Part shown: piece after piece, positions 1 to 64,000 of the stretch | Position numbering within the stretch: the stretch's first letter is position 1 | Layout of the letters: every line of letters starts with the position of its first letter | Source of the DNA: Acinetobacter sp. WCHAc010034 | GTDB lineage: Bacteria > Pseudomonadota > Gammaproteobacteria > Pseudomonadales > Moraxellaceae | DNA: 64,000 nt | NCBI RefSeq assembly: GCF_001696615.3 | Contig: NZ_CP032279.1 | Location: 1,240,001-1,304,000 of the forward strand | Direction of reading: 5' to 3' | The notes under the pieces: model-generated | What the model was told of the DNA's origin: nothing | Seen by the model: only the letters and a program-made list of their open reading frames with translations | Databases searched by the model: none | Position numbers and translations under genes: made by a program

Positions 1-225
1 CTGTTCCGCCAAGACAAGGCTTCATCCACCACCAACCTTGACGGCATCATGAATATTGCGGATGAATACCGGGTCGAAACGCTGAACGGCGATGAAAGGC
101 TGATCAGCAGCCATGCCATTGACGTGAAAAACAACGCCCTGCTGATCGACTTCAACCCGGATGCCCTGGATGGGCTGAAATCCGGCAAGCCGGTGATTGC
201 GCCGGACGCAACCCTGCATGAGTAG
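1..225 (+). CDS. C-terminal end of an unidentified protein (5' truncated by window)
   Basis: An open frame runs from the first base to a TAG at 223-225 and encodes 74 residues ending in DATLHE. It is hydrophilic, with no membrane segment or motif I recognise. GC-rich codon use matches the core genes around it. It converges on bfmS and shares the hairpin terminator at 243-275. The start lies outside the window, so length and family cannot be judged. Confidence 0.6.
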   Translation: MFRQDKASSTTNLDGIMNIADEYRVETLNGDERLISSHAIDVKNNALLIDFNPDALDGLKSGKPVIAPDATLHE

Positions 226-242
226 CAGGCGCGCCGGACAAT

Positions 243-275
243 AAAAAAGCCATTTAATCAATAAATGGCTTTTTT
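243..275. terminator. Bidirectional rho-independent terminator
   Basis: A perfect 14-bp inverted repeat (left arm 243-256, right arm 262-275, 5-nt loop) is flanked by A and T runs. It serves the plus-strand gene ending at 225 and bfmS ending at 298 on the minus strand. Confidence 0.85.
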
Positions 276-297
276 ATTGTCCGGCAGGATGCCGCCT

Positions 298-1965
298 TCA
301 AGCTTCTGAACCGGCATCCTTTTGCGGTTCAGCATTTTTCCTTTTCTGGCTTTTAAAGCGCTGCTGCGCCGGCCAGGCCATAATAAAGCGCGCGCCGCCC
401 AGCTCCGGGCTTTCATCAATGCTGACCGTGCCGCCAAACCAGTAGGCAATCCGGCTGACAATTGACAGGCCCAGCCCGTAGCCGCCGGAAGCGCGGGTGC
501 GGCTGTCATCCAGCCGGGCAAACGCTTCAAAAACCCGCGAACGCTCTTCTTCCGGAATCCCCGGGCCATCATCCTCAACGCAGACATAGGCCATGCCGTC
601 TTCACTCAAGCCGCCGCTGATCAGCACCCTGCTGTCGCAGTAGCGCACCGCATTGCCGACCAGATTCTGCACCACGCGGTGCAGGTAGCGTCGCTCGGCA
701 TCGACCACCACCGCCAGCGGCGGCGCCTGCAGCTCCAGCGTCTTGCCGGTTTTCAGCGCTTCGGTTTCAATCAGCACCTGATCCAGCACTTCAAACAGGA
801 TAATCCGCTCAAAATCCAAAGACGGCGCGCCCTGCTCCAGCTTGGCGTAGGTCATGATTTCATCAATCAGGGTATTCAGCGCTTCAATATCCTTGTCAAT
901 CATGTCCACCTGCTGCAGCCGGCATTCATAGTCCTCTTCATCCGCCAGCATTTCCATGCCGAAGCGGATGCGCGCCACCGGCGTGCGCAGCTCGTGCGAT
1001 ACCGCGCGCATCAGCTCGCGCTGCGCTTCAATCAGGCGCTGAATATGGTCAGACATGGAGTTATAGCTGGAGGCCAGCGAGCCGACTTCATCGGTGCTGT
1101 CCACCGGCAGGCGCACGGACAGATCTCCGGTCTTCATTTTATTCAGGGCATAGTTGACCGCGCGCAGCTTGCGCTGCATCGGAACCAGCAGGCCGTACAC
1201 GCCCAGGCTCAGCACAAACAGGCTCAGCAGGGTAATGCCGGCCGCCAGCTGAAACGGCATCCAGTTGAACAGGGGCACCGGGCCCATCACCAGCACATCT
1301 GAAGTGGAGCTTGGAATCGGTGAAACAATGGAAATGGTGGTGCCGCGCACAGAGGCGCTGTCGCGGTAAAGGATAATGCTGTGATCCAGCCGCAAGCGCC
1401 CGATCTGCTCCGAATCCAGCGGCAGGCTCTGCACATTGACAATCTGCATAGGATAGGAGAAATAATGCTGAATGCGCTGCAGGTATTCCCTTTCCTGCCC
1501 CGGGTAATACACCAGATAGTCCAGCACAAACACCGGCAGGGCTTTCATTTGCCGCTCGGTAATGTTTTCCGCCTTGATATACAGCAGATGATCCGGATCA
1601 TCCTTCAGGCCGATAATGATATAGGCCACCAGAGTCTGCGCATCCCAGCGCACAGCCGCTTTGCGCTCTTCCAGCCGCTTCGCTTCGGCGCGGGTTAAAT
1701 CCACCTTGTCCGCTTTTACATAGTAAATCGGCAATTCCAGCAGGTTGGATGCGTCTGAAATCCAGTCCATGCGCTGCTGCTCATTCGGCTGGCGCGCAAT
1801 GCCCTCACTGATGATGTAGGCCATGCCGTCAGTCAGGGATTCGCGGTATTCCTGCGCGCGCTGGTAGTTGATGATCTGCACCAGCAAATAGCCGAACAGG
1901 GCCACCAAAACAACCAGAATGACCAAGCCGGCATAAATGCGCAGAAATATACTGTGTTTTAACAC
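298..1965 (-). CDS. bfmS: Sensor histidine kinase BfmS
   Basis: This membrane histidine kinase is the partner of BfmR; in Acinetobacter the pair controls envelope, capsule and biofilm traits. A first membrane segment lies at about residues 8-31, followed by a roughly 200-residue periplasmic domain, a second segment near 240-262 and a HAMP region. The HisKA motif SHELRTP places the phospho-accepting histidine at about 324. The ATPase domain shows NLVGNAV, DDGPGIP and GYGLGLSIV. At 555 residues it is close to family size. It lies 41 bp downstream of bfmR on the same strand, so the two are probably co-transcribed. Confidence 0.92.
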   Translation of the reverse strand: MLKHSIFLRIYAGLVILVVLVALFGYLLVQIINYQRAQEYRESLTDGMAYIISEGIARQPNEQQRMDWISDASNLLELPIYYVKADKVDLTRAEAKRLEERKAAVRWDAQTLVAYIIIGLKDDPDHLLYIKAENITERQMKALPVFVLDYLVYYPGQEREYLQRIQHYFSYPMQIVNVQSLPLDSEQIGRLRLDHSIILYRDSASVRGTTISIVSPIPSSTSDVLVMGPVPLFNWMPFQLAAGITLLSLFVLSLGVYGLLVPMQRKLRAVNYALNKMKTGDLSVRLPVDSTDEVGSLASSYNSMSDHIQRLIEAQRELMRAVSHELRTPVARIRFGMEMLADEEDYECRLQQVDMIDKDIEALNTLIDEIMTYAKLEQGAPSLDFERIILFEVLDQVLIETEALKTGKTLELQAPPLAVVVDAERRYLHRVVQNLVGNAVRYCDSRVLISGGLSEDGMAYVCVEDDGPGIPEEERSRVFEAFARLDDSRTRASGGYGLGLSIVSRIAYWFGGTVSIDESPELGGARFIMAWPAQQRFKSQKRKNAEPQKDAGSEA

Positions 1966-2006
1966 TTAAGCGTGCCCTGCATTTAAATCATGAGGAGCGG
2001 CGTCCA

Positions 2007-2723
2007 TCAGATGCCGCTGGTTTCTTTCACGAACAGATAGCCTTTGCTGCGCACGGTCTTAATGCGTTTCGGGTTTTCCGGATCATCGCCGATTTTTGGG
2101 CGGATGCGGGAAATGCGCACGTCAATTGAGCGGTCCTGGCCGTCATATTCAATGCCGCGCAGGCGCTCAAAGATGTCTTCGCGGGAAAGAATGCGCCCGG
2201 CATTGGAGGCCAGCAGCCACAGCAGGTCATATTCGGCGCTGGTGAAGTCCACCAGTTCGCCGTTCAGCGTCACTGAGCGGCCGCCATTGTCAATCACCAG
2301 ATCATCAAACTCGATGCGCTGCGCGACTTCATCTTCAGGCACTTTGTCGGTGCGGCGCAGCAGCGCGCGGATGCGCGCCAAAAGCACGCGCGGCTGCACA
2401 GGCTTGGCCACATAGTCATCTGCGCCCATTTCAAGGCCCAGAACCTGATCCATGTCTTCGGTGCGCGCCGTCAGCATCAGAATAGGCTGATGGTAATGCG
2501 GGCGCACTTCGCGGCAGATGGTCAGGCCGTCAGCGCCCGGCAGCATGACATCCAGAACCACAAGGTCCGGCTGCTCTGCAATAATGCGGCGGATGGCGCG
2601 GTTGCCGTCCGGCTCTACCCCGACTTCAAGCCCATTGCGGATCAGGTATTCTTGAGTTAAGCGGGCAAGACGTTCATCGTCTTCAACGATTAAGATTTTT
2701 GGTAATTTTTCTTCCTGGCTCAT
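2007..2723 (-). CDS. bfmR: Response regulator BfmR (OmpR family)
   Basis: This DNA-binding response regulator of 238 residues has an N-terminal receiver domain with the acidic pair in VEDDE, the phospho-acceptor Asp58 in VVLDVMLPG and the conserved Lys in ADDYVAKPV. The C-terminal winged helix contains LSREDIFERL and a DVRISRIRPKIGDD segment typical of OmpR/RstA-type regulators. It precedes bfmS, and the start ATG follows a purine-rich stretch. Gene order bfmR-bfmS next to nrdA matches Acinetobacter. Role in envelope and biofilm control is inferred from the family. Confidence 0.93.
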   Translation of the reverse strand: MSQEEKLPKILIVEDDERLARLTQEYLIRNGLEVGVEPDGNRAIRRIIAEQPDLVVLDVMLPGADGLTICREVRPHYHQPILMLTARTEDMDQVLGLEMGADDYVAKPVQPRVLLARIRALLRRTDKVPEDEVAQRIEFDDLVIDNGGRSVTLNGELVDFTSAEYDLLWLLASNAGRILSREDIFERLRGIEYDGQDRSIDVRISRIRPKIGDDPENPKRIKTVRSKGYLFVKETSGI

Positions 2724-3022
2724 GGAATGCCCCTTTGCATGACTGGACGTATCCTTTAAAAATCCGGCAGATACGATTCAATATATTTTGCAATATACAC
2801 ACGTTTACATTGTAAACAAGATGCTGTTCACCAAACTGATACATCTCGGCTGCTTTTTGTTAAATTTTATTAAACATTGAATTATCTATCTTTTTCTAAA
2901 TAACAGCCCCTTGGCTCATCTTTCCCGCATGAAAAGTTACAAAAACAGCAAAAAAGCAGGCTGCGCCTATATTTACAGCAAACTGACCTGCGCCGGTTTC
3001 AATAAGTTTCGGCCTTTTCAAG

Positions 3023-3043
3023 TTATCCACAAGGTTATCTATA
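3023..3043 (+). promoter_or_regulatory. Tandem DnaA-box-like 9-mers upstream of nrdA
   Basis: TTATCCACA at 3023-3031 is a perfect consensus DnaA box. TTATCTATA at 3035-3043 is a two-mismatch copy starting 12 bp later. In E. coli, DnaA binds upstream of nrdAB and links dNTP supply to replication, so the position before nrdA is meaningful; binding here is inferred. Confidence 0.5.
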
Positions 3044-3191
3044 AGCAGTTAAACTCAGCTTTGCTATGCTATGCCCTTGTCCGATAAGGCTTAAAGCAGA
3101 ACGGTAAAAAAACCGGGCTTTTTGGCGGGGATTCAGCGCCGCAGAAGATCGAAACTTTTAATAAAATGTCAATATTGATCTGACCTGAATT

Positions 3192-3239
3192 TTCCCGTAT
3201 CTTGTGTCCAATTCAATCTTAAACCACTAAGTCTTGTGT
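3192..3239 (+). promoter_or_regulatory. Candidate NrdR box pair
   Basis: Two 16-mers end in the NrdR half-site TTGTGT: 3192-3207 (about 10 of 16 consensus matches) and 3224-3239 (about 12 of 16, including left-half CAC). Their starts are 32 bp apart, i.e. three helical turns, the usual spacing of paired NrdR boxes. They sit about 90-130 bp before nrdA. The left halves are weak, so this is a candidate only. Confidence 0.42.
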
Positions 3240-3325
3240 TTATTCCTCAAACACTGCGGCATAGCCTTTGCCCAGTAAAAACGGTCCATAAACATAACAA
3301 TAGATGACAATGGAGCTATGCTGAC

Positions 3326-6160
3326 ATGAGCGTAATCACGTCTACCCCAGGCCAATTGCAGGTGATCAAGCGCACCGGTGATGTCGCCGCATTTGATGCA
3401 GAAAAGATTTCTGTAGCAATCGGCAAAGCGTTCTTGGCTGTTGAAGGCCAGCAAAGCGCTGATTCCAGCCGCATTCACGACCGCATCGAACAGCTGACCG
3501 AAATGGTGATGAACACCTTTAACCGCCGCCTGCCATCCGGCGGCACCATCCATATTGAAGAAATTCAGGATCAGGTTGAGCTGGCGCTGATGCGCACAGG
3601 CGAGCAGAAAGTTGCGCGCTCTTATGTGATTTACCGCGAACAGCGCGCCGAAGCGCGCAAGCAGACCGGCGCAAACCATCACCCGACCCTGCAGATTACC
3701 GGCGCAAATGGCCAGCTGAAGCCGCTGGACCTGGGCGCGCTGCAGGCGAATATCGCCAAGGCTGCTGCAGGCCTGGAAGGCATTGACGCTCAAGCGATCA
3801 TCGATGAAACCGTTAAAAACCTGTATAACGGCGTAAAAGAGTCGGACATCGCCACCACCATGATGATGGCGACCCGCACGCGCATTGAGCAGGAACCGAA
3901 CTACACTTACGTGACTGCGCGCCTGCTGCGCGACAACCTGGTTGAAACCGGCCTGGAATTCCTCGGCCTGCCTGCAGACACGCTGGAAAGCGACGCTTTA
4001 GAAACCTTCTTAAAGAAAGGCATTGCGCTTGAGCTGCTGTCGCCGGAACTGCTGGATTTTGACCTGGCCAAACTGGCTGCGGCGATTCAGCCGGAACGCT
4101 CGAATCAGTTCACCTATCTGGGCCTGCAAACACTGTTTGACCGCTACTTCATCCACTCTGACGGCGTGCGCTTTGAGCTGCCGCAGCTGTTCTTCATGCG
4201 CGTGTCTATGGGCCTTGCATTGAATGAAGATGATAAAGAAGCGCGCGCAATTGAGTTCTACAACCTGCTGTCCAGCTTTGACTACATGGCGTCTACGCCA
4301 ACCCTGTTCAACTCAGGCACGCTGCGCCCGCAATTATCCAGCTGCTACTTAACCACTATCGGCGATGACCTGTACAACATTTATGGCGCAATGCGCGACA
4401 ACGCGATGCTGTCTAAATGGGCCGGCGGCCTCGGCAATGACTGGACGCCTGTTCGTGCTTTGAACTCTTACATCAAGGGCACCAACGGCAAATCGCAAGG
4501 TGTTGTGCCTTTCCTGAAAGTAGCCAACGATACAGCCGTTGCGGTGAACCAAGGCGGCAAGCGTAAAGGCGCGGTCTGCGCTTACCTTGAAACCTGGCAC
4601 CTGGATATTGAAGAATTCCTGGAGCTGCGCAAGAACACAGGTGATGACCGCCGCCGCACGCACGACATGAACACGGCAAACTGGGTTCCAGACCTGTTCA
4701 TGCAGCGCGTATTTGAAGATGCGGAATGGACACTGTTCACGCCGTCTGAAACGCCGGATCTGCACGATTTGACTGGCGCAGAATTCGCTGAACGCTATGC
4801 ATACTACGAAGGCATTGCCAAAGAACAGAATTTATTGCACAAGAAAATCCGCGCAAAAGATTTGTGGCGCAAAATGCTGTCTATGCTGTTTGAAACAGGC
4901 CATCCGTGGATCACATTCAAAGACGTCTGCAACCTGCGTTCTCCACAGCAGCATGTTGGCGTCGTGCATTCATCCAACCTGTGCACAGAAATCACCCTGA
5001 ACACCAATGCCGATGAAATCGCAGTCTGCAACTTAGGCTCGATCAATCTGGTGCAGCATGTGCAAGGCGGCGTATTAGACCGCAAAAAGCTGGCGCGCAC
5101 GGTGAAAACTGCAGTCCGCATGCTCGACAACGTGATTGACATCAACTATTACGCTGTGCCGCAGGCGAAAAACTCCAACCTGAAGCACCGCCCTGTCGGC
5201 ATGGGCATCATGGGCTTCCAGGATGCTTTATACGAAATGCAGCTGGCTTACGGTTCTGAAGTGGCTGTGGATTTTGCCGATGAGTCGATGGAAGTGATCA
5301 GCTACTATGCGATCCAGACCTCCAGCGATTTGGCGCTTGAGCGCGGCAGCTACGAAACCTTTAAAGGCTCACTATGGGATCAAGGCATCCTGCCGATTGA
5401 TTCTTTAGATCTGGTTGCGAAATCCCGCCCGGAACGCATGTTTGAAGTTGACCGCACCCAGCGCCTGGATTGGGACACGCTGCGCGCCAAAGTGCAGAAA
5501 GACGGCATGCGCAACTCGAACGTGATGGCGATTGCGCCGACAGCAACGATTTCCAACATCTGCGGCGTGTCTCAGTCAATTGAGCCGACTTTCCAGAACC
5601 TGTATGTGAAATCCAACCTGTCCGGCGAATTCACCGTGATCAACCCGTATTTGGTACGTGCGTTGAAAGAGCGCGGTCTTTGGGATTCTGTGATGGTTAA
5701 CGACCTGAAACACTTCGAAGGTTCTGTTCAAAAAATCTCACGTATTCCTGAAGAGCTTAAAGCGATCTTCGCGACTGCGTTTGAAGTTGAGCCGCGCTGG
5801 ATTGTGGATGCTGCATCACGCCGTCAAAAATGGATTGACCAAGCTCAGTCTCTGAATCTTTATATCTCTGGTGCAAACGGTAAGAAACTGGACATGACAT
5901 ACAAAATGGCATGGCTGCGCGGCCTGAAAACCACGTATTACCTGCGTGCATTGGGCGCAACTTCTGCAGAGAAATCGACCATTAACACTGGCGCATTGAA
6001 TGCGGTTAAAGCAACTGCTGCGCCTGCGCCAGCCGCGGCTCCAGCGCCTGCCGCTGAAGTGAAGCCTGCAGCTCCGGCTGAAGAAGACGGTTTTGCTCAG
6101 GCAGCGCCAGTGCCAATGGCATGTTCAATTGACAATCCTGATTGTGAAGCTTGTCAGTAA
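3326..6160 (+). CDS. nrdA: Class Ia ribonucleotide reductase, alpha subunit
   Basis: This is the catalytic subunit reducing ribonucleoside diphosphates to deoxyribonucleotides, working with NrdB. It has 944 residues. An ATP-cone occupies about residues 12-100 ([16 protein letters not shown] onward). Active-site elements include the cysteine in LSSCYLTT, the NLCTEI segment and a second cysteine in [11 protein letters not shown] flexible Ala/Pro linker precedes the tail CEACQ, whose two cysteines re-reduce the active site. The protein ends three residues after that linker's last acidic block. The usual nrdB partner follows after two small ORFs. Regulation by NrdR and possibly DnaA is suggested by upstream sites. 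Confidence 0.96.
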
Positions 6161-6196
6161 TTAACTAAGGATATCTACATCAGAATAAAGGCTACC

Positions 6197-6237
6197 TCTG
6201 TGGCCCTACCTGATAAAACTTCATAATGTGGCCACAC
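6197..6237. repeat. Inverted repeat between nrdA and the next ORF
   Basis: TGTGGCC at 6199-6205 can pair with GGCCACA at 6230-6236, with a loop of about 24 nt. There is no T run, so it is more likely an RNA processing or attenuation hairpin than a terminator. Confidence 0.35.
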
Positions 6238-6266
6238 GTAGCATAGGTTTTCAGTAGTGAGGATTT

Positions 6267-6587
6267 ATGTCTAAGAAGAAAGATGTCTTTGGTAAAAAGC
6301 TGACGCTAACCCAAAAGGAAAAAGCGGATCATAAAAATCGAATGGAGAAATTTGAAACTCTTTCTCTATATTGGGTGCAAGCCCAAAGATATTGTGAAGC
6401 AATTTATACAATTTTAGTTCAAGCGGGAAAATTAGTTTTCCCCAATGAACATATAAGACAAAAGCTATTTGATTTACTTGTGACCTTAGTTAAAAAATTT
6501 GGATGGTGGTTAATGTCTCCAATTTTATTTCAGCTAATAAGTGATCAATTCGTATTGTCTGACTTATTTAATAGCTTCTTTTTATAA
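6267..6587 (+). CDS. Small hypothetical protein inside the nrd locus
   Basis: A 106-residue ORF starts with ATG after the ribosome-binding-like GAGGA at 6259-6263. The N-terminal third is strongly basic (MSKKKDVFGKKLTLTQKEK). The C-terminal part is hydrophobic (WWLMSPILFQLI), suggesting membrane association. I do not recognise the family. Codon use is clearly more AT-rich than in nrdA and nrdB, so the gene may be a late arrival between them. It is followed 29 bp later by a 42-codon ORF. Confidence 0.55.
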   Translation: MSKKKDVFGKKLTLTQKEKADHKNRMEKFETLSLYWVQAQRYCEAIYTILVQAGKLVFPNEHIRQKLFDLLVTLVKKFGWWLMSPILFQLISDQFVLSDLFNSFFL

Positions 6588-6616
6588 AGAGTTATTAACA
6601 ATTAAAGGAAACCATC

Positions 6617-6745
6617 ATGATGCACATGACGCATAACTATCAGTTAGGACTTGTTGCCTTGGTGGTTTCTTTTATTTTGACTTTTTATGTCCCGATCGCC
6701 TATTTCTGGTTCAAGGCATATAAATCGCGTAATCAAAATAAGTAG
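6617..6745 (+). CDS. 42-residue single-span membrane peptide
   Basis: ATG at 6617 follows a good ribosome-binding site (AAAGGA at 6604-6609) and the frame ends at TAG 6743-6745. The product begins MMHMTHNYQLG, has one hydrophobic segment at about residues 10-31 containing a proline, and ends in a basic tail (FKAYKSRNQNK). This pattern fits a small inner-membrane protein with the C-terminus in the cytoplasm. Its role is unknown. It lies between the preceding small ORF and nrdB and could share a transcript with either. Confidence 0.5.
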   Translation: MMHMTHNYQLGLVALVVSFILTFYVPIAYFWFKAYKSRNQNK

Positions 6746-6892
6746 TGAGGATATTTGCTCTTCCGCATAAAATTAGAGCATCCATCGGCAAAACTTAATT
6801 TTGCTTACACAGAATGAGCGTATAGTAGGATGTCTTAGCTTCAACGGCTGGATGTCTCATAAAAGATATAAAGCAACGAAGAGAGAACTGTT

Positions 6893-8176
6893 ATGTCTAT
6901 CCTAAGTTGGGACGATTTCGAAGATGATGAACCGAAACAAGCTGCACCAGCACAGCAGCCTGCGCCCGTCGAGCCGAAGAAAGCGGCTGATGCGCAAGTG
7001 GTATCTGATGCACACAACGCGGCGCCGCGTGTGGCAGCTGCACAACCCGCTGGAACCGCTGCCAGCCGAGGATCAAATCCAGCCGATTCGCTGGCAAGAG
7101 CATCTGCTTCCCTAGACACGCTGGATGTGGCCCCGGGCTTGGAAGAGTTGGAAATGGGCGCGCAGCGCGTTCAGGTTGACGACAAAGCCATGATCAACTG
7201 CCGCGCTGACTTGAACCAGCTGGTGCCGTTCAAATACGAATGGGCTTGGCAGAAATATCTGGACGGCTGCGCAAACCACTGGATGCCGCAGGAAGTCAAC
7301 ATGAACCACGACATCGCGCTGTGGAAGTCTGAAAATGGCTTGACCGAAGATGAGCGCACCATTGTCATGCGTTCTCTGGGCTTTTTCTCGACTGCAGATT
7401 CTCTGGTTGCAAACAACCTGGTTTTAGCGATTTACCGCCACATCACCAACCCTGAATGCCGCCAGTACATTTTGCGCCAGGCCTTTGAAGAAGCGATTCA
7501 CACGCATGCTTACCAGTACTGCATCGAATCTTTAGGCATGGATGAAGGCGAAGTCTTCAACATGTACCGCGAAGTTCCGTCTGTTGCGCGCAAAGCGGCC
7601 TGGGGCCTGAAATACACCCAGTCTTTAAGCGATCCGACGTTCCAAACCGGCACGCCTGAAAATGACCAGATCCTGCTGCGCAACCTGATCGCGTTCTACT
7701 GCGTGCTGGAAGGCATCTTCTTCTACTGCGGTTTCAGCCAGATCCTGTCGATGGGCCGCCGCAACAAAATGAACGGCGTTGCTGAGCAGTTCCAGTACAT
7801 TCTGCGCGATGAGTCGATGCACCTGAATTTCGGCATCGATATGATCAACCAGATTAAGATTGAAAACCCGGGCCTCTGGACGGCTGAATTCCAGCAGGAA
7901 ATCATTCAAATGATTCTGGAAGGCACCATGCTGGAAATCGAATATGCGCGCGACACCATGCCGCGCGGTGTTTTGGGCATGAATGCAGCCATGATGGAAG
8001 AATACCTGAAATTCATCTGCAACCGCCGTTTAGCGCAGCTTGGCCTGCCTGAACAGTTTGCCGGCGTGAACAACCCATTCCAGTGGATGTCGGAAATGAT
8101 GGACTTGCGCAAAGAGAAGAACTTCTTTGAAACCCGCGTTACGGATTATCAGACTGGCGGCGCGCTAAGCTGGTAA
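6893..8176 (+). CDS. nrdB: Class Ia ribonucleotide reductase, beta subunit
   Basis: This diiron-tyrosyl radical subunit partners NrdA. In 427 residues it shows a ferritin-like core. Asp169 (FFSTADSLV), Glu200 and His203 are metal ligands, and Tyr207 (EAIHTHAY) is the radical tyrosine, matching E. coli Glu115/His118/Tyr122. Further ligands lie in the [12 protein letters not shown] segment. The C-terminus ends in GGALSW. The first roughly 85 residues form an Ala/Pro-rich low-complexity extension after a short [13 protein letters not shown] head, making the protein longer than the E. coli form (about 376). Confidence 0.96.
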
Positions 8177-8205
8177 TTGGAAAATTTTGAAAAATCCTGT
8201 TGATT

Positions 8206-8290
8206 AAAGCATAAGTTGAAATTTACAAAGCATAAGCTGAAATAAATTAAACCATAAGCTGAAACCTAGTTAAAGCAATAAGATAATGTC
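8206..8290 (+). repeat. Degenerate 21-24 bp tandem repeat after nrdB
   Basis: Units starting at 8206, 8227, 8249 and (poorly conserved) 8272 share the core aaagcataagctgaaa. The first three are clear and the fourth keeps only its first half. They sit just after the nrdB stop, at the edge of the AT-rich island. Function unknown. Confidence 0.5.
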
Positions 8291-8312
8291 ATAAAATATT
8301 ATGGCATTATCT
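8281..8312 (+). terminator. Rho-independent terminator downstream of nrdB
   Basis: The arms agataatgtcata and tatggcattatct flank a short loop and are followed by TTTT on the plus strand. This fits the end of the nrd transcript. Confidence 0.65.
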
Positions 8313-8535
8313 TTTACTTCAAAATATAAATGAAATAATTCCAAAAAATATAAGAAATCTTCGTATAAACCTCATGAGCATCCCATAATTCAGCATTATT
8401 TCACCTTATTATTTAAATTTTATAGTACTAAAATATCCTTTATCCGTTAAATAACAGTTGATATGAGATTTGGACTCTGACGGAGCTTTTTAGCGTTGAT
8501 GCACTGTTTATAACTGTCTTTAAATACATAAATAG

Positions 8536-8561
8536 GTGTCCACTTAAATTTTAGTAGACAC
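8536..8561. repeat. Unassigned inverted repeat near the island's left edge
   Basis: GTGTCCACT (8536-8544) and AGTAGACAC (8553-8561) pair with one mismatch around an 8-nt loop. It lies about 95 bp downstream of the giant nuclease-NTPase gene and could be a weak terminator or a leftover transposon end. There is no neighbouring transposase to decide. Confidence 0.4.
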
Positions 8562-8654
8562 TTTCACGGTATTAATGAGCTAGAAAAAGTGGGGGGCTGC
8601 GGTTTCTTAACTTATAGCACTAGTTTTCCCAAGTAATCATATTCTTACTGATTG

Positions 8655-11600
8655 TTATGCTGCAGAATAAACTTCGCGAAAAGTCTCACTCAATTGTAAT
8701 GCTGCACTGCGCCTATCCCCCATGTCAATTTGCCAATCAATAATTTCCAACATTTTTTGACGTACTTGGAATTCTAATGGAGAATCTCTATCTGAAAAAT
8801 GTTGAACAAGTTCCGAAATTCTTGCATATAAAGATTTATACTCCCAACCACTAAACCCATTTACAGAAATTATATGCAATATCTGATCAGAAAATACTTC
8901 ACTCGGATAGTATTCTTTAGCCCTTTCACATAAAGTTAGAAAGTTGTGCATGATATCGGCTGACCAGCCAGCCTCACGAACAAATCGGTCTATTACTGGC
9001 ATAATTGTACGTATTTCTGACCAATCTCCATTAATATAGCGACACGCAGAGTTGTCGTGCTCCACGTTTGTGAACATTAGTATTTTAGCAACTTCAGGAA
9101 GGTCTATGCCATGAAACTCACCTGCTCGATGAGAGCCTTGTTGAAGTTCAGTACATCGAAGAAAACGCTCAAGAAATAGCAATATAGTCGGAACAGCATC
9201 CTCAGATATTTTCTCAGCTTTATATAAACTTGCACTGACATAAGCATTTGTAACAGCTCTGAGAAAATCCCAGCAGATATCCCCTTTAAGAGTCAAGATA
9301 GGATCAAGAAATCGTAATTTAGTTTCTTCTAAGGATAAAACACTACAAATTTTTCCTATCAGAGCCCCTAGTGTATCAACCCATTCATATAAATCTCCCT
9401 CATAATTAAATCGATCTGACTTGCTTTGCCAAGAAGGTTGTACTTTTTCAATTGTCCACTTAACAAGATCAGACACAAAATCTAAAAAGAATATTTTTGA
9501 CGAACTTTGAATAATTGTTTCAATCGGTAAAACCGAAATAATTTTCTCAGCAAAACTAGTATCCCATCCTACATCAGCTTTAACCCAATGATTCTTCTCA
9601 TGATCATTAAAATTAAAATTTGGAAATCCATTTTTTCTGTACGCTGCTGCTATTCTTTCATCTCGCTCTTTTTTAGCTTGAATAACTTCATCTTCTAATC
9701 TTTTCCACGGAGCAGAAGGGACTGGAAGAGACATCCACTCTTCATCAGATTGAAAATATGTATTTATTGACTCATACAAAGCATTGTAAGCTACTTCTAT
9801 CTTCTCAAATTCTCTGTATATTTTATATTTCAAATGGTCATGACATAAAGAAAAGGCGTAATAAATCGCAGCCCATACTTTTTTAGAATCTTTATCCCAA
9901 AATTTTAATAATTCCGTAAGCCCTGTTATAGCTATTTCATGAGAAGGATGAGCAATCAAGTTGAATAAATGACTTAATGTATTATCAGAACTAGTTTCAT
10001 GCTCAAACTCAGCAGAAAGACCTTTTGCTACAAACTTTAGTGGATGAGTAGAGTAAACAGCATCTGGTGTTGATAATTCATAAGAATTTATAGGTGTTAG
10101 TCTCGCTCTTTCAATCACTCCTCTAGCCCAACTAATATCCTCTTCAAATATATTTGTACGAAATTTAAGTACGGCTGCAACAACAGCTGAAACTGCACAT
10201 TGCCGCATTCGCTTTCTTGTACTTGAATCTGTGAAATCGTCACATGGATCTTGAAATAGATCTGCACTATCATATTTTTTAATGTATTCAATAGCTGACT
10301 GAATTGAATACTTATCACTTAACACCCCATTCTCAAATGATTTTTCGACCCAAGAACTTAACTCAATTTGAGAGATAAATTCATAAGACTCTTCAGAAGC
10401 CTTAACATTTTCAGGAAGGGACGCTGAGGGACTATTATGCGTTACAGTAAGCACCTTTGGATCATCAGTTTTTTGAAAGTTATAAGTTAGTGGATCTGCA
10501 AGTTCAGCATATTTTAAGGCTGACTTTTCAAGATTCTTAATGGTCTCGGAGCCATGAATTTGTTCATGATAATCGAAAGCTAAGTTGTCTTTAAAAGCTA
10601 AGATAGCTTGTTGAAAACTTTCCTTTAAATCATCACTGCTTTGAAATATATACCGAGGAAATAACCCTATTAGTAGTTCTTTAGTGCCGTTAAAGCTGAG
10701 ATCATTTTTCATACGAAAAAGATCAGCCTCCAGAATCTTTTGGCTTCCTATTAACGGAAGCGCCGTTTGGGAAACTAATGCTTTATCTAAAACTATCGTT
10801 ACTGCAATTCCTAATATCGCTATTGAAGTATTTCCTTTAACTATTCTTTCAATAAGTTGATCAGGTGCCTCTCCTAGCCTTATCTGATTTGAGCACCAAC
10901 ACTCTAGTGCCATATAAGCACAAGCTAGACCAGGTGGAGTCCAATAGTGTTTGTTCCAAATATATTCTTTTTGGTTACCCCAAAATATTTGTTTACCCCA
11001 GGGAAAGTCTAGTTCTAGTGGTATAGGCGATAGTTGTTCAGTGATTCTTTGCTGTTGTCTCCAAGCCGTTATAGCGTGATTCGATAGAAGAGTAATTAAA
11101 CGAAGCGCTTCTGTAGCTGAATGCTGAAACAAGGAATGAAAGGGTTCCTTTGAAGGAGAAGGAGAAGGAGAAGGAGAAGGAGAATCGAAAACTCTTGAGC
11201 CTGCTTTAATGCAAAGATTTTTTGAAAGATCTGAAGATCTACGCTTTCTCAATTCATAGGTAGAGCTGTCCAATAGGCTTTGTTCGCCTGTTGTTCTTTG
11301 AGTCTTAGATTTGTACAGAATAGATTCATAATTCTGTTCAGATATAGAATCATCTTTTAAGATCATCTTTAACTGATCAATAGGCAGATCTTCTAAGAGA
11401 TATTTAAGAGTAAAATCTACTAATAAAGTTGAATGCGTTAGTGCAAGAAGGGGGGAATAATCAATTACATGCTTAAAAATAGACTTTTCAATTTGCATTG
11501 AGTTGATATTTTCAACCAAGTACCTGTTAGTAAATTCAGGGTAAACTTCTGCTGCTGTAAGTATCAAACTAACTAAAGACTCTCGGAAATCTTTTATATT

Positions 11601-13949
11601 ATCAATATCAACCCATCCTTCACTCAAGCCTGAAATATCATTTCCTGTTAAAGAAAGCCATTCATAAACAAGAGTTAAAATCTTTGGGGTTGTCCGATTT
11701 GGTAAGTACCTGTGCAAATTTTGCCACACATTAAATAAGGTCACGATATTCGGGAATAGCGCCTTTGGGATATTTTGCGTATTGCCAAGAATAAAATTAA
11801 TTAGACGATTCCAAAGAGAAATATCCGAAGGCCACGCTAAATTATCGGCAATTCTTATGTCTGATTTTGATTTTAGTATTATAGGGTTTGAAATAGTCTT
11901 TTCTGCTTGGAACCAAACCAATACTTTTCCAAGTAACGTAAAATTATTATGAGAGACTACTTTCATATAATCTTGAGTGCTGTCTAGAAAATTAGCATGC
12001 CCGATTGGACCTAATAGCCAAGCTCTTAGCCATTGGGAGCGCATAGTAGAGAATTTTGTATTTTTAAGAGTTTCTGACCAAGTATTATTAAAATATTCGA
12101 ATTGAGCTAATAGCTCTACTACACGAGCAATTGCTGGCGGTTGACCAAACTCTTCTATTTTAGTTAACCAATTTTCTTCTTGTTCAATTAAGACATACAG
12201 CAGAGACCACTCAAAAAAAATGTCATGTGAAAAATTGACAGATGTTCTGCTTGAACTGATTTGTATTAATCCATCACTGTGAAAACTCTCAATAAGACTA
12301 TGAGCCTGATTTAGCTCTCTAATCTTGATAGGTCGAGTTAAATTTTTTACTTTCTTTTCAGCTAGTTCTAAGAGCGCAGAGTGACGACTGACAAGCTCTT
12401 GCCCTAATGCATTGTATCCTCCCCTATCCCACCAATGCTGAATCAACTCTAGCTCTGATTGAGGTTTGAATGAGCTAGCATAAGTAAATGTGCTCATTAC
12501 TCTTGCAAAGAATGGCCTTCTAATTACATCTTTTACTGTTGGTGAACCAAAGAGTAAGGCTCTAAGATTCGGAAATTGGACCGCTAGCTCTTGAGACTCC
12601 TCTTCATTGAATAAACTTACTTGAACTGTGTCTACTGAAATTTTATCTAAAATATGACCTAACCAGTTACGTAAGGGTTCAATTCCAGTATCGCGCAGTG
12701 TCACTACAATTTTCCAATCTTCTAATGCAGGAGAGTTGAGAATTGTGTTAACTACTTCTTCAATTATTGGGCGATTTTGTTTTTCTATACGGTCTATTCC
12801 ATCAATAAACAATGTAGGAGTTCCAGTTACTTTAATTTCTAAAAGAAGCTCTTCAAGATTGTGAGTCGCAACTCCATTTTGAGCGGAATAATTAATCCAA
12901 CTATTACCTATTAATTGATCCGATTTTAAAAAAAATATATTTCCATTTGCTAGAGATTTCTCTGCCATTTGCTTCAACAATACGGACTTTCCAGAACCAG
13001 GTAATCCGGTAATTTGAAGAAAGCGAGTATTAAGTAACGTAGTTTCTAATTTAACTTCTAATGACTTTCTTGATATTGTAAAACCATTAATATCATGTGG
13101 AATAAGATTTATATAGGATCGGCCTAAATTGTTGAGTACATCAAGCTGCTGTTCAAAAGAAGGGGCTATTCTGAGTTTCACCACTTTGGATACATCCTGA
13201 ACCAGTCTCTTTCGATCAAATTGCCCGGCCTTACCTGCAGAAGCTCTTGCAAGTTTATTTAGATGAGACCACACGAGAGAGTATTTATCTCTATCGGCTG
13301 TGGCCAAACTGTAGCCTATGAATTGCTCTGCAATATGTGAATCGACATCACCATCATGTAAAAAATCAAATTTAATAACAATAAAATGTGAAAGGAAAGA
13401 ATGTAATTCTTCCTGAGAAATAGGCCCGCCACAAATATCTTTAAGCAATGCCTCGATATCATTTTTTATCGTTTCTTGTTCATCACTTGCGTTTCCAGAA
13501 GAAGTAAATCGTTCAAAAAAATGTTTAGCATCATTACTTTCCTTAGCCAAATTGCATAATGTGGTCAGATCCCTGAATTTATTTGTAGCAATCGTGCCAA
13601 CTGCAGCACCATATTTATCTACACCTTTCTTAAATTGAGAATTTTTTAAAGTAGATATGCTATCGCGAATAATATCTCTAAAATCACCGTTAGTAGCTGC
13701 ACTACTGATGGTTAATGCTCGTTTAACTTGTAAACTCAATGTTCCAATTTGACCACTAGCACCTTTCCAACCTACGATGACATCATCTAATGGTTTTTCG
13801 AAATCTCGTTGTTGAACAGCCACATTAGTTACTATTCCATCACACCCTGGAGCACCTCTCTCTGCTAGTAAAGCAGCTAAATAAAATGCAGCAACATGAC
13901 CTTCAAACGTGAAACCCTCTCCTCCAGCAAGCTCAGGTGACTGAGACAT
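8655..13949 (-). CDS. Giant nuclease-STAND NTPase, Avs-like phage-defence candidate
   Basis: A 1764-residue protein with a strong ribosome-binding site (AAAGGAG) before the ATG. Residues 1-230 look like a PD-(D/E)xK nuclease of the DUF4297/Cap4-like type: Glu16 in FTFEGH, Asp55/Asp56 in KPLDDVIV and QVK at 74-76. A P-loop GLPGSGKS (315-322) and Walker B TLFIDGIDR (379-387) mark a STAND/NACHT-type NTPase. The remaining roughly 1200 residues are helix-rich and probably form the sensor. Nuclease + STAND NTPase + long sensor is the architecture of Avs proteins, which detect phage proteins and then cleave DNA. Residues about 922-932 are an (SP)5 run. The gene is AT-rich and stands alone in the island. 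Function is inferred from architecture. Confidence 0.72.
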   Translation of the reverse strand: MSQSPELAGGEGFTFEGHVAAFYLAALLAERGAPGCDGIVTNVAVQQRDFEKPLDDVIVGWKGASGQIGTLSLQVKRALTISSAATNGDFRDIIRDSISTLKNSQFKKGVDKYGAAVGTIATNKFRDLTTLCNLAKESNDAKHFFERFTSSGNASDEQETIKNDIEALLKDICGGPISQEELHSFLSHFIVIKFDFLHDGDVDSHIAEQFIGYSLATADRDKYSLVWSHLNKLARASAGKAGQFDRKRLVQDVSKVVKLRIAPSFEQQLDVLNNLGRSYINLIPHDINGFTISRKSLEVKLETTLLNTRFLQITGLPGSGKSVLLKQMAEKSLANGNIFFLKSDQLIGNSWINYSAQNGVATHNLEELLLEIKVTGTPTLFIDGIDRIEKQNRPIIEEVVNTILNSPALEDWKIVVTLRDTGIEPLRNWLGHILDKISVDTVQVSLFNEEESQELAVQFPNLRALLFGSPTVKDVIRRPFFARVMSTFTYASSFKPQSELELIQHWWDRGGYNALGQELVSRHSALLELAEKKVKNLTRPIKIRELNQAHSLIESFHSDGLIQISSSRTSVNFSHDIFFEWSLLYVLIEQEENWLTKIEEFGQPPAIARVVELLAQFEYFNNTWSETLKNTKFSTMRSQWLRAWLLGPIGHANFLDSTQDYMKVVSHNNFTLLGKVLVWFQAEKTISNPIILKSKSDIRIADNLAWPSDISLWNRLINFILGNTQNIPKALFPNIVTLFNVWQNLHRYLPNRTTPKILTLVYEWLSLTGNDISGLSEGWVDIDNIKDFRESLVSLILTAAEVYPEFTNRYLVENINSMQIEKSIFKHVIDYSPLLALTHSTLLVDFTLKYLLEDLPIDQLKMILKDDSISEQNYESILYKSKTQRTTGEQSLLDSSTYELRKRRSSDLSKNLCIKAGSRVFDSPSPSPSPSPSKEPFHSLFQHSATEALRLITLLSNHAITAWRQQQRITEQLSPIPLELDFPWGKQIFWGNQKEYIWNKHYWTPPGLACAYMALECWCSNQIRLGEAPDQLIERIVKGNTSIAILGIAVTIVLDKALVSQTALPLIGSQKILEADLFRMKNDLSFNGTKELLIGLFPRYIFQSSDDLKESFQQAILAFKDNLAFDYHEQIHGSETIKNLEKSALKYAELADPLTYNFQKTDDPKVLTVTHNSPSASLPENVKASEESYEFISQIELSSWVEKSFENGVLSDKYSIQSAIEYIKKYDSADLFQDPCDDFTDSSTRKRMRQCAVSAVVAAVLKFRTNIFEEDISWARGVIERARLTPINSYELSTPDAVYSTHPLKFVAKGLSAEFEHETSSDNTLSHLFNLIAHPSHEIAITGLTELLKFWDKDSKKVWAAIYYAFSLCHDHLKYKIYREFEKIEVAYNALYESINTYFQSDEEWMSLPVPSAPWKRLEDEVIQAKKERDERIAAAYRKNGFPNFNFNDHEKNHWVKADVGWDTSFAEKIISVLPIETIIQSSSKIFFLDFVSDLVKWTIEKVQPSWQSKSDRFNYEGDLYEWVDTLGALIGKICSVLSLEETKLRFLDPILTLKGDICWDFLRAVTNAYVSASLYKAEKISEDAVPTILLFLERFLRCTELQQGSHRAGEFHGIDLPEVAKILMFTNVEHDNSACRYINGDWSEIRTIMPVIDRFVREAGWSADIMHNFLTLCERAKEYYPSEVFSDQILHIISVNGFSGWEYKSLYARISELVQHFSDRDSPLEFQVRQKMLEIIDWQIDMGDRRSAALQLSETFREVYSAA
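11155..11184 (+). repeat. Hexanucleotide microsatellite inside the giant NTPase gene
   Basis: Five perfect copies of GGAGAA (plus strand) encode alternating Ser-Pro on the minus strand. The unit is a multiple of three, so copy-number change would alter linker length without shifting frame. Confidence 0.85.
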
Positions 13950-14495
13950 CCTTTTCTCCTTTTATATTCAGCTTAAGATGTATTTTCATTTCAGAAGTTA
14001 CGAGAAGAAAAGTAAAATATCTCCTTTGAAAATGACATTGCTCATATAGTTTTACTATAAAATTCAAATTAATCAATATATTTCAATATCTTATTTTAAG
14101 TAAAAAATATAAATTCTATCTATACTAGAGCTCTTGCGAAAGTATCATTTTTGACTATTTTAGGCTTTAATATTTCTTTAAAATCAAAAGTTATTTCCGA
14201 TGAAATTTTAACCAAAACAAGAAATCTACTTTATTAGTATTAACAAAATCTCATTGAAAACTCAAAACTGAAAGGCATATCATACCTAATAGTGAATAGC
14301 TACTGACTTTATAAATATTCTTTAATGAAATAAAATAGTTAATTAATGAGGTATTTATGAAGGATAAATATCCATGAAGAATTCAAACTTTAAATCCTGT
14401 AATAATCCAACTTAGAACTGACAATATCTTGGCTGTTTGACAAACAACCAAGTTTCAATTGAATTTTAGGTTAAAAATCATTAGATGATGAAATT
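13950..14495. other. AT-rich non-coding interval
   Basis: This 546-bp stretch separates the giant nuclease-NTPase gene start (leftward) from the 3' end of the lasso cluster. It must contain the promoter of the former. I see a hairpin at 14428-14452 but no ORF with a convincing start and no RNA gene. Confidence 0.5.
14428..14452. terminator. Possible terminator of the lasso processing genes
   Basis: The arms CTTGG-TGTTT and AAACA-CCAAG pair around a GAC loop, with one bulged base on each side. It lies about 45-70 bp past the leader-peptidase stop. The T run on the minus strand is poor, so confidence is limited. Confidence 0.4.
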
Positions 14496-15164
14496 TTAAA
14501 TTTTTAATATTATAGCAAGCTTATCTGATAAATCTGGCATATCTGAAATCACAACATCATCTACTTCAACCCAAGCATGAGATAAAAAATCATACTTTTG
14601 AATTCCAATTTTAAGATTAAAGTCATATTTTTTAAGAGTGAGGAAGTATGCAAGTATCAAGGAATTCTCTAGGCATTTTAAATCAAAAGGGAGTTTAGAC
14701 GACACTTTATGAATAAAACTGGCAGCTGAATTGACATAGCCAAAATCCTTATTGACACATTTAGAGTTTTTCTTTAGAAACTTTAGTAGATTAATTTTTT
14801 GTTTGAAAAAATAATTTTTTCCTGTGAAAAAAATACAGTAAATAATTATTATAAAAATTTTATCATGAAAGCTAATATCTTTATCGTCATTTTTTACGAA
14901 ATGACTAACATCAGCCCATGAATAGTTATCAATGCCTTCAATATCATTATACCGTACAATCTCAGATGATTTTATATTTTTTTCAAAGAGAAAAAGATAG
15001 TCATCTAATTTACTATCAAATGAACTAGAGTCATTAATATATTGATTCATAGCAAAAGATTGTTCTTTATCTAAAAAATGAAAACAATTAGATTCCAAAT
15101 CTAATATTACTATCTCGCTATCTAAACTAATTGCATAATAATCATTTTTTATCACATTTTTCAT
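14496..15164 (-). CDS. Lasso-peptide leader peptidase, fused recognition domain (McjB-like)
   Basis: In lasso-peptide systems the B protein binds the precursor leader and cleaves it. The N-terminal part (about 1-85; YYAISLDSEIVILDLESN) resembles a PqqD-like RiPP recognition element. The C-terminal part is a transglutaminase-like cysteine protease with Cys164 (LKCLENSLIL), His196 (SHAWVEV) and Asp208 (VISDMPD), the expected triad. At 222 residues it fits a fused B protein. Its ATG follows the cyclase stop by one base, so translation is probably coupled. The cluster order A-C-B differs from the classical A-B-C. Confidence 0.82.
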   Translation of the reverse strand: MKNVIKNDYYAISLDSEIVILDLESNCFHFLDKEQSFAMNQYINDSSSFDSKLDDYLFLFEKNIKSSEIVRYNDIEGIDNYSWADVSHFVKNDDKDISFHDKIFIIIIYCIFFTGKNYFFKQKINLLKFLKKNSKCVNKDFGYVNSAASFIHKVSSKLPFDLKCLENSLILAYFLTLKKYDFNLKIGIQKYDFLSHAWVEVDDVVISDMPDLSDKLAIILKI

Positions 15165-15165
15165 A

Positions 15166-16527
15166 CTATTGCTCGCTTAATTCCTTATATATCATTTCAA
15201 AAATAATAGAATTCATTAAATGTGTATCAAAGCCACCAACTCCTAATGAAGCAAGCTTTAATTTTTTGCCCAGCAAGTCTATATCTATAATTTTATTTTT
15301 ATATAAATAGCCATTCTCTAGGATATTAGAAAAAAACTCATAATTTTTTTTGAGTTCCCGTTGATATGCCCCTGTCATGTGACCTTTATTTATTCTAAAA
15401 AAATAGTCAGATTTGTACATTTTTTGAAAAGACTTTCTAAAATGTAAACGTGTAAAGTCTTCATTAAATGTTTCAGATATTTCAAAACTTTCAGAACAAG
15501 AAATCATTTCAGGAGTAACATATGGGAAAAAAAATTTAATATGTTTGGGCAATCTTATGGAGGCAACAGAGCATGCAAATAAAGCTTCAAAAATATTCTG
15601 TTTTCGATAGATGTCCATTTGTACCTTTTTAGAAGGCCGCAGAGTATGGAGCATAATTTTCTTGATTATTTTAAAATAGTTTATCGAATATAACTTTGAA
15701 TATTCTTTGATTTTTGCCAGAAACTTATAGTCGAGTAACTCATACGGAATGGACTGGAAAAATAAGTGGTCTCCACCATGCCCATCAAGAATGACAAATT
15801 GATTCCCTTTAAAGTATTGATTTAATTCTGAAACATAGTGTTCAACAAAACCTAAACTTGTTAAGTAGGTAAAGGGGAAAGGCGAGAAAATAGACGTTTC
15901 TTTTTTAAAGTCATTCAATAAAAAACCAGTATCTAAGTCAAATGTTAATAGCTTGACTGACAGTTCATTGCAAATTTTTTGTGAGTACTTTAAATCATTG
16001 TTTGATGACCCTTTATTATGCCATGTAAAAGCAATTATATTTTTATCTGGAAATTTATTTTTTACAGAATACAGTATGGCAGTTGAATCTAAGCCACCAG
16101 AAAAACTTACAGCAATATTATCTTGGTCACTAATTTTATCCAGAACTGATAATAAGCATGTTGCAGGATCATTATTACTACATGACCTCTCAATCAAATC
16201 AATCTCAATTGATGTGCCATTTTTTATCAACTTATACCCATGGTATAGTGGGTAAATATTGTTTATAAATATATCATGCGCAAATATATCCCCCCCAAGA
16301 CTCCTTGAAAGAACACTTCTATCTATATTATTTTTATCAAAAGATTTAAGATCATAGAAGTTTTCCGATAAATATAGAAACTCCTCATCAAACTCTAAAT
16401 AAAAACAAATATTTGAGTTATATTGATTGTAAATAATGAGAGTTTCACTATTTTTTTCAATCTTTAGGAAGCCATTAAAAAGAACAACTGTACTGGCTAA
16501 ATCTTTAATATTTACTTTGTTAATCAT
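15166..16527 (-). CDS. Lasso-peptide cyclase, asparagine-synthetase-like (McjC-like)
   Basis: This enzyme adenylates the side-chain carboxylate of the core Glu/Asp and joins it to the new N-terminus, making the macrolactam ring. Of 453 residues, about 130-330 carry the asparagine-synthetase fold: the pyrophosphate loop SGGLDS at 143-148 and DGHGGDHLF at 248-256. The N-terminal region is a degenerate glutaminase-like domain without an N-terminal catalytic Cys, as expected for cyclases rather than true asparagine synthetases. It sits between the precursor gene and the leader peptidase on the same strand. Strongly AT-rich, unlike the core genome. Confidence 0.82.
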   Translation of the reverse strand: MINKVNIKDLASTVVLFNGFLKIEKNSETLIIYNQYNSNICFYLEFDEEFLYLSENFYDLKSFDKNNIDRSVLSRSLGGDIFAHDIFINNIYPLYHGYKLIKNGTSIEIDLIERSCSNNDPATCLLSVLDKISDQDNIAVSFSGGLDSTAILYSVKNKFPDKNIIAFTWHNKGSSNNDLKYSQKICNELSVKLLTFDLDTGFLLNDFKKETSIFSPFPFTYLTSLGFVEHYVSELNQYFKGNQFVILDGHGGDHLFFQSIPYELLDYKFLAKIKEYSKLYSINYFKIIKKIMLHTLRPSKKVQMDIYRKQNIFEALFACSVASIRLPKHIKFFFPYVTPEMISCSESFEISETFNEDFTRLHFRKSFQKMYKSDYFFRINKGHMTGAYQRELKKNYEFFSNILENGYLYKNKIIDIDLLGKKLKLASLGVGGFDTHLMNSIIFEMIYKELSEQ

Positions 16528-16572
16528 GGCTTTAAATGTTATTTAAAAGGTTTTTATTATTAAATTAAAAAA

Positions 16573-16609
16573 GGTAAAGAAATATTAATTATCTTAATAT
16601 TTCTTTACC
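16573..16609 (-). terminator. Terminator/attenuator after the lasso precursor gene
   Basis: A perfect 16-bp stem (16573-16588 with 16594-16609) with a 5-nt loop is followed on the minus strand by six T residues. It lies 11 bp past the precursor stop and about 45 bp before the cyclase start, so partial read-through would give more precursor than enzyme transcript. Confidence 0.8.
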
Positions 16610-16619
16610 TGTTTAAGTG

Positions 16620-16748
16620 TTAGTTAAATTTATAAACACCCAAACGAACTTCAATAATAGGACCTACGCCTCTACCATTAATATTCGATGTTGCTTGAAG
16701 TGTTGTGGTTTTAGCATTTTTAGAAAATTTCTTAATTAAAGTTTTCAT
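16620..16748 (-). CDS. Candidate lasso-peptide precursor (42 residues)
   Basis: ATG at 16748 follows AAAGGAAA at a good distance; the stop is at 16620-16622. The product is a short basic peptide: leader MKTLIKKFSKNAKTTTLQAT followed by SNIN, then the likely core GRGVGPIIEVRLGVYKFN. Counting from Gly25, Glu33 is position 9, allowing a 9-member macrolactam; Gly27 would give a 7-member ring. Ile occupies the -2 position, where Thr is usual. The ring stretch GPIIE also occurs in klebsidin, and acinetodin has the similar GPIFE. It is the first gene before the cyclase and peptidase on the minus strand. Processing site and ring size are inference. Confidence 0.75.
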   Translation of the reverse strand: MKTLIKKFSKNAKTTTLQATSNINGRGVGPIIEVRLGVYKFN

Positions 16749-17175
16749 CAGTATTTCCTTTGATTGTTTTGGAGTTTTTTACTGTACATTCTTTAATCTG
16801 TTACAATGTATCTGTAATGTTACTTTTTGTATTTATAATCTTGTTAGATAAAATTTATAATAAAAACCAATGGTTAATAAAAATAAAATATGTATAAATA
16901 TCTTTTAGAGATTAATAGTTTACCAATATTTTAATGACTTATTTTTTTGGGGAAATAGGTTGAAATATATAAAAAGACTCAATGAGTATACAAAAAAAGA
17001 TTGATTTAGCTCTAGAAGATCAGCATTATTTATTACAGTAAGCATACTTCTATTTGGTTTATTTTTTAAAAAAACTTAATACTAGACTATTGTTATGGAA
17101 ATAAACTTATTAATTAGAACTATTACATGTTTTAAAACTAACATGTTTACCAGTGATTAAAATTGAGCTTGAACT
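16749..17175. promoter_or_regulatory. Divergent regulatory region between precursor and exporter
   Basis: This 427-bp, very AT-rich interval lies between the precursor gene (leftward) and the McjD-type exporter (rightward) and should hold both promoters. TATAAA-like hexamers occur in the minus direction about 90 bp before the precursor ATG. I cannot assign transcription starts or an operator. Confidence 0.45.
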
Positions 17176-18873
17176 ATGAAAAGTAAAGTGGAACTTTTTT
17201 TGTTTTATTTAAATTTAATTAAGGACAGATATGCCAAAATATATCTCCACGCTGCAATTCTTCTTTTTATTACCATCTTAGTTTCAGCACTTACAACATT
17301 TTTGCCATATTTAATGAAGTTGATTGTTGATTCCTCAAATAATATTCTGATTACTGATGTTATTGACAAAAATAATCTAATATTGTTACTAGCAATTAGT
17401 TTTTCAACTGCGTGGGTAGCACTTAAAGTCCTAACATGGACTACCAATATTTTTTCAGCTTACTTTATGGTTAATATTGAAGCGAATATAATCTTTTCGT
17501 CTTTTGCTAATTTTATAAGATCAAAAATTGACTTTGTAAATAAGACGGACACTGGTGTTCTGAACTCGGATGTGCAGCGCGGATCGCTCGCATTTGGGCA
17601 GATCATATATACGATTTTCTTAGTTCTTCTTCCTGTTATCATCCAATTCTTACTTATAATTTCAGTAATTTCATTCAAGATTAGCCTTAGTTTTACTTTA
17701 TTTTTCTCTGTTGCAACGATCTTTATTTTTGTGCTTACACTCATGCTTATAAGGAAGAGTGGGAGCTACTTTAATGAGATTTATGATGCAGACAATAGCC
17801 AATCAAAGTTCTTTTTAGAAAAAGTGAACTCTGTCTACAATATTAAATCCCAAGGTTCTGGTGATTTTGAGACAAATAAATTTAGATCAATTTGTCAAAA
17901 CTATATCGAGAGAGTTTTTCATGGTAATTTGAAAATTGGTATGTTGATGATATATCAAGTGTTTGCTGTTGGTGTGTTCTTAACAGGGTCTATGATTTAC
18001 TCTGTATACATGTTCAATAGCAATCAATTCACTGCAGGTGATTTTGTTTTAATTAGTTCCTATATCATTGAACTTAGCGCACCATTAGTCCTTGTTTCAC
18101 AGAACTTGATGCAAACGAATGGCCATTTTGTTTCTATCGAAAAATTAGAAAAATATTTCAAGAGTCCAAAAGACGCTGTTGTCGAAAGCAGCTATCAGCT
18201 AGAAGAAACTTACTACCGCTTCCAAGATGTAAATTACAGCGTCAATGATGTAGAAATTTTAAGAAATTTTAACTTTGAAATCACTAAGGGGACATTCTTA
18301 GTTATTAAGGGAGAGACAGGTTCTGGAAAATCAACATTCATTAATTTATTGTTAGGTATTAATAAAATCGATAGTGGGAAATTATTTTTTGGTGATCTGG
18401 ACATATCTAACTCATTTTCTTCAAAAATCCATGATGTAGTATCATTTGTTCCTCAGAAAAGTTTTATTTTTTCAGGAAGTGTTATGGAAAACATATTATA
18501 TAACAATAATTTACACTACTCTGAAGAAGAACTAATTGCGATACTTAAAGAGTTCAATCTTTATAAAATTTTGGTAAATAATAATATATCTTTGAACTCC
18601 CCTATAGATGAACTCTTCAAGTTTTTCTCTGGTGGAGAAGTACAGAGATTTAATCTTGTAAGAGCAATTCTAGCCAAACCAGAAGTCCTTATTCTAGATG
18701 AACCTACTTCGGCTTTAGATTCTATAATGGCCAAAAAAGTCTTTGATATTATTAGAAAGAATGTTTCTACACTTATTGTTGTTTCTCATTCGGACTCACT
18801 TATTAAGTTAGCTGATGCACAGCTACATTTCCCACTTGTGCAATCACAAAATTTAGTAAAAAGCGGAAGCTGA
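17176..18873 (+). CDS. ABC exporter of the lasso-peptide cluster (McjD-like)
   Basis: A 565-residue half-transporter with a transmembrane domain (about residues 1-315, six helices) fused to an ATPase domain. Walker A GETGSGKST (379-387), signature FSGGE (484-488), Walker B VLILDEPTSALD (504-515) and the His switch VVSHSD are intact. It is transcribed divergently from the precursor/cyclase/peptidase genes. In lasso clusters such an exporter moves the mature peptide out of the cytoplasm and gives self-immunity; that role is inferred from position. An alternative is a generic MsbA-like lipid or drug exporter. Confidence 0.78.
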   Translation: MKSKVELFLFYLNLIKDRYAKIYLHAAILLFITILVSALTTFLPYLMKLIVDSSNNILITDVIDKNNLILLLAISFSTAWVALKVLTWTTNIFSAYFMVNIEANIIFSSFANFIRSKIDFVNKTDTGVLNSDVQRGSLAFGQIIYTIFLVLLPVIIQFLLIISVISFKISLSFTLFFSVATIFIFVLTLMLIRKSGSYFNEIYDADNSQSKFFLEKVNSVYNIKSQGSGDFETNKFRSICQNYIERVFHGNLKIGMLMIYQVFAVGVFLTGSMIYSVYMFNSNQFTAGDFVLISSYIIELSAPLVLVSQNLMQTNGHFVSIEKLEKYFKSPKDAVVESSYQLEETYYRFQDVNYSVNDVEILRNFNFEITKGTFLVIKGETGSGKSTFINLLLGINKIDSGKLFFGDLDISNSFSSKIHDVVSFVPQKSFIFSGSVMENILYNNNLHYSEEELIAILKEFNLYKILVNNNISLNSPIDELFKFFSGGEVQRFNLVRAILAKPEVLILDEPTSALDSIMAKKVFDIIRKNVSTLIVVSHSDSLIKLADAQLHFPLVQSQNLVKSGS

Positions 18874-18894
18874 TGTGTTAGTGTAAAAGTAGTA

Positions 18895-18933
18895 GTAGTC
18901 GTTTTACTATCTACAAAATTGTAAAACGACTAC
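18895..18933 (+). terminator. Strong hairpin between exporter and macA-like gene
   Basis: Perfect 13-bp arms (18895-18907 and 18921-18933) enclose a 13-nt loop. There is only a weak T/A tail, so partial termination or mRNA processing between the exporter and the MacAB genes is likely. Confidence 0.55.
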
Positions 18934-18966
18934 ATGTTAAAAATAATTCATTCACATGACTAAGTT

Positions 18967-20139
18967 ATGGCTATAAGAAAAAAGTTAAGTTTGTTTTTGA
19001 TAGTATTTTTCGTATTGCTGTGCGCTGCAGTAATTATCTTTTATTACAGTAAAATCAAGGATACTACTGAGGCTACTCCTAGTATTTCTACTGTGCAAAG
19101 AAGCGATATAACAGAAAATGTAAAGGCTGTAGGAGAAATCTATGCAACTGAACTTGTATCTGTCGGAGCGCAAGTATCAGGTCAAATTCTAAAATTGCAT
19201 ATTAAACTAGGTCAATCTGTGAAGAAGGGCGATTTAATTGTAGAGATTGACTCTAAAACACAAGTCGACAAATTAAATACGGCAAAAGCAGAACTTGAAT
19301 CAGCTAAAGCGGATTTAGCAGCCAAAAGAATGTCGCTGGCCACATCAGAAAAGAGCTTCATAAGAAAAAAGAAACTTTTTGAGGTTGAAGCTGAGTCTAA
19401 AGAGTTGCTTGAACAGGCAGAAAATAAATTAAAACAAGATGAAATGGGTGTTGAAAGTGCCAAACTACGCCTAAAGCAGCTTCAAATTAATGTTAATACA
19501 GCACAAACTGAATTGGGGTATACTCAAATTAGATCCCCACTTACAGGCACAATTGTTTCACTCCCTGTCGAAGCAGGGCAAACAATTAATTTTGCTCAAA
19601 CAACTCCATTGATTGCCGTGATTGCAAATTTGGAGCAGATGGAGGTTAGAATGCAAATTGCTGAAGGTGACTATACAAAGCTTAAACCCAACATGCTTGT
19701 TATCTTCAGCACACTTGCAGACCCTGCCATAAAATTGAATGGGCAAGTTATAAGCATTGATCCCGCATTAACGACATTAACGAAAGGGACTTATGATAAC
19801 AAGGCTGAAAATACCGATTCAGCGGTTTACTACTATGCACGTATGATTGTCGAAAATCCGCGCAAAATGTTAAGCATTGGCATGACTACACAAAATGAAA
19901 TCATAATTAATCAGAAAAAAAACGTACTTGCTATCCCAAAAACAGCAATCTTTGAAAATGGCGATCAAACAACGGTTTCAGTTTATAGTGCTGATAAAAA
20001 AATCACTCCAAGGAAAATTAAAACAGGTATATCTGATTTTACGCAGATCGAAGTAGTGCAAGGACTTAAAGACGGTGAAAAAGTATTAACTGAATTTCAG
20101 GATGGTGTGAATTCTGAAAGCACAGGAGCTGATCCTTGA
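18967..20139 (+). CDS. macA: Periplasmic adaptor of a tripartite pump (MacA-like)
   Basis: A membrane-fusion protein of 390 residues that links an inner-membrane MacB-type ATPase to a TolC-like channel. One N-terminal membrane anchor lies at about residues 7-27. A barrel-sandwich segment (VGAQVSGQILKLHIKLGQSV), a long helical hairpin (about 95-180, rich in Ala/Glu/Lys) and a beta-barrel region follow. It overlaps the MacB-like start by 4 nt, so the two are translationally coupled. It follows the lasso exporter by 93 bp on the same strand; a role in carrying the peptide across the outer membrane is inferred. Confidence 0.82.
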   Translation: MAIRKKLSLFLIVFFVLLCAAVIIFYYSKIKDTTEATPSISTVQRSDITENVKAVGEIYATELVSVGAQVSGQILKLHIKLGQSVKKGDLIVEIDSKTQVDKLNTAKAELESAKADLAAKRMSLATSEKSFIRKKKLFEVEAESKELLEQAENKLKQDEMGVESAKLRLKQLQINVNTAQTELGYTQIRSPLTGTIVSLPVEAGQTINFAQTTPLIAVIANLEQMEVRMQIAEGDYTKLKPNMLVIFSTLADPAIKLNGQVISIDPALTTLTKGTYDNKAENTDSAVYYYARMIVENPRKMLSIGMTTQNEIIINQKKNVLAIPKTAIFENGDQTTVSVYSADKKITPRKIKTGISDFTQIEVVQGLKDGEKVLTEFQDGVNSESTGADP

Positions 20140-22073
20140 GTACAAATTCTAAGGCAAGTTCTGTTTTGATTGAGGTCAAAAATCTGAATAAATTTATGGG
20201 GCAAAAAAAGAATCAGCAACATATTCTAAAAGACATTTCCTTCTCGATTGAACAGGGCGAGTTTATTTCTATCATTGGACAGTCTGGCTCTGGTAAATCT
20301 ACACTTATGCACTTGTTAGGCTGTTTAGATACAGCTACTTCTGGTGAATTTTCTTTCCGCGGGAAACGCATTGATCTTCTAAGTCCTGACGAGTTAGCTG
20401 ATTTGAGGTTAAAAAGCTTTGGGTTTGTTTTTCAAAAGTACAATTTATTAAACTCAGTCAGTGCGCTTGAAAACGTTGCGTTACCAGCGATCTATTCAAG
20501 TCTAAATGCAAGTGCACGCCGGATGCGGGCCATGAAGTTACTTTCTGATTTAGGCCTTGAGGATAAATACGATAGTAAGCCCAATGAGTTGTCGGGTGGT
20601 CAGCAACAACGAGTTAGTATAGCTCGCGCGTTAATGAACGGTGGTGAAGTAATTCTGGCGGATGAGCCAACAGGAGCACTGGACTCCAAAAGTGGTGAAA
20701 TAGTTCTGCAGATATTAGAAAAACTACACCAAGCTGGCCATACAATCATACTTGTTACTCATGATAGTAATATTGCTAAACGGGCGAACCGGGTGATTGA
20801 AATTAAGGATGGAGAAATATTATCTGACCGAAAAAATAAGGATACGGTTTCAGTATTAGGTGGAGAAGAATTTGCTGTAGAGACTAAATTTAGTTTGGTT
20901 TCTCAAATTTTTGAAGCCTCAAAAATGTCCATTCACTCTATATGGTCTAATAGATTACGATCATTTTTAACAATGCTAGGTATTATTATTGGAATTTGCT
21001 CAGTCACAATCATCATTGCAATAGGGCGTGGCGCAAATCAAAAATTTCTAAGTGACTGGAAGGGGCTGAAGGAAGTCACGTTAATGATTTATCCAGGACG
21101 AAGTGAGTTAGAAGCATCGTCAAGCCGTTTAAATATTGATGATGTAACAGCGCTTAAAGTCCTTCCTGAAGTGATGCATATATCTCCAAATATAAACGTC
21201 TCAGGTAAATTAATATATCTGAATAAAAATTTAAAAGTTACCGCACAAGGATCTGATGATTTTGGCCTCAAAATTTCCAACCTTTCCTTAGTGCAAGGGC
21301 GTTTCATTAGTAAAGATGATGTCAAAGAGAATGCCAAAGTGATTGTTATTGATGAACAGACTGCTAAAAAGCTTTTCGTACAGAATAAGGCCGCATTGAA
21401 TAAAACAGTTCTGTTTAATAAACAATTATATGAAGTGGTGGGAATTGCCAAAAATAATTATGGCAGCAGCTCTCCATCAATGTGGGTGCCAGATACGGCG
21501 TTGCAAGCACAAATGTCTAGATCAAGTCCTTTAAATGGGATGACTGTGGTTGTTAAACAAAATTTTGAACCTGAAAAAGTACAAGAAAAGGTAAGAAAAA
21601 CTTTAATTGCACGCCATCAAATTGAAGATTTCCAGATTTTTAGTAGTGATGAAGCAGCAAAATCCTTAAAGAAATATATAGATACCATCACATATTTTAT
21701 TTCAGCCGTTGCTTTTATTTCACTACTGGTTGGTGGTATTGGTGTGATGAATATTATGCTTGTTTCAGTCACGGAACGAATTAAAGAAATTGGATTAAGA
21801 ATGGCAATCGGTGCTAAAAAACGTGATATTAGTATGCAATTCTTGATAGAAGCATCAGTCTTATGCTTAGTGGGTGGCTTGATTGGGGGAAGTATCGCAT
21901 TTATTTCAAGCCTTCTTTTTAATGCATTCAGTCTTCAATATAAAATGATATTCTCATGGTCGGTGGCATTGTTTGCTTTATTATTTTCATCAATTATTGG
22001 ATTAGTCTTTGGATACATACCTGCGAATCGTGCTTCAAATCTTAAGCCTATTGAAGCCTTAACGGATGATTAG
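20136..22073 (+). CDS. macB: MacB-like ABC transporter with MacB periplasmic core domain
   Basis: A 645-residue inner-membrane ATPase. It starts with TTG overlapping the macA-like stop (TTGA), with GGAG about 8 nt upstream. The N-terminal ATPase domain has Walker A GQSGSGKST, signature LSGGQQQRV and Walker B VILADEPTGALD. A membrane helix follows near residue 275, then a periplasmic domain (about 300-520) and three C-terminal helices containing VGGIGVMNIMLVSVTERIKEIG. MacB pumps drive export of peptides and macrolides from the periplasm through TolC. With McjD and the lasso genes next door, the likely cargo is the lasso peptide. Confidence 0.85.
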   Translation: MSTNSKASSVLIEVKNLNKFMGQKKNQQHILKDISFSIEQGEFISIIGQSGSGKSTLMHLLGCLDTATSGEFSFRGKRIDLLSPDELADLRLKSFGFVFQKYNLLNSVSALENVALPAIYSSLNASARRMRAMKLLSDLGLEDKYDSKPNELSGGQQQRVSIARALMNGGEVILADEPTGALDSKSGEIVLQILEKLHQAGHTIILVTHDSNIAKRANRVIEIKDGEILSDRKNKDTVSVLGGEEFAVETKFSLVSQIFEASKMSIHSIWSNRLRSFLTMLGIIIGICSVTIIIAIGRGANQKFLSDWKGLKEVTLMIYPGRSELEASSSRLNIDDVTALKVLPEVMHISPNINVSGKLIYLNKNLKVTAQGSDDFGLKISNLSLVQGRFISKDDVKENAKVIVIDEQTAKKLFVQNKAALNKTVLFNKQLYEVVGIAKNNYGSSSPSMWVPDTALQAQMSRSSPLNGMTVVVKQNFEPEKVQEKVRKTLIARHQIEDFQIFSSDEAAKSLKKYIDTITYFISAVAFISLLVGGIGVMNIMLVSVTERIKEIGLRMAIGAKKRDISMQFLIEASVLCLVGGLIGGSIAFISSLLFNAFSLQYKMIFSWSVALFALLFSSIIGLVFGYIPANRASNLKPIEALTDD

Positions 22074-22201
22074 TTGTGGAAATGAAATGCTATATTAGGC
22101 TTGAACTTCCATCCTATCATGCCACTCTAATCTATTACTGCAAATGACACTCACCACGTTCAATACACATCATATAGCTCCGATCAATACCACATTGCAA
22201 T

Positions 22202-22227
22202 AAGAATATCTCTTGAATGATATTCTT
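22202..22227 (+). terminator. Terminator downstream of macB-like gene
   Basis: The arms AAGAATATC and GATATTCTT enclose an 8-nt loop and are followed by TTTC and a later T run, about 130 bp after the MacB-like stop. Confidence 0.55.
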
Positions 22228-22288
22228 TTCTAATTTTTTACTGCGAATTCATTGACCGATTGCTAGAGATAACCCTGTCATTTGAGAC

Positions 22289-23160
22289 TGTATTAGTTCA
22301 GATTTGATCGGACATAGCTCTTGAAAAAGAGAAAGTTACCCGTTTTGATAAAGGTGTAAACAAAGGTAACTTTTTAATGAATTACGCAAGAAGGGTGTAT
22401 TTTTTTCAGGTAGTAGTGTTCGCTCTATTTGGCTCCTCCAGATAACTTTCAAAAGCGTTTAAAAGCACTCGAAGCTAAAGTGGCACAGGATGGCATTTAA
22501 ATGATCATCAGATTGCAACACTTGAACGCATACATGAAGCTGATACAGCATGTGGTGAAATAGAAACAGCTTATCCTGGCTATTTGGGTGAGCAAGATAC
22601 CTTTTTATGTCAGCAATCTTAAGGGTGTTGGACGGATCTGCCAGCAAACATTTATCGATATTTATAGTAAAGTCGTTTATTGCAAGCTCTATACCGTGGC
22701 TGATTTGCTCAATGATCGTGTATTAGCTTTCTATCAATCTCAGGATTTACCAATGCTTCGTATTTTTACAGACAGAAGTATTGCGGGAAGGTAAAACAAT
22801 ATGACTATGAGTTGTATCTAGCCCTCAATGACATTGATCACACCAAGACAAAAGCCGCTTCACCACAAACAAATGGAATATGTGAGCGCTTTCATAAAAT
22901 GATATTACAGGAATTCTATCAAATTACGTTTAGGAAGAAGCTTTATAGTTCACTGGAAGAATTACAAGTTGACCTAGACGGTTGGCTGAAATTCTATAAT
23001 ACTGAACGGACTCATCAAGGAAAAATGTGCTATGGCCGTACACCATTTGAAACTTTACTTGATGGAAAACGAATTTGAGCTGAGAAGAATTTAGCTCAAA
23101 TTTAACCTGACAGGCACAATAAAAAATAGGTAACTGTCAGCTCAGGCTTGAGCTAGTACA
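22289..23160 (+). mobile_element. Degraded IS481-family insertion sequence
   Basis: Imperfect terminal inverted repeats are visible: left TGTATTAG... at 22289-22314 and right ...CTAGTACA at 23135-23160, matching at 17 of the 25 aligned positions. The element is 872 bp, shorter than usual for the family, with a broken transposase inside. I see no convincing target duplication. Confidence 0.65.
22400..23078 (+). pseudogene. IS481-family transposase remnant
   Basis: Pieces in different frames reconstruct an IS481 integrase core. A segment reading RLKALEAKVAQDG is followed, after a frame change, by EIETAYPGYLGEQDTF. Then come SNLKGVGRICQQTFIDIYSK (first Asp), LPMLRIFTDR (second Asp), and from 22812 DIDHTKTKAASPQTNGICERF with the catalytic Glu, ending at 23078. 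At least three frameshifts or stops make it non-functional without correction. The helix-turn-helix N-terminus is missing. Confidence 0.8.
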
Positions 23161-23179
23161 TCTCGTAGTAACAGTATAG

Positions 23180-23217
23180 TTATCTATATTATTCTATTAA
23201 AATAGATATATAGGTAA
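23180..23217. promoter_or_regulatory. Palindromic AT-rich operator-like site
   Basis: An imperfect inverted repeat (TTATCTATAT ... ATATAGGTAA) lies about 90-125 bp upstream of the XRE-type gene at 23306. Such genes often repress themselves through palindromes, so this may be its operator. Confidence 0.35.
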
Positions 23218-23305
23218 TTAAAATACTATTATTTTTTTATTATAATAGAAAAACATAAGGGGATGGTAAACTGAAAATTATAATCAGCTCATTAATGAGG
23301 ATCTT

Positions 23306-23602
23306 ATGGATAAACGCTTTAAATCTATTACAACTATTGAGGTACATCTTAATCGATATAAAGTATTAGAGACCATCAATCAAAACCCTGATTGGCCAAT
23401 TCATATCGTAGCAAAATTCCTGAGAACTGAATGCCATCTAACACTTAAAGATATGTCAAAGCTAACAAAAATCTCCCCACAAGCTATACAAAAACTTGAA
23501 CAACCCAATGGAAATCCAACTTTGAATACAATTATCAAGCTTTTTACAACATTTGGTTTAAAAATAACTATTATCACAGAAGATCAATTACCTAAGAGGT
23601 AA
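23306..23602 (+). CDS. Small XRE-type helix-turn-helix regulator, antitoxin-like
   Basis: A 98-residue protein whose residues about 45-90 (LTLKDMSKLTKISPQAIQKLEQPNGNPTLNTIIKLFTTFGL) form an XRE/HipB-type helix-turn-helix. It starts at ATG after GAGGATC. No toxin-like partner lies on either side: upstream is the IS481 remnant and downstream an AT-rich gap with another transposase fragment. It may be an orphan antitoxin or a solitary regulator. Confidence 0.6.
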   Translation: MDKRFKSITTIEVHLNRYKVLETINQNPDWPIHIVAKFLRTECHLTLKDMSKLTKISPQAIQKLEQPNGNPTLNTIIKLFTTFGLKITIITEDQLPKR

Positions 23603-23855
23603 AGGCAAAGTTCACAGATTACACTCTTCAAAATAATAAAAATAATTTTTGGAATAAATGGATCATAAAATTCACTCAATTTAAATGAATATTCAATATT
23701 TAGAAGATACAGAATTATGTACTTTATGACCATTTTTAATAAGTAATGTACAAAATATTGTACCCTACGAATATGTTCTTAAGTACTTATTTTATCTAGG
23801 TGTTTAGTCCCAGGTTTTAATGGTGCAATATTCTCACATAAATGGAAGGAAGCAC

Positions 23856-24043
23856 TATGGAATAAGCTCTACACAGCAGCGCCACAACGACACAGGCAGT
23901 GTGTCGAGCAATACAAAATAGTCAAGAGAGCTTAAGAGTACTAGCCAAGCGCTACAGTATCAATCAAAAGACTGTCCCAAAGTGGAAGAAACTCACTTCA
24001 GTAGATGATCTGACAACCGGGTCGTTTGTAGACTATAAAACCA
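23856..24043 (+). pseudogene. N-terminal fragment of an IS transposase
   Basis: The translation TQAVCRAIQNSQESLRVLAK followed by RYSINQKTVPKWKKLTSVDDLTTG is the helix-turn-helix head of an IS481-like transposase. A frameshift separates it from the LYTAAP start region, and the sequence stops abruptly where the minus-strand XRE gene ends. No catalytic domain is present. Confidence 0.65.
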
Positions 24044-24052
24044 ATGTAATTT

Positions 24053-24313
24053 TTATTCGTCATCTTCTGCAAAGAGTGCTTCAATTTCATCCCATCGTGG
24101 GAATACATGCTTTTTTTTACCGACTTCGAATTGTAAGCCAACACCATCAATTACACGTTCAAATATGTCAAATGAACCTGTAAAGCGTCCATTTTCCATC
24201 TCAGAGATTGTTGTTTTATTAACTTTAATCTTTTCTGAAAGGGTCTTCTGTGTATAGCCTAAAGCTTTTCTTGCCAAACGTATCTCTTTACCTATTTCAC
24301 CTCTTGTAGCCAT
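24053..24313 (-). CDS. XRE-type regulator/antitoxin (HipB-like)
   Basis: An 86-residue protein. Residues about 8-60 (IGKEIRLARKALGYTQKTLSEKIKVNKTTISEMENGRF) are a classic XRE helix-turn-helix. The acidic tail EIEALFAEDDE is typical of small antitoxins. Upstream lie 39-bp tandem repeats containing promoter-like and operator-like sequence. Downstream, where a hipA-like toxin would be expected, there is only a truncated transposase head, so the partner may have been deleted. Function is inferred. Confidence 0.65.
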   Translation of the reverse strand: MATRGEIGKEIRLARKALGYTQKTLSEKIKVNKTTISEMENGRFTGSFDIFERVIDGVGLQFEVGKKKHVFPRWDEIEALFAEDDE

Positions 24314-24339
24314 ATCAATCTGTAGCTCCTAAGTTTTGT

Positions 24340-24438
24340 TAGCCATATAGCAAACTTTTAGCTTATTATGGCTAATGTTAGCCATATAGCAAACTTTTAG
24401 CTTATTATGGCTAATGTTAGCCATATAGCAAACTTTTA
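24340..24438. repeat. 39-bp tandem repeat upstream of the XRE gene
   Basis: Two full units (24340-24378, 24379-24417) and a 21-bp partial third (24418-24438) are near identical. Each unit holds TTAGCCATA and its inverse TATGGCTAA. In the gene's direction TTGCTA and CATAAT, 16 bp apart, form a -35/-10-like pair. This looks like a duplicated promoter-operator. Confidence 0.75.
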
Positions 24439-24490
24439 ATATTAAAACACCATTCGTTTGACCCAAAGATACCCTCAGAGGTCAAGAGGA

Positions 24491-24976
24491 TTATTGAGAA
24501 TTGGCGCAATAATTCTCCTGATAAGGCCGCTGATGCTTGAGTACGCAATAACACAGATGAATCAGCTTCCTCATCGCAGCGCCAACCGCCATCATCTTGG
24601 TTTTGCCATTCGCCAGCAGCCTGTCATTCATCCCCTTTATGTGGGGATTATGCCGGGTTGCGACAATCGCCACCATATATAAGCCGGCGCGTATTTTCGA
24701 AGAGCCGGCTTTGGATAGGCGGCTCCTGCCGTGAATGGAGCTGCCCGACTGCCTTTGAATGGGAACCAGGCCGGCAAAGGCGGCCGCCTGGCTCGCCCTT
24801 TCAAAAGCATGGCTGCGCAAGAAGCTGAGCATTAATAAACTGGTCCGGTCCGCAATGGCCGGAATGCTGCTGAGCAGCGCCTTGTCATTTTTTTAATCAG
24901 GATTCTGATCAATGTGGTCATCAATCTGCCGGTCGAGATCCTGAATGTGCCTGCTTAACTGCTTAATATTCTTATA
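24491..24976 (-). pseudogene. IS110-family transposase, C-terminal remnant
   Basis: The open part (24491-24832) reads LVPIQRQSGSSIHGRSRLSK and SSKIRAGLYMVAIVATRHNP, the conserved Transposase_20 end of IS110 transposases. Upstream, the frame continues back through ADRTSLL and KALLSSIPAI to an in-frame TAA next to an A-rich stretch, and before that QIDDHIDQNPD. The DEDD catalytic N-terminus is missing. Its GC-rich codon use matches the core genome rather than the AT-rich island around it. Confidence 0.75.
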
Positions 24977-25084
24977 AACCAATTGATTTAATTAACAAAT
25001 AAATTTCACACTATCTATATTCTAACTATATCGTTATGCTCAAAAAACAATAAATTCAATAAATATTTGATAGATGAAAATAAA

Positions 25085-25156
25085 GGCAAAAAGGCAAAAA
25101 GGCAAAAAGGCAAAAAGGCAAAAAGGCAAAAAGGCAAAAAGGCAAAAAGGCAAAAA
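25085..25156 (+). repeat. Nine perfect copies of an 8-bp tandem repeat (GGCAAAAA)
   Basis: Copies run without interruption from 25085 to 25156, about 130 bp before the tnsA start, in the region expected to contain one end of the Tn7-like element. The unit is not a multiple of three. A minus-strand open frame crosses it only because the repeat has no stops. Confidence 0.9.
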
Positions 25157-25287
25157 AACTATTATCTAATAAGTCTAAAAATCTAACATTACAAAAAGTA
25201 ATCTTTCTTGAACAGAGAGTTATCCAACCATAAGATGAAATCAAGCTATCATTAATTTTCATAAAGAAAATTCTTGGAGTTTTCGAG

Positions 25288-25953
25288 ATGGCTATGCATG
25301 GTGTTAGGCGTATTACCAATCGAGGGCGAGACCGAGTAATTGGAAAATTTGCTAGCTTAAAGATGCAGCATATTATCCAATGGGAGTCTCAAATAGAAAG
25401 AGACTGTTGCTACTGGCTTGAGTTTGATAGAGATGTAATTGCCTACCGTTCACAACCACTAATTATTTCCTATATCTTTGAAGATAGAAAGCTGCGTCAT
25501 ACTCCAGACTTTGAGGTCATGCGTCACAGCTTACAAACAGGTCAATATCAATATTTAGAAGTTAAGCCATATAAGAAAACAATGGAGGATGAATTCAAAC
25601 GCAAACATATTGCTCGTGCTGCACACTTTCATCTCCATGGACATATATACGATTTAATAACTGATGAACATCTTCGTAAAGGCAGCTACTTAGATAATAT
25701 TCGACTTCTATACCGATACGCTCGCTTAATACTTAATCCTGAAATACTTGTAAAAATCAAACGAGCCTTACCAAATCATTCTAAACACACTCTAAAAGTA
25801 CTACAAAATCATTGTGTTGACTTTGGAGCAGAAATGGAACTTGCGTATCTCTTACTCTACAACGGTAGCGCTCGATTCGATATGGAGAAGCCTCTTCATA
25901 TTAATACCGAAATAGAGATGACTTGGTATGCTGGAGAGATGATCTATGAGTAG
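25288..25953 (+). CDS. tnsA: TnsA-like heteromeric transposase endonuclease subunit
   Basis: TnsA cuts the 5' strands at the ends of Tn7-like elements. The 221-residue protein has the expected nuclease core: IERD in the first third, Asp in RHTPDFEVM and ExK in YLEVKPYKK, matching the Glu/Asp/Lys pattern of Tn7 TnsA. A C-terminal winged-helix-like part follows. It overlaps the tnsB start by 8 nt. The alternative ATG six bases downstream is possible. It is the first gene of a tnsABC-tniQ operon. Confidence 0.85.
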   Translation: MAMHGVRRITNRGRDRVIGKFASLKMQHIIQWESQIERDCCYWLEFDRDVIAYRSQPLIISYIFEDRKLRHTPDFEVMRHSLQTGQYQYLEVKPYKKTMEDEFKRKHIARAAHFHLHGHIYDLITDEHLRKGSYLDNIRLLYRYARLILNPEILVKIKRALPNHSKHTLKVLQNHCVDFGAEMELAYLLLYNGSARFDMEKPLHINTEIEMTWYAGEMIYE

Positions 25954-26927
25954 CTATCAATTTTCTTATGGACACTATGTCGCTTATCAAGGTTCAGCAT
26001 GGGAAATAGAAAGCCTTGATCCCAAAACTAAAATATTAAAACTTTCAAGAACAACGGATGCTCTGAAGATTTCAATACCCTACTCAGAAGCATTAGGTCA
26101 CCTAGTTAACAATCAACTTCAATTTATTGATCCTGAAATTGCTACCAAACCTTTAATTACGGCAGAACAACGTGCCTTAGCAGATTTTTCAACAAAATCA
26201 TCAGAACAAAAAAAGGAGGCTGTAAGAAGGTCAACATATCTAAATATTCTAAAGGAACAAAAAGTTCCATCGTTCACAAAAAAATATCTTGATCCACTTA
26301 TTGCAAATATTGCTCTTCAAATTGGAGACCCCACACCCCCTTCAGCAATTACAGTATATCGTTGGCATAAAAATTATAAGAATGCTAGTGAAGACATACG
26401 CTCACTAATTAAAAATGAGCGAAAAAAGGGAAACCGAAGTAAGCGTCTTGATCCAGAAGTCGAACGCATAATTGATTCCGCTATTAAGGATGTTTACCTG
26501 AAGGGGCATAAACCATCAATAACAACAGTCTACGAAGAGCTTAAAAGAAATATTTGGAAAGAAAATAAATTCAGGATACCTAGTGAGGCCTTAACAGCAC
26601 CGAGTTTAACTACTCTAATCAATAAAATTAAAGCACTTGACCCTGTATTAGTTACTCTACATCGAGAAGGAAAACATGCTGCCGAAATGGAATTTAGAGT
26701 CTACCAGATGGGTGTCACAACAACTAGACCATTAGAACGGGTTGAAATAGATCACACCCAATTAGATTTATTCGTCATTGATGATCAAACTGGTTTTCCT
26801 TTGGGCAAACCGTATATTACTGCCGCAATAGATCACTATACCGGCTCTGTCACAGGATTTTACATTAGTTTTACTCCAGCAAGTGCATTTAGTGTCATGG
26901 AGTGTCTAAAAGTAGCTATATTGCCTA

Positions 26928-27767
26928 GGGCGTGTCCTCATTTGGCTTTGCACCAAATAAACATGCAAGCAATGTAAATCATAGACTGATAATTTCGTGC
27001 AAGCTTATCAAATCGGGTTGCAATCGCTCGAAAATGTTTTAACCTCGCAAACGCATTCTCAACTAAATGCCTTAATCGATATAGATATTTATCAAATTCT
27101 TTATTTAATCTTTTACTATTTGATCTCATTGGAATAATTGGGATCATATTTTTATTTTTAATAAATATTCTGATGGTCTCAGCATCATATCCCTTATCTG
27201 CAATTAAATAATCTGCTTCTTCTACAACCTCTATCAATTGCTCTGCAACTTGGCTATCGTGGACTTGACCCCCAGTGATTTTAAAATCAATCGGTAATCC
27301 ATTCGCGTCGGTTGCAAGATGTATTTTTGTTGTTCGCCCACCACGTGATTGTCCAATTGCTCTTTCGAAACCATTCCGAGCTCCACTTGCATGCTGATGC
27401 ACGCGTATGTAGCTTCCGTCAATGAATACCCATTCTTGATCCAAGACGCCTCGTAATCTAAAAAAAATTTATTCCACAATCCCTTACTTGCCCAACGATT
27501 AAAACGATTATAAGCAGTTTGCCAAGGACAAAATTCTTGAGGAATATCACGCCATGTCGCGCCTGTACGCAGTTTCCATAAGATAGCTTCCATGATATTT
27601 CTACTATTCTTTGAACAGTAGCAACCGTGCAATCGCATTGTATCCTGGATTTGCTGCCAAATATTATCTGTTAAAAGAGTACGTGCCATTGAATAATATT
27701 GAAATACAAGTAATTTGGAATATTATTTTAAGTCTTTAAAATCCATTCTTCAAATGAGAACACGCCC
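26928..27767 (-). mobile_element. IS5-family (IS427-like group) insertion in tnsB
   Basis: The 840-bp element has terminal inverted repeats starting GGGCGTGT (C/T) CTCATTTG, with the left end at 26928 and the right end at 27767. It is flanked by the dinucleotide TA (26926-26927 and 27768-27769), the usual short duplication of this group. It contains two overlapping transposase frames on the minus strand. Confidence 0.88.
26938..27689 (-). CDS. IS5-family transposase, two frames joined by -1 frameshift
   Basis: The first frame starts at 27689 (MARTLLTDNIWQQIQDTMRL) and carries the insertion-site DNA-binding head with TGATWRDIP. The second frame ends at 26938 and carries the catalytic part: first Asp in WVFIDGSY, second Asp in YLIADKGYD and Glu in RHLVENAFARLK. 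A run of eight T residues in the overlap (coding strand, shortly before GATTACGAGG) allows a -1 slip into FRLRGVLDQEW. This arrangement is typical of the group, so the transposase is probably intact. Confidence 0.82.
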
Positions 27768-28831
27768 TAAAGCTGAAATAAACAAAATCTTTCCTTCTGT
27801 TAAAAATATATGGGATGTTTTTGGTGTATTCGAAACTTTAATCGTAGACAACGGTAAAGAATTCTATAGCATTGCGCTCGAAGAAGCATGTATTCAACTA
27901 GGGATTAACATTCAATATGCACCTCCGCTCCACCCTTGGTTTAAAGCTTCCATTGAGCGATATTTCTCAATTATAAATCAAAAATTACTCAATGGTATGG
28001 AAGGTAAAAGCCTAAAAGATCTCGGGAAATTTGCCGATTACAATCCTATTAAGAATGCAGTAATAGATTTCTCATCATTCGTAGAAATTATGTATATATG
28101 GGTGATAGATATTTTTCATCAAACTTTCAAAGAACGCATTGGTGATACACCAGCAGAAAAATGGCGTAAAAGTGTACTGATATATCCACCATTACTCCCC
28201 AAGAGTGCATTAGAAGTGAATATTACTCTAGGACTTCATGACAAACGCAAAATTGTGAGGACTGGAATCGCCTATGAAGGTCTAATCTACAACTCTTCAG
28301 AACTAGCTTTACTGAGGCAAAAAATTCTAGACAATCCAAATGTGACTATAAAAATAGATCCTTCCAATATTTCTCATATATTTGTTCTTGATCCAATCAA
28401 AGAGGAATATTTCAGCGTTCCAGCAATAAACCAGAAATATGCAACGGGTAAAACTTTATTTCAACATCAAGTAATCAGAAGGAATGCCCGTGAATATGCA
28501 AAATCTTCTGTAAATATGAGTAATTTAATGGAAGCTGCTGATAGGATTGAAGGAGTTGTTGAAAAAAGTAAACGTACTTCAAGAAATAGGAAAACTCAAT
28601 TATCTCAAAAAGTTGCACGCTACGAAGATATTTCTCAGAACTCAGTACTATCCTCTAAGTCAAATGAACAACAAAACTCTATTTATGAAGAAATGAATCA
28701 TTCTCCAGAAAATCAGGCTACCGAGGTTGAGAAAAAAATCGACCCTGTTTCTAGCGATAAAATACCACTCACGTCATTTTATGATGAAGCGGATGACTGG
28801 TCTTCTGATTACAGCTTGGGAGGTATTAATA

Positions 28832-29845
28832 ATGAGTGATTTAGCAGAATTTCTTGCAGCTAATACAGATAAAATCAGAAAAATTGAATCTATCTTTATA
28901 AAATATCCTAGACTCACAAGCATTCTTGATTGTATTGAGCAATGTCGTGAAATGTCTAAATTTTCAGAAGAGCCTCAGTGTGTGTTTATCACTGGAGGAT
29001 CAGGTGTAGGAAAAACAAGCCTAATTCGGCAATATTCTAGTCGTTGGCCGCCAATCGAAATGCCTGATGGCGACATCCATCCTGTCTTTAAAACATCTAT
29101 ACCTGCCAGCGCCACAATTAAAAGCGTAGCAACCGCAATGCTAAGTGACCTTGGTGATTTAGCAGCTACCCATGGAAACACTGTAACTCAAAGCAACCGC
29201 TTATATGCTTTAGTCCATCAATGTAATGTAGAAGTCATCATTATAGATGAATTCCAGCATCTAATTGATAATAAAACACAAAGAGTTATTGGTTTAGTAG
29301 CAGATTGGATCAAGATGTTTATCGAAATTACTAAAATTCCAGTTGTACTAATTGGCATGCCAGAATCGGAAGCCATTTTGCATCAAAGCCCTCAACTACG
29401 CCGCCGATTTCTGATCAAGAAACGCCTAACTCCCTTTTTGTGGGATAGTGAAGCCAACCGAAATGAATTTAGAAAATTTTTAGCTGAAGTAGATAAATCA
29501 CTTCCATTTGATACGTATAGTAATTTAGCTTCAGAGGAAATTGCTTACCGTCTTTTTGTAGCAAGTCAGGGAACGGCAGCAAATATCATGTCATTGATAA
29601 AGCACGCTGCCTATGATGCCATTAGGCATAATGATTCATGTTTGACTTTAGCTCATTTAGCCACAGCTTTTGATTCAATTCAATACGACACCACCCTCCC
29701 CAATAATCCATTTCTAGTAGAGACTTCTGTAATTTCTTCTTGGAAAGCAACAAGTAGGATTACACACTCAGAAATTGGCACTAATAATCGCGTCAAAGCC
29801 AAGCCAAAAGAATTGACAATCAGAGATACCATAACCCGCCGTTAA
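28832..29845 (+). CDS. tnsC: TnsC-like AAA+ transposition regulator
   Basis: TnsC/TniB ATPases connect the target selector to the transposase. I chose the ATG at 28832 because it follows GGAGG and overlaps the tnsB stop by 8 nt; a longer frame upstream lies wholly within tnsB. The 337-residue product has Walker A GGSGVGKT (55-62) and Walker B VIIIDEFQHL. It also has a sensor-like VVLIGMPES and an arginine pair in QLRRRF. The tail is basic. It is followed 15 bp later by the TniQ gene. Confidence 0.87.
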   Translation: MSDLAEFLAANTDKIRKIESIFIKYPRLTSILDCIEQCREMSKFSEEPQCVFITGGSGVGKTSLIRQYSSRWPPIEMPDGDIHPVFKTSIPASATIKSVATAMLSDLGDLAATHGNTVTQSNRLYALVHQCNVEVIIIDEFQHLIDNKTQRVIGLVADWIKMFIEITKIPVVLIGMPESEAILHQSPQLRRRFLIKKRLTPFLWDSEANRNEFRKFLAEVDKSLPFDTYSNLASEEIAYRLFVASQGTAANIMSLIKHAAYDAIRHNDSCLTLAHLATAFDSIQYDTTLPNNPFLVETSVISSWKATSRITHSEIGTNNRVKAKPKELTIRDTITRR

Positions 29846-29860
29846 TCGATTGATGAGCGT

Positions 29861-32320
29861 ATGAAAAAACGACTATTAAAGCGTCCAGAACCTAATCTAG
29901 ATGAAAGTATGATCGGGTACTTACTACGCCTATCGGATGCTAACTGTTATGAATCCTTGAGTCCAATATTATCGCTTTTGGATGACAATGATTGTGAGGT
30001 AAAGGCTCATAAAATACGTGCTCTTTGCATGGGTAAATTAAATATAGAACGACTATCTCATCTCACAAATAAACCTCAAAATACTTTGAACAACCTAATT
30101 TTTCAGTCGATTACTCTCAATAAAAGCCAATATTTCAGAGTCGGTCATGCAAGTATTTCCGATGAGTTAATGAATTTTAGAAATCCCGCAATCTGTGTAC
30201 AGTGCTTAACGGAGTCTTCTTATCATCGAAAAATATGGACAGTTGCATCTTATATAGTGTGCCTTAAACACTTATCTCTACTACAGGATACATGCTCGAC
30301 ATGTCATTCAGTATTTAATTGGTCAAGAACAAACTTACTGAAATGTCGCTGTGGTGCTGAAATAAAAGCAGCAGATTCACGGCAAGTTGAAAGCTCTGAA
30401 ACACTACTAGCAGATATGACTGCACAAGCAGTCACTGGTCATTCGATCAAAGGACATCCACTAATCAAAGATATGCAATCATTTTATGCAGTCATTCATC
30501 TTGGCTATATGTTATCCAGCAGGTATTCTTGGTCTAATACAGAATTAGACCTTAGTTCTCAAATTATAAGTAATAGGCACACTGAAGCTCTAAATGCGTT
30601 CAAACCATTTGCTAATTGGCCAGAAAGTTTTCATCAGTTTCTAACAGAAATTGTGGTAATAAATCGTGCCATCTATCCAGCATTTAGTAAACCAGCTCTA
30701 CTTTTTCGCCTAAGTATGGCTTTGGATCGTTCCCCATTACGTAAATTACAGCCTGACATCTATCAAGCGGTAGAGTATGAATTAGAAAATTTTATACGCT
30801 CAGAACAAACGCCATCGATATTACTAAAGCCAAAAAACCAGAATCTGATGCAAGAAAAACTATTATCAAAAGAAGAAACTAAAAATATGCTCTCCGTGTC
30901 TGATTCTAGCTTTGCTCGGCTTATCAAAATTAATTTGAAATCGCCTTCATCTGATGAGAAGTACTCACTAGATAATGTAACTGAACTAAGAGATATATTA
31001 TTAAGGCTAGTTACGCTGAATGAAGCAGCTAAAATTTTAAGGCTATCGCTTCACAATACAAAAAACCTGTTAAAGAGTGGGATTATTACTGCGTTTCGTG
31101 GTCCTGATGTTGATGGCTACCGTGATATTTTGATTGATACTAAGGTATTAAATGACTTATTAACCGCTATTGGTAACTCAGTAAAACCAAAATCTATACA
31201 TGAAGTTATTCCCCTTTCGCTTTATTTTAAGAAATATCATTACAATTCAACGCATACATTCGATGAATTAATTCATGCCGCACTTGAAGGACGACTTTCT
31301 ATAGTGAACTTTGATAAAGAAAATGGTCTATTGGGTGTCAGTTTCTCTAAAGATGAATTGCTACAATTGATTGATATCAAAACAAAAAATAAAGAGACAA
31401 ATGAATTATTAAGTATCAATGATGTTATTGTCGCATTAAATAGCTACCGTGATGCAATATATCGAATCATGTCAGCAGGCCTTTTAAAGTATCAAATGGC
31501 AACAATAAATATAAAATCTGCACAGCGTTTTGTTTCAGCAGAGGAATTAGACCGTTTCAAAACTAAATACATTTTGCCAAGTGAAATTGCAGAAATCTTT
31601 CAAACAAATGCTACCAACATTTCTGAGCGTACAATGCACCTTGGAATAAAACCAGTCTCAGGACCAACCATTGATAATGGTTTAGTCTATATCTTTGAGC
31701 GTAAGGATATTATCAGCATCAACAAACAAGAATTGGATAAATTGCAAAGTTATAAAACTCGCACTGGAAGACCAAAAAAAGAACAAATGACCCCAAAAAA
31801 CAAAGCCAAAACAGATTATATGGATGCTCAAACAGTTGCTGAACTCTTGGGAGATAATGCCAATATTCAAAAAGTTTCACGTTTAGTAAAGAAGGGTTTT
31901 ATACAAGCGGTGCAACATAATGGAGAACTGGGTAACAAACGTTACTTTAAATCAGAAGTAGTACTGCAATACCTTGCCGAATTCCGAAATAATCCGCATC
32001 TTATAAAACTACAAGACATACCCACTTGGTTATCAATTAACAAGCGCAGACTTGAAATTGATTGGCTTAAATCAGGTCGATTGAGCTTAATTAATGATGG
32101 CTTAGGTCAACGCTATGCCCATGTGGATGACTTGGAAAATATCAAGAAACTCAGGATATCTGCATTAAGTACACAAGAACTGGCTGAATCTACTGGAAAA
32201 ACACGCCAAGATGTTAACAATGCAATTCGCCTTGGAAAGATTCAACCTATATCAGGACCCAATTATGATAGTTTTCCGAACTTTTTATTTGATCGCACAA
32301 GCATTACCAAGCTTCTTTAG
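29861..32320 (+). CDS. tniQ: TniQ/TnsD-like target selector with helix-turn-helix array
   Basis: TniQ-family proteins choose the insertion site and recruit TnsC. The 819-residue product has a TniQ head with a zinc-binding set (Cys112/Cys115, Cys134/His137, Cys145/Cys148, Cys162/Cys164). From about residue 335 to the end it is built of repeated 45-60-residue modules, each a short helix-turn-helix followed by a beta/wing-like stretch. Three are clearly related: about 383-436, 570-622 and 766-819 share a G-I/K-I...GP..D...I/LF/D pattern. Others lie near 335-380, 441-505, 515-568, 653-706 and 716-765. The length well exceeds the roughly 500 residues of Tn7 TnsD. A modular DNA-reading array is inferred. 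Confidence 0.82.
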   Translation: MKKRLLKRPEPNLDESMIGYLLRLSDANCYESLSPILSLLDDNDCEVKAHKIRALCMGKLNIERLSHLTNKPQNTLNNLIFQSITLNKSQYFRVGHASISDELMNFRNPAICVQCLTESSYHRKIWTVASYIVCLKHLSLLQDTCSTCHSVFNWSRTNLLKCRCGAEIKAADSRQVESSETLLADMTAQAVTGHSIKGHPLIKDMQSFYAVIHLGYMLSSRYSWSNTELDLSSQIISNRHTEALNAFKPFANWPESFHQFLTEIVVINRAIYPAFSKPALLFRLSMALDRSPLRKLQPDIYQAVEYELENFIRSEQTPSILLKPKNQNLMQEKLLSKEETKNMLSVSDSSFARLIKINLKSPSSDEKYSLDNVTELRDILLRLVTLNEAAKILRLSLHNTKNLLKSGIITAFRGPDVDGYRDILIDTKVLNDLLTAIGNSVKPKSIHEVIPLSLYFKKYHYNSTHTFDELIHAALEGRLSIVNFDKENGLLGVSFSKDELLQLIDIKTKNKETNELLSINDVIVALNSYRDAIYRIMSAGLLKYQMATINIKSAQRFVSAEELDRFKTKYILPSEIAEIFQTNATNISERTMHLGIKPVSGPTIDNGLVYIFERKDIISINKQELDKLQSYKTRTGRPKKEQMTPKNKAKTDYMDAQTVAELLGDNANIQKVSRLVKKGFIQAVQHNGELGNKRYFKSEVVLQYLAEFRNNPHLIKLQDIPTWLSINKRRLEIDWLKSGRLSLINDGLGQRYAHVDDLENIKKLRISALSTQELAESTGKTRQDVNNAIRLGKIQPISGPNYDSFPNFLFDRTSITKLL

Positions 32321-32886
32321 ATTGCTAATGCAGAGAATTGATGATCTAAATATTTATCAACTTAAATTTCCATTGACGAAATTGAGTAGAAACCATCACT
32401 TATGTTAAATTATGTATCTCTAAAATATTATATAGAATGAGGTCTAAGAGAACTAATGAACACCTATATAGCAGTTTTTTAAACTACCTCATCAAGTATA
32501 ATTTTTCTAATTAAGCATCAACCCATCTTAAAATTCCATTATTAATTAATTGATTTAATAATATTTTTTAGAACAAACAATGAATGTAGTATTTTATTTA
32601 TTGAATTCATTAAAATTTCATTTTATGGTTTATAAATTGTATTTTATTTCAATTTATTCTTTAAATTTTACTTAAATAAATGTATTTTAAGATTATTCAA
32701 TCTACTCTATATCGCTAATTATTAAAGTAATTTAGAATTTAAGAAATTTCATTTTATGATTGAATCCACAGCTCCCGCAGCGGGATTTTTTTAACCCATA
32801 TTCAAAAAAAAAATGAATCACATGATATTATCCAATTGAATAAAATAAATATTTAAAAACTATTAACACAACAGCAGAGGGTAAAA
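32321..32886. other. AT-rich right flank of the island
   Basis: This 566-bp non-coding stretch lies between tniQ and the DUF805 gene and should contain the other end of the Tn7-like element. TGTATTTTA-like words recur near 32588, 32640 and 32681, and ATTTCATTTTATG occurs twice, as TnsB-binding repeats might. I could not fix a terminal dinucleotide or target duplication. Near 32770-32793 a short GC-rich palindrome followed by T7 looks like a core-genome terminator. Confidence 0.4.
32770..32793 (+). terminator. Short terminator-like palindrome with T run
   Basis: TCCCGC and GCGGGA meet around a single A and are followed by seven T residues. The stem would be short after opening a loop. It is the first GC-rich element on the right side of the island. 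Confidence 0.45.
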
Positions 32887-33498
32887 ATGAAAGGGGCTAT
32901 TTTAGATTTCTCTATTCAGACAAATTCAGGCGTTATCAGCGCTGATGATCAGAACCGCTACACTTTCAGCGGTGCGGAATGGCGCGGACAGCGCCCGCCG
33001 GCACGCGGCGATAAAGTAGATTTTGCTGTAGATGCTGAAGGCAACGCAGTACAAATCTATATCGCCCTTGGACACAGCTCCAATGCTGTGGAAACCCTTT
33101 CCCATCAGCTTGATAAAATTTCCAATCAAAATCAATCTGAAGAAAACTTCAACATGATTGACTGGTTTGTAAAATGCCTCAAGAACTATGCGAATTTTAC
33201 AGGGCGCGCACGCCGTAAAGAATTCTGGTTTTTCACTCTCGTTCAATTCATCATTCTTGTTGTGGCGCAAATTCTAGATGCTATTGCCGGTACTGAATAC
33301 CTTGTGTATGCGATTGCTGTATTAGCTCTGCTCGTTCCCGGGCTTGCAGTTGCAGTACGTCGATTGCATGATATTGGCAAATCAGGCTGGTGGTATTTAA
33401 TTGCATTCATTCCGCTCATTGGCGCAATTCTTTTAATCGTGTGGTTTGCGACAGAAACAAAACGGGAAAACAACCCATGGGGACAGCCTGCTAAATAA
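32887..33498 (+). CDS. Cold-shock-like domain + DUF805 membrane protein
   Basis: A 203-residue protein. Residues about 1-60 (KGAILDFSIQTNSGVISADD... RGDKVDFAVD) resemble a cold-shock/OB-fold domain. Residues about 90-200 are a DUF805 membrane domain with FTGRARRKEFWFF and three hydrophobic segments, plus RRLHDIGKSGWW. This fusion is common in Acinetobacter. Codon use returns to the core type, so this marks the right edge of the island. Biochemical role unknown. Confidence 0.8.
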   Translation: MKGAILDFSIQTNSGVISADDQNRYTFSGAEWRGQRPPARGDKVDFAVDAEGNAVQIYIALGHSSNAVETLSHQLDKISNQNQSEENFNMIDWFVKCLKNYANFTGRARRKEFWFFTLVQFIILVVAQILDAIAGTEYLVYAIAVLALLVPGLAVAVRRLHDIGKSGWWYLIAFIPLIGAILLIVWFATETKRENNPWGQPAK

Positions 33499-33515
33499 CG
33501 GTTTTCAGCCAATAA

Positions 33516-33538
33516 AAAAGGGCGTTCACCGCCCTTTT
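33516..33538 (+). terminator. Terminator of the DUF805 gene
   Basis: AAAAGGGC and GCCCTTTT pair around a 7-nt loop, followed by a T-rich tail, 18 bp after the stop. Confidence 0.75.
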
Positions 33539-33674
33539 CTTTTACCTTAAGCATTTTATATTTAATAGAAAACTATTCATCAGTCATAAAACAATGAATG
33601 CAATAAAAGCCGCATAAGAATCAATTTCAAAGATCAATCCTGACAGCCAGCCTCAGCCTTGCGCCAAAACAACG

Positions 33675-34775
33675 TTAAAGCTCCCGCGCAGCCAGAATCA
33701 GTTTCCTGGCGTTTTCTCCGCTCAGCTGCCATGTCAGGCAGCGCACGCTACCGCCCATCGGGCAAACGCTTTCAGCATTGACCGGAATGACCTGTTGAGA
33801 GGTATTTTTCCGGATGATATTCAGCGCCGCCTGATCATGCGGCATATTGAAGGTCGGCACATAAATGTAATTGTAGGTCACGGCAGCATTCAAGTTCACC
33901 CCGCAGGCGGACTCAAAGCCCTCCCACTGCCCCCGCGGGTTGGTTTGGTACTGCACGGGCACTTCCACAATTTTTGCTGCCGGGAACGACGCCTTCAGCT
34001 CATCCAGCACCAAGGTTCTAAAAGACGGCGTTTGGGAATAATCATTCACCAGCAGCGTATTTTCATCCACCCAGCTGGCCATTCCGTCCGAATGGGCAAG
34101 GACTTCCTCGTCCGGCTCTAAAATGGCGACCTGGCTGGCTCCCAGCGCCCGCTTCAGTTCCTGTTTAGCTTGCTTATAGGTCAGCTCATTATCCTGCATA
34201 AAGCGCGCCGTGGTGATTATGCGGCCGGCATAATCATCCACAATATTGCCGCCATCCAGCAGCAAGCCGCTATGGCGGCGCTGAATGCCGTAGCGGTCGG
34301 CAAAATCATTAAAGCTTTTCTGCACCTGCCGGCTTTGCTTTTCCGTCATCGACGCCCAGGTATAAGTAAACTGCACCGGCTGCGCAGGGTTGACCGTGCT
34401 GAAATCCCGCATCCAGATATCGCGAACATCATCAACCAGCAGGATATCTTCCGGCACTTTGCCCGCATAAAACGGCTGGGTGTCTTCATCGGCAATAATC
34501 ACCACATTGTCATGGCCTAAAATCGACCGGGCATAATCAATCTGAAAATCGACAATCTGCTGAAAAGCCGCTTTGTAATAAGGGTCATGCACCGAAGGCG
34601 CTGACAGCACCAGCAGCATTCTTTGCGCGGAAATTTCATTCGCGAACTTTTTCATCTCTGCCTGCTTCCCTGCTTTTTCCGGCAGCTGCGGATCGGATGC
34701 GGAACTGCAGCCGGCCAGCAGCATCAGGCCGATTGCTGAAAATACGCTTTTACTGATTTTGCTCAAGATCTTCAT
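33675..34775 (-). CDS. Agmatine-deiminase-family lipoprotein
   Basis: A 366-residue secreted lipoprotein: N-terminal signal with lipobox LAGC at about residue 20-23. The rest matches the peptidyl-arginine/agmatine deiminase family: RDIWMRDF, LLLDGGNI, LAHSDGM (catalytic His region) and the C-terminal GGSVRCLTWQ with the likely nucleophilic cysteine. The family hydrolyses guanidino groups of arginine derivatives, releasing ammonia. A lipid-anchored periplasmic location is less common than the cytosolic enzyme, so the substrate is uncertain. Confidence 0.8.
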   Translation of the reverse strand: MKILSKISKSVFSAIGLMLLAGCSSASDPQLPEKAGKQAEMKKFANEISAQRMLLVLSAPSVHDPYYKAAFQQIVDFQIDYARSILGHDNVVIIADEDTQPFYAGKVPEDILLVDDVRDIWMRDFSTVNPAQPVQFTYTWASMTEKQSRQVQKSFNDFADRYGIQRRHSGLLLDGGNIVDDYAGRIITTARFMQDNELTYKQAKQELKRALGASQVAILEPDEEVLAHSDGMASWVDENTLLVNDYSQTPSFRTLVLDELKASFPAAKIVEVPVQYQTNPRGQWEGFESACGVNLNAAVTYNYIYVPTFNMPHDQAALNIIRKNTSQQVIPVNAESVCPMGGSVRCLTWQLSGENARKLILAAREL

Positions 34776-35023
34776 CCTTTTTTCTGATTATTTTTCCTTA
34801 AATGCAGGCGCTATTCTAACGCCGGCGCTTCCAGATTGTCAGCATTTCCGCAATTGATTCTTAATTTCATTTGCAGCCTCTATCCCCTGAACCGCCGGCA
34901 CCTCGTTCAGTTTACAGATTGGCAAAAAATCTCAGATGATCTGATCCGTTCTTGTCATTGCGCTTCATCAATTAAGCATTACACTCAAACAGCGCATAAA
35001 AATTTTAATGAAAAGGACAGGCT

Positions 35024-36229
35024 ATGAGCGAAGCTTATATTATCGATGCCATCCGCACGCCCCGCGGAAAAGGAAAAAAAGGCGGCGCGCTGCATGAAGT
35101 CAAGCCGATCACCCTGCTGACTTCCCTGCTGAATGAACTGAAAGACCGCCATCAGCTGGACACCGCCCAGGTCGATGACATTGTACTCGGCTGCGTGACG
35201 CCAGTCGGCGATCAGGGCGCGGACATCGCCAAGACGGCAGCCATTGCGGCCGGCTGGGACAATGCGGCGGCCGGCGTGCAGATTAACCGTTTCTGCGCCT
35301 CCGGCCTGGAGGCGGTCAATATGGCGGCGCAGAAAATCCGTTCCGGCTGGGAAGACCTTGTGGTGGCGGGCGGCGTGGAATCGATGTCGCGTGTGCCGAT
35401 GGGTTCGGACGGCGGGCCGTGGGCGCTCGACCCTGAAACCAATTTAAAAGCCGGCTTCGTGCCGCAAGGCATCGGCGCGGACCTGATTGCCACCTTAGAC
35501 GGCTATTCGCGCGCCGATGTTGACGCTTTTGCCGAACAGTCGCAGAAAAAAGCCGCCGCCGCGCAGGCCAAGGGCTATTTCGGGCGCTCGGTGATTCCGG
35601 TGAAAGACCGTTCAGGCCTGATGATTTTAGCAAAAGATGAATTTATTAAGCCGGACACCACAGCAGAAGGCTTAGCCAGGCTGAATCCGAGCTTTGCCAT
35701 GATGGGGCAAATGGGCTTTGACGCCGTCGCGCTGCAGAAGTATCCGGAAGCGCAGCAGATTCATCACGTTCATCATGCCGGCAACTCCTCCGGCATTGTC
35801 GATGGCGCCGCTGTGGTGCTGCTGGCTTCGGAAACAGCGCTGAAAGCGCAAGGCCTGAAAGCGCGCGCCAAAGTGCTTGCCGCCGCGCTGGCCGGCACTG
35901 ACCCGACCATCATGCTGGCCGGCCCTGCGCCGGCTGCGCGCAAGGCATTGGCCAAAGCGGGCCTGAGCATTGACGACATTGACCTGTTTGAAGTCAATGA
36001 AGCCTTTGCCGCCGTGGTGCTGCGCTTTATCAATGAGCTGAAGATTGATCCGGCCAAAGTCAATGTCAACGGCGGCGCCATTGCGCTGGGGCATCCGCTG
36101 GGCGCAACAGGCGCAATGATTTTAGGCACACTGCTGGATGAGCTGGAACGCTGGGGCAAAAAGCGCGGCATGGCGGCCTTATGCGTGGGCGGCGGCATGG
36201 GGATCGCCACCATTATTGAGCTGGTCTAA
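35024..36229 (+). CDS. Thiolase (acetyl-CoA acyltransferase)
   Basis: Catalyses thiolytic cleavage of 3-ketoacyl-CoA in beta-oxidation. The 401-residue protein has the nucleophile Cys91 ([10 protein letters not shown]), the [15 protein letters not shown] histidine motif and the C-terminal Cys in CVGGGMG. The start follows AAAGGACAGGCT. The next gene, a multifunctional hydratase/dehydrogenase, begins 10 bp after the stop with its ribosome-binding site across it, so the pair forms a FadI/FadJ-like operon. Confidence 0.92.
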
Positions 36230-36239
36230 GGAGAATACA

Positions 36240-38384
36240 ATGAGCGCAATTCAATACCATAAAAATGCGGACCAGATTGTGATCCTGACTCTTGATTCTG
36301 CGGGGCAGTCTGCCAATACCATGAATGCGGAATTCCGCAGCGCGCTGGATGAAACAGTGCAAAGGCTGAAAGCGGAAACCGGGCTGAACGGCATTATATT
36401 CCGCTCCGCCAAAAAAACCTTCTTTGCTGGCGGCGATCTGGATGAACTGATTCAGGTTCAGCCTGAACAGGCCGCCGGATTTTTCAGCATGGTGGAAAAG
36501 CTCAAAGCGGACTTGCGCGCGGTTGAAACCTTAGGCGTGCCTGTGGCGGCGGCCTTGAACGGCACTGCGCTGGGCGGCGGCTGGGAGCTGGCTTTAGGCT
36601 GCCATTACCGCATTGCTTTAAATGACCCCAAAGCCAAGTTCGGCCTGCCGGAAGTCACCTTGGGCCTGCTGCCGGGCGGCGGCGGCATTGTGCGCATGGT
36701 GCGCCTGCTTGGCCTGCAGACTGCCTTGCCCCTGCTGCTGGAAGGCCGGCAGTTCGGCGTTGCGCAAGCCCAGGCGCTGGGGCTGATTCACGATACGGCG
36801 GATTCTGAACAGGCGCTGCTGGACAAAGCGATGGCCTGGATTAAAGCCAACCCGCTGTCCGCAAAAGCGTCGCAGCAGCCCTTTGACGCCAAAGGCTATA
36901 AAATTCCCGGCGGCGGCCCGGAAAGCCCCGCGGCTGCGCAAATGCTGGCGGTTGCGCCTGCCATGCTGCGCGATAAAACCAAAGGCTGCTACCCGGCGCC
37001 TGAAGCGATTCTGGCCGCCGCCGTGGAAGGCGCGCAGGTTGATGTGGAGACCGCGCTGACCATTGAATCACGCTACTTCACCTATCTGGCTACCGGGCAA
37101 ATTGCCAAGAACATGATTGGCGCATTCTGGCATGGCCTGAACGCCATTAAAGCCGGTGCCAGCCGCCCTCAAGGCATTGCGAAATGGCAGGCAGCCAAAA
37201 TCGGCGTACTGGGCGCAGGCATGATGGGCGCCGGCATTGCCTACGCCGCGGCCTGCAAAGGCATTGCCGTGGTGCTGAAAGATGTTTCGCTGGAAAATGC
37301 CGAAAAAGGCAAAGCTTACAGCCAAACGCTTTTGGACCGGCAGGTTGCTCAAGGGCGCATCAGCGCTGAACAGCGCAGCCGGATTTTAAACCTGATTACT
37401 CCGACAGCCTCGGCTGCAGACCTGCAGGGCTGCGGGCTGATCATTGAAGCGGTATTTGAAAATCCGCAGCTGAAAGCTGAAGTGACGCAGGAAGCGGAAG
37501 CCTATTTGGCCGGCGGCGGCCTGATGGCGTCCAACACCTCGACTTTGCCGATCAGCGAGTTGGCCAAAGCCTCGAAAAATGCGCAGAACTTCATCGGCCT
37601 GCATTTCTTCAGCCCCGTGGATAAAATGCAGCTGGTGGAAATCATCAAAGGGCAAGCCACCTCTGCAGAAGCTTTGGCCAAAGCCTATGACTTCGTGCAG
37701 CAGATCGGCAAAATCCCGATTGTGGTGAATGACCGGCGCGGCTTTTTTACCAGCCGCGTCTTCGGCACTTTTGTGCAGGAAGGCCTGCGCCTGCTGGCCG
37801 AAGGCGTGCATCCAGCCCGCATTGAAATGGCGGCCTTGAAAGCCGGCATGCCGGTTGGCCCGCTGGCGATTCAGGATGAAGTGTCGCTGAGCCTGTCCGA
37901 ACATGTCGCGGATGAAACCCGCAAGGCGCTGCGGGCGCAAGGCCAAGAGCTGCCGCTGTCCGGCGCCGATGAAGTCATTCGGCGCATGATTCATGAATTC
38001 GGACGCAAAGGCAAAGCTGCCGGCGCGGGCTTTTATGACTATCCGGAAGGCGGCAAAAAGCAGCTGTGGGACGGCTTGAATTGCTGGAAAAAAGACACTG
38101 ATGTTCCAGAGCAGGAAATGATTGACCGCTTTCTGTTTGTGCAGGCTTTGGATGCCCTGCGCTGCCTGGAGGAAGGCGTGCTGGAATCCGCTGTAGACAG
38201 CAATATCGGCTCTATTTTCGGCATCGGATTTGCGCCGTGGACCGGCGGCGCTTTGCAGTTCCTCAATCAGTATGGCTTGGAAAAAGCCCTGCTCCGCGCC
38301 AATACGCTGCAGGCCAAATACGGCGAACGCTTTAAAGCGCCGCAGATGCTGCGCGACAAAGCCGCTCAGGGCGGAAAAATCTAA
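36240..38384 (+). CDS. Fused enoyl-CoA hydratase / 3-hydroxyacyl-CoA dehydrogenase (FadJ/FadB-like)
   Basis: The start ATG at 36240 follows AAGGAG that overlaps the thiolase stop; a longer frame inside the thiolase gene is not used. The 714-residue protein has an N-terminal crotonase domain (GTALGGGWELALGC; GLPEVTLGLLPG with the catalytic Glu). A Rossmann domain starts at GVLGAGMMGAGIA, and the dehydrogenase has FIGLHFFSPV and a C-terminal helical domain. It hydrates enoyl-CoA and oxidises hydroxyacyl-CoA with NAD in fatty-acid breakdown, feeding the upstream thiolase. Confidence 0.92.
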   Translation: MSAIQYHKNADQIVILTLDSAGQSANTMNAEFRSALDETVQRLKAETGLNGIIFRSAKKTFFAGGDLDELIQVQPEQAAGFFSMVEKLKADLRAVETLGVPVAAALNGTALGGGWELALGCHYRIALNDPKAKFGLPEVTLGLLPGGGGIVRMVRLLGLQTALPLLLEGRQFGVAQAQALGLIHDTADSEQALLDKAMAWIKANPLSAKASQQPFDAKGYKIPGGGPESPAAAQMLAVAPAMLRDKTKGCYPAPEAILAAAVEGAQVDVETALTIESRYFTYLATGQIAKNMIGAFWHGLNAIKAGASRPQGIAKWQAAKIGVLGAGMMGAGIAYAAACKGIAVVLKDVSLENAEKGKAYSQTLLDRQVAQGRISAEQRSRILNLITPTASAADLQGCGLIIEAVFENPQLKAEVTQEAEAYLAGGGLMASNTSTLPISELAKASKNAQNFIGLHFFSPVDKMQLVEIIKGQATSAEALAKAYDFVQQIGKIPIVVNDRRGFFTSRVFGTFVQEGLRLLAEGVHPARIEMAALKAGMPVGPLAIQDEVSLSLSEHVADETRKALRAQGQELPLSGADEVIRRMIHEFGRKGKAAGAGFYDYPEGGKKQLWDGLNCWKKDTDVPEQEMIDRFLFVQALDALRCLEEGVLESAVDSNIGSIFGIGFAPWTGGALQFLNQYGLEKALLRANTLQAKYGERFKAPQMLRDKAAQGGKI

Positions 38385-38447
38385 GCCTCCTGAATCCAGC
38401 CCAGCGCCGCGCAGGCCTTTGGGCTGAATCTGGCGCATCAGCCGCTG

Positions 38448-39152
38448 TCATCCTGATGCATTGCGGATTCTGGCAACATTGCGGTTCATCAGATAGCGCA
38501 CCAGCAGGCGGAAGGTCAGCGCCTGCAGACCGCTCAGCTGCTGCTGATGCTGCCTGAAAAAATCATCCGGCGCATCAAACACGCCGAAATCCTGATTGAT
38601 GCCTTTATCCTGAATAAATGTATGATTTAAATTCCACTCAACTGGCGGGCTGTCCATGCAGTCGGTAAAGACGCCATAGCCGCAAAAAGCCCCTTTGCGC
38701 TCAGGATGGGCTTTCTGCAGCTGCTGCAGATAGGGCAAATCCAGAATCACCCCTTCTAAAATATACCACTGATCATTGACATGCACTTCAGCCCAGCTGT
38801 GCAGAATATTCCGCGGCGAAAGCCGGTACCACAGGCCGCGGATTGCCCCGCGCTGCAGCGCCTTATCAATCGTGAATCCGTGAATGCGGCTGGGCAAGCC
38901 GGCCGCGCGCAGCAGGGCCATCAGCAATACGGTTTTGGTATTGCACTGCCCATAGCCGTCCCGCAGCACCTCAGAAGCGCGCAGATCATCTGCGCGGTTA
39001 TAGCCGAACGGAATCTCATCCCGGACAAAGTTATACACTGCCCTGACTCTGGAGATGCTGTCCAGCGCCAGCCATTGGCGCTGCTGAATCAGCTGCTGCA
39101 GCGCCTCATTGGAAAAATCCAGCAGCGGTGTTTCATCCAAATAACGCTTCAT
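38448..39152 (-). CDS. Transglutaminase-like superfamily protein
   Basis: I place the start at the ATG at 39152, which follows AAGAAGG, rather than at an upstream in-frame codon. The 234-residue product has the papain-like triad of the transglutaminase core: Cys in GYGQCNTKTVLL, His in ILHSWAEV and Asp in VILDLPY. There is no signal peptide. Members act as cysteine proteases or isopeptidases; the substrate here is unknown. It is convergent with the beta-oxidation operon. Confidence 0.75.
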   Translation of the reverse strand: MKRYLDETPLLDFSNEALQQLIQQRQWLALDSISRVRAVYNFVRDEIPFGYNRADDLRASEVLRDGYGQCNTKTVLLMALLRAAGLPSRIHGFTIDKALQRGAIRGLWYRLSPRNILHSWAEVHVNDQWYILEGVILDLPYLQQLQKAHPERKGAFCGYGVFTDCMDSPPVEWNLNHTFIQDKGINQDFGVFDAPDDFFRQHQQQLSGLQALTFRLLVRYLMNRNVARIRNASG

Positions 39153-39353
39153 CTGTTGCCCTTCTTGCCTGTTGATGCTGCAGTACAAACTATGGAGCAG
39201 ATCCAAGGTCAAGCCTTAAAAATTAAGCACATGCATTAGCCCGGCGGAGGCCGCGCCGGGCTAAAAATGATTTATGGGCTTAGGATTCCTAGATATTTAT
39301 GTTATAAAGTTGCATGTTTTTAGATTTATTTTTATCCGATTGAGTATGCTGCT

Positions 39354-39695
39354 ATGACTGATCATTCATCTCCTGAAAAATCGCCTTGGGGCTGGAAAGC
39401 ACTGATTATTTTCTGCATTTTGGGCGGACTGTTCATGCTGTTTTTCTGGCTTGCGGTCAGCAATGAACCGGACTACATGCCAAGCCAGCAAAGCAAGCAG
39501 AGTACGCAGCAGCATGCATTTAAAAATGCGCCTGCGATGTCTGAAGAGGCAATGGCTGAAGCGCAAAAGCAGAAAGAAGCCCGTGAAGCCGGCGCGCCTG
39601 CGCCTGCCGGAGAGCATCAGATGCTGGCTGCCGAGCACGCAGCGATGGAAGGCATGCAGCATGAGCCTGCATCCGGCAGCGCGCACAGCCGCTGA
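39354..39695 (+). CDS. Single-span membrane protein of unknown function
   Basis: A 113-residue protein with one hydrophobic segment at about residues 14-36 (ALIIFCILGGLFMLFFWLAV) and a long hydrophilic Gln/Ala/Glu/His-rich tail. The tail is probably periplasmic. Core-type codon use and a strong terminator behind it support a real gene. No family recognised. Confidence 0.6.
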   Translation: MTDHSSPEKSPWGWKALIIFCILGGLFMLFFWLAVSNEPDYMPSQQSKQSTQQHAFKNAPAMSEEAMAEAQKQKEAREAGAPAPAGEHQMLAAEHAAMEGMQHEPASGSAHSR

Positions 39696-39714
39696 TTGAT
39701 TTCAGATGATCCGG

Positions 39715-39745
39715 AAAAAGCGCTGATTCTGATCAGCGCTTTTTT
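39715..39745 (+). terminator. Rho-independent terminator
   Basis: AGCGCTGAT (39719-39727) and ATCAGCGCT (39732-39740) pair around TCTG, with flanking A and T runs. Confidence 0.88.
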
Positions 39746-39929
39746 ATTGCCGATATGCCGCGCTGAAAGGCTGCCTGCCAAACCAGCTGAATCAACCGCA
39801 TGACTTGACAGAAAAGCAGGCGGCATAAGATGTAATGCTGATCAGTTAAAGAATTTCGCAATAAAGTCCTTAACTTTTAGGGCTATTCACGGCGGAGTCT
39901 TACCGTTTTTAAATTGAATTTTTGGAGCT

Positions 39930-40062
39930 CGTTTTGTTCTTTTGTTTCGCCAAAAGAACCAAAAACATTTGTCATCCGCAAAACCTGTTCACTTTCTGCA
40001 CTTACATAACTATATTTGCAAAAACAGTCCATTTAAAAGACCACGCAGGTCGCGGATGACAT
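39930..40062. repeat. Nested palindromic intergenic element
   Basis: An inner palindrome (39932-39943 with 39952-39964, built on GTTCTTTT/AAAAGAAC) lies beside a wider inverted pair TGTCATCCGC (39970-39979) and GCGGATGACA (40052-40061). No ORF in the 39700-40166 gap is credible. It looks like a dispersed intergenic repeat or MITE-like sequence. Confidence 0.5.
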
Positions 40063-40166
40063 TTCCGCGTATCAAATACAATCTAGGATTTAAAAAGAAA
40101 ATACCAGCCAATGTCTTAATTGACAGGCATTATAGATGCGCATTTAAGCCGGCCGTGGCCTAAAGT

Positions 40167-40589
40167 TTAAAGTTTTATCCGCATATCAATATGCGCAATG
40201 CCGCAGTCCAGATATTGCGCGCCTTCGACAGCAAAGCCCAGCCCGGCATAAAACTGCACCGCATGCACCTGCGATGACAGCTTTAAAAATTCACGGCGCT
40301 GCAGCCGGGCCTGACGCATGATTTCCAGCATCAGCAGCCGGCCTATGCCCTGCCCGCGGTACGGCTTCAGCACCGCCACCCGGCCTATGCTGTTATTCGG
40401 CAGCAGGCGCGCGGCCGCAATGGGCCGGCCTTGATCTAAAACAATAAAATGCTGCGAGATGGCATCCTGCGCATCCCACTCATCTTCAGGCGCAATCTGC
40501 TGTTCCTGAATGAATACCTGTTCACGCACCGGCGCAGCCTCCGCCTGCAGCTGCGCCCATGCGCCGGAAATAATCTTAAAGTCCGCCAT
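40167..40589 (-). CDS. GNAT-family N-acetyltransferase
   Basis: A 140-residue acetyl-CoA-dependent acyltransferase of the small YjcF/ElaA-like type. The ATG at 40589 follows AGAGG; the preceding GTG is less likely. The acetyl-CoA loop is RVAVLKPYRGQGIGRLLM, and the C-terminal FYAGLGFAVEG matches the family. Substrate unknown. It lies 9 bp after the methyltransferase stop on the same strand and is probably co-transcribed with it. Confidence 0.82.
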   Translation of the reverse strand: MADFKIISGAWAQLQAEAAPVREQVFIQEQQIAPEDEWDAQDAISQHFIVLDQGRPIAAARLLPNNSIGRVAVLKPYRGQGIGRLLMLEIMRQARLQRREFLKLSSQVHAVQFYAGLGFAVEGAQYLDCGIAHIDMRIKL

Positions 40590-40598
40590 CACTGCCTC

Positions 40599-41819
40599 TC
40601 AGCACTTGCAGCCGATATTCTGCTGATCCCACTGGTCATTCAGCAGCAGCTCCAAGGAATGCTTTTGAATGCCGTACATTTCCTTCAAAGCCTGTATCTG
40701 CGCCAAAACTTCCGGATCAGGCGCGGTAAAACCGCTGCGCTTGGTCGCCAGAATCATCTTGTTTTTGCTGGTATGCTCCAGCGCCACAAATTCAAAAACT
40801 TTGGTGTCATAGCCGTAGGCTTTCAGCAGCAGCGCGCGGATGGTATCGGTCAGCATTTCCGCCTGCTGGCCGGCGTGAATGCCGAACTGCAGCATCGGCG
40901 CCAGCACTTTCGGGCTGCGCAACTGCGGGCGCAGCTCCTTGTGGCAGCACGGCGCACACATAATCATCTGCGCATTGAGGCGAATGCCGCTGTGTATGGC
41001 AAAGTCGGTGGCCACGTCACAGGCATGCAGCGCAATCATCACATCCAGCTGCTTTGGCGCATAGGTGCGCACATCGCCCTGAAAAAAGTCCAGCTGCGCA
41101 AAGCCGGATGCCTCGGCAGCCTCCCGGCAGAATTCCACCATTTTCGGATTCAGCTCGACCCCGGTAACAAAAGGCGCCTGCAGCTGCTTGGCCAAATAGT
41201 CATACAGGGCAAAAGTCAAATAGCCTTTGCCTGCGCCGAAATCCACCACATGCAGCGGCCGGTCCGCGCCTTGAATCTGCTCCACTGCGCCGGCGCAAAT
41301 TTCAACAAATTTATTGATCTGCTTCCATTTCCGCGCCATGCTGGGAATAATCTGCGCTTTGGCGTCGGCAATGCCCAGCAGCTGCAGGAACGGGCTGTCC
41401 TGATCGACATAGCGGCGCTTGGCGCGGTCATGGCCCTGCTGCTCTTGGCCGGGCTTAGCCTCCGGCTTGAGCTGGCTGACAGTCAGCAGGGCTTTTTTCC
41501 GGTTCTTTTTCAGCTGCAGCTCTTCATCTGCGGTAAACAGGTTGGCCTGCCTGCAGCGCTGCAGCAGCTCAGCCGCTTGAGCCGCGGCCTGATTTAAAGG
41601 ATAATTCTTGGTCACATCCTGCGTTTTATAGCGGTACAGGCAGCTCATAACCTGTTCATTCTGCAGGGAAATGACCCGCAATGTGATTTTCTCCAGCTGT
41701 TCAAGCTCGCCCTTGTACTGGCTGAGGATTAGGCGCTCGAAGCGCTGCGCATCAACGGCTTGCTGAAACGCATCTAAGAACTGCTGTTCCTGTGGAAAAA
41801 GGGGAGCCGGAGCGGACAT
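40599..41819 (-). CDS. SAM-dependent methyltransferase (Methyltransf_32-like)
   Basis: A 406-residue protein with SAM-binding motif VDFGAGKGYLTFAL, acidic VTGVELNPKMV, then ALHACDVATDFAI and CCHKELR. This set is seen in the METTL25-like/Methyltransf_32 group. It has a helical N-terminal region (about 1-150) and ends in Cys-Lys-Cys. The substrate is not predictable from sequence; RNA is one possibility. Confidence 0.78.
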   Translation of the reverse strand: MSAPAPLFPQEQQFLDAFQQAVDAQRFERLILSQYKGELEQLEKITLRVISLQNEQVMSCLYRYKTQDVTKNYPLNQAAAQAAELLQRCRQANLFTADEELQLKKNRKKALLTVSQLKPEAKPGQEQQGHDRAKRRYVDQDSPFLQLLGIADAKAQIIPSMARKWKQINKFVEICAGAVEQIQGADRPLHVVDFGAGKGYLTFALYDYLAKQLQAPFVTGVELNPKMVEFCREAAEASGFAQLDFFQGDVRTYAPKQLDVMIALHACDVATDFAIHSGIRLNAQMIMCAPCCHKELRPQLRSPKVLAPMLQFGIHAGQQAEMLTDTIRALLLKAYGYDTKVFEFVALEHTSKNKMILATKRSGFTAPDPEVLAQIQALKEMYGIQKHSLELLLNDQWDQQNIGCKC

Positions 41820-41921
41820 AAGTAAAACCTGAAAAGAATTGCATCTGAAGTTTAAATCTTCTTACGCCAAATGCAAAATTGAATTACTATACACCTGTAT
41901 ATTTATATTGAGCGACATTAA

Positions 41922-42569
41922 ATGATAAACAACGCTCCACTAGTTCCCGATTATGACCCGCTGGAAGAGCGCCTGAACTTCCTCAGCCACGGCGCAGGCG
42001 CGGCCTTGGCGCTGATTGCCGGCATTTTCTTAATTATTAAAGGCGCTTACCTGCCTGCCGGGCAATGGTTCGGGCTGTGGGTCTATGCGCTGAGCATGGT
42101 GCTGCTGTTTTCCGCATCGGCGCTGTACCATATGGCCGTCACCGCAGACCGGCGCTATTTTTATAAAAAACTCGACCACACCGCAATTTATTATTTGATT
42201 GCCGGCACCTATACGCCCTTCCTCTCCATCGCCCTGCCGACCGCAAAAGCCCATTACCTGCTGATTGCGCTGTGGGTGATCGCCATTATAGGAACACTGT
42301 TCAAGTTAATTTTCATTCATTCTTTCCAGAAAATTTCCCTGTTCGCCTATTTGGCCATGGGCTGGCTGGCGCTATTGGTGATTGACGACATGCAGCGCTT
42401 CCTCAGCGCTCAAGCCTTGACCTGGCTGATTGCTGGCGGGATTTCCTACACCGTCGGCGCATTGTTTTATGCATTAAAAAGAGTAAGATATGCTCATGCT
42501 ATCTGGCATATTTTTGTACTGATAGGTGCAGGATCACATTTTCTGGCCATCTATCTGTACGTGATTTAA
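41922..42569 (+). CDS. Hemolysin III family membrane protein (PAQR, YqfA-like)
   Basis: A 215-residue seven-helix membrane protein with family motifs: EERLNFLSHGAGA near the N-terminus, SALYHM with KKLDHTAIYYLIAGTYTP in the middle, and HAIWHIFVLIGAGSHFLA at the end; these His/Asp residues bind a metal in PAQR proteins. Its role in bacteria is poorly defined. The stop is immediately followed by the remnant of an MFS transporter. Confidence 0.87.
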   Translation: MINNAPLVPDYDPLEERLNFLSHGAGAALALIAGIFLIIKGAYLPAGQWFGLWVYALSMVLLFSASALYHMAVTADRRYFYKKLDHTAIYYLIAGTYTPFLSIALPTAKAHYLLIALWVIAIIGTLFKLIFIHSFQKISLFAYLAMGWLALLVIDDMQRFLSAQALTWLIAGGISYTVGALFYALKRVRYAHAIWHIFVLIGAGSHFLAIYLYVI

Positions 42570-42571
42570 TC

Positions 42572-43033
42572 CCCTCATTCTGCATTTCAGCGACCCTGTG
42601 CTTTGCCACCTTCATTCTGCTGTCTGCAGTCCTGGCGGAAAAATTCGGGCGCAAAGCCACCTCTATTGCCGTATGCGCAATTTCCGCGCTGTTCGGCTTA
42701 GCCTTCGCGCCGCTGCTGGAGTCCGGCCATACCGCAGCTGTGCTGCTGTTCCTGTGCATCGGCTTATCCATCATGGGCCTGACTTACGGCCCGATCGGCA
42801 CGGTACTGTCCGAAATTTTCCCGATTTCAGTGCGCTACACCGGCTCGGCTTTAACCTTCAATTTGGCCGGCATTTTCGGCGCTTCTTTTGCGCCGCTGAT
42901 CGCCACCAAGCTGGCGACTGAATACGGCCTGTACGCGGTCGGCTACTACCTGACCGCCGCCTCGCTGCTTTCACTGGCCGCCTTCCTGATGATCCGTGAA
43001 ACCAAAAACGATGACGTCAACAGCCAGATTTAA
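42572..43033 (+). pseudogene. 5'-truncated MFS (MHS group) transporter
   Basis: An open frame without a start begins right after the hemolysin III stop and reads LCFATFILLSAVLAEKFGRK, then GLTYGPIGTVLSEIFP and VRYTGSALTFNLAGI, ending MIRETKN. This is the C-terminal third of a metabolite/H+ symporter of the ProP/ShiA type. The first eight or so helices are missing. The 3' end and its terminator are intact, so a deletion fused it to the hemolysin III locus. Confidence 0.8.
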
Positions 43034-43047
43034 GGCGCCGCCATCAA

Positions 43048-43077
43048 AAAAAGCCGGCGCATTGGCGCCGGCTTTTT
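43048..43077 (+). terminator. Terminator of the truncated MFS gene
   Basis: AAAAAGCCGGCGC (43048-43060) pairs perfectly with GCGCCGGCTTTTT (43065-43077) around ATTG. Confidence 0.9.
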
Positions 43078-43097
43078 CATCTAAAAAACTGCACAGC

Positions 43098-43445
43098 CTA
43101 GCTGGACTGCTGCTGCGCTTCCATCATGAGCTGGTAGGTATCGGCAAAGACTTCGCGGTCGCCGCCGGAATTGTAGTAGCTGGGCACAATATAGCTCACC
43201 AGCTGCTGATGGCCCTCATGGAAATACAGCACATTCACGCAGGGCTCAATATCATGCTCAGACAGGCCATTCTGCGCGGCCAGCTGTTCAAATTTCTGAT
43301 AGAACCGCGCTGCAAATGCGCTGTCCCCTGCATCCGGAGCGGCGGAAAACTCCTGCTCCAGCTGCTTTAACCCCTGCTCCAGCCGCGCAGACTGCTGCTC
43401 AGTGAGCCCGAATAGCGTTCCAACTTCTTTATGAAATTCCAGCAT
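43098..43445 (-). CDS. Hypothetical cytoplasmic protein
   Basis: A 115-residue acidic, mostly helical protein (GLTEQQSARLEQGLKQLEQE; NVLYFHEGHQQLVSYIVPSY). No signal peptide or membrane segment. Codon use is of core type. I do not recognise the family. The metallophosphoesterase gene lies upstream, on the same strand. Confidence 0.6.
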   Translation of the reverse strand: MLEFHKEVGTLFGLTEQQSARLEQGLKQLEQEFSAAPDAGDSAFAARFYQKFEQLAAQNGLSEHDIEPCVNVLYFHEGHQQLVSYIVPSYYNSGGDREVFADTYQLMMEAQQQSS

Positions 43446-43612
43446 ATATTTATACTCTTATTCTTAAACATGCAGTGCGTCAAAGCCTTGCGCTCAGAAC
43501 CAGCATATAGGCGCATATTGAAGAAAATATGACACCGCCGCCGCTTCAAACGCCGCGCTCAGCTGCCTTTTAATATAATGACAGTTTTGCGCAAAAAACA
43601 AGCATTTTATCT

Positions 43613-44623
43613 TTATATCAATTCTATCATGTCAATGGTCGGCGGCACCCGGAAGCGCAGCGGCACGCCGACCATGCCGGTGCCTACGCTGACAAAGACA
43701 TCGGCATGCTCATGCCGGTACAGGCCTTTTTTATGGCCCAGAATCGATACTTTTTTCATAACATAGTCGGTCAGCCACGGCAGCTCCACCTGCCCGCCGT
43801 GGGTATGCCCGGACAGCATCAGCGGGCGCGACGGCAGCGCAGGAACCATGTCCACGGTATCCGGGTTATGCGACAGAATCACCCACGGCTTGTCCTGAGG
43901 CAGTTCCGGCATAAAGCGCATATCGGCCTTGCCCGCCCATAAGTCGCCAATGCCGATCAGGCGGAATTCATTGAACTCCACCACCTGGCCTTCAATGTCC
44001 ATCACATTGTTCAGCGCCAGCGCATTGCGCAGCAGAGCCTGAATCGGCGGGCCGGGATACTGCTCGTCATGATTGCCGTTGACCGAATACACCGGCGCAT
44101 GAATTTCCTTCAGCACCGCCAGCTCCTGCGCCAGGGTATTTTCCGGCTCATAGGTCCAGTCGCCGGCCACCACCACCAGATCCGGCTGGGCCTGATTCAA
44201 TTTGCTGACAATCTGCTTCAGCTGGCGCTCATGGCCGGAGAACAGCCCGATATGCAGGTCGGCCACCAAGGCGATTTTGACCGGCTTCAGCAGTCTTTTA
44301 TCGGCATGCAGCTGATAGCGCGTGGTCTTGACATGCACCAGATGCGGCTCAATAAAGCGCGCATAGCAGAACACCCCTGAAACTAAAAATACGAATGCGG
44401 CTTCATGCAGCGAGTAATAGCCGCTCCAGCCGGCATACATGCTGAAGAAAAACAGCGGAATAAGCAGATAGGAAAGGTAAAATGCCAGCAGGTGCACAAA
44501 GGCTTTAAAGGGATGGATGGTTTCCGTGCGGGACTGGCTCAGCCACGCCTGGGAAACGCCCCACAGCGCCAGCAGCCCCATGCCCAGGTAAAAATACAAC
44601 ACCACGGAATTCAAATCCCACAT
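43613..44623 (-). CDS. Membrane-anchored metallophosphoesterase
   Basis: The ATG at 44623 follows GGGGA and begins MWDLNSVVLYFY. Of 336 residues the first roughly 110 hold three or four hydrophobic segments. The catalytic domain then shows the calcineurin-like metal motifs ADLHIG, AGDWTYE, NGNHDE, LSHNPD and SGHTHGGQ. Related YkuE/YaeI-type enzymes act on lipid-linked phosphates such as UDP-diacylglucosamine; the substrate here is not proven. Confidence 0.85.
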   Translation of the reverse strand: MWDLNSVVLYFYLGMGLLALWGVSQAWLSQSRTETIHPFKAFVHLLAFYLSYLLIPLFFFSMYAGWSGYYSLHEAAFVFLVSGVFCYARFIEPHLVHVKTTRYQLHADKRLLKPVKIALVADLHIGLFSGHERQLKQIVSKLNQAQPDLVVVAGDWTYEPENTLAQELAVLKEIHAPVYSVNGNHDEQYPGPPIQALLRNALALNNVMDIEGQVVEFNEFRLIGIGDLWAGKADMRFMPELPQDKPWVILSHNPDTVDMVPALPSRPLMLSGHTHGGQVELPWLTDYVMKKVSILGHKKGLYRHEHADVFVSVGTGMVGVPLRFRVPPTIDMIELI

Positions 44624-44726
44624 ACCAATCCCCAACAATTTGACCGGACGGATTTCACCGTCCTGATATTTATCTTTTCATAGCTGGCAATTATACTCAA
44701 TTCTAATTTTCCGATTTTCCGCACGC

Positions 44727-46361
44727 ATGACCCATTCCCCAAATCTGACGCCTGAAGCCGCCGCCGCTGCAAAGCCGTTTAGCCATTCTAAACTGGCCGC
44801 AGCCGCGCTCAGCTGCAGCCTGCTGTTGGGGATTCCAGCCTGCTCCACGCTGCCCAAGCAGGCGGCGCAGCCGGTGGAATATGCCTTCAGCACGCCGACT
44901 GAAGGCACGGCGCTGGCCAAAATTGTGCAGCCGCTGCGCGACGCCAACCCCGGCCTGACAGGCTTTCATGTGCTGTACGATCCGCTGGAAGCGCTGGCAG
45001 CGCGCCTGCAGCTGATCAACAAGGCGGAAAAATCCTTAGACCTGCAGTACTACATTTGGGACAATGACAAAATTGGCGCCATGGCGCTGCATGCCATTAT
45101 TCAGGCGGCGGACCGTGGGGTAAAAGTCCGCCTGCTGATAGACGACAACAACGCTAAGCAGATGGAAGGCATTTACCTTGCGCTGGACCAGCATGCCAAT
45201 ATTGAGGTCAAGCTCTACAACCCTTACCGTTTCCGGCATTACCGCCCTGTGGATATGGTGCTGGACCTGAAGCGCATCAACCGGCGCATGCACAACAAAA
45301 GCTTTATTGCCGACAACCAGATTGCCCTGATCGGCGGGCGCAACATGAGCAACCAGTACTACAACGTCAGCGACAATTACCAGTTTTCCGATGTTGATGT
45401 GATGCTGGCCGGCGCGGCATCCGATGAAATCATTCATTCCTTTGATGAATACTGGAATGATGACTACGCCTTTCCGGTCAGGCAGCTGGTCAATCCGCGC
45501 CATTATACCCTGCGCTTTGACGGCCTGAAGCAGCAGCTGCAGGAGCATAATCAGGAAGTCACCGTACAGAACTATTTAGACTTGGCCAACCGCTCGCATG
45601 CCTTTGACACATGGCTTAACAGCCGCATTCAGCTGGACTGGGTCAAAGCCGAAGTAGTCAAGGATTCGCCCAGTAAAATCAAAGCCAGAGCCAAAAAAGA
45701 AGAGCACCTCAACTTCCAGCTGCTGAAGCATCTGGAGCAGCCGGAGCAAAGCGTCGATATTGTATCGGCCTACTTTGTGCCGCAGAAGGACGGCGTCAAG
45801 CAGCTGAAAGAGCTGGCCGACAGCGGCGTGCAGGTCCGCGTGCTGACCAATTCATTTAAAGCCAATGACGTGCCGCTGGTGCATGCGTTTTACGGCAAAT
45901 ACCGGCAGGAGCTGCTGGAAAATGATGTGCAGCTGTATGAATTCCTGTTCAATCCGGATGCGGAAAACCTCAATATCAATACCAATGAGCTGGCCAGCAA
46001 GGCCAAAGTCAGCATGAAAGGCCTCAGCCGCTCCAGCCTGCATGCCAAGCTGATGGCTCTGGATGAAAAGCAGGTCTTTATCGGCTCATTCAACCTTGAC
46101 CCGCGTTCCGCCTACCTGAATACCGAAATCGGCGTGCTGCTGAACAGCCCGCCTTTGGCGCGCGCGGTGCATCACACCATGGATGAAAACCTCAGCAAAT
46201 ACGCCTACAAGCTGATGCTGGACGCCAATCAGCGCATAAACTGGAAAATTAAGCTGGATAACGGCAAAACCCGCATCTACCACAAAGAGCCTAAAATGAA
46301 ATGGTGGCAGCGGACTGGCATGAAAATGATCTCCTGGCTGCCGATTGAAGGCTTTATGTAA
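44727..46361 (+). CDS. Phospholipase-D family lipoprotein (ClsC/YmdC-like)
   Basis: A 544-residue protein with an unusually long N-terminal region (about 25 residues) before a lipoprotein signal ending in GIPACS. Two PLD motifs are present: HNKSFIADNQIALIGGRN and HAKLMALDEKQVFIGSFN, each supplying the His-Lys-Asp set. The family includes cardiolipin synthase C and periplasmic phosphodiesterases. Lipid anchoring suggests it acts on envelope phospholipids. Confidence 0.85.
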   Translation: MTHSPNLTPEAAAAAKPFSHSKLAAAALSCSLLLGIPACSTLPKQAAQPVEYAFSTPTEGTALAKIVQPLRDANPGLTGFHVLYDPLEALAARLQLINKAEKSLDLQYYIWDNDKIGAMALHAIIQAADRGVKVRLLIDDNNAKQMEGIYLALDQHANIEVKLYNPYRFRHYRPVDMVLDLKRINRRMHNKSFIADNQIALIGGRNMSNQYYNVSDNYQFSDVDVMLAGAASDEIIHSFDEYWNDDYAFPVRQLVNPRHYTLRFDGLKQQLQEHNQEVTVQNYLDLANRSHAFDTWLNSRIQLDWVKAEVVKDSPSKIKARAKKEEHLNFQLLKHLEQPEQSVDIVSAYFVPQKDGVKQLKELADSGVQVRVLTNSFKANDVPLVHAFYGKYRQELLENDVQLYEFLFNPDAENLNINTNELASKAKVSMKGLSRSSLHAKLMALDEKQVFIGSFNLDPRSAYLNTEIGVLLNSPPLARAVHHTMDENLSKYAYKLMLDANQRINWKIKLDNGKTRIYHKEPKMKWWQRTGMKMISWLPIEGFM

Positions 46362-46393
46362 GCCTTGATTTTTTCTGCCGATGAAAGCGGCGC

Positions 46394-47203
46394 TTAGGCC
46401 GAAGGCTTCAGCACCCGCTCATGCAGCTGGGCCAGGCCTTCGGTCATTTTCCGCTGCACTTCCTGCGTCAGGCTTTCCACCGTATGCCCGGCGGAATCAA
46501 TCGCCGGCAAGGCAATCAAATGCGCCGCGACATTCGGCATTTCCAGCACATTCTGCACATGCTTGGCAAAAGGGGTTTCGCCGATAAACGGCGCGACCAT
46601 GTCCAGCTCGCCCTGCTGGTTGACATAGCAGATCAGGCAGATCTGCACTGGGCGCTGCGCCTCAATGGCGGCGCCCAGCAGGCGCCCATGCACCTTCTTG
46701 ATCCGCGTGCCGTCAGAGGTGGTCGCCTCAGGGAAAAACAGAACCGGGCTGTCCTGCTTCAGAAACGCAGTCATCTGTTCACGGATTTTCACCGAATCGC
46801 CGGAACCGCGCTTAATGAATAAAGTGCCGCCACCTTTGGCCAGCTTGCCCAGCAGCGGCCAGTTTTCAATTTCAGCTTTGGCCAGAAAGAACACCCGCGC
46901 GCCGGAACCCAGCACCGCAACATCCAGCCATGAAATATGATTGCTGACCCACAGCGCCGGCTGGCGCGGAATGTCGCCGTGCACCTGCACCTCAATATTG
47001 AAGACTTTGCACAGCTTGCGGCAGAAATACTGCACATAGCGGGTATTGACCGGATTATTGGGGTCTTTATACAGCTGATGGCGGAAAACCAGATAAAAGC
47101 CTTCGGTTACAGCGCCAGCCGCCGCGGCGATCTTTTTCAGATACAGCGCAAATCTGGAGAAGCCTTTCAGGCTGGAAGATTTCGGTTTTGCAGGTTGATG
47201 CAT
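46394..47203 (-). CDS. 1-acyl-glycerol-3-phosphate acyltransferase (PlsC-like)
   Basis: Transfers an acyl group to lysophosphatidic acid or a related lysophospholipid. The acyltransferase motifs are NHISWLD, FFLAKAEIENWPLLG, FIKRG and FFPEATTSDGT. One hydrophobic segment near the N-terminus suggests membrane attachment. I prefer the start at 47203 (MHQPAKPKSSSLKGF) because the extra upstream 44 residues look non-native; no clear ribosome-binding site supports either, so the start is uncertain. Confidence 0.82.
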   Translation of the reverse strand: MHQPAKPKSSSLKGFSRFALYLKKIAAAAGAVTEGFYLVFRHQLYKDPNNPVNTRYVQYFCRKLCKVFNIEVQVHGDIPRQPALWVSNHISWLDVAVLGSGARVFFLAKAEIENWPLLGKLAKGGGTLFIKRGSGDSVKIREQMTAFLKQDSPVLFFPEATTSDGTRIKKVHGRLLGAAIEAQRPVQICLICYVNQQGELDMVAPFIGETPFAKHVQNVLEMPNVAAHLIALPAIDSAGHTVESLTQEVQRKMTEGLAQLHERVLKPSA

Positions 47204-47564
47204 AGGGTTATCGCTAATCACAAGACGTCTAATTTCCCGGCAGTTATTCTGCACCATACTATACTGAACTGCCGGATTTTGCATTGACCGCACCGGCCGA
47301 AGCGCATGCCAGCTTTTCCCATGCCCGGCCGCCATGGCCTTAACTGCTATTTCAGCCTTGTTTTGATTTGATTTTCACTCATCAGCAGCGGCCTAAGCCA
47401 TGCCGCTTCCGCGGCCGCCCTCCCGCCCTGAACGCGCCTTAAATCCAGCGCAGCCGGGCCGGCCCCGCGCAGCGGAGGCCTTCCCTGACAATTTAAAGCG
47501 CCGGCGCATCGTCAGGCTGCGCATTTTCGCCTAGAATAGAACTTTAGACAGGAGTTTTTGCCGC

Positions 47565-48896
47565 GTGGATCATTTAAATAAACAGCATGGCGGTGAACGG
47601 GTCATTTTAGTCAGCGTTGCAGTGCAAATGCTGGAAGACCTGGATGCCGAAGAATTTCACCTGCTGACGCAGTCTGCCGGAGCTGAAATTCTGCAGCATC
47701 TGCATGCGCAGCGCATCAAGCCGGATGCCAAGCTGTTTATCGGCTCCGGCAAAGCTGAAGAAATCGCCGCCTTAGCTGCGGAGCAGGAAGCCGACCTGGT
47801 CATTTTTGACCATGGCCTCAGCCCGGCTCAGGCGCGCAATTTAGAAAAAATCATCGGCTGCCGCGTGGTGGATCGCACGGAGCTGATTTTAGACATCTTC
47901 GCGCAACGCGCCCGCACCTATGAGGGCAAGCTGCAGGTTGAGCTGGCGCAGCTGCAGCATATGTCTTCGCGGCTGATCCGCAGCCACGGCACGCTGGACA
48001 GCCAGAAAGGCGGCATCGGCCTGCGCGGCCCCGGCGAAACCATGCTGGAAACCGACCGGCGCCTGCTGCGCATCCGCATGGGCCAGCTCAAGGCCAAAAT
48101 TGACAAAGTCAGGCAGACCCGCATGCAGGGCCGCCTGGCGCGCCAGAAAGCCGCTGTTCCGACTGTATCTTTAGTCGGCTACACCAATGCCGGAAAATCC
48201 ACCCTGTTCAATATTCTGGCCGGCAGCGACGTGTATGCCGCCGACCAGCTGTTCGCCACCCTTGACCCGACGCTGCGCCGCCTGACCTGGGACGGCATCG
48301 GCAATCTGGTTCTGGCCGATACCGTCGGCTTTGTGCGCAACCTATCGCATTCGCTGGTGGAATCCTTTAAAGCCACGCTGGAAGAAACCGCGGAAGCCAC
48401 GCTGCTGCTGCATGTGATTGATTCCAGCAGCCCGGACATGCTGGAGCAGATTGAAGCGGTAGAAAAGGTGCTGAAGGAAATCGGCGCGGATGTTCCAGTG
48501 CTGCGCGTTTACAATAAAATTGACCGCAGCGGCGAACAGGCCAAAATTGTCTACAAGGCCCCGCATCAGCCAGACCGCGTGTATGTGTCCGCGCACAGCC
48601 AGCAGGGGCTGGACCTGCTGCGCCAGGCCGTGCATGAATGCCTGATGGGCAATATTCAGAGTTTTGAGCTGCGCCTGAAGCCGGCCTACGGCAAGCTGCG
48701 CAATCAGCTGTATGAGCTGAATGTGATTCAATCCGAAAATTATGATGACCAGGGCAGCCTGCACCTGCATGTGATTATGGCGCCGCACAAGCTCGAGCAA
48801 CTGATCCGGCAGGCGCATCTGCCTTTGCAGGAAATTTTAGGTGAACGCGCCAGTCTATTCGAAAAACCGCTGGAAGAGTTTGAAATCAAGGACTAA
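47565..48896 (+). CDS. hflX: GTPase HflX
   Basis: A ribosome-associated GTPase that splits stalled or heat-damaged ribosomes. It starts with GTG after AGGAG. The 443-residue protein has the HflX N-terminal domain (FIGSGKAEEIA; IIGCRVVDRTELILDIFAQRA), the coiled linker with GGIGLRGPGE, and the G domain: G1 GYTNAGKST, G3 DTVGF, G4 NKID. Here it stands alone; the E. coli hfq-hflX neighbourhood is not present. Confidence 0.94.
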   Translation: MDHLNKQHGGERVILVSVAVQMLEDLDAEEFHLLTQSAGAEILQHLHAQRIKPDAKLFIGSGKAEEIAALAAEQEADLVIFDHGLSPAQARNLEKIIGCRVVDRTELILDIFAQRARTYEGKLQVELAQLQHMSSRLIRSHGTLDSQKGGIGLRGPGETMLETDRRLLRIRMGQLKAKIDKVRQTRMQGRLARQKAAVPTVSLVGYTNAGKSTLFNILAGSDVYAADQLFATLDPTLRRLTWDGIGNLVLADTVGFVRNLSHSLVESFKATLEETAEATLLLHVIDSSSPDMLEQIEAVEKVLKEIGADVPVLRVYNKIDRSGEQAKIVYKAPHQPDRVYVSAHSQQGLDLLRQAVHECLMGNIQSFELRLKPAYGKLRNQLYELNVIQSENYDDQGSLHLHVIMAPHKLEQLIRQAHLPLQEILGERASLFEKPLEEFEIKD

Positions 48897-48940
48897 ATCG
48901 GTTAAAACGTGATAGGTGAAATTTTAATGACAGATCAAAA

Positions 48941-49312
48941 ATGGACTGGATCAAGCGCATCGACTGGAAAGCATGGATAGGCACAGTTGCCCTGATTGTC
49001 GTGTTCCGTGAGGCCGCCGTATGGCTCATGGGGAAGTTCAGCCACCCTGAATTAGGCAATTTGGCCGGGCTGATCAGCCTGCTGATTGTGCTGTCGCTTT
49101 GGCGGAAATTCAGGAAAATCCCTGCCCGCTTAACCGACACCAACAATAAAATCATGAAGGAAAGCGCTTTTGCATTTTTGCCGATCAGCGCCGGCTCATT
49201 GCTGATGATGCTGCATCTGGGCGATGAAATTCCGATGTTTCTGGTGGTACTGTTTGTCAGCACCCTGATTCCGCTGTGGATTTACGCAAAAATGTCGAAA
49301 AAGTGGCTGTAG
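48941..49312 (+). CDS. lrgA: LrgA/CidA-family holin-like protein
   Basis: A 123-residue membrane protein with four hydrophobic segments and the family segment ESAFAFLPISAGSLLM. The CidA/LrgA family affects murein hydrolase export and lysis, and in some bacteria pyruvate uptake. The lrgB-like gene begins 10 bp later with GGAGAAAGG spanning the junction, so the two form one operon. The ATG here has a poor ribosome-binding site. Confidence 0.85.
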   Translation: MDWIKRIDWKAWIGTVALIVVFREAAVWLMGKFSHPELGNLAGLISLLIVLSLWRKFRKIPARLTDTNNKIMKESAFAFLPISAGSLLMMLHLGDEIPMFLVVLFVSTLIPLWIYAKMSKKWL

Positions 49313-49322
49313 GAGAAAGGAT

Positions 49323-49997
49323 ATGCTCGCAATATTTTACGGATTCTTCCTGACTCTGGCCGCCTATCTGCTGGCCAAGCCTGTGAATAAAAAACTGCCG
49401 CAGATTCCTGTGATTGTGATTGGCATGTTTTTTGTCATTGCCCTGCTGTACCTGTTCGGCATTCCTTATGAAAGCTACATGGCGCAGGTCAATCCGCTGT
49501 TCAATGACCTGCTCGGCTATGTCACCGTGGCCTTGGCCATTCCGCTGGCCGCCATGCGCTACGATGATCTGCCGCTGAAAGCCGTAGCGGGCATTTTAGT
49601 CTTTGCCAGCATCAGCGCGGTTGCGCTGCCGATGGGCCTCGCCTACCTGCTGCATCTGTCTGACCCGACCATCATGGCCTTCGCCACCCGCGCAGTGACC
49701 ACCCCGATCGCCATCAATATTGCAACGCTGCTGCATTCGCCGGTTCCTCTGGTGATTTTGATTGTGATTCTGTCCGGCGTCATCGGCGCAGCATTTTCGC
49801 CGCTGATTTTGCGCCACATCAATGACGAGCGCGCCTCCGGGCTGGCGCTGGGGCTGGCCGCGCATGCCATCGGCACGGCGCAGGCATGGCAGCGCGGCAG
49901 CGTAGCCGGGCGCTACGCCGCTTTCGGCATGGCGGTGAATGCGGTCTTTACCGCGGTCTGGCTGCCGTCATTTATCTTTTTGCTGCAGAAAATATGA
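49323..49997 (+). CDS. lrgB: LrgB/CidB-family membrane protein
   Basis: A 224-residue polytopic protein with the LrgB signature TTPIAINIATLLHSP and AHAIGTAQAWQRG. It works with the preceding LrgA-like protein at the inner membrane. A strong ribosome-binding site (AGGAGAAAGG) precedes the ATG. Confidence 0.88.
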   Translation: MLAIFYGFFLTLAAYLLAKPVNKKLPQIPVIVIGMFFVIALLYLFGIPYESYMAQVNPLFNDLLGYVTVALAIPLAAMRYDDLPLKAVAGILVFASISAVALPMGLAYLLHLSDPTIMAFATRAVTTPIAINIATLLHSPVPLVILIVILSGVIGAAFSPLILRHINDERASGLALGLAAHAIGTAQAWQRGSVAGRYAAFGMAVNAVFTAVWLPSFIFLLQKI

Positions 49998-50086
49998 CTG
50001 GGTAATCATTTTCAACTGATTGTTTTGGATAAAAAACAGGCTTATGATCTAGTTATGTTTTTTCATGCTAAAAAAGGAATGTTTTG

Positions 50087-50533
50087 ATGAGAAAATTTAA
50101 ACTGATTTCCGCACTGCTGATCAGCGGGCTGCCCTGTTTCGCATATGCCAATGATATTACCGGGCTGTGGAAAAATATTGACGATAAGACCGGCTCATCT
50201 AAAGCCGTGCTGGAAATCCGCCAAGAGCCGAATGGAACCTATACGGCCAAAATTATCAAAGTGACGCCGCGCCCCGGCTATACCCCGAAAGAAACCTGCG
50301 TCGACTGCCCTGCGCCCTACACCAATAAGCCGATTTTAGGCCTGGATGTGCTGACCGGGCTGAAAGCCAGCGGCAGCAGCAATTTCGTCAGCGGCAAGAT
50401 TCTTGATCCGCTGTCCGGAAAAATCTACAGCACCAAAGCCAAACTCAGCCCGAACGGCAACCGCATCACGCTGCGCGGCTATATCGGCGTTTCCGCGCTG
50501 GGCCGCAGCCAAACCTGGATCCGGCATGACTGA
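50087..50533 (+). CDS. DUF2147 secreted protein, copy 1
   Basis: A 148-residue protein starting at the ATG after AAAGGA. A signal peptide ends near AYA (about residue 20). The mature part is a DUF2147 beta-barrel: DITGLWKNIDD, VTPRPGYTP, the cysteine pair in CVDCPAPY, GLDVL and the ending ALGRSQTWIR. A periplasmic or surface role is likely; function unknown. It is the first of three adjacent paralogues separated by about 150 and 50 bp. Confidence 0.82.
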   Translation: MRKFKLISALLISGLPCFAYANDITGLWKNIDDKTGSSKAVLEIRQEPNGTYTAKIIKVTPRPGYTPKETCVDCPAPYTNKPILGLDVLTGLKASGSSNFVSGKILDPLSGKIYSTKAKLSPNGNRITLRGYIGVSALGRSQTWIRHD

Positions 50534-50678
50534 TGCCCGCATTGCTGCATAAAGCTGAAGCAGCGCAGTCTTTACGGCGCTTTATTGTTCAGGCCTGAGT
50601 TGTGCAATTGCTCAATCTTGCCTAACATAGGACAGATTCAAAGGTTGAATAGTGCATTAAAAAAAAGGAAAAGTTTAG

Positions 50679-51128
50679 ATGCAGAAAAAAATTATATGGG
50701 CATCACTTGCCGGCTTGCTTTCCGCCAATTCTGCTGTATTTTCCCAGGATCTTACCGGGACTTGGCAGCAGATTGATGACAAAACCGGATCACCGAAAGC
50801 AATTATTGACATCCGTAAGGAAAGCAACGGCACATTTACCGGAAAAATTGCAAAAATCACCCCGCGCCCCGGCTACACGCCGAAGGAAAAATGCATCAAC
50901 TGCCCCGCGCCTTATACCAATCAGCCGATTTTAGGCCTGGATGTATTTAAAAATTTAAAATTCGAGGGAGAAAACCGCTACGCGGACGGCCAGATTATTG
51001 ACCCGCTTTCCGGCAAAATATACAGCCTGAAAGGCAAGCAGTCCGCAAACGGCAAGCGCCTGCAGCTGAGGGGCTATGTCGGCATTTCCGCCATTGGGCG
51101 CACGCAGACCTGGATTCGCCAAGAATAA
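50679..51128 (+). CDS. DUF2147 secreted protein, copy 2
   Basis: A 149-residue paralogue of its neighbours with a signal peptide ending near VFS. It keeps DLTGTWQQIDDKTG, ITPRPGYTP, CINCPAPYTNQPILGLDV and GRTQTWIR. The strong AAAGGAAAAG before the start suggests good translation. More AT-rich than copy 1 in its first third. Confidence 0.82.
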   Translation: MQKKIIWASLAGLLSANSAVFSQDLTGTWQQIDDKTGSPKAIIDIRKESNGTFTGKIAKITPRPGYTPKEKCINCPAPYTNQPILGLDVFKNLKFEGENRYADGQIIDPLSGKIYSLKGKQSANGKRLQLRGYVGISAIGRTQTWIRQE

Positions 51129-51181
51129 GCCTGTGCGCCAACCGAAATTTAAAAATGTCTATACTCCATACAGGAAGATTC

Positions 51182-51631
51182 ATGAAGCGTAATTTAACAT
51201 TGGGCCTGCTGCTTGGCGCGGCGGTCAGCGGATCTGCGCTGGCGCAGGATTTAACCGGCACTTGGCAGCAAATTGACGATAAATCCGGCTCTCCAAAAGC
51301 GATTATTGAAATCAGCAAAGAAAGCAACGGCACCTATACCGGCCAGATTGTGAAAATTACCCCTCGTCCAGGCTATACGCCGCAGAAAACCTGCAATAAC
51401 TGCCCTGCGCCCTATACCAATCAGCCTATTTTAGGCATGGATATCCTCAAGGGCCTGAAGCATGTTGAAGGCACGGGCAATTATGAGCGCGGCCGGGTGA
51501 TTGATCCGCTGGCCGGCAAAGTCTACGATGCGAAAATGAAGCTGAACGCCTCAGGCAAGCGCTTGACGCTCAGGGCCTATATGGGCGTTTCGGCGCTGGG
51601 CCGCAGCCAGACCTGGATCCGCCTCGACTGA
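51182..51631 (+). CDS. DUF2147 secreted protein, copy 3
   Basis: A 149-residue paralogue. I start it at the ATG at 51182 after AGGAAG, which gives a clean signal peptide (MKRNLTLGLLLGAAVSGSALA). The core is DLTGTWQQIDDKSGSPKAII with CNNCPAPYTNQPILGMD, closest to copy 2. A strong terminator follows. Confidence 0.83.
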   Translation: MKRNLTLGLLLGAAVSGSALAQDLTGTWQQIDDKSGSPKAIIEISKESNGTYTGQIVKITPRPGYTPQKTCNNCPAPYTNQPILGMDILKGLKHVEGTGNYERGRVIDPLAGKVYDAKMKLNASGKRLTLRAYMGVSALGRSQTWIRLD

Positions 51632-51670
51632 TTCTGCAGTCCAGCCCTGAAACAGGCTGGCATGCATTTC

Positions 51671-51712
51671 AAGCCAATGCCCGGTGAAACTCACCGGGCG
51701 TTGGCTTTTTTA
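51671..51712 (+). terminator. Strong terminator after the DUF2147 cluster
   Basis: 17-nt arms (51671-51687 and 51691-51707) pair with one mismatch around AAC and are followed by T residues. Confidence 0.9.
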
Positions 51713-51783
51713 AAACCCGGCTACCTGATGTGCTGCGCGCAAGCGCAAGGCGGGATTGTCAAAACTGACAGGCCGGACAAGGC

Positions 51784-52632
51784 TTAAAACAGCGGATTGT
51801 CCGCCTTAAACAGCGCCTGATCTTCCAGGCGGTAGGCAACCAGCTGATTGCCCCAGACGCAGCCGCCGTCAACATTCTGAATGCAGTCCGTAATGGTCTT
51901 GCCCTGCAGGGCTGCCCAATGGCCAAACACAATGCGGTGCGTCCGCGCAGCCTGCGAGTCAAACTCAAACCACGGCTGGAAGCCTTCCGGCATCGGCTCA
52001 TCCAAAGCGTCTTTAAAGCTGAATTCCAGACGGCCCTGCGCATCGGTCAGGCGCATGCGGGTCAGGTAATTGGTGATGCAGCGCAGGCGCGCATTGCCGG
52101 ATAAGTCATCCGACCACAAATCCGGCTGGGCGCCGTACATCTCCTGCAGGAATGCATCCATCACGGCGAAATCTTCATGCCCGATCACCGCTTCAACTTC
52201 CCGGGCCAAAGCCGCGGCCTGTTCGGCTGACCAAATGCCTGGAATCCCGGCATGGGTCAAAATGGTATGCTCATTCGGGAACAGGCACAAAGGCTGCCGG
52301 CGCAGCCAGTCAATCAAGTCATCGCTGTCAATCGCGTCAATCACATCGCGGGTGCGGTCTTTTTCCTTAACCGCTTTCAGGCCGCGCGCGCCCGCCAGCA
52401 AGGTCAGGTCATGATTGCCCAAAACAGTGGCAGCTGCGCCGCGCTCAACCAGTTTCTTGACAAAGCGCAAGGTGCCGACCGAATTTTCTCCGCGCGCCAC
52501 CAGATCGCCGGCGAACCAGATGAAATCCTGATCCGGATCAAATTTGATTTCCTTCAGCAGCGCTTTCAGCGCTTCAAAACAGCCCTGCACATCGCCGATG
52601 ACGTAGTTGTACCTGACAACCGGGCACGTCAT
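51784..52632 (-). CDS. apaH: Symmetrical bis(5'-nucleosyl)-tetraphosphatase
   Basis: Hydrolyses diadenosine tetraphosphate to two ADP. The 282-residue protein has the metallophosphatase motifs IGDVQGC, FAGDLVARGENS, LGNHD and LTHAGI, all as in ApaH. Its ATG directly follows the rsmA stop codon without a gap, so translation is coupled. The string pdxA-rsmA-apaH resembles the E. coli operon, but without apaG. Confidence 0.93.
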   Translation of the reverse strand: MTCPVVRYNYVIGDVQGCFEALKALLKEIKFDPDQDFIWFAGDLVARGENSVGTLRFVKKLVERGAAATVLGNHDLTLLAGARGLKAVKEKDRTRDVIDAIDSDDLIDWLRRQPLCLFPNEHTILTHAGIPGIWSAEQAAALAREVEAVIGHEDFAVMDAFLQEMYGAQPDLWSDDLSGNARLRCITNYLTRMRLTDAQGRLEFSFKDALDEPMPEGFQPWFEFDSQAARTHRIVFGHWAALQGKTITDCIQNVDGGCVWGNQLVAYRLEDQALFKADNPLF

Positions 52633-53448
52633 TTAAACACCCGCCATTTGATCAGACAAGGCCACAAAGTCGGCCAGTGACAGCGTTTCAGGACGCGCCA
52701 TCGGGTCAACGCCGGCATGTTCAAAGCCGCCTTCGGCCAGCATGCCTTTCAGGCTGTTGCGCAAGGTTTTGCGGCGCTGGGTAAACACATGCGACACCAG
52801 GCGCGCCAGGGCTTTTTCATTTTTCGCCACAATCGGCTTCACCGCATAAGGCTCCAGGCGGAATACCGCGGAGGTCACTTTCGGCGGCGGATTGAATGAG
52901 CCCGGCGGCACTTCAAACAGGAAGGTCGGCTTGCAGTAGTACTGAATCATCACCGACAGGCGGCCATATTCCTTGCTGTTTGGCGATGCAGTAATGCGGT
53001 CTACCACTTCTTTCTGCAGCATGAAGTGCATGTCTTTGACTTTGTCGCCGAATTCCAAGAGATGAAACAGCAGCGGGGTCGAAATATTGTAAGGCAGGTT
53101 GCCGACCACGCGCAGCGGGCGGCCTTCCTGGAACAATTCAGTAAAATCGTACTTCAGCGCGTCGGTTTCCACAATGGTCAGGCGCTCAGGATGCGGCACG
53201 CGGCCCGGCAGGCCGGCAGCCAGATCGCGGTCCAGCTCGACCACCGTCAGGGCATCGCATTCGCCGATTAAAGGCGAAGTTAGCGCAGCCAGGCCGGGGC
53301 CGATTTCCACAACATTGTCGCCCGCGCGCGGATTGACTGAACGGACAATTTTGGCAATTACACGCTGGTCATGCAAAAAGTTTTGACCAAAACGCTTGCG
53401 CGTATGATGCCCTTCATCTTTTGGGTTTAAGGCATTAATTTGATACAT
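52633..53448 (-). CDS. rsmA: 16S rRNA dimethyladenosine transferase (KsgA/RsmA)
   Basis: Dimethylates two adjacent adenosines near the 3' end of 16S rRNA during small-subunit maturation. The start is the ATG at 53448 (MYQINALNPKDEG) after GGAAA. The 271-residue protein has RFGQNFL, the SAM motif EIGPGLAALT, VVELDRDL and the catalytic NLPYNIS. The C-terminal helical domain contains VFTQRRKTLRNSL. It lies between pdxA and apaH. Confidence 0.95.
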   Translation of the reverse strand: MYQINALNPKDEGHHTRKRFGQNFLHDQRVIAKIVRSVNPRAGDNVVEIGPGLAALTSPLIGECDALTVVELDRDLAAGLPGRVPHPERLTIVETDALKYDFTELFQEGRPLRVVGNLPYNISTPLLFHLLEFGDKVKDMHFMLQKEVVDRITASPNSKEYGRLSVMIQYYCKPTFLFEVPPGSFNPPPKVTSAVFRLEPYAVKPIVAKNEKALARLVSHVFTQRRKTLRNSLKGMLAEGGFEHAGVDPMARPETLSLADFVALSDQMAGV

Positions 53449-53467
53449 AAAAAATTTCCAACGTGAA

Positions 53468-54436
53468 TTAAGTGCGGGCAAGGTCAAGCGCCAGGTCAAC
53501 AGCAGCGTGCAGGCTTGAACTTTGAGCCAGTCCAGTGCCGGCAAGGGAGAGCGCTGTGCCGTGGTCGACAGAAGTGCGGATAAACGGCAAGCCTAAAGTA
53601 ATATTAACGGCTTCACCAAACCCTTGAGATTTTAGCACAGGTAGGCCCTGATCGTGATACATCGCCAGAACGGCATCGGCATCTTTCAGGTTTTCAGGGG
53701 TAAAAAGCGTATCCGCCGGCAGGCTGAGGCTCATATTGACCCCTTGCGCGCGGTAAGTTTCCAGCACCGGGTTGATCACCTCAATCTCTTCGCGGCCCAG
53801 ATAGCCGCCTTCACCGGCATGCGGATTCAGCCCGCAGACAAGAATATGCGGATGCTGCTTTTTAAATTTGCTTTTCAGATCATGAATTAAAATATCAATC
53901 ACCTGATGCAGGCGCTCTGCGGTAATGGCATCGGCCACTTCACGCAAAGGCAGATGCGTCGTCGCCAAAGCCACGCGCAGGGTTTTGGTCGCCAGCATCA
54001 TCACGACCCGCGGCACGCCGGCAAATTCCTGATAGTATTCGGTATGCCCGCTGAAATGAATGCCAGCATCGTTCATCACCGATTTCTGCACAGGCGCCGT
54101 TGCGACGCCCACGCTTTTCCCGGACAGGGCATAATCTGCCGAACGCCGCAGCTGCTCCAGCACATAGGCGGCGTTTCCGGCATCCAGCTGCCCCAAAACG
54201 ACGTCATTGCTCAGCGCCACATGCTCAACATAAATCCGCCCTTTGCCTGCCGGCGCGGCCTGCCCGGCATAGTCAAGCAGCGCAATATCCAAGCCTAAAA
54301 TTTCTGCGCGCTTCTGCAGCATGGCCTTATCCGCCAAAACCACAACCGGGCGCTGATCCGCGCGGCTGGCCAGACTCAGGCAAATATCAGGGCCTATACC
54401 GGCAGGCTCACCGCTGGTGACATATAAAGGAAGCAT
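53468..54436 (-). CDS. pdxA: 4-hydroxythreonine-4-phosphate dehydrogenase
   Basis: An NAD-dependent step of pyridoxal phosphate synthesis. The 322-residue protein begins LYVTSGEPAGIGPDI and has the metal-binding His in HFSGHTEY, the CGLNPHAGEGG motif and MYHDQGLPVLK near the C-terminus, all standard for PdxA. It is the first gene of the pdxA-rsmA-apaH string. Confidence 0.95.
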   Translation of the reverse strand: MLPLYVTSGEPAGIGPDICLSLASRADQRPVVVLADKAMLQKRAEILGLDIALLDYAGQAAPAGKGRIYVEHVALSNDVVLGQLDAGNAAYVLEQLRRSADYALSGKSVGVATAPVQKSVMNDAGIHFSGHTEYYQEFAGVPRVVMMLATKTLRVALATTHLPLREVADAITAERLHQVIDILIHDLKSKFKKQHPHILVCGLNPHAGEGGYLGREEIEVINPVLETYRAQGVNMSLSLPADTLFTPENLKDADAVLAMYHDQGLPVLKSQGFGEAVNITLGLPFIRTSVDHGTALSLAGTGLAQSSSLHAAVDLALDLART

Positions 54437-54623
54437 GGCTGACCTATTCAGACTGATTTCGGTGCGGCTATTTTACTGAATCTGTCCAGTAAATGCCGTT
54501 GATTTTTATCTTTCCTGCTGGCGGAAGCTGTTCAGCAGAATGCGGACGCCGGCTGAGCGGAAAGCGGATTCAGCGCAGCCGGATACGGATTTAAAGCCAT
54601 TCATTTAGATTATTTTTGCCACA

Positions 54624-55106
54624 TCAATTGCTGCCTTCAATTTCCAGCAGAATGCTTTTATTTTCCAGACCGCCGGCAAAGCCGACCAGTTTACCATTGG
54701 CGCCAACCACGCGGTGGCACGGCGCAATAATTGAAATTGGATTTTTGCCGTTGGCGGCGCCGACTGCGCGCATGGCCTTGGCATGGCCAATTTGTTCGGC
54801 AATTTGCTTATAGCTGCGGGTTTCGCCAAAAGGAATGCTCAGCAGCGCCTGCCAGACTTTCTGCTGGAAAGCGGTGCCTTCAAAGTCCAGCGGCAGGTCA
54901 AACTGCCGGCGCTGCCCTGCAAAATATTCATTCAGCTGCCTGGCGGTTTCCAGCAGAACCGGATGCTGCGCCTCTTCAAGCAATTCCGCCAGCCTCACGC
55001 GCTTCGGGTTTTCATTTTCCCACAGCACGGCAACCAGCGCATGCGCATTGGCGACCAGCTTGAGCTGCCCGACCGGAGAACTTAAATGCATATAAGACAG
55101 TTTCAT
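54624..55106 (-). CDS. ogt: Methylated-DNA-protein-cysteine methyltransferase
   Basis: Removes alkyl groups from O6-alkylguanine onto its own cysteine. The start is the ATG at 55106 after GGGAAA. The 160-residue protein has the active site PCHRVV, the Arg-finger region in RAVGAANGKNP and the C-terminal GFAGGLENK. The short N-terminal domain matches the constitutive Ogt type. Confidence 0.93.
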   Translation of the reverse strand: MKLSYMHLSSPVGQLKLVANAHALVAVLWENENPKRVRLAELLEEAQHPVLLETARQLNEYFAGQRRQFDLPLDFEGTAFQQKVWQALLSIPFGETRSYKQIAEQIGHAKAMRAVGAANGKNPISIIAPCHRVVGANGKLVGFAGGLENKSILLEIEGSN

Positions 55107-55137
55107 CGCCGCTTTCCCAGCTGAAGGCATGGCTTTA

Positions 55138-55455
55138 TTATGACGACGAAAGCTTCATCAGCACAAGGCCGGAAATGATCAAAACCGCGGCCAGCATGCG
55201 CATCGCGGTTGCCGGCTCGCCCAGCACCAGAACGCCGACCAGAAATGAGCCGACCGCGCCGATGCCGGTCCAAATGGTATAGGCCGTGCCCAAAGGCAAA
55301 GTCCGCATGGCGTAAGCCAGTAGGCCAAAGCTGAGAATCATGAAAAACAGGGTAATGACGCTGGGCGTCAGCTTCGTGAAGCCTTCTGAAAGCTTCATCG
55401 AATATGCCCAGACAATTTCGAAAATGCCGGCTAAAACCAGAACAATCCAGGCCAT
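55138..55455 (-). CDS. sugE: SMR-family guanidinium exporter (SugE/Gdx)
   Basis: A 105-residue four-helix transporter starting at the ATG at 55455 after GGAGAAAGG. The SugE/Gdx type is indicated by MAWIVLVLAGIFEIVWAYSM with the essential Glu, by LPLGTAYTIWTGIGAVGSF, and by GEPATAMR. Such proteins exchange protons for guanidinium. The guanidine-II riboswitch candidate just upstream supports this substrate over quaternary ammonium drugs. Confidence 0.92.
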   Translation of the reverse strand: MAWIVLVLAGIFEIVWAYSMKLSEGFTKLTPSVITLFFMILSFGLLAYAMRTLPLGTAYTIWTGIGAVGSFLVGVLVLGEPATAMRMLAAVLIISGLVLMKLSSS

Positions 55456-55479
55456 GATGCCTTTCTCCATTTCATTAGA

Positions 55480-55549
55480 GTCAGGCCGTCCTGACGTTTT
55501 TTGTTGATTCAGGCTGACATAGCGCTGCATCAAGGGAGGCCGTTCCCCC
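55480..55549 (-). promoter_or_regulatory. Guanidine-II riboswitch candidate (mini-ykkC)
   Basis: Read on the minus strand, two hairpins present ACGG loops, the ACGR signature of this class. The downstream hairpin (55480-55495) has a perfect 6-bp stem, GTCAGG-ACGG-CCTGAC. The upstream one (55534-55549) pairs GGGGG with CTCCC including one G-U, and has an A.C mismatch at the loop. The linker is 38 nt, and the sugE ribosome-binding site lies directly after. Guanidine binding would expose that site. Confidence 0.8.
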
Positions 55550-55646
55550 GCTTCAATGGCTTTATGATACTTGATTGTTCATCATTTTTTAACCAGAGTT
55601 ACAAAAAACCGTCCGGCGCCCGCGCTGTATTCCCCTTATTCCAGCC

Positions 55647-55679
55647 AAAAAAAACTGCTGGCGCGCCAGCAGTTTTTTT
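55647..55679. terminator. Bidirectional terminator downstream of copB
   Basis: The arms around the centre GGCGCGCC (ACTGCTGGC/GCCAGCAGT) are perfect and flanked by A7 and T7. It ends the copper operon on the minus strand. Confidence 0.88.
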
Positions 55680-55704
55680 AAAGGGTTTAAACTGGCCGGC
55701 TTAT

Positions 55705-56619
55705 TTAAAATTTAATGCGCAGGCCTGCGCCATATACCCAGCCGCGTTCAGAGCCGGAAGCGTCCTGCCATGCCGTCTGGGCATTGCCTTTAGAATATTC
55801 ATAGGCAACATCAATATACGGCATGAACTTTTTGCTGATTTCATAGCGCGTTTCCAGCCCCAGCGATGCGCTGCTTAAGCCGGTTTTTTTCGCGTATTTC
55901 GAATCATCATTCAGCACCGCTTCCGCTTCCAGATACGGCTGCAGAATCAGCTTTTGCGTCAGCAGCAGGTCGCGTTCGGTTTTTAAGCTTAAGGCCGCAA
56001 AATCATCTGCGCCCAGATACAGATAGGCATCGGTTTCAAAGAAATACTGCGCCATGCCATGCAGGCCGAGCACAGCATCCAGCTTTTCTTCCGCATCTGC
56101 AGCATGCTGATCCAATTCCTGTTTTTCATAGCGGTAGCGCAGGCCCGCCTGCGCATCCCAGAAATCGGCAATATTGCGGCTGTACAGGGCTTTCACATCA
56201 TATGCAGCATCATGCGATTCATGCTTGCTGATATGCGCCTTGATGAAAAGCTTATTTTCATCTGTGCCGATGCGGGTTTCCAGCTCGGACTTCAGCGCGC
56301 CGTCACCGTCTTCACCGCGCAGCCATTTGCTGTCCACAGTGGTCATGCTGTAAATCTGCGCGCCGTGCTCTTTGCGGTGATCATGCCTGCCGTGTGAAAC
56401 AGGCGCAGCTTCGGAAGCTGCAGCCGGAGCCGGATGATGCGCAGCATGCTCGTCCGCTTGCTGTGTTTTGGCCTCAGCCGCCGGCTTGGCGTTCATCTGT
56501 ACAGGCAGCTCCGCCGGTTCAGGCATTTGATGATGCCCTTCATGCGCCATGGCCAACGCGCTGGCCATCAGCATTGAGCCCGCCAAAACCGACTGAGAAA
56601 AAAGATTAATGATCTGCAT
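55705..56619 (-). CDS. copB: Outer-membrane copper resistance protein CopB
   Basis: A 304-residue protein. The ATG at 56619 is placed 6 nt after AAAGGAG, a site that lies inside the end of the preceding gene. A signal peptide (ending ALAMA) leads to a His/Met-rich stretch (HEGHHQMPEP; HAAHHPAP). The rest is a beta-barrel of the CopB/PcoB family ending in GAGLRIKF, with an aromatic C-terminus as in outer-membrane proteins. It acts with CopA in periplasmic copper tolerance. It overlaps the upstream small gene by 14 nt. Confidence 0.9.
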   Translation of the reverse strand: MQIINLFSQSVLAGSMLMASALAMAHEGHHQMPEPAELPVQMNAKPAAEAKTQQADEHAAHHPAPAAASEAAPVSHGRHDHRKEHGAQIYSMTTVDSKWLRGEDGDGALKSELETRIGTDENKLFIKAHISKHESHDAAYDVKALYSRNIADFWDAQAGLRYRYEKQELDQHAADAEEKLDAVLGLHGMAQYFFETDAYLYLGADDFAALSLKTERDLLLTQKLILQPYLEAEAVLNDDSKYAKKTGLSSASLGLETRYEISKKFMPYIDVAYEYSKGNAQTAWQDASGSERGWVYGAGLRIKF

Positions 56620-56971
56620 GAGCATCTCCTTTCATTTCAGCAGCCTGATTCATCATTTTGCAAGGCTGCGCATTGCCGTCCTGCGCCATCTGCGCGTGCT
56701 GCTGGGCTGAGTGGCCTGCGCAGCCCTGCATTGAATGCGCGGCCTGCGGATTTTTCTGCTGGCTAGGCTGGGCCGGCTTGGCTTGGGATGCGCCGGCTTT
56801 GCCGTTCTGCGCAGCACTTGGCTTGCCATGAGGCATGGCGTGATTCATGGCATGGCGCATTGCATGCTGGGCATGCTCATCCGGCTGCGCCGCAGCCATT
56901 GCGGATGAAGCCGAAAGCAGAACAGAACTGAGCAAAACTGCTTTGAGAAAAAGATTATTAATGGTGCGCAT
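56606..56971 (-). CDS. Small His/Met-rich periplasmic copper-binding protein
   Basis: A 121-residue protein with a signal peptide ending SSAMA. The mature part is low-complexity and full of likely copper ligands (HAQHAMRHAMNHAMPHG; HSMQGCAGHSAQQHAQM; CKMMNQ), and the tail is EMKGDAHADH. Its start overlaps the end of copA, and its end overlaps copB. Both junctions carry near-identical sequence, and its signal peptide resembles that of CopB, which suggests local duplication. A copper-sequestering role is inferred. Confidence 0.72.
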   Translation of the reverse strand: MRTINNLFLKAVLLSSVLLSASSAMAAAQPDEHAQHAMRHAMNHAMPHGKPSAAQNGKAGASQAKPAQPSQQKNPQAAHSMQGCAGHSAQQHAQMAQDGNAQPCKMMNQAAEMKGDAHADH

Positions 56972-58832
56972 GAGCATCCCCCTTCATTTCTGTTTGCGTT
57001 CCGGCAGTATCCGCCGCTTTAGTTTCCGCTTGCACTGGCGCGGCAGACAGCTTGCCGTCCGTCACATTGGCGACAATCAGCTTATTCATCATGCCGGCAG
57101 ACATGTGGTACAGTAGATGGCAGTGGATGGCCCATTCGCCCAGCTCATCCGCAGTCAGCAGCGTGGTCACGGTCTTGCCCGGCGGCACAATCACGGTATG
57201 CTTATTCGGCATATCCGCAGGCGCCTGGCCATTTTCCAGCTGCATGAACATGCCGTGCAGATGCATCGGATGCGCCATCATGCTGTCATTGATGAATTTC
57301 AGCCGGATGCGCTCGCCGTATTTCACCTTCAGCGGCTCAGCATCGCTGAATTTCTTGCCGTTGATGGTCCAGACATAGCGCTCCATGGTGCCGCCTAAGC
57401 GGATCACCAGCTCGCTTTCCGCGCTGCGGGTGTCCGGCTGCGGGGTTAAAGCTTTCAGGTCGCTGTACTGCAGCGCCTTGTCGCCTTGAGGGATCGATGC
57501 ATTGGCCCAGCCGTAAACCGGGGCTTGCGCCTGAGATGCGCCGGCAGCAGCTGGCTGCGCATGCTGGGAGTGATCCGCAGCTGCCGGGATTGCAGGCGTC
57601 TGGCGGTTCATTTTGGAGTGATCCATATTCTGCATCGCGCCATGATTCATCATTGAATGATCCATGCCCTGCCTCGCGTCATGATTCATCTTTGAATGAT
57701 CCATGCCTTTCATTTCGCCATCATTCATTTTGGAATGGTCCATGCCTTCCATCGAGCCATGCCCCATGTCTTCCATCGTCAGCAGCGAACGCGGGCGCGG
57801 CGCAGGCATGCGGATGCCCTGCTGAGGCAGCGCCTGATTCTGCAAGGTGCCCAGCGCATAGCCTGAGCGGTCAATCGACTCGGCTTCAATCTGGTAATGC
57901 CCTGCCTTCGGCTCCACCACCACATCATAGGTTTCCGCCGTGCCGATGCGGAATTCATCCACAGCAACCGGCTGCACCGGCTGGCCGTCTGCGCTGACCA
58001 CCGTCATTTTCAAATCGGGAATGCGCACATCAAAAAATGACATGGCCGAGGCATTGATAAAGCGCAAGCGGATTTTTTCATTCGGCTGGAACATGCCTGT
58101 CCAGTTCTGCTGCGGGGTTTTGCCGTTAATCAGGAAGGTATAGCCGGTGACATCCGACATGTCGGTTTTCAGCATGCGCATCTGATTCCACATTTTGCGG
58201 TCAGACCATGCCGCCTTCAGGCCGTCACGCTTGACCTGCTTCCACACATCGCCCAGGGTTTCGCGCTGGTCCTGATAATATTCTGCGGAAATCTTCAGAT
58301 TTTTCTGAATCCGGTCGCTGCTCTGCTCATGGAAATCCGACAGCATCACCACATAGTCGCGCTCAGCCTGCTCATGCGGCGCCAGCGGCTTTTTGCCTTT
58401 AGGATAAATCACCAGCGAGCCGTACAGCCCGTCCTGCTCCTGGCCTTTGGAATGCGCGTGATACCAGTAGGTTCCGCTCTGGCGGACTTTGAATTTATAG
58501 ACAAATTCTTCATCCGGGCTGATGCCGTTAAAGCCGTTGAAGCCCGGCACGCCATCCATGATTCCGGGCAGCAGCAGGCCATGCCAGTGAATGGATGAAT
58601 CTTTATTTTTAAGCTTGTTCTTGACCCGGATCACCGCATTGTCGCCTTCCTCAAATTCGAGAAGCGGCGCCGGAAACTGGCCGTTGACCGTAATGCGCTT
58701 GAGGGCTTTTCCGGTGACATTGACCGGGCCTTCCTCAATGGTAAGCTGATACTCTTTTACCGCGGCGAATACCCACGATGACGATACAAGGCATACGCCT
58801 GCAAGCAGGCTTTGACTGAATTTAATAGACAT
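56958..58832 (-). CDS. copA: Multicopper oxidase CopA
   Basis: A 624-residue periplasmic multicopper oxidase of the CopA/PcoA family, probably oxidising Cu(I). Copper ligands are visible in SIHWHGLLLPG, YWYHAHSKGQ, HPMHLHGMFM and HCHLLYHMSAGM. A Met/His-rich insertion at about 350-415 contains four GMDHSKMN-like repeats. The signal sequence (MSIKFSQSLLAGVCLVSSSWVFA) looks like a Sec signal and lacks the twin-arginine motif usual in this family. It ends EMKGDAHAHH, overlapping the next gene. Confidence 0.92.
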   Translation of the reverse strand: MSIKFSQSLLAGVCLVSSSWVFAAVKEYQLTIEEGPVNVTGKALKRITVNGQFPAPLLEFEEGDNAVIRVKNKLKNKDSSIHWHGLLLPGIMDGVPGFNGFNGISPDEEFVYKFKVRQSGTYWYHAHSKGQEQDGLYGSLVIYPKGKKPLAPHEQAERDYVVMLSDFHEQSSDRIQKNLKISAEYYQDQRETLGDVWKQVKRDGLKAAWSDRKMWNQMRMLKTDMSDVTGYTFLINGKTPQQNWTGMFQPNEKIRLRFINASAMSFFDVRIPDLKMTVVSADGQPVQPVAVDEFRIGTAETYDVVVEPKAGHYQIEAESIDRSGYALGTLQNQALPQQGIRMPAPRPRSLLTMEDMGHGSMEGMDHSKMNDGEMKGMDHSKMNHDARQGMDHSMMNHGAMQNMDHSKMNRQTPAIPAAADHSQHAQPAAAGASQAQAPVYGWANASIPQGDKALQYSDLKALTPQPDTRSAESELVIRLGGTMERYVWTINGKKFSDAEPLKVKYGERIRLKFINDSMMAHPMHLHGMFMQLENGQAPADMPNKHTVIVPPGKTVTTLLTADELGEWAIHCHLLYHMSAGMMNKLIVANVTDGKLSAAPVQAETKAADTAGTQTEMKGDAHAHH

Positions 58833-58874
58833 GGCTTAATCCTGTTATTTAAAAATAATGTTTTAAAATAAGGA

Positions 58875-59348
58875 TTAAGCTTTAGGCGGGCGCAGCAGCT
58901 CCAGTTTGTGGCCTTGCAGGTGCTGCGCGGTGTAAATGGCGTTCGGCGGTTCTGAAAATGCGCTCAGCGCCGGCAGCTGCAAATGCAGCGGCTGCATTTC
59001 CAGAGAGGCAGGCGCCGCCTGGCAATGCCACAGCGCGCAGCCGCCGCATTGCGTGGCGCCGTCCATGCTCTGCATGTCTGAGGCGCAATGCACAGAGGCC
59101 TGTCCAGCCTTGATTTTTGCGCCGGGCTGATGGCAGTCCGGCATCTGCATATTGGATGCATCATGCTGCACCGCCTGATGCGCTGAATGCTGCTGATGCT
59201 GCGCGGAAGCTGCCGACTGGATTGCAGAAGCGCTTGCCATCATCAGCTGATGCGCCGGTTTTTGCGCTGCAAGGGCAACACTGCTCCATCCGATGACAAA
59301 TGCCATCAGAAAAGCGAAGCCTGCATGCCGCTGCAAAAATTTCAGCAA
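58875..59348 (-). CDS. Cys/His/Met-rich secreted protein of the copper operon
   Basis: The most plausible start is TTG at 59348 after GAAGGCAG, giving about 157 residues with a signal peptide (FLMAFVIGWSSVALA). Upstream in-frame ATG codons would put a long hydrophilic tail before the signal. The mature part has CGGCALWHC and several His-Gln/His-Met stretches. It is the first gene of the copper block, 42 bp before copA. A copper-related role is inferred; family not certain (DUF2946-like at best). Confidence 0.58.
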   Translation of the reverse strand: MLKFLQRHAGFAFLMAFVIGWSSVALAAQKPAHQLMMASASAIQSAASAQHQQHSAHQAVQHDASNMQMPDCHQPGAKIKAGQASVHCASDMQSMDGATQCGGCALWHCQAAPASLEMQPLHLQLPALSAFSEPPNAIYTAQHLQGHKLELLRPPKA

Positions 59349-59603
59349 AGTTATTCTGCCTTCAACAAATCTATAAATCCCGGCTGGGCAGTGGCGCCCA
59401 GTTTTCCGCAGCCATTCAAAAACAGCTGCTGGATTTCTATCATAAAGAACTGCAGGCTTATGCACAACTTTTTAAATTTATTCTGAAATCGGATTAGCCG
59501 TCGGCCGCGCCGCTGCTGAAACAAAGCAGCGCTATTTTCAGGCAGCATTATTTTCAACCAAAGATGAATAAACATCCAGCAATTCAGGCGCTTCAGTCAA
59601 GAA

Positions 59604-59629
59604 AAAAAGGACTCAAACGAGTCCTTTTT
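59604..59629. terminator. Terminator-like hairpin
   Basis: AAAAAGGACT and AGTCCTTTTT pair perfectly around CAAACG, flanked by A and T runs. It sits between the copper block and rpe. Confidence 0.8.
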
Positions 59630-59688
59630 ATACAATTTACGTCTAATTAATAAGCTATTGATGCGTAATCGCTTATTAATTAAACAGA

Positions 59689-59745
59689 TTATCCATGCGG
59701 TTATCTACATAGATATCCATACAGTTAACCACAAAGTTATCCACA
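59689..59745 (+). promoter_or_regulatory. Array of five DnaA-box-like 9-mers at 12-bp period
   Basis: Nine-mers start at 59689 (TTATCCATG), 59701 (TTATCTACA), 59713 (ATATCCATA), 59725 (TTAACCACA) and 59737 (TTATCCACA). The starts are exactly 12 bp apart and in the same orientation. The last is a perfect DnaA box; the others differ by one or two bases (the third by two). The array lies just past the rpe stop in a 420-bp gap with no gene. DnaA binding is inferred. Confidence 0.6.
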
Positions 59746-59771
59746 GACTGCGAGCAACTTATTGCTGAAAC

Positions 59772-60458
59772 TTATGCATCAACTGCGCCGACTTTCGCCA
59801 GCTCAGCGCGCATTTCATCAATCACAGCTTTGTAATCCGGCTTGCCGAAAATCGCCGAACCCGCGACAAACATGTCAGCGCCCGCTTCCGCAATGGCGCG
59901 GATATTGGCCGGCCCAACGCCGCCGTCCACTTCCAGGCGGATGTCGCGGCCTGAAGCATCAATAATTTTGCGCGCATGGCGCAGCTTTTCCAGCGTCATT
60001 GGAATGAATTTCTGGCCGCCAAAGCCCGGGTTGACGCTCATCAGCAGGATCTGATCCACTTTATCCAGCGCATAGTCCAGATAATGCAGCGGCGTAGCCG
60101 GGTTGAATACCAGTCCGGCTTTCGCGCCGCCGTCTTTGATCAGCTGCAGCGAGCGGTCAATATGGTGGGTGGCTTCCGGATGAAAGGTGATAATGTCCGC
60201 GCCGGCTTCCAGAAAGTCGCCAATCATGCGGTCAACCGGAGAAACCATCAAATGCACATCAATCGGCGCCTGAATGCCATATTTTTTCAGCGCCTTGCAG
60301 ATGCCCGCGCCAAAGGTCAGATTCGGCACATAGTGGTTGTCCATCACGTCAAAGTGGACAACATCTGCGCCGGCCTGCAGCACATTTTCAACGTCTTCGC
60401 CTAAGCGGGCAAAGTCAGCGGACAGGATAGAGGGCGCAATTAAATAAGGCTTGGACAT
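59772..60458 (-). CDS. rpe: Ribulose-phosphate 3-epimerase
   Basis: Interconverts ribulose 5-phosphate and xylulose 5-phosphate. The 228-residue TIM barrel has [36 protein letters not shown], the [13 protein letters not shown] loop and LEVDGGVG, giving the metal-binding Asp/His set. Length matches the family. Confidence 0.95.
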
Positions 60459-60642
60459 TCGGGAACCTGGCTATCGGGGAGTATGATTTGCCCCATTATA
60501 ACAAAACCGGCCTGCCGGCGCTTCCCCCGCTACGCTGTTGCGCAGATAAAACGCAGCGTTGCAGATTTTGCCTTTTGCTTATTTTCAGAATCGCTTATGG
60601 TCAAGATTATTCTGAAAAATTCTTGCAATACGGATCACTGAA

Positions 60643-60933
60643 ATGGCAGTCAAAACACAGGCGCACATTGCAACCCAGCAGGCCAGCCGCATGGCGAAGC
60701 GCCTGCTCAATCACTGGAAGCATAAATTTGAAGTGGCTGAGCATGGGCAGCTGCTGCAGATTTTCATGCCTTCCGCCACGGTGGATTTAAGGCCGCAGGC
60801 GGATCATCTGGCGGTGGAAATCACGGCGCAGCAGGCGGATGCAGACCTGCCGATGCTGGAACAGGTGGTGCTGGAGCATTTAATTCGCATGGGGCAGGAG
60901 CCGCTGCAGGCGGCATGGCAGCGCTCGGATTAA
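60643..60933 (+). CDS. DUF2218 family protein
   Basis: A 96-residue cytoplasmic protein. It begins KTQAHIATQQASRMAKRLLNHWKHKFEV, the start typical of DUF2218 (often found near siderophore genes elsewhere). No membrane segment. Function unknown. Confidence 0.75.
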   Translation: MAVKTQAHIATQQASRMAKRLLNHWKHKFEVAEHGQLLQIFMPSATVDLRPQADHLAVEITAQQADADLPMLEQVVLEHLIRMGQEPLQAAWQRSD

Positions 60934-60949
60934 CAGCATTCCGGAAAAA

Positions 60950-61996
60950 TCACCGCTGGGGCTTGGAGGCCTGCTGCGCATGAAAGCGCTTCACCGCTTC
61001 AATCCGCTCATAGGTTGCCGGATGTGAACTGAGAAAATCCTGCCAAGAACGCTCCCTGCTGACTTTCTCGCCGGCATTGTCTGCAAGGCGCTGCAGGAAG
61101 TTGGCATAGTGGATAGTCTGAATATGATGCTGCTGCATAGTGTTCAAGGCATACAGGTCGGCTTCGGACTCAAAGTCCCGCGAATAGCCCGCGCCAATCA
61201 AGGCCACAGGCAGCGTGGTCAGCAGATCCGAGCTGTCGCCGGTAATCATCAGCAGCATAGCGCTGATGCCCAGGCTGGACAGCGCCTGCTGCAGGCTGTG
61301 GCGCTGCGCCAGATGCCCCTGCTCATGCGCCAGCACGCCCAGCAGCTCATCATCATTTTGCGCCAGCTGCACCAGTTCATCGGTGACAATAATGGTATTG
61401 TTGGGAATCGCCAAGGCATTGGCGCCAATGCTGCCGCCGCTGCGGAAAACCACTTTTGCCGGCTGCGCGCCGGCCGCCAGCTGCCGGTATTTAAGCCGCA
61501 GCGCATCGCGCCGCGCCAGCGGCAGCTGCGTGGCCCCGGTGATGTCCATAATATAATCTTCCGCCTGATCGCCCCAGCTGTTCATGGTGTGCGCCGGCAG
61601 CTGATGGGCTGCGTAATATGACGCAGCCGGCAGGCCCCATTTGACCGCAGCGAAAGCCGCGGCTGCCGCAAACAGCACGCTGAAAAGAATCAGGCTGGGC
61701 GTGCGCTCCAGCTTCCAGATGGAGTGCGCACGCGCCTTGCTGCCCAGATTGAACCATTCCGGCAGCGGCCCCTGAAATTCCAGCCGTGCATCATCCTTCA
61801 GTTCAATGATCGGCTGAATTGCGCCCAATGCTCCAATCAAGACCATATCGGCATAGGCATAGCGCCGCTGCTGCTCCAGCTGCAGGCCGTATTTCACCAG
61901 CACCGCCTGATTATCCAGCGCCAGCACCTGCGCCGGCTGCGGCCGGGCGCTGATTCCATCGTAAAAAACCGCTTCAGCAGCAGGGTTCATCGGCAT
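60950..61996 (-). CDS. M48-family membrane metallopeptidase
   Basis: A 348-residue protein with a cytosolic N-terminal part and a membrane segment at about 104-122 (LILFSVLFAAAAAFA). The zinc protease core has HEQGHLAQRHS (HExxH) and the third ligand in ESEADLYAL. It ends 10 bp before the YjgN gene's start region on the same strand. Similar proteases process envelope proteins; substrate unknown. Confidence 0.87.
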   Translation of the reverse strand: MPMNPAAEAVFYDGISARPQPAQVLALDNQAVLVKYGLQLEQQRRYAYADMVLIGALGAIQPIIELKDDARLEFQGPLPEWFNLGSKARAHSIWKLERTPSLILFSVLFAAAAAFAAVKWGLPAASYYAAHQLPAHTMNSWGDQAEDYIMDITGATQLPLARRDALRLKYRQLAAGAQPAKVVFRSGGSIGANALAIPNNTIIVTDELVQLAQNDDELLGVLAHEQGHLAQRHSLQQALSSLGISAMLLMITGDSSDLLTTLPVALIGAGYSRDFESEADLYALNTMQQHHIQTIHYANFLQRLADNAGEKVSRERSWQDFLSSHPATYERIEAVKRFHAQQASKPQR

Positions 61997-62005
61997 CTCC
62001 TGCGC

Positions 62006-63115
62006 TTAGAGCGAAATATCCAGGTCAAAAATATCGCTAAGCTCTTCAGCAATCGCGCTGTGGTCCTGCTGCAGCTGATTGATTAAATGATCCGGATGGT
62101 CAATCAGCACCAGCTTTAAGGATTCGGCCTGATACTTGTACAGGCGGATGGCGGCCCACGGCGTCAGCAGCCCCAGCGAAATGATTTTGGCCAGCCAGTT
62201 GCTCATGATGATCCAGGCATAGCGCCATTGATTGCAGTCTGTGGTGAACTGGCTGCGGTTCAGCGTGGTGCTGTTCCATGAGGTAATGAAAATCCGCGCC
62301 AGCATCAGCGGCCAAATCAGCAGATAGGCCGCTAAATAGCCGGCGCCAAACATCCCTGCATAATGGCTAAGGCTCAGGCCGCTGGTGGTGCTGAACAGCA
62401 GCGCCAGCACGGCCGCCAGCAGCGCCACCGCGCCGATGAATAGAAACACCGGCATATACATGGCGCGCATATACGCGGGCCAATCTGCATTCAGCTGGAA
62501 GCTCAGCTGCCCGGCATACAGCTGGTTCAGGCACTCGCGCTTATACAGCCAAACCGCAACCGGAAAAAACAGCCCGGTGGTGAAGACGGTGACCAGAACG
62601 CATTTCAGAAAGCACCAATATGCGCTTTTATTGCTGCCGGCGAAAAAGAAGCGGCTGTTGCCGAATTTGCTGTTGCGCGCGCGGAAACGGATGCTGGAGC
62701 GGACCAGCCACGGCACCGCAAAGAAAATCAGCAGCAGGCCGCCCAGCACCATGCTGGCCGAATGGTTCATGGCGTAGGTAAATGCGCCGTAGACCAGCAG
62801 CGCAATAATCCGCCCGGCCAGAATTTTCACGGGCACGCCGGTAAAATCAAAGCGGCGCTGGATAAACCAGGTATTGCCGTAAAAGTAGCGCAGGCGGCGC
62901 ACTTTGGCCCACGGCGCATAAAAGCCCAGGGTAATGATGGTCAGTAAAATATTGACGATCCATATGCCGAAATATTCAGCGGCGGTGCCCTTGAAGCGGA
63001 AAGCGTACTGCCGGCCCAAAGCAAAGGGCGCTGCGACTTCCTGCGCGTCAAAAGCCTCCGCCAGGGCTAAGGATCGATCGGGGTTCTGCGCGGTATACTG
63101 TTCTGAATTCTGCAT
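62006..63115 (-). CDS. DUF898 / YjgN-like membrane protein
   Basis: A 369-residue polytopic inner-membrane protein with about six to eight hydrophobic segments. The YjgN signatures are FRFKGTAAEYFGIWIVN, LGFYAPWAKVRRLRYFYGNT and a repeat of the latter near the C-terminus (LGLLTPWAAIRLYKY). The M48 protease gene begins 10 bp after it on the same strand; the two are commonly paired. Function unknown. Confidence 0.87.
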   Translation of the reverse strand: MQNSEQYTAQNPDRSLALAEAFDAQEVAAPFALGRQYAFRFKGTAAEYFGIWIVNILLTIITLGFYAPWAKVRRLRYFYGNTWFIQRRFDFTGVPVKILAGRIIALLVYGAFTYAMNHSASMVLGGLLLIFFAVPWLVRSSIRFRARNSKFGNSRFFFAGSNKSAYWCFLKCVLVTVFTTGLFFPVAVWLYKRECLNQLYAGQLSFQLNADWPAYMRAMYMPVFLFIGAVALLAAVLALLFSTTSGLSLSHYAGMFGAGYLAAYLLIWPLMLARIFITSWNSTTLNRSQFTTDCNQWRYAWIIMSNWLAKIISLGLLTPWAAIRLYKYQAESLKLVLIDHPDHLINQLQQDHSAIAEELSDIFDLDISL

Positions 63116-63216
63116 GAATGCGCCTTATCTTTATTTTAATAATAGGTTGCCGGATCTGTTCTTGCAGCGCCGCTGTTCCCCGGCGGAATGCAGCGCTTGA
63201 ATTGCAGCAGGCTTTT

Positions 63217-64000
63217 TTATGAATTCTGCAGCTGCAGCGCATGGAACTGCAGGTGGTCATCCATAAAGCTCTGAATGAAATAATAGCCGTGATCATAGCC
63301 GGCGTGTTCGCGCAGCGTCAGCGCCTGCCCTGCCTGCTCGCAGGCCTGCTGAAACAGCGCAGGGTTCAGCTGGCTGTAAAACTGGTCATTCAGGCCCTGA
63401 TCAATCAGGATTTCACTGAAGAGGGCGCCCTTGCTTTGCATCAGCGCCGCGGCGTCATGCGCCAGCCAAGCCTGCTGATCATCCCCCAGATAATTTGAAA
63501 AGGCTTTTTCGCCCCACGGGCACTGACTCGGCGCGCAGATTGGCGCAAAAGCCGAAACTGACTTGAATTTTTCCGGATACTTCAGCGCCAGCGTCAATGC
63601 GCCGTGGCCGCCCATGCTGTGGCCGAAAATCCCGATGGCGTCCGCCTGAACCGGAAACTCATGGATAACCCTGCGATGCAGCTCGTCCGCGACATAGCTT
63701 TCCATTTGATAATGTTCCGCCCACGGCGCCTGCAGCGCATTGATATAAAAGCCTGCGCCCTGGCCAATGTCCCAGTTGTCGCCCTGAGCGGCATGGCTGC
63801 CGCGCGGCGAAGTATCCGGCGCAATTAAAATCAGCCCCAGCCGGGCCGCCAGGCGCTGCGCATGCGCCTTAATGGCGAAGGTTTCTTCAGTGCAGGTCAG
63901 CCCCGCCAAATAGAACAGCGCCGGGCAGGCGCGGCCGCTTAAAGCCTGCGCAGGAAGGAAAATGCTGAACCGGCTTTCAGACTTTAATGCTTCGGACTGC
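63217..64000 (-). CDS. fghA: S-formylglutathione hydrolase (5' end beyond window)
   Basis: Hydrolyses S-formylglutathione to formate and glutathione in formaldehyde detoxification. The visible 260 or so residues include FYLAGLTCTEE, APDTSPRG, the nucleophile elbow GHSMGGHGAL and the C-terminal His in REHAGYDHGYYF. The frame stays open to the right edge, so the N-terminus is missing here. No formaldehyde dehydrogenase gene is visible in the window. Confidence 0.88.
   Translation of the reverse strand, partial: QSEALKSESRFSIFLPAQALSGRACPALFYLAGLTCTEETFAIKAHAQRLAARLGLILIAPDTSPRGSHAAQGDNWDIGQGAGFYINALQAPWAEHYQMESYVADELHRRVIHEFPVQADAIGIFGHSMGGHGALTLALKYPEKFKSVSAFAPICAPSQCPWGEKAFSNYLGDDQQAWLAHDAAALMQSKGALFSEILIDQGLNDQFYSQLNPALFQQACEQAGQALTLREHAGYDHGYYFIQSFMDDHLQFHALQLQNS

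What the first reader, a model, noticed from the sequence alone, without database searches (positions are those of the whole stretch)
14496..22073. Complete candidate lasso-peptide gene cluster with unusual gene order and its own MacAB pump
Seen: a 42-codon precursor, an asparagine-synthetase-like cyclase (SGGLDS at 143-148), a fused recognition-domain/cysteine-protease protein (Cys164, His196, Asp208), an McjD-type ABC exporter transcribed divergently, then macA- and macB-like genes. Established: these are exactly the parts of lasso biosynthesis. Unusual: order A-C-B instead of A-B-C, and the added tripartite pump. AT-rich composition and nearby IS remnants point to horizontal gain. The product would be a new peptide, possibly an antibacterial.
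Basis: partly seen in the sequence, partly recalled or inferred. Interest (0 to 1): 0.86.

Follow-up and report, generated by a model that had tools for sequence, protein, structure and literature searches.

The report
Lasso-peptide cluster with two-pump export
A Tn7-like jumping element in an Acinetobacter-like bacterium carries the genes for a predicted new knotted (lasso) peptide together with an inner-membrane exporter and a MacAB pump, which likely act in relay to push the peptide through both membranes, a pairing that appears to have arisen independently in Pantoea plasmids.

Summary
At 14496-22073 lies a full set of lasso-peptide genes: precursor A, cyclase C and protease B on the minus strand; exporter D, macA and macB on the plus strand. 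It is not acinetodin, the described Acinetobacter lasso peptide: that cyclase is 27% identical and its genes run A-B-C-D. The A-C-B order is no quirk of this genome. It recurs in five other lineages (A. indicus, Pantoea, E. coli/Salmonella and Rhizobium plasmids; P. viridiflava), and all six precursors share one core plan: Asn | Gly1-x3-Gly5 ... Glu9 ... [V/I]14-aromatic15-[K/R]16. The MacAB pump is the real interest. Pantoea plasmids carry D-macA-macB in the same order, yet the data reject one common clade of the lasso MacBs (AU test), so the pairing was probably recruited twice. This favours a relay: D moves the peptide into the periplasm, and MacAB with a host TolC-type channel would expel it. 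A 2021 review calls this step of lasso-peptide export unclear. Product, export route and activity are untested.

The parts
16620..16748 (-). Gene A: 42-residue lasso precursor; predicted core is residues 25-42 (window 16623-16676)
   Evidence: (AAGGAA shortly before ATG); shares the N|G1xxxG5..E9..[VI]14[YWF]15[KR]16 plan with five other precursors
16572..16610 (-). Stem-loop with T-tail between A and C (17-pair stem); would let A be made in excess of C and B
   Evidence: -19.7 kcal/mol for 16561-16620; function inferred
15166..16527 (-). Gene C: asparagine-synthetase-like lasso cyclase, 453 aa, SGGLDST at 143-149
14496..15164 (-). Gene B: lasso leader protease (B2 domain, Cys164-His196-Asp208), with an N-terminal half that may be the recognition domain
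   Evidence: recognition domain inconclusive
16749..17175 (.). Divergent intergenic region (21.8% GC) between A and D, expected to hold both promoters
   Evidence: promoter scan found no more matches than shuffles (40 against 40.5)
17176..18873 (+). Gene D: ABCB-type half-transporter, 565 aa, predicted inner-membrane exporter of the lasso peptide
18874..18966 (+). 93-bp D-macA gap with a perfect 13-bp inverted repeat (18895-18907 / 18921-18933), no T-tail
18967..20139 (+). macA: periplasmic adaptor, 390 aa, with an RxxxLxxxxxxS stretch (133-144) like the TolC-docking RLS motif
20136..22073 (+). macB: MacB-family ABC transporter, 645 aa, overlaps macA by 4 bp
8198..32770 (.). Tn7-like transposon that carries the cluster as cargo (TGT...ACA ends; three 17-bp repeats at 8206-8265 spaced 21-22 bp; repeats at 32613 and 32744 that resemble them by eye; tnsA, tnsB split by an IS, tniB/tnsC, tniQ at 25288-32320)

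Best explanation
This is a complete lasso-peptide gene cluster followed by macA and macB, whose products likely work as an export relay: exporter D would move the predicted 18-residue peptide into the periplasm, and MacAB with a host TolC-type channel would expel it through the outer membrane. Inferred from families: B removes the 24-residue leader, C activates Glu33 (Glu9 of the core) and joins it to Gly1 as a 9-residue ring, and the tail is held by Tyr15/Lys16 (predicted plug). Shown: the genes, their order and their conserved catalytic residues; the same D-macA-macB order in Pantoea plasmids; separate MacB clades. Inferred: threading, export route, target. The cluster sits in a Tn7-like transposon (sequence evidence), so it was gained as mobile cargo.
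For: B, C and MacB match profile families. All six A-C-B lineages keep Gly1, Gly5 and Glu9 plus an aromatic at 15 and Lys/Arg at 16. D-macA-macB occurs in 3 of 3 Pantoea loci read, with macA and macB overlapping by 4 bp as in the window. MacB tree of 29 rows: the window MacB sits in a starred clade of 10 within a starred 11, the Pantoea MacBs in a starred clade of four with E. coli and Rahnella plasmid MacBs; a single clade of the five lasso MacBs is rejected (232 log-likelihood units lower, AU p 1e-64). Window-Pantoea MacB identity, 36.7%, is the lowest of the 21 comparisons of the window MacB. So two recruitments fit best. A contig of 10,353 bases seems to hold both a 74% cyclase and an 89% MacB, judged by its length. 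Both MacAs carry RxxxLxxxxxxS. No outer-membrane factor gene lies in the window's cluster or is annotated in the Pantoea loci, whereas non-lasso MacAB operons on E. coli and Rahnella plasmids have one next to them; the host has 12 OEP matches, about six proteins, to lend a channel. MacB pumps take substrates from the periplasm, peptides included (PMC8277102, section 43 read whole, passages of section 54). McjD and YojI need TolC for microcin J25, and whether by a tripartite complex or a soluble intermediate is 'not clear' (PMC8277102 passage).
Against: MacAB is not needed by the type: the A. indicus, E. coli, Salmonella and Rhizobium A-C-B stretches fetched lack it, and none of the 120 MacB hits listed shows the contig length of the 73-79% cyclase relatives other than P0005 (only the longest contig of each cluster is shown). 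macAB is 37% GC against 25-31% for A, B, C and D, so it joined separately and could be a passenger. The D-macA gap holds an inverted repeat and a promoter-like match, so co-transcription is not assured. RxxxLxxxxxxS arises in 6.5% and 18.5% of shuffles of the two MacAs. In one Pantoea strain D is annotated in two pieces while MacAB is whole. Eight MacB clusters at 58-69% are listed with no lasso link seen.
Confidence: 0.62

Rival explanations
1. MacAB is the immunity arm: it clears peptide that re-enters the producer's periplasm, while D with the host TolC does the export.
For: MacAB removes substrates from the periplasm (PMC8277102 passages); exporters in lasso clusters are said to give the host immunity (PMC13352647 passage); clusters without MacAB exist.
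Against: Nothing in the calls speaks against it directly; the same pump could do both, so the two readings differ mainly in what removal of macAB would do.
Confidence: 0.2
2. MacAB is a passenger: a general efflux pump that landed next to D in the transposon's cargo region and handles other substrates.
For: Different GC content; MacB relatives at 58-69% with no lasso link seen; MacAB absent from four of the five other A-C-B lineages' stretches that could be judged or read (A. indicus, E. coli/Salmonella, Rhizobium without it, Pantoea with it; the P. viridiflava contig ends after B).
Against: Same position and direction right after D in Pantoea, from a different MacB clade; in 15 lasso-B2 loci of 14 other gammaproteobacterial genomes no MacB-profile hit exceeded 117 bits, against 1018-1089 in Pantoea (a weak control, several loci are cut by contig ends and most seem of another lasso type).
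Confidence: 0.15
3. The cluster is not functional as a lasso pathway (decayed or making a linear or branched peptide).
For: No expression data; leader position -2 is Ile, not the Thr usual in lasso leaders (recalled); E. coli and Pantoea relatives include copies annotated in pieces.
Against: All six window genes are open, with conserved catalytic residues and cyclase relatives at 73-79%.
Confidence: 0.06

Closest known systems
Acinetodin cluster (A. gyllenbergii CIP 110306, locus L013; precursor recognised by the recalled acinetodin core)
   Same: Lasso cluster of an Acinetobacter; B is 29-32% identical and shares the catalytic triad
   Different: Order A-B-C-D; cyclase only 27% identical and longer (560 aa); D belongs to another branch (50% to the A. 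indicus D); no MacB-profile hit but D's own ATPase in about 8-9 kb on either side
Microcin J25 (mcjABCD) and its McjD/TolC export
   Same: Precursor, protease, cyclase, ABC exporter; McjD needs TolC (PMC8277102 passage)
   Different: Listed as mcjA, B, C, D (PMC13352647 legend); eight-residue ring; no MacAB mentioned for it in the passages read
Pantoea agglomerans plasmid clusters (L003, L010, L111)
   Same: A-C-B plus D-macA-macB; same core plan of the precursor
   Different: All on one strand; cyclase 30% identical; MacB from another clade; two Cys in the tail
MacAB-TolC and kin (PvdRT-OpmQ, PseEF, entolysin pump)
   Same: MacB-family pumps that export peptides or siderophores (PMC8277102 section 43)
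   Different: Here the pump follows a lasso exporter gene and has no outer-membrane factor gene of its own
Pandonodin (class IV lasso peptide, 33 residues, tail disulfide; PMC13352647 passages)
   Same: Possibly the nearest described relative of the two-Cys Pantoea and E. coli cores (idea only; its sequence was not compared and its paper is not held)
   Different: The window core has no Cys; gene order of pandonodin not checked

Membership tests
Lasso-peptide biosynthetic cluster | Leader protease of the B2 / transglutaminase-like family with Cys-His-Asp | tested here: met
   NF033537 61.4 bits vs cut-off 33, PF13471 57.2 vs 26; C164, H196, D208 invariant in 7 of 7
Lasso-peptide biosynthetic cluster | Asparagine-synthetase-like cyclase with the ATP-binding SGGxDS motif | tested here: met
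   PF00733 37.5 bits vs 21; SGGLDST invariant in 16 of 16 aligned
Lasso-peptide biosynthetic cluster | Precursor with a leader and a core starting at Gly with Asp/Glu at core position 7-9 | tested here: met
   Gly25 and Glu33 (core 1 and 9), kept in all six lineages
Lasso-peptide biosynthetic cluster | Recognition element (B1/RRE), fused or separate | tested here: inconclusive
   No profile hit in 7 relatives; low-confidence model with matching strand/helix order
Lasso-peptide biosynthetic cluster | Thr at leader position -2 (recalled; usual, not defining) | tested here: not met
   Window -2 is Ile, A. indicus Val, P. viridiflava Ile; Thr in the Pantoea, E. coli and Rhizobium precursors and in acinetodin's. 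Exceptions are known (recalled)
Lasso-peptide biosynthetic cluster | Mature threaded product | not testable with these tools
   needs mass spectrometry or NMR
MacAB-TolC-type tripartite pump | MacB with ABC, periplasmic core and FtsX domains, plus adaptor MacA | tested here: met
   PF00005, PF12704, PF02687 in macB; PF16576 and the MacA model for macA
MacAB-TolC-type tripartite pump | Outer-membrane TolC-type factor | tested here: inconclusive
   None in the cluster; 12 OEP matches elsewhere in the genome, one pair next to the host's own MacB; pairing untested
Tn7-like transposon | TnsA, TnsB, TnsC/TniB and TniQ genes, TGT...ACA ends and end repeats | tested here: met
   PF08722, PF09039 and PF09299, PF05621, PF06527; ends and repeats. 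A clean 5-bp target duplication was not found (AATCC left, GCTCC right)

The most novel reading that the evidence does not exclude
Lasso clusters have twice, independently, hard-wired a MacAB pump behind their exporter, making a two-pump relay with a free periplasmic lasso-peptide intermediate: the first encoded inner-to-outer route for a lasso peptide, carried here by a Tn7-like transposon.
Probability: 0.48. Interest if true: 0.74.

Novelty: new variant of a known kind. Interest (0 to 1): 0.6.

Why it matters
A 2021 review says it is not clear whether McjD and YojI act in true tripartite systems with TolC or whether there is a soluble intermediate of transport (PMC8277102 passage). A natural cluster that encodes D and a periplasm-emptying pump side by side makes this testable with gene removals. 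It also points to a coherent group of A-C-B lasso clusters on plasmids and transposons of Gram-negatives, E. coli included, with a shared core plan that can guide genome mining.

Tried and rejected
Identity with acinetodin: rejected, 27% cyclase identity, another order and another exporter. A-C-B as a unique order: rejected. A single origin of the lasso MacABs: rejected by the AU test; the tool warns of long branches where the Pantoea group joins the rest, and the rows tested were chosen after the tree was seen. Precursor and E. coli precursor against solved structures: no hit. B profile against solved structures: no hit; cyclase profile: only other PP-loop enzymes. B structure: too poor to search by fold, so no fold search was made. 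The first genome-contig scan found nothing; the second gave 15 loci: the acinetodin and P. viridiflava clusters and 13 short matches not followed up. More A-C-B cyclases: 398 phylum and 369 class genomes gave, besides the own genome, 4 and 7 genomes with weak partial hits (best E 2.4e-18) not followed up; 390 order genomes 2 such; 58 relatives and 299 family genomes the own genome only. Host name: not found; 16S about 96% to A. baumannii by 250-base bins, 7 rRNA operons, so an Acinetobacter-like Moraxellaceae. Promoter scan: no excess over shuffles. Literature: of the papers listed (15 of 29 listed; 20 of 43 listed) and 87, I saw none whose title or abstract start reports MacAB in a lasso cluster or a lasso cluster in a Tn7-like element; I saw passages of PMC6784204, PMC13352647, PMC7549694, PMC13003496, PMC13082787 and PMC8277102 (section 43 of the last whole). 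Most subscription papers are not held.
Full report
What is there. Six open genes fill 14496-22073. On the minus strand: A (42 aa), C (453 aa) and B (222 aa), C and B almost touching. On the plus strand: D (565 aa), macA (390 aa) and macB (645 aa, TTG start, overlapping macA by 4 bp). B is a lasso leader protease by NCBIfam and Pfam, C an asparagine-synthetase-like cyclase, D an ABCB-type half-transporter, and macA/macB a MacA/MacB pair. C keeps SGGLDST in all 16 sequences aligned, and B keeps Cys164-His196-Asp208 in 7 of 7. The N-terminal half of B, where a recognition domain is expected, matched no profile, and the model is too poor to settle it.

Which lasso group it is. The nearest cyclases (73-79%) include two named Acinetobacter oleivorans and A. 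gyllenbergii; others at 36-50% include A. nosocomialis, A. baumannii and Oligella. The described Acinetobacter lasso peptide, acinetodin, is not this: strain CIP 110306 has a precursor ending in the acinetodin core (recalled sequence), a cyclase 27% identical to the window's, and the order A-B-C-D. Plasmid records gave the A-C-B order in A. indicus and Acinetobacter sp. 10FS3-1 (D-A-C-B), Pantoea agglomerans (A-C-B-D-macA-macB), E. coli and Salmonella (A-C-B-D) and Rhizobium (A-C-B-D), and a genome contig gave Pseudomonas viridiflava (A-C-B, the contig ends there). In each of these six lineages, the window's included, the gene before C encodes a short peptide with one plan: Asn, then Gly1, Gly5, two aliphatics at 7-8, Glu9, Val/Ile14, an aromatic at 15 and Lys/Arg at 16. 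That supports a core start at Gly25 of the window precursor and a 9-residue ring; Tyr15/Lys16 is the predicted plug. A database search with the four-precursor alignment returned 8 proteins: the window's, the A. indicus one, one Pantoea-like and five E. coli-like, one of them a fragment.

The MacAB pump. Pantoea plasmids carry D-macA-macB in the same order and direction in 3 of 3 loci read; the cyclases of L003 and L111 are 86.6% identical, so the order has lasted. A further contig seems to hold both a 74% cyclase (P0005) and an 89% MacB (P0020): both are single-contig proteins of the same source with a longest contig of 10,353 bases. The clusters in A. indicus, E. coli, Salmonella and Rhizobium lack MacB in the stretches fetched, and none of the 120 MacB hits listed (of 7,933) shows the contig length of the other four close relatives, though only the longest contig per cluster is shown. 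In a 29-row tree the window MacB and the Pantoea MacBs fall in different starred clades, the latter with plasmid MacBs of E. coli and Rahnella; holding the five lasso MacBs (the window's, P0020, P0021 and two of Pantoea) together is rejected, 232 log-likelihood units lower, AU p 1e-64 (P0021 has no known lasso link, and the set was named after the tree was seen). The two share 36.7% identity, less than either shares with any other row compared. By BLAST the cyclases pair window with A. indicus (40%) and Pantoea with E. coli (33%), and in each pair only one has MacAB. Two separate recruitments into the same slot behind D are hard to explain unless pump and peptide belong together. As a control, 15 lasso-B2 loci from 14 other gammaproteobacterial genomes (15 of 369 genomes searched had one, the own included) gave no MacB-profile hit over 117 bits in up to 10 kb on either side, against 1018-1089 bits in Pantoea. 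The control is weak: several loci are cut by contig ends and most seem of another lasso type.

How it likely works. From the families: B cuts the leader, C forms the Gly1-Glu9 bond, D moves the peptide across the inner membrane. MacB-family pumps do not move substrates across the inner membrane but take them from the periplasm and drive them out through an outer-membrane channel, peptides included (PMC8277102, section 43 whole and passages of section 54). So D and MacAB fit in series, not in parallel. The window's cluster has no outer-membrane factor and none is annotated in the Pantoea loci, while related non-lasso MacAB operons have one; the host has about six OEP proteins, one beside its own chromosomal MacB. 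Both MacAs have the RxxxLxxxxxxS pattern of the TolC-docking tip; the review's legend mentions an RLS motif, the spacing is recalled, and the pattern arises in 6.5% and 18.5% of shuffles. The same review says of McjD and YojI that it is not clear whether they join true tripartite systems or there is a soluble intermediate. Immunity by MacAB, or a mere passenger, remain open: macAB has higher GC (37%) than A-D (25-31%), and the 93-bp D-macA gap holds a perfect 13-bp inverted repeat.

How it got here. The island (8000-33500, 34.5% GC) lies between flanks of 52-55% GC; of eight 20-kb samples of the chromosome seven are 49-55% and one 40.6%. It is a Tn7-like transposon: tnsA, a tnsB split by an IS5-family element, tniB/tnsC and tniQ, TGT...ACA ends at 8198 and 32770, and end repeats. 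Of the seven relatives' loci holding a DUF805 gene like the one at the right flank, two have nrdB directly upstream with only a terminator-like hairpin between; in the other five nrdB was not found in the stretch. By those two, the element sits inside the nrdB terminator, 21 bases after the stop codon. Its other cargo includes a 1764-residue protein with weak AAA/NACHT matches.

Verdict. A real, complete lasso cluster of a distinct A-C-B group; new variant of a known kind. The route out of the cell, with D and MacAB in series, is the part worth the bench. Threading, export and activity are untested.

Noticed in passing
window 8198-32770: Tn7-like transposon inserted in the terminator of nrdB, 21 bases after its stop codon, much as Tn7 does behind glmS (recalled); empty site seen in two relatives (L091, L093). 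tniQ lies nearest the right end; flanking pentamers AATCC/GCTCC are not a clean duplication.
   Followed up: partly
window 26925-27769: IS5-family element (83-90% identical in the rows listed to copies on Acinetobacter plasmids, one named ISAba31) splits tnsB, so the transposon may no longer move by itself.
   Followed up: partly
window 8655-13949: 1764-aa protein with weak AAA/NACHT and PADLOC (DUF626_VIII, PDC-M54A) matches: a possible defence gene in the transposon cargo.
   Followed up: partly
L004 6367-10478; L009; L124: E. coli and Salmonella plasmids carry an A-C-B-D lasso cluster with a two-Cys tail; matches in 131 of 5,426 complete E. coli genomes, 24 over at least 80% of the stretch, all on plasmids. 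Some copies are annotated in pieces.
   Followed up: partly
window 57654-58709: Host region matches Acinetobacter plasmid copper-resistance oxidase genes at about 76% in the rows listed.
   Followed up: no
window 22287-23160 and 24491-24832: Remnants of IS481- and IS110-family transposases next to the cluster.
   Followed up: no
L111 1-1079: An RNase A-like domain protein and a contact-dependent-inhibition immunity protein are annotated upstream of one Pantoea lasso cluster.
   Followed up: no
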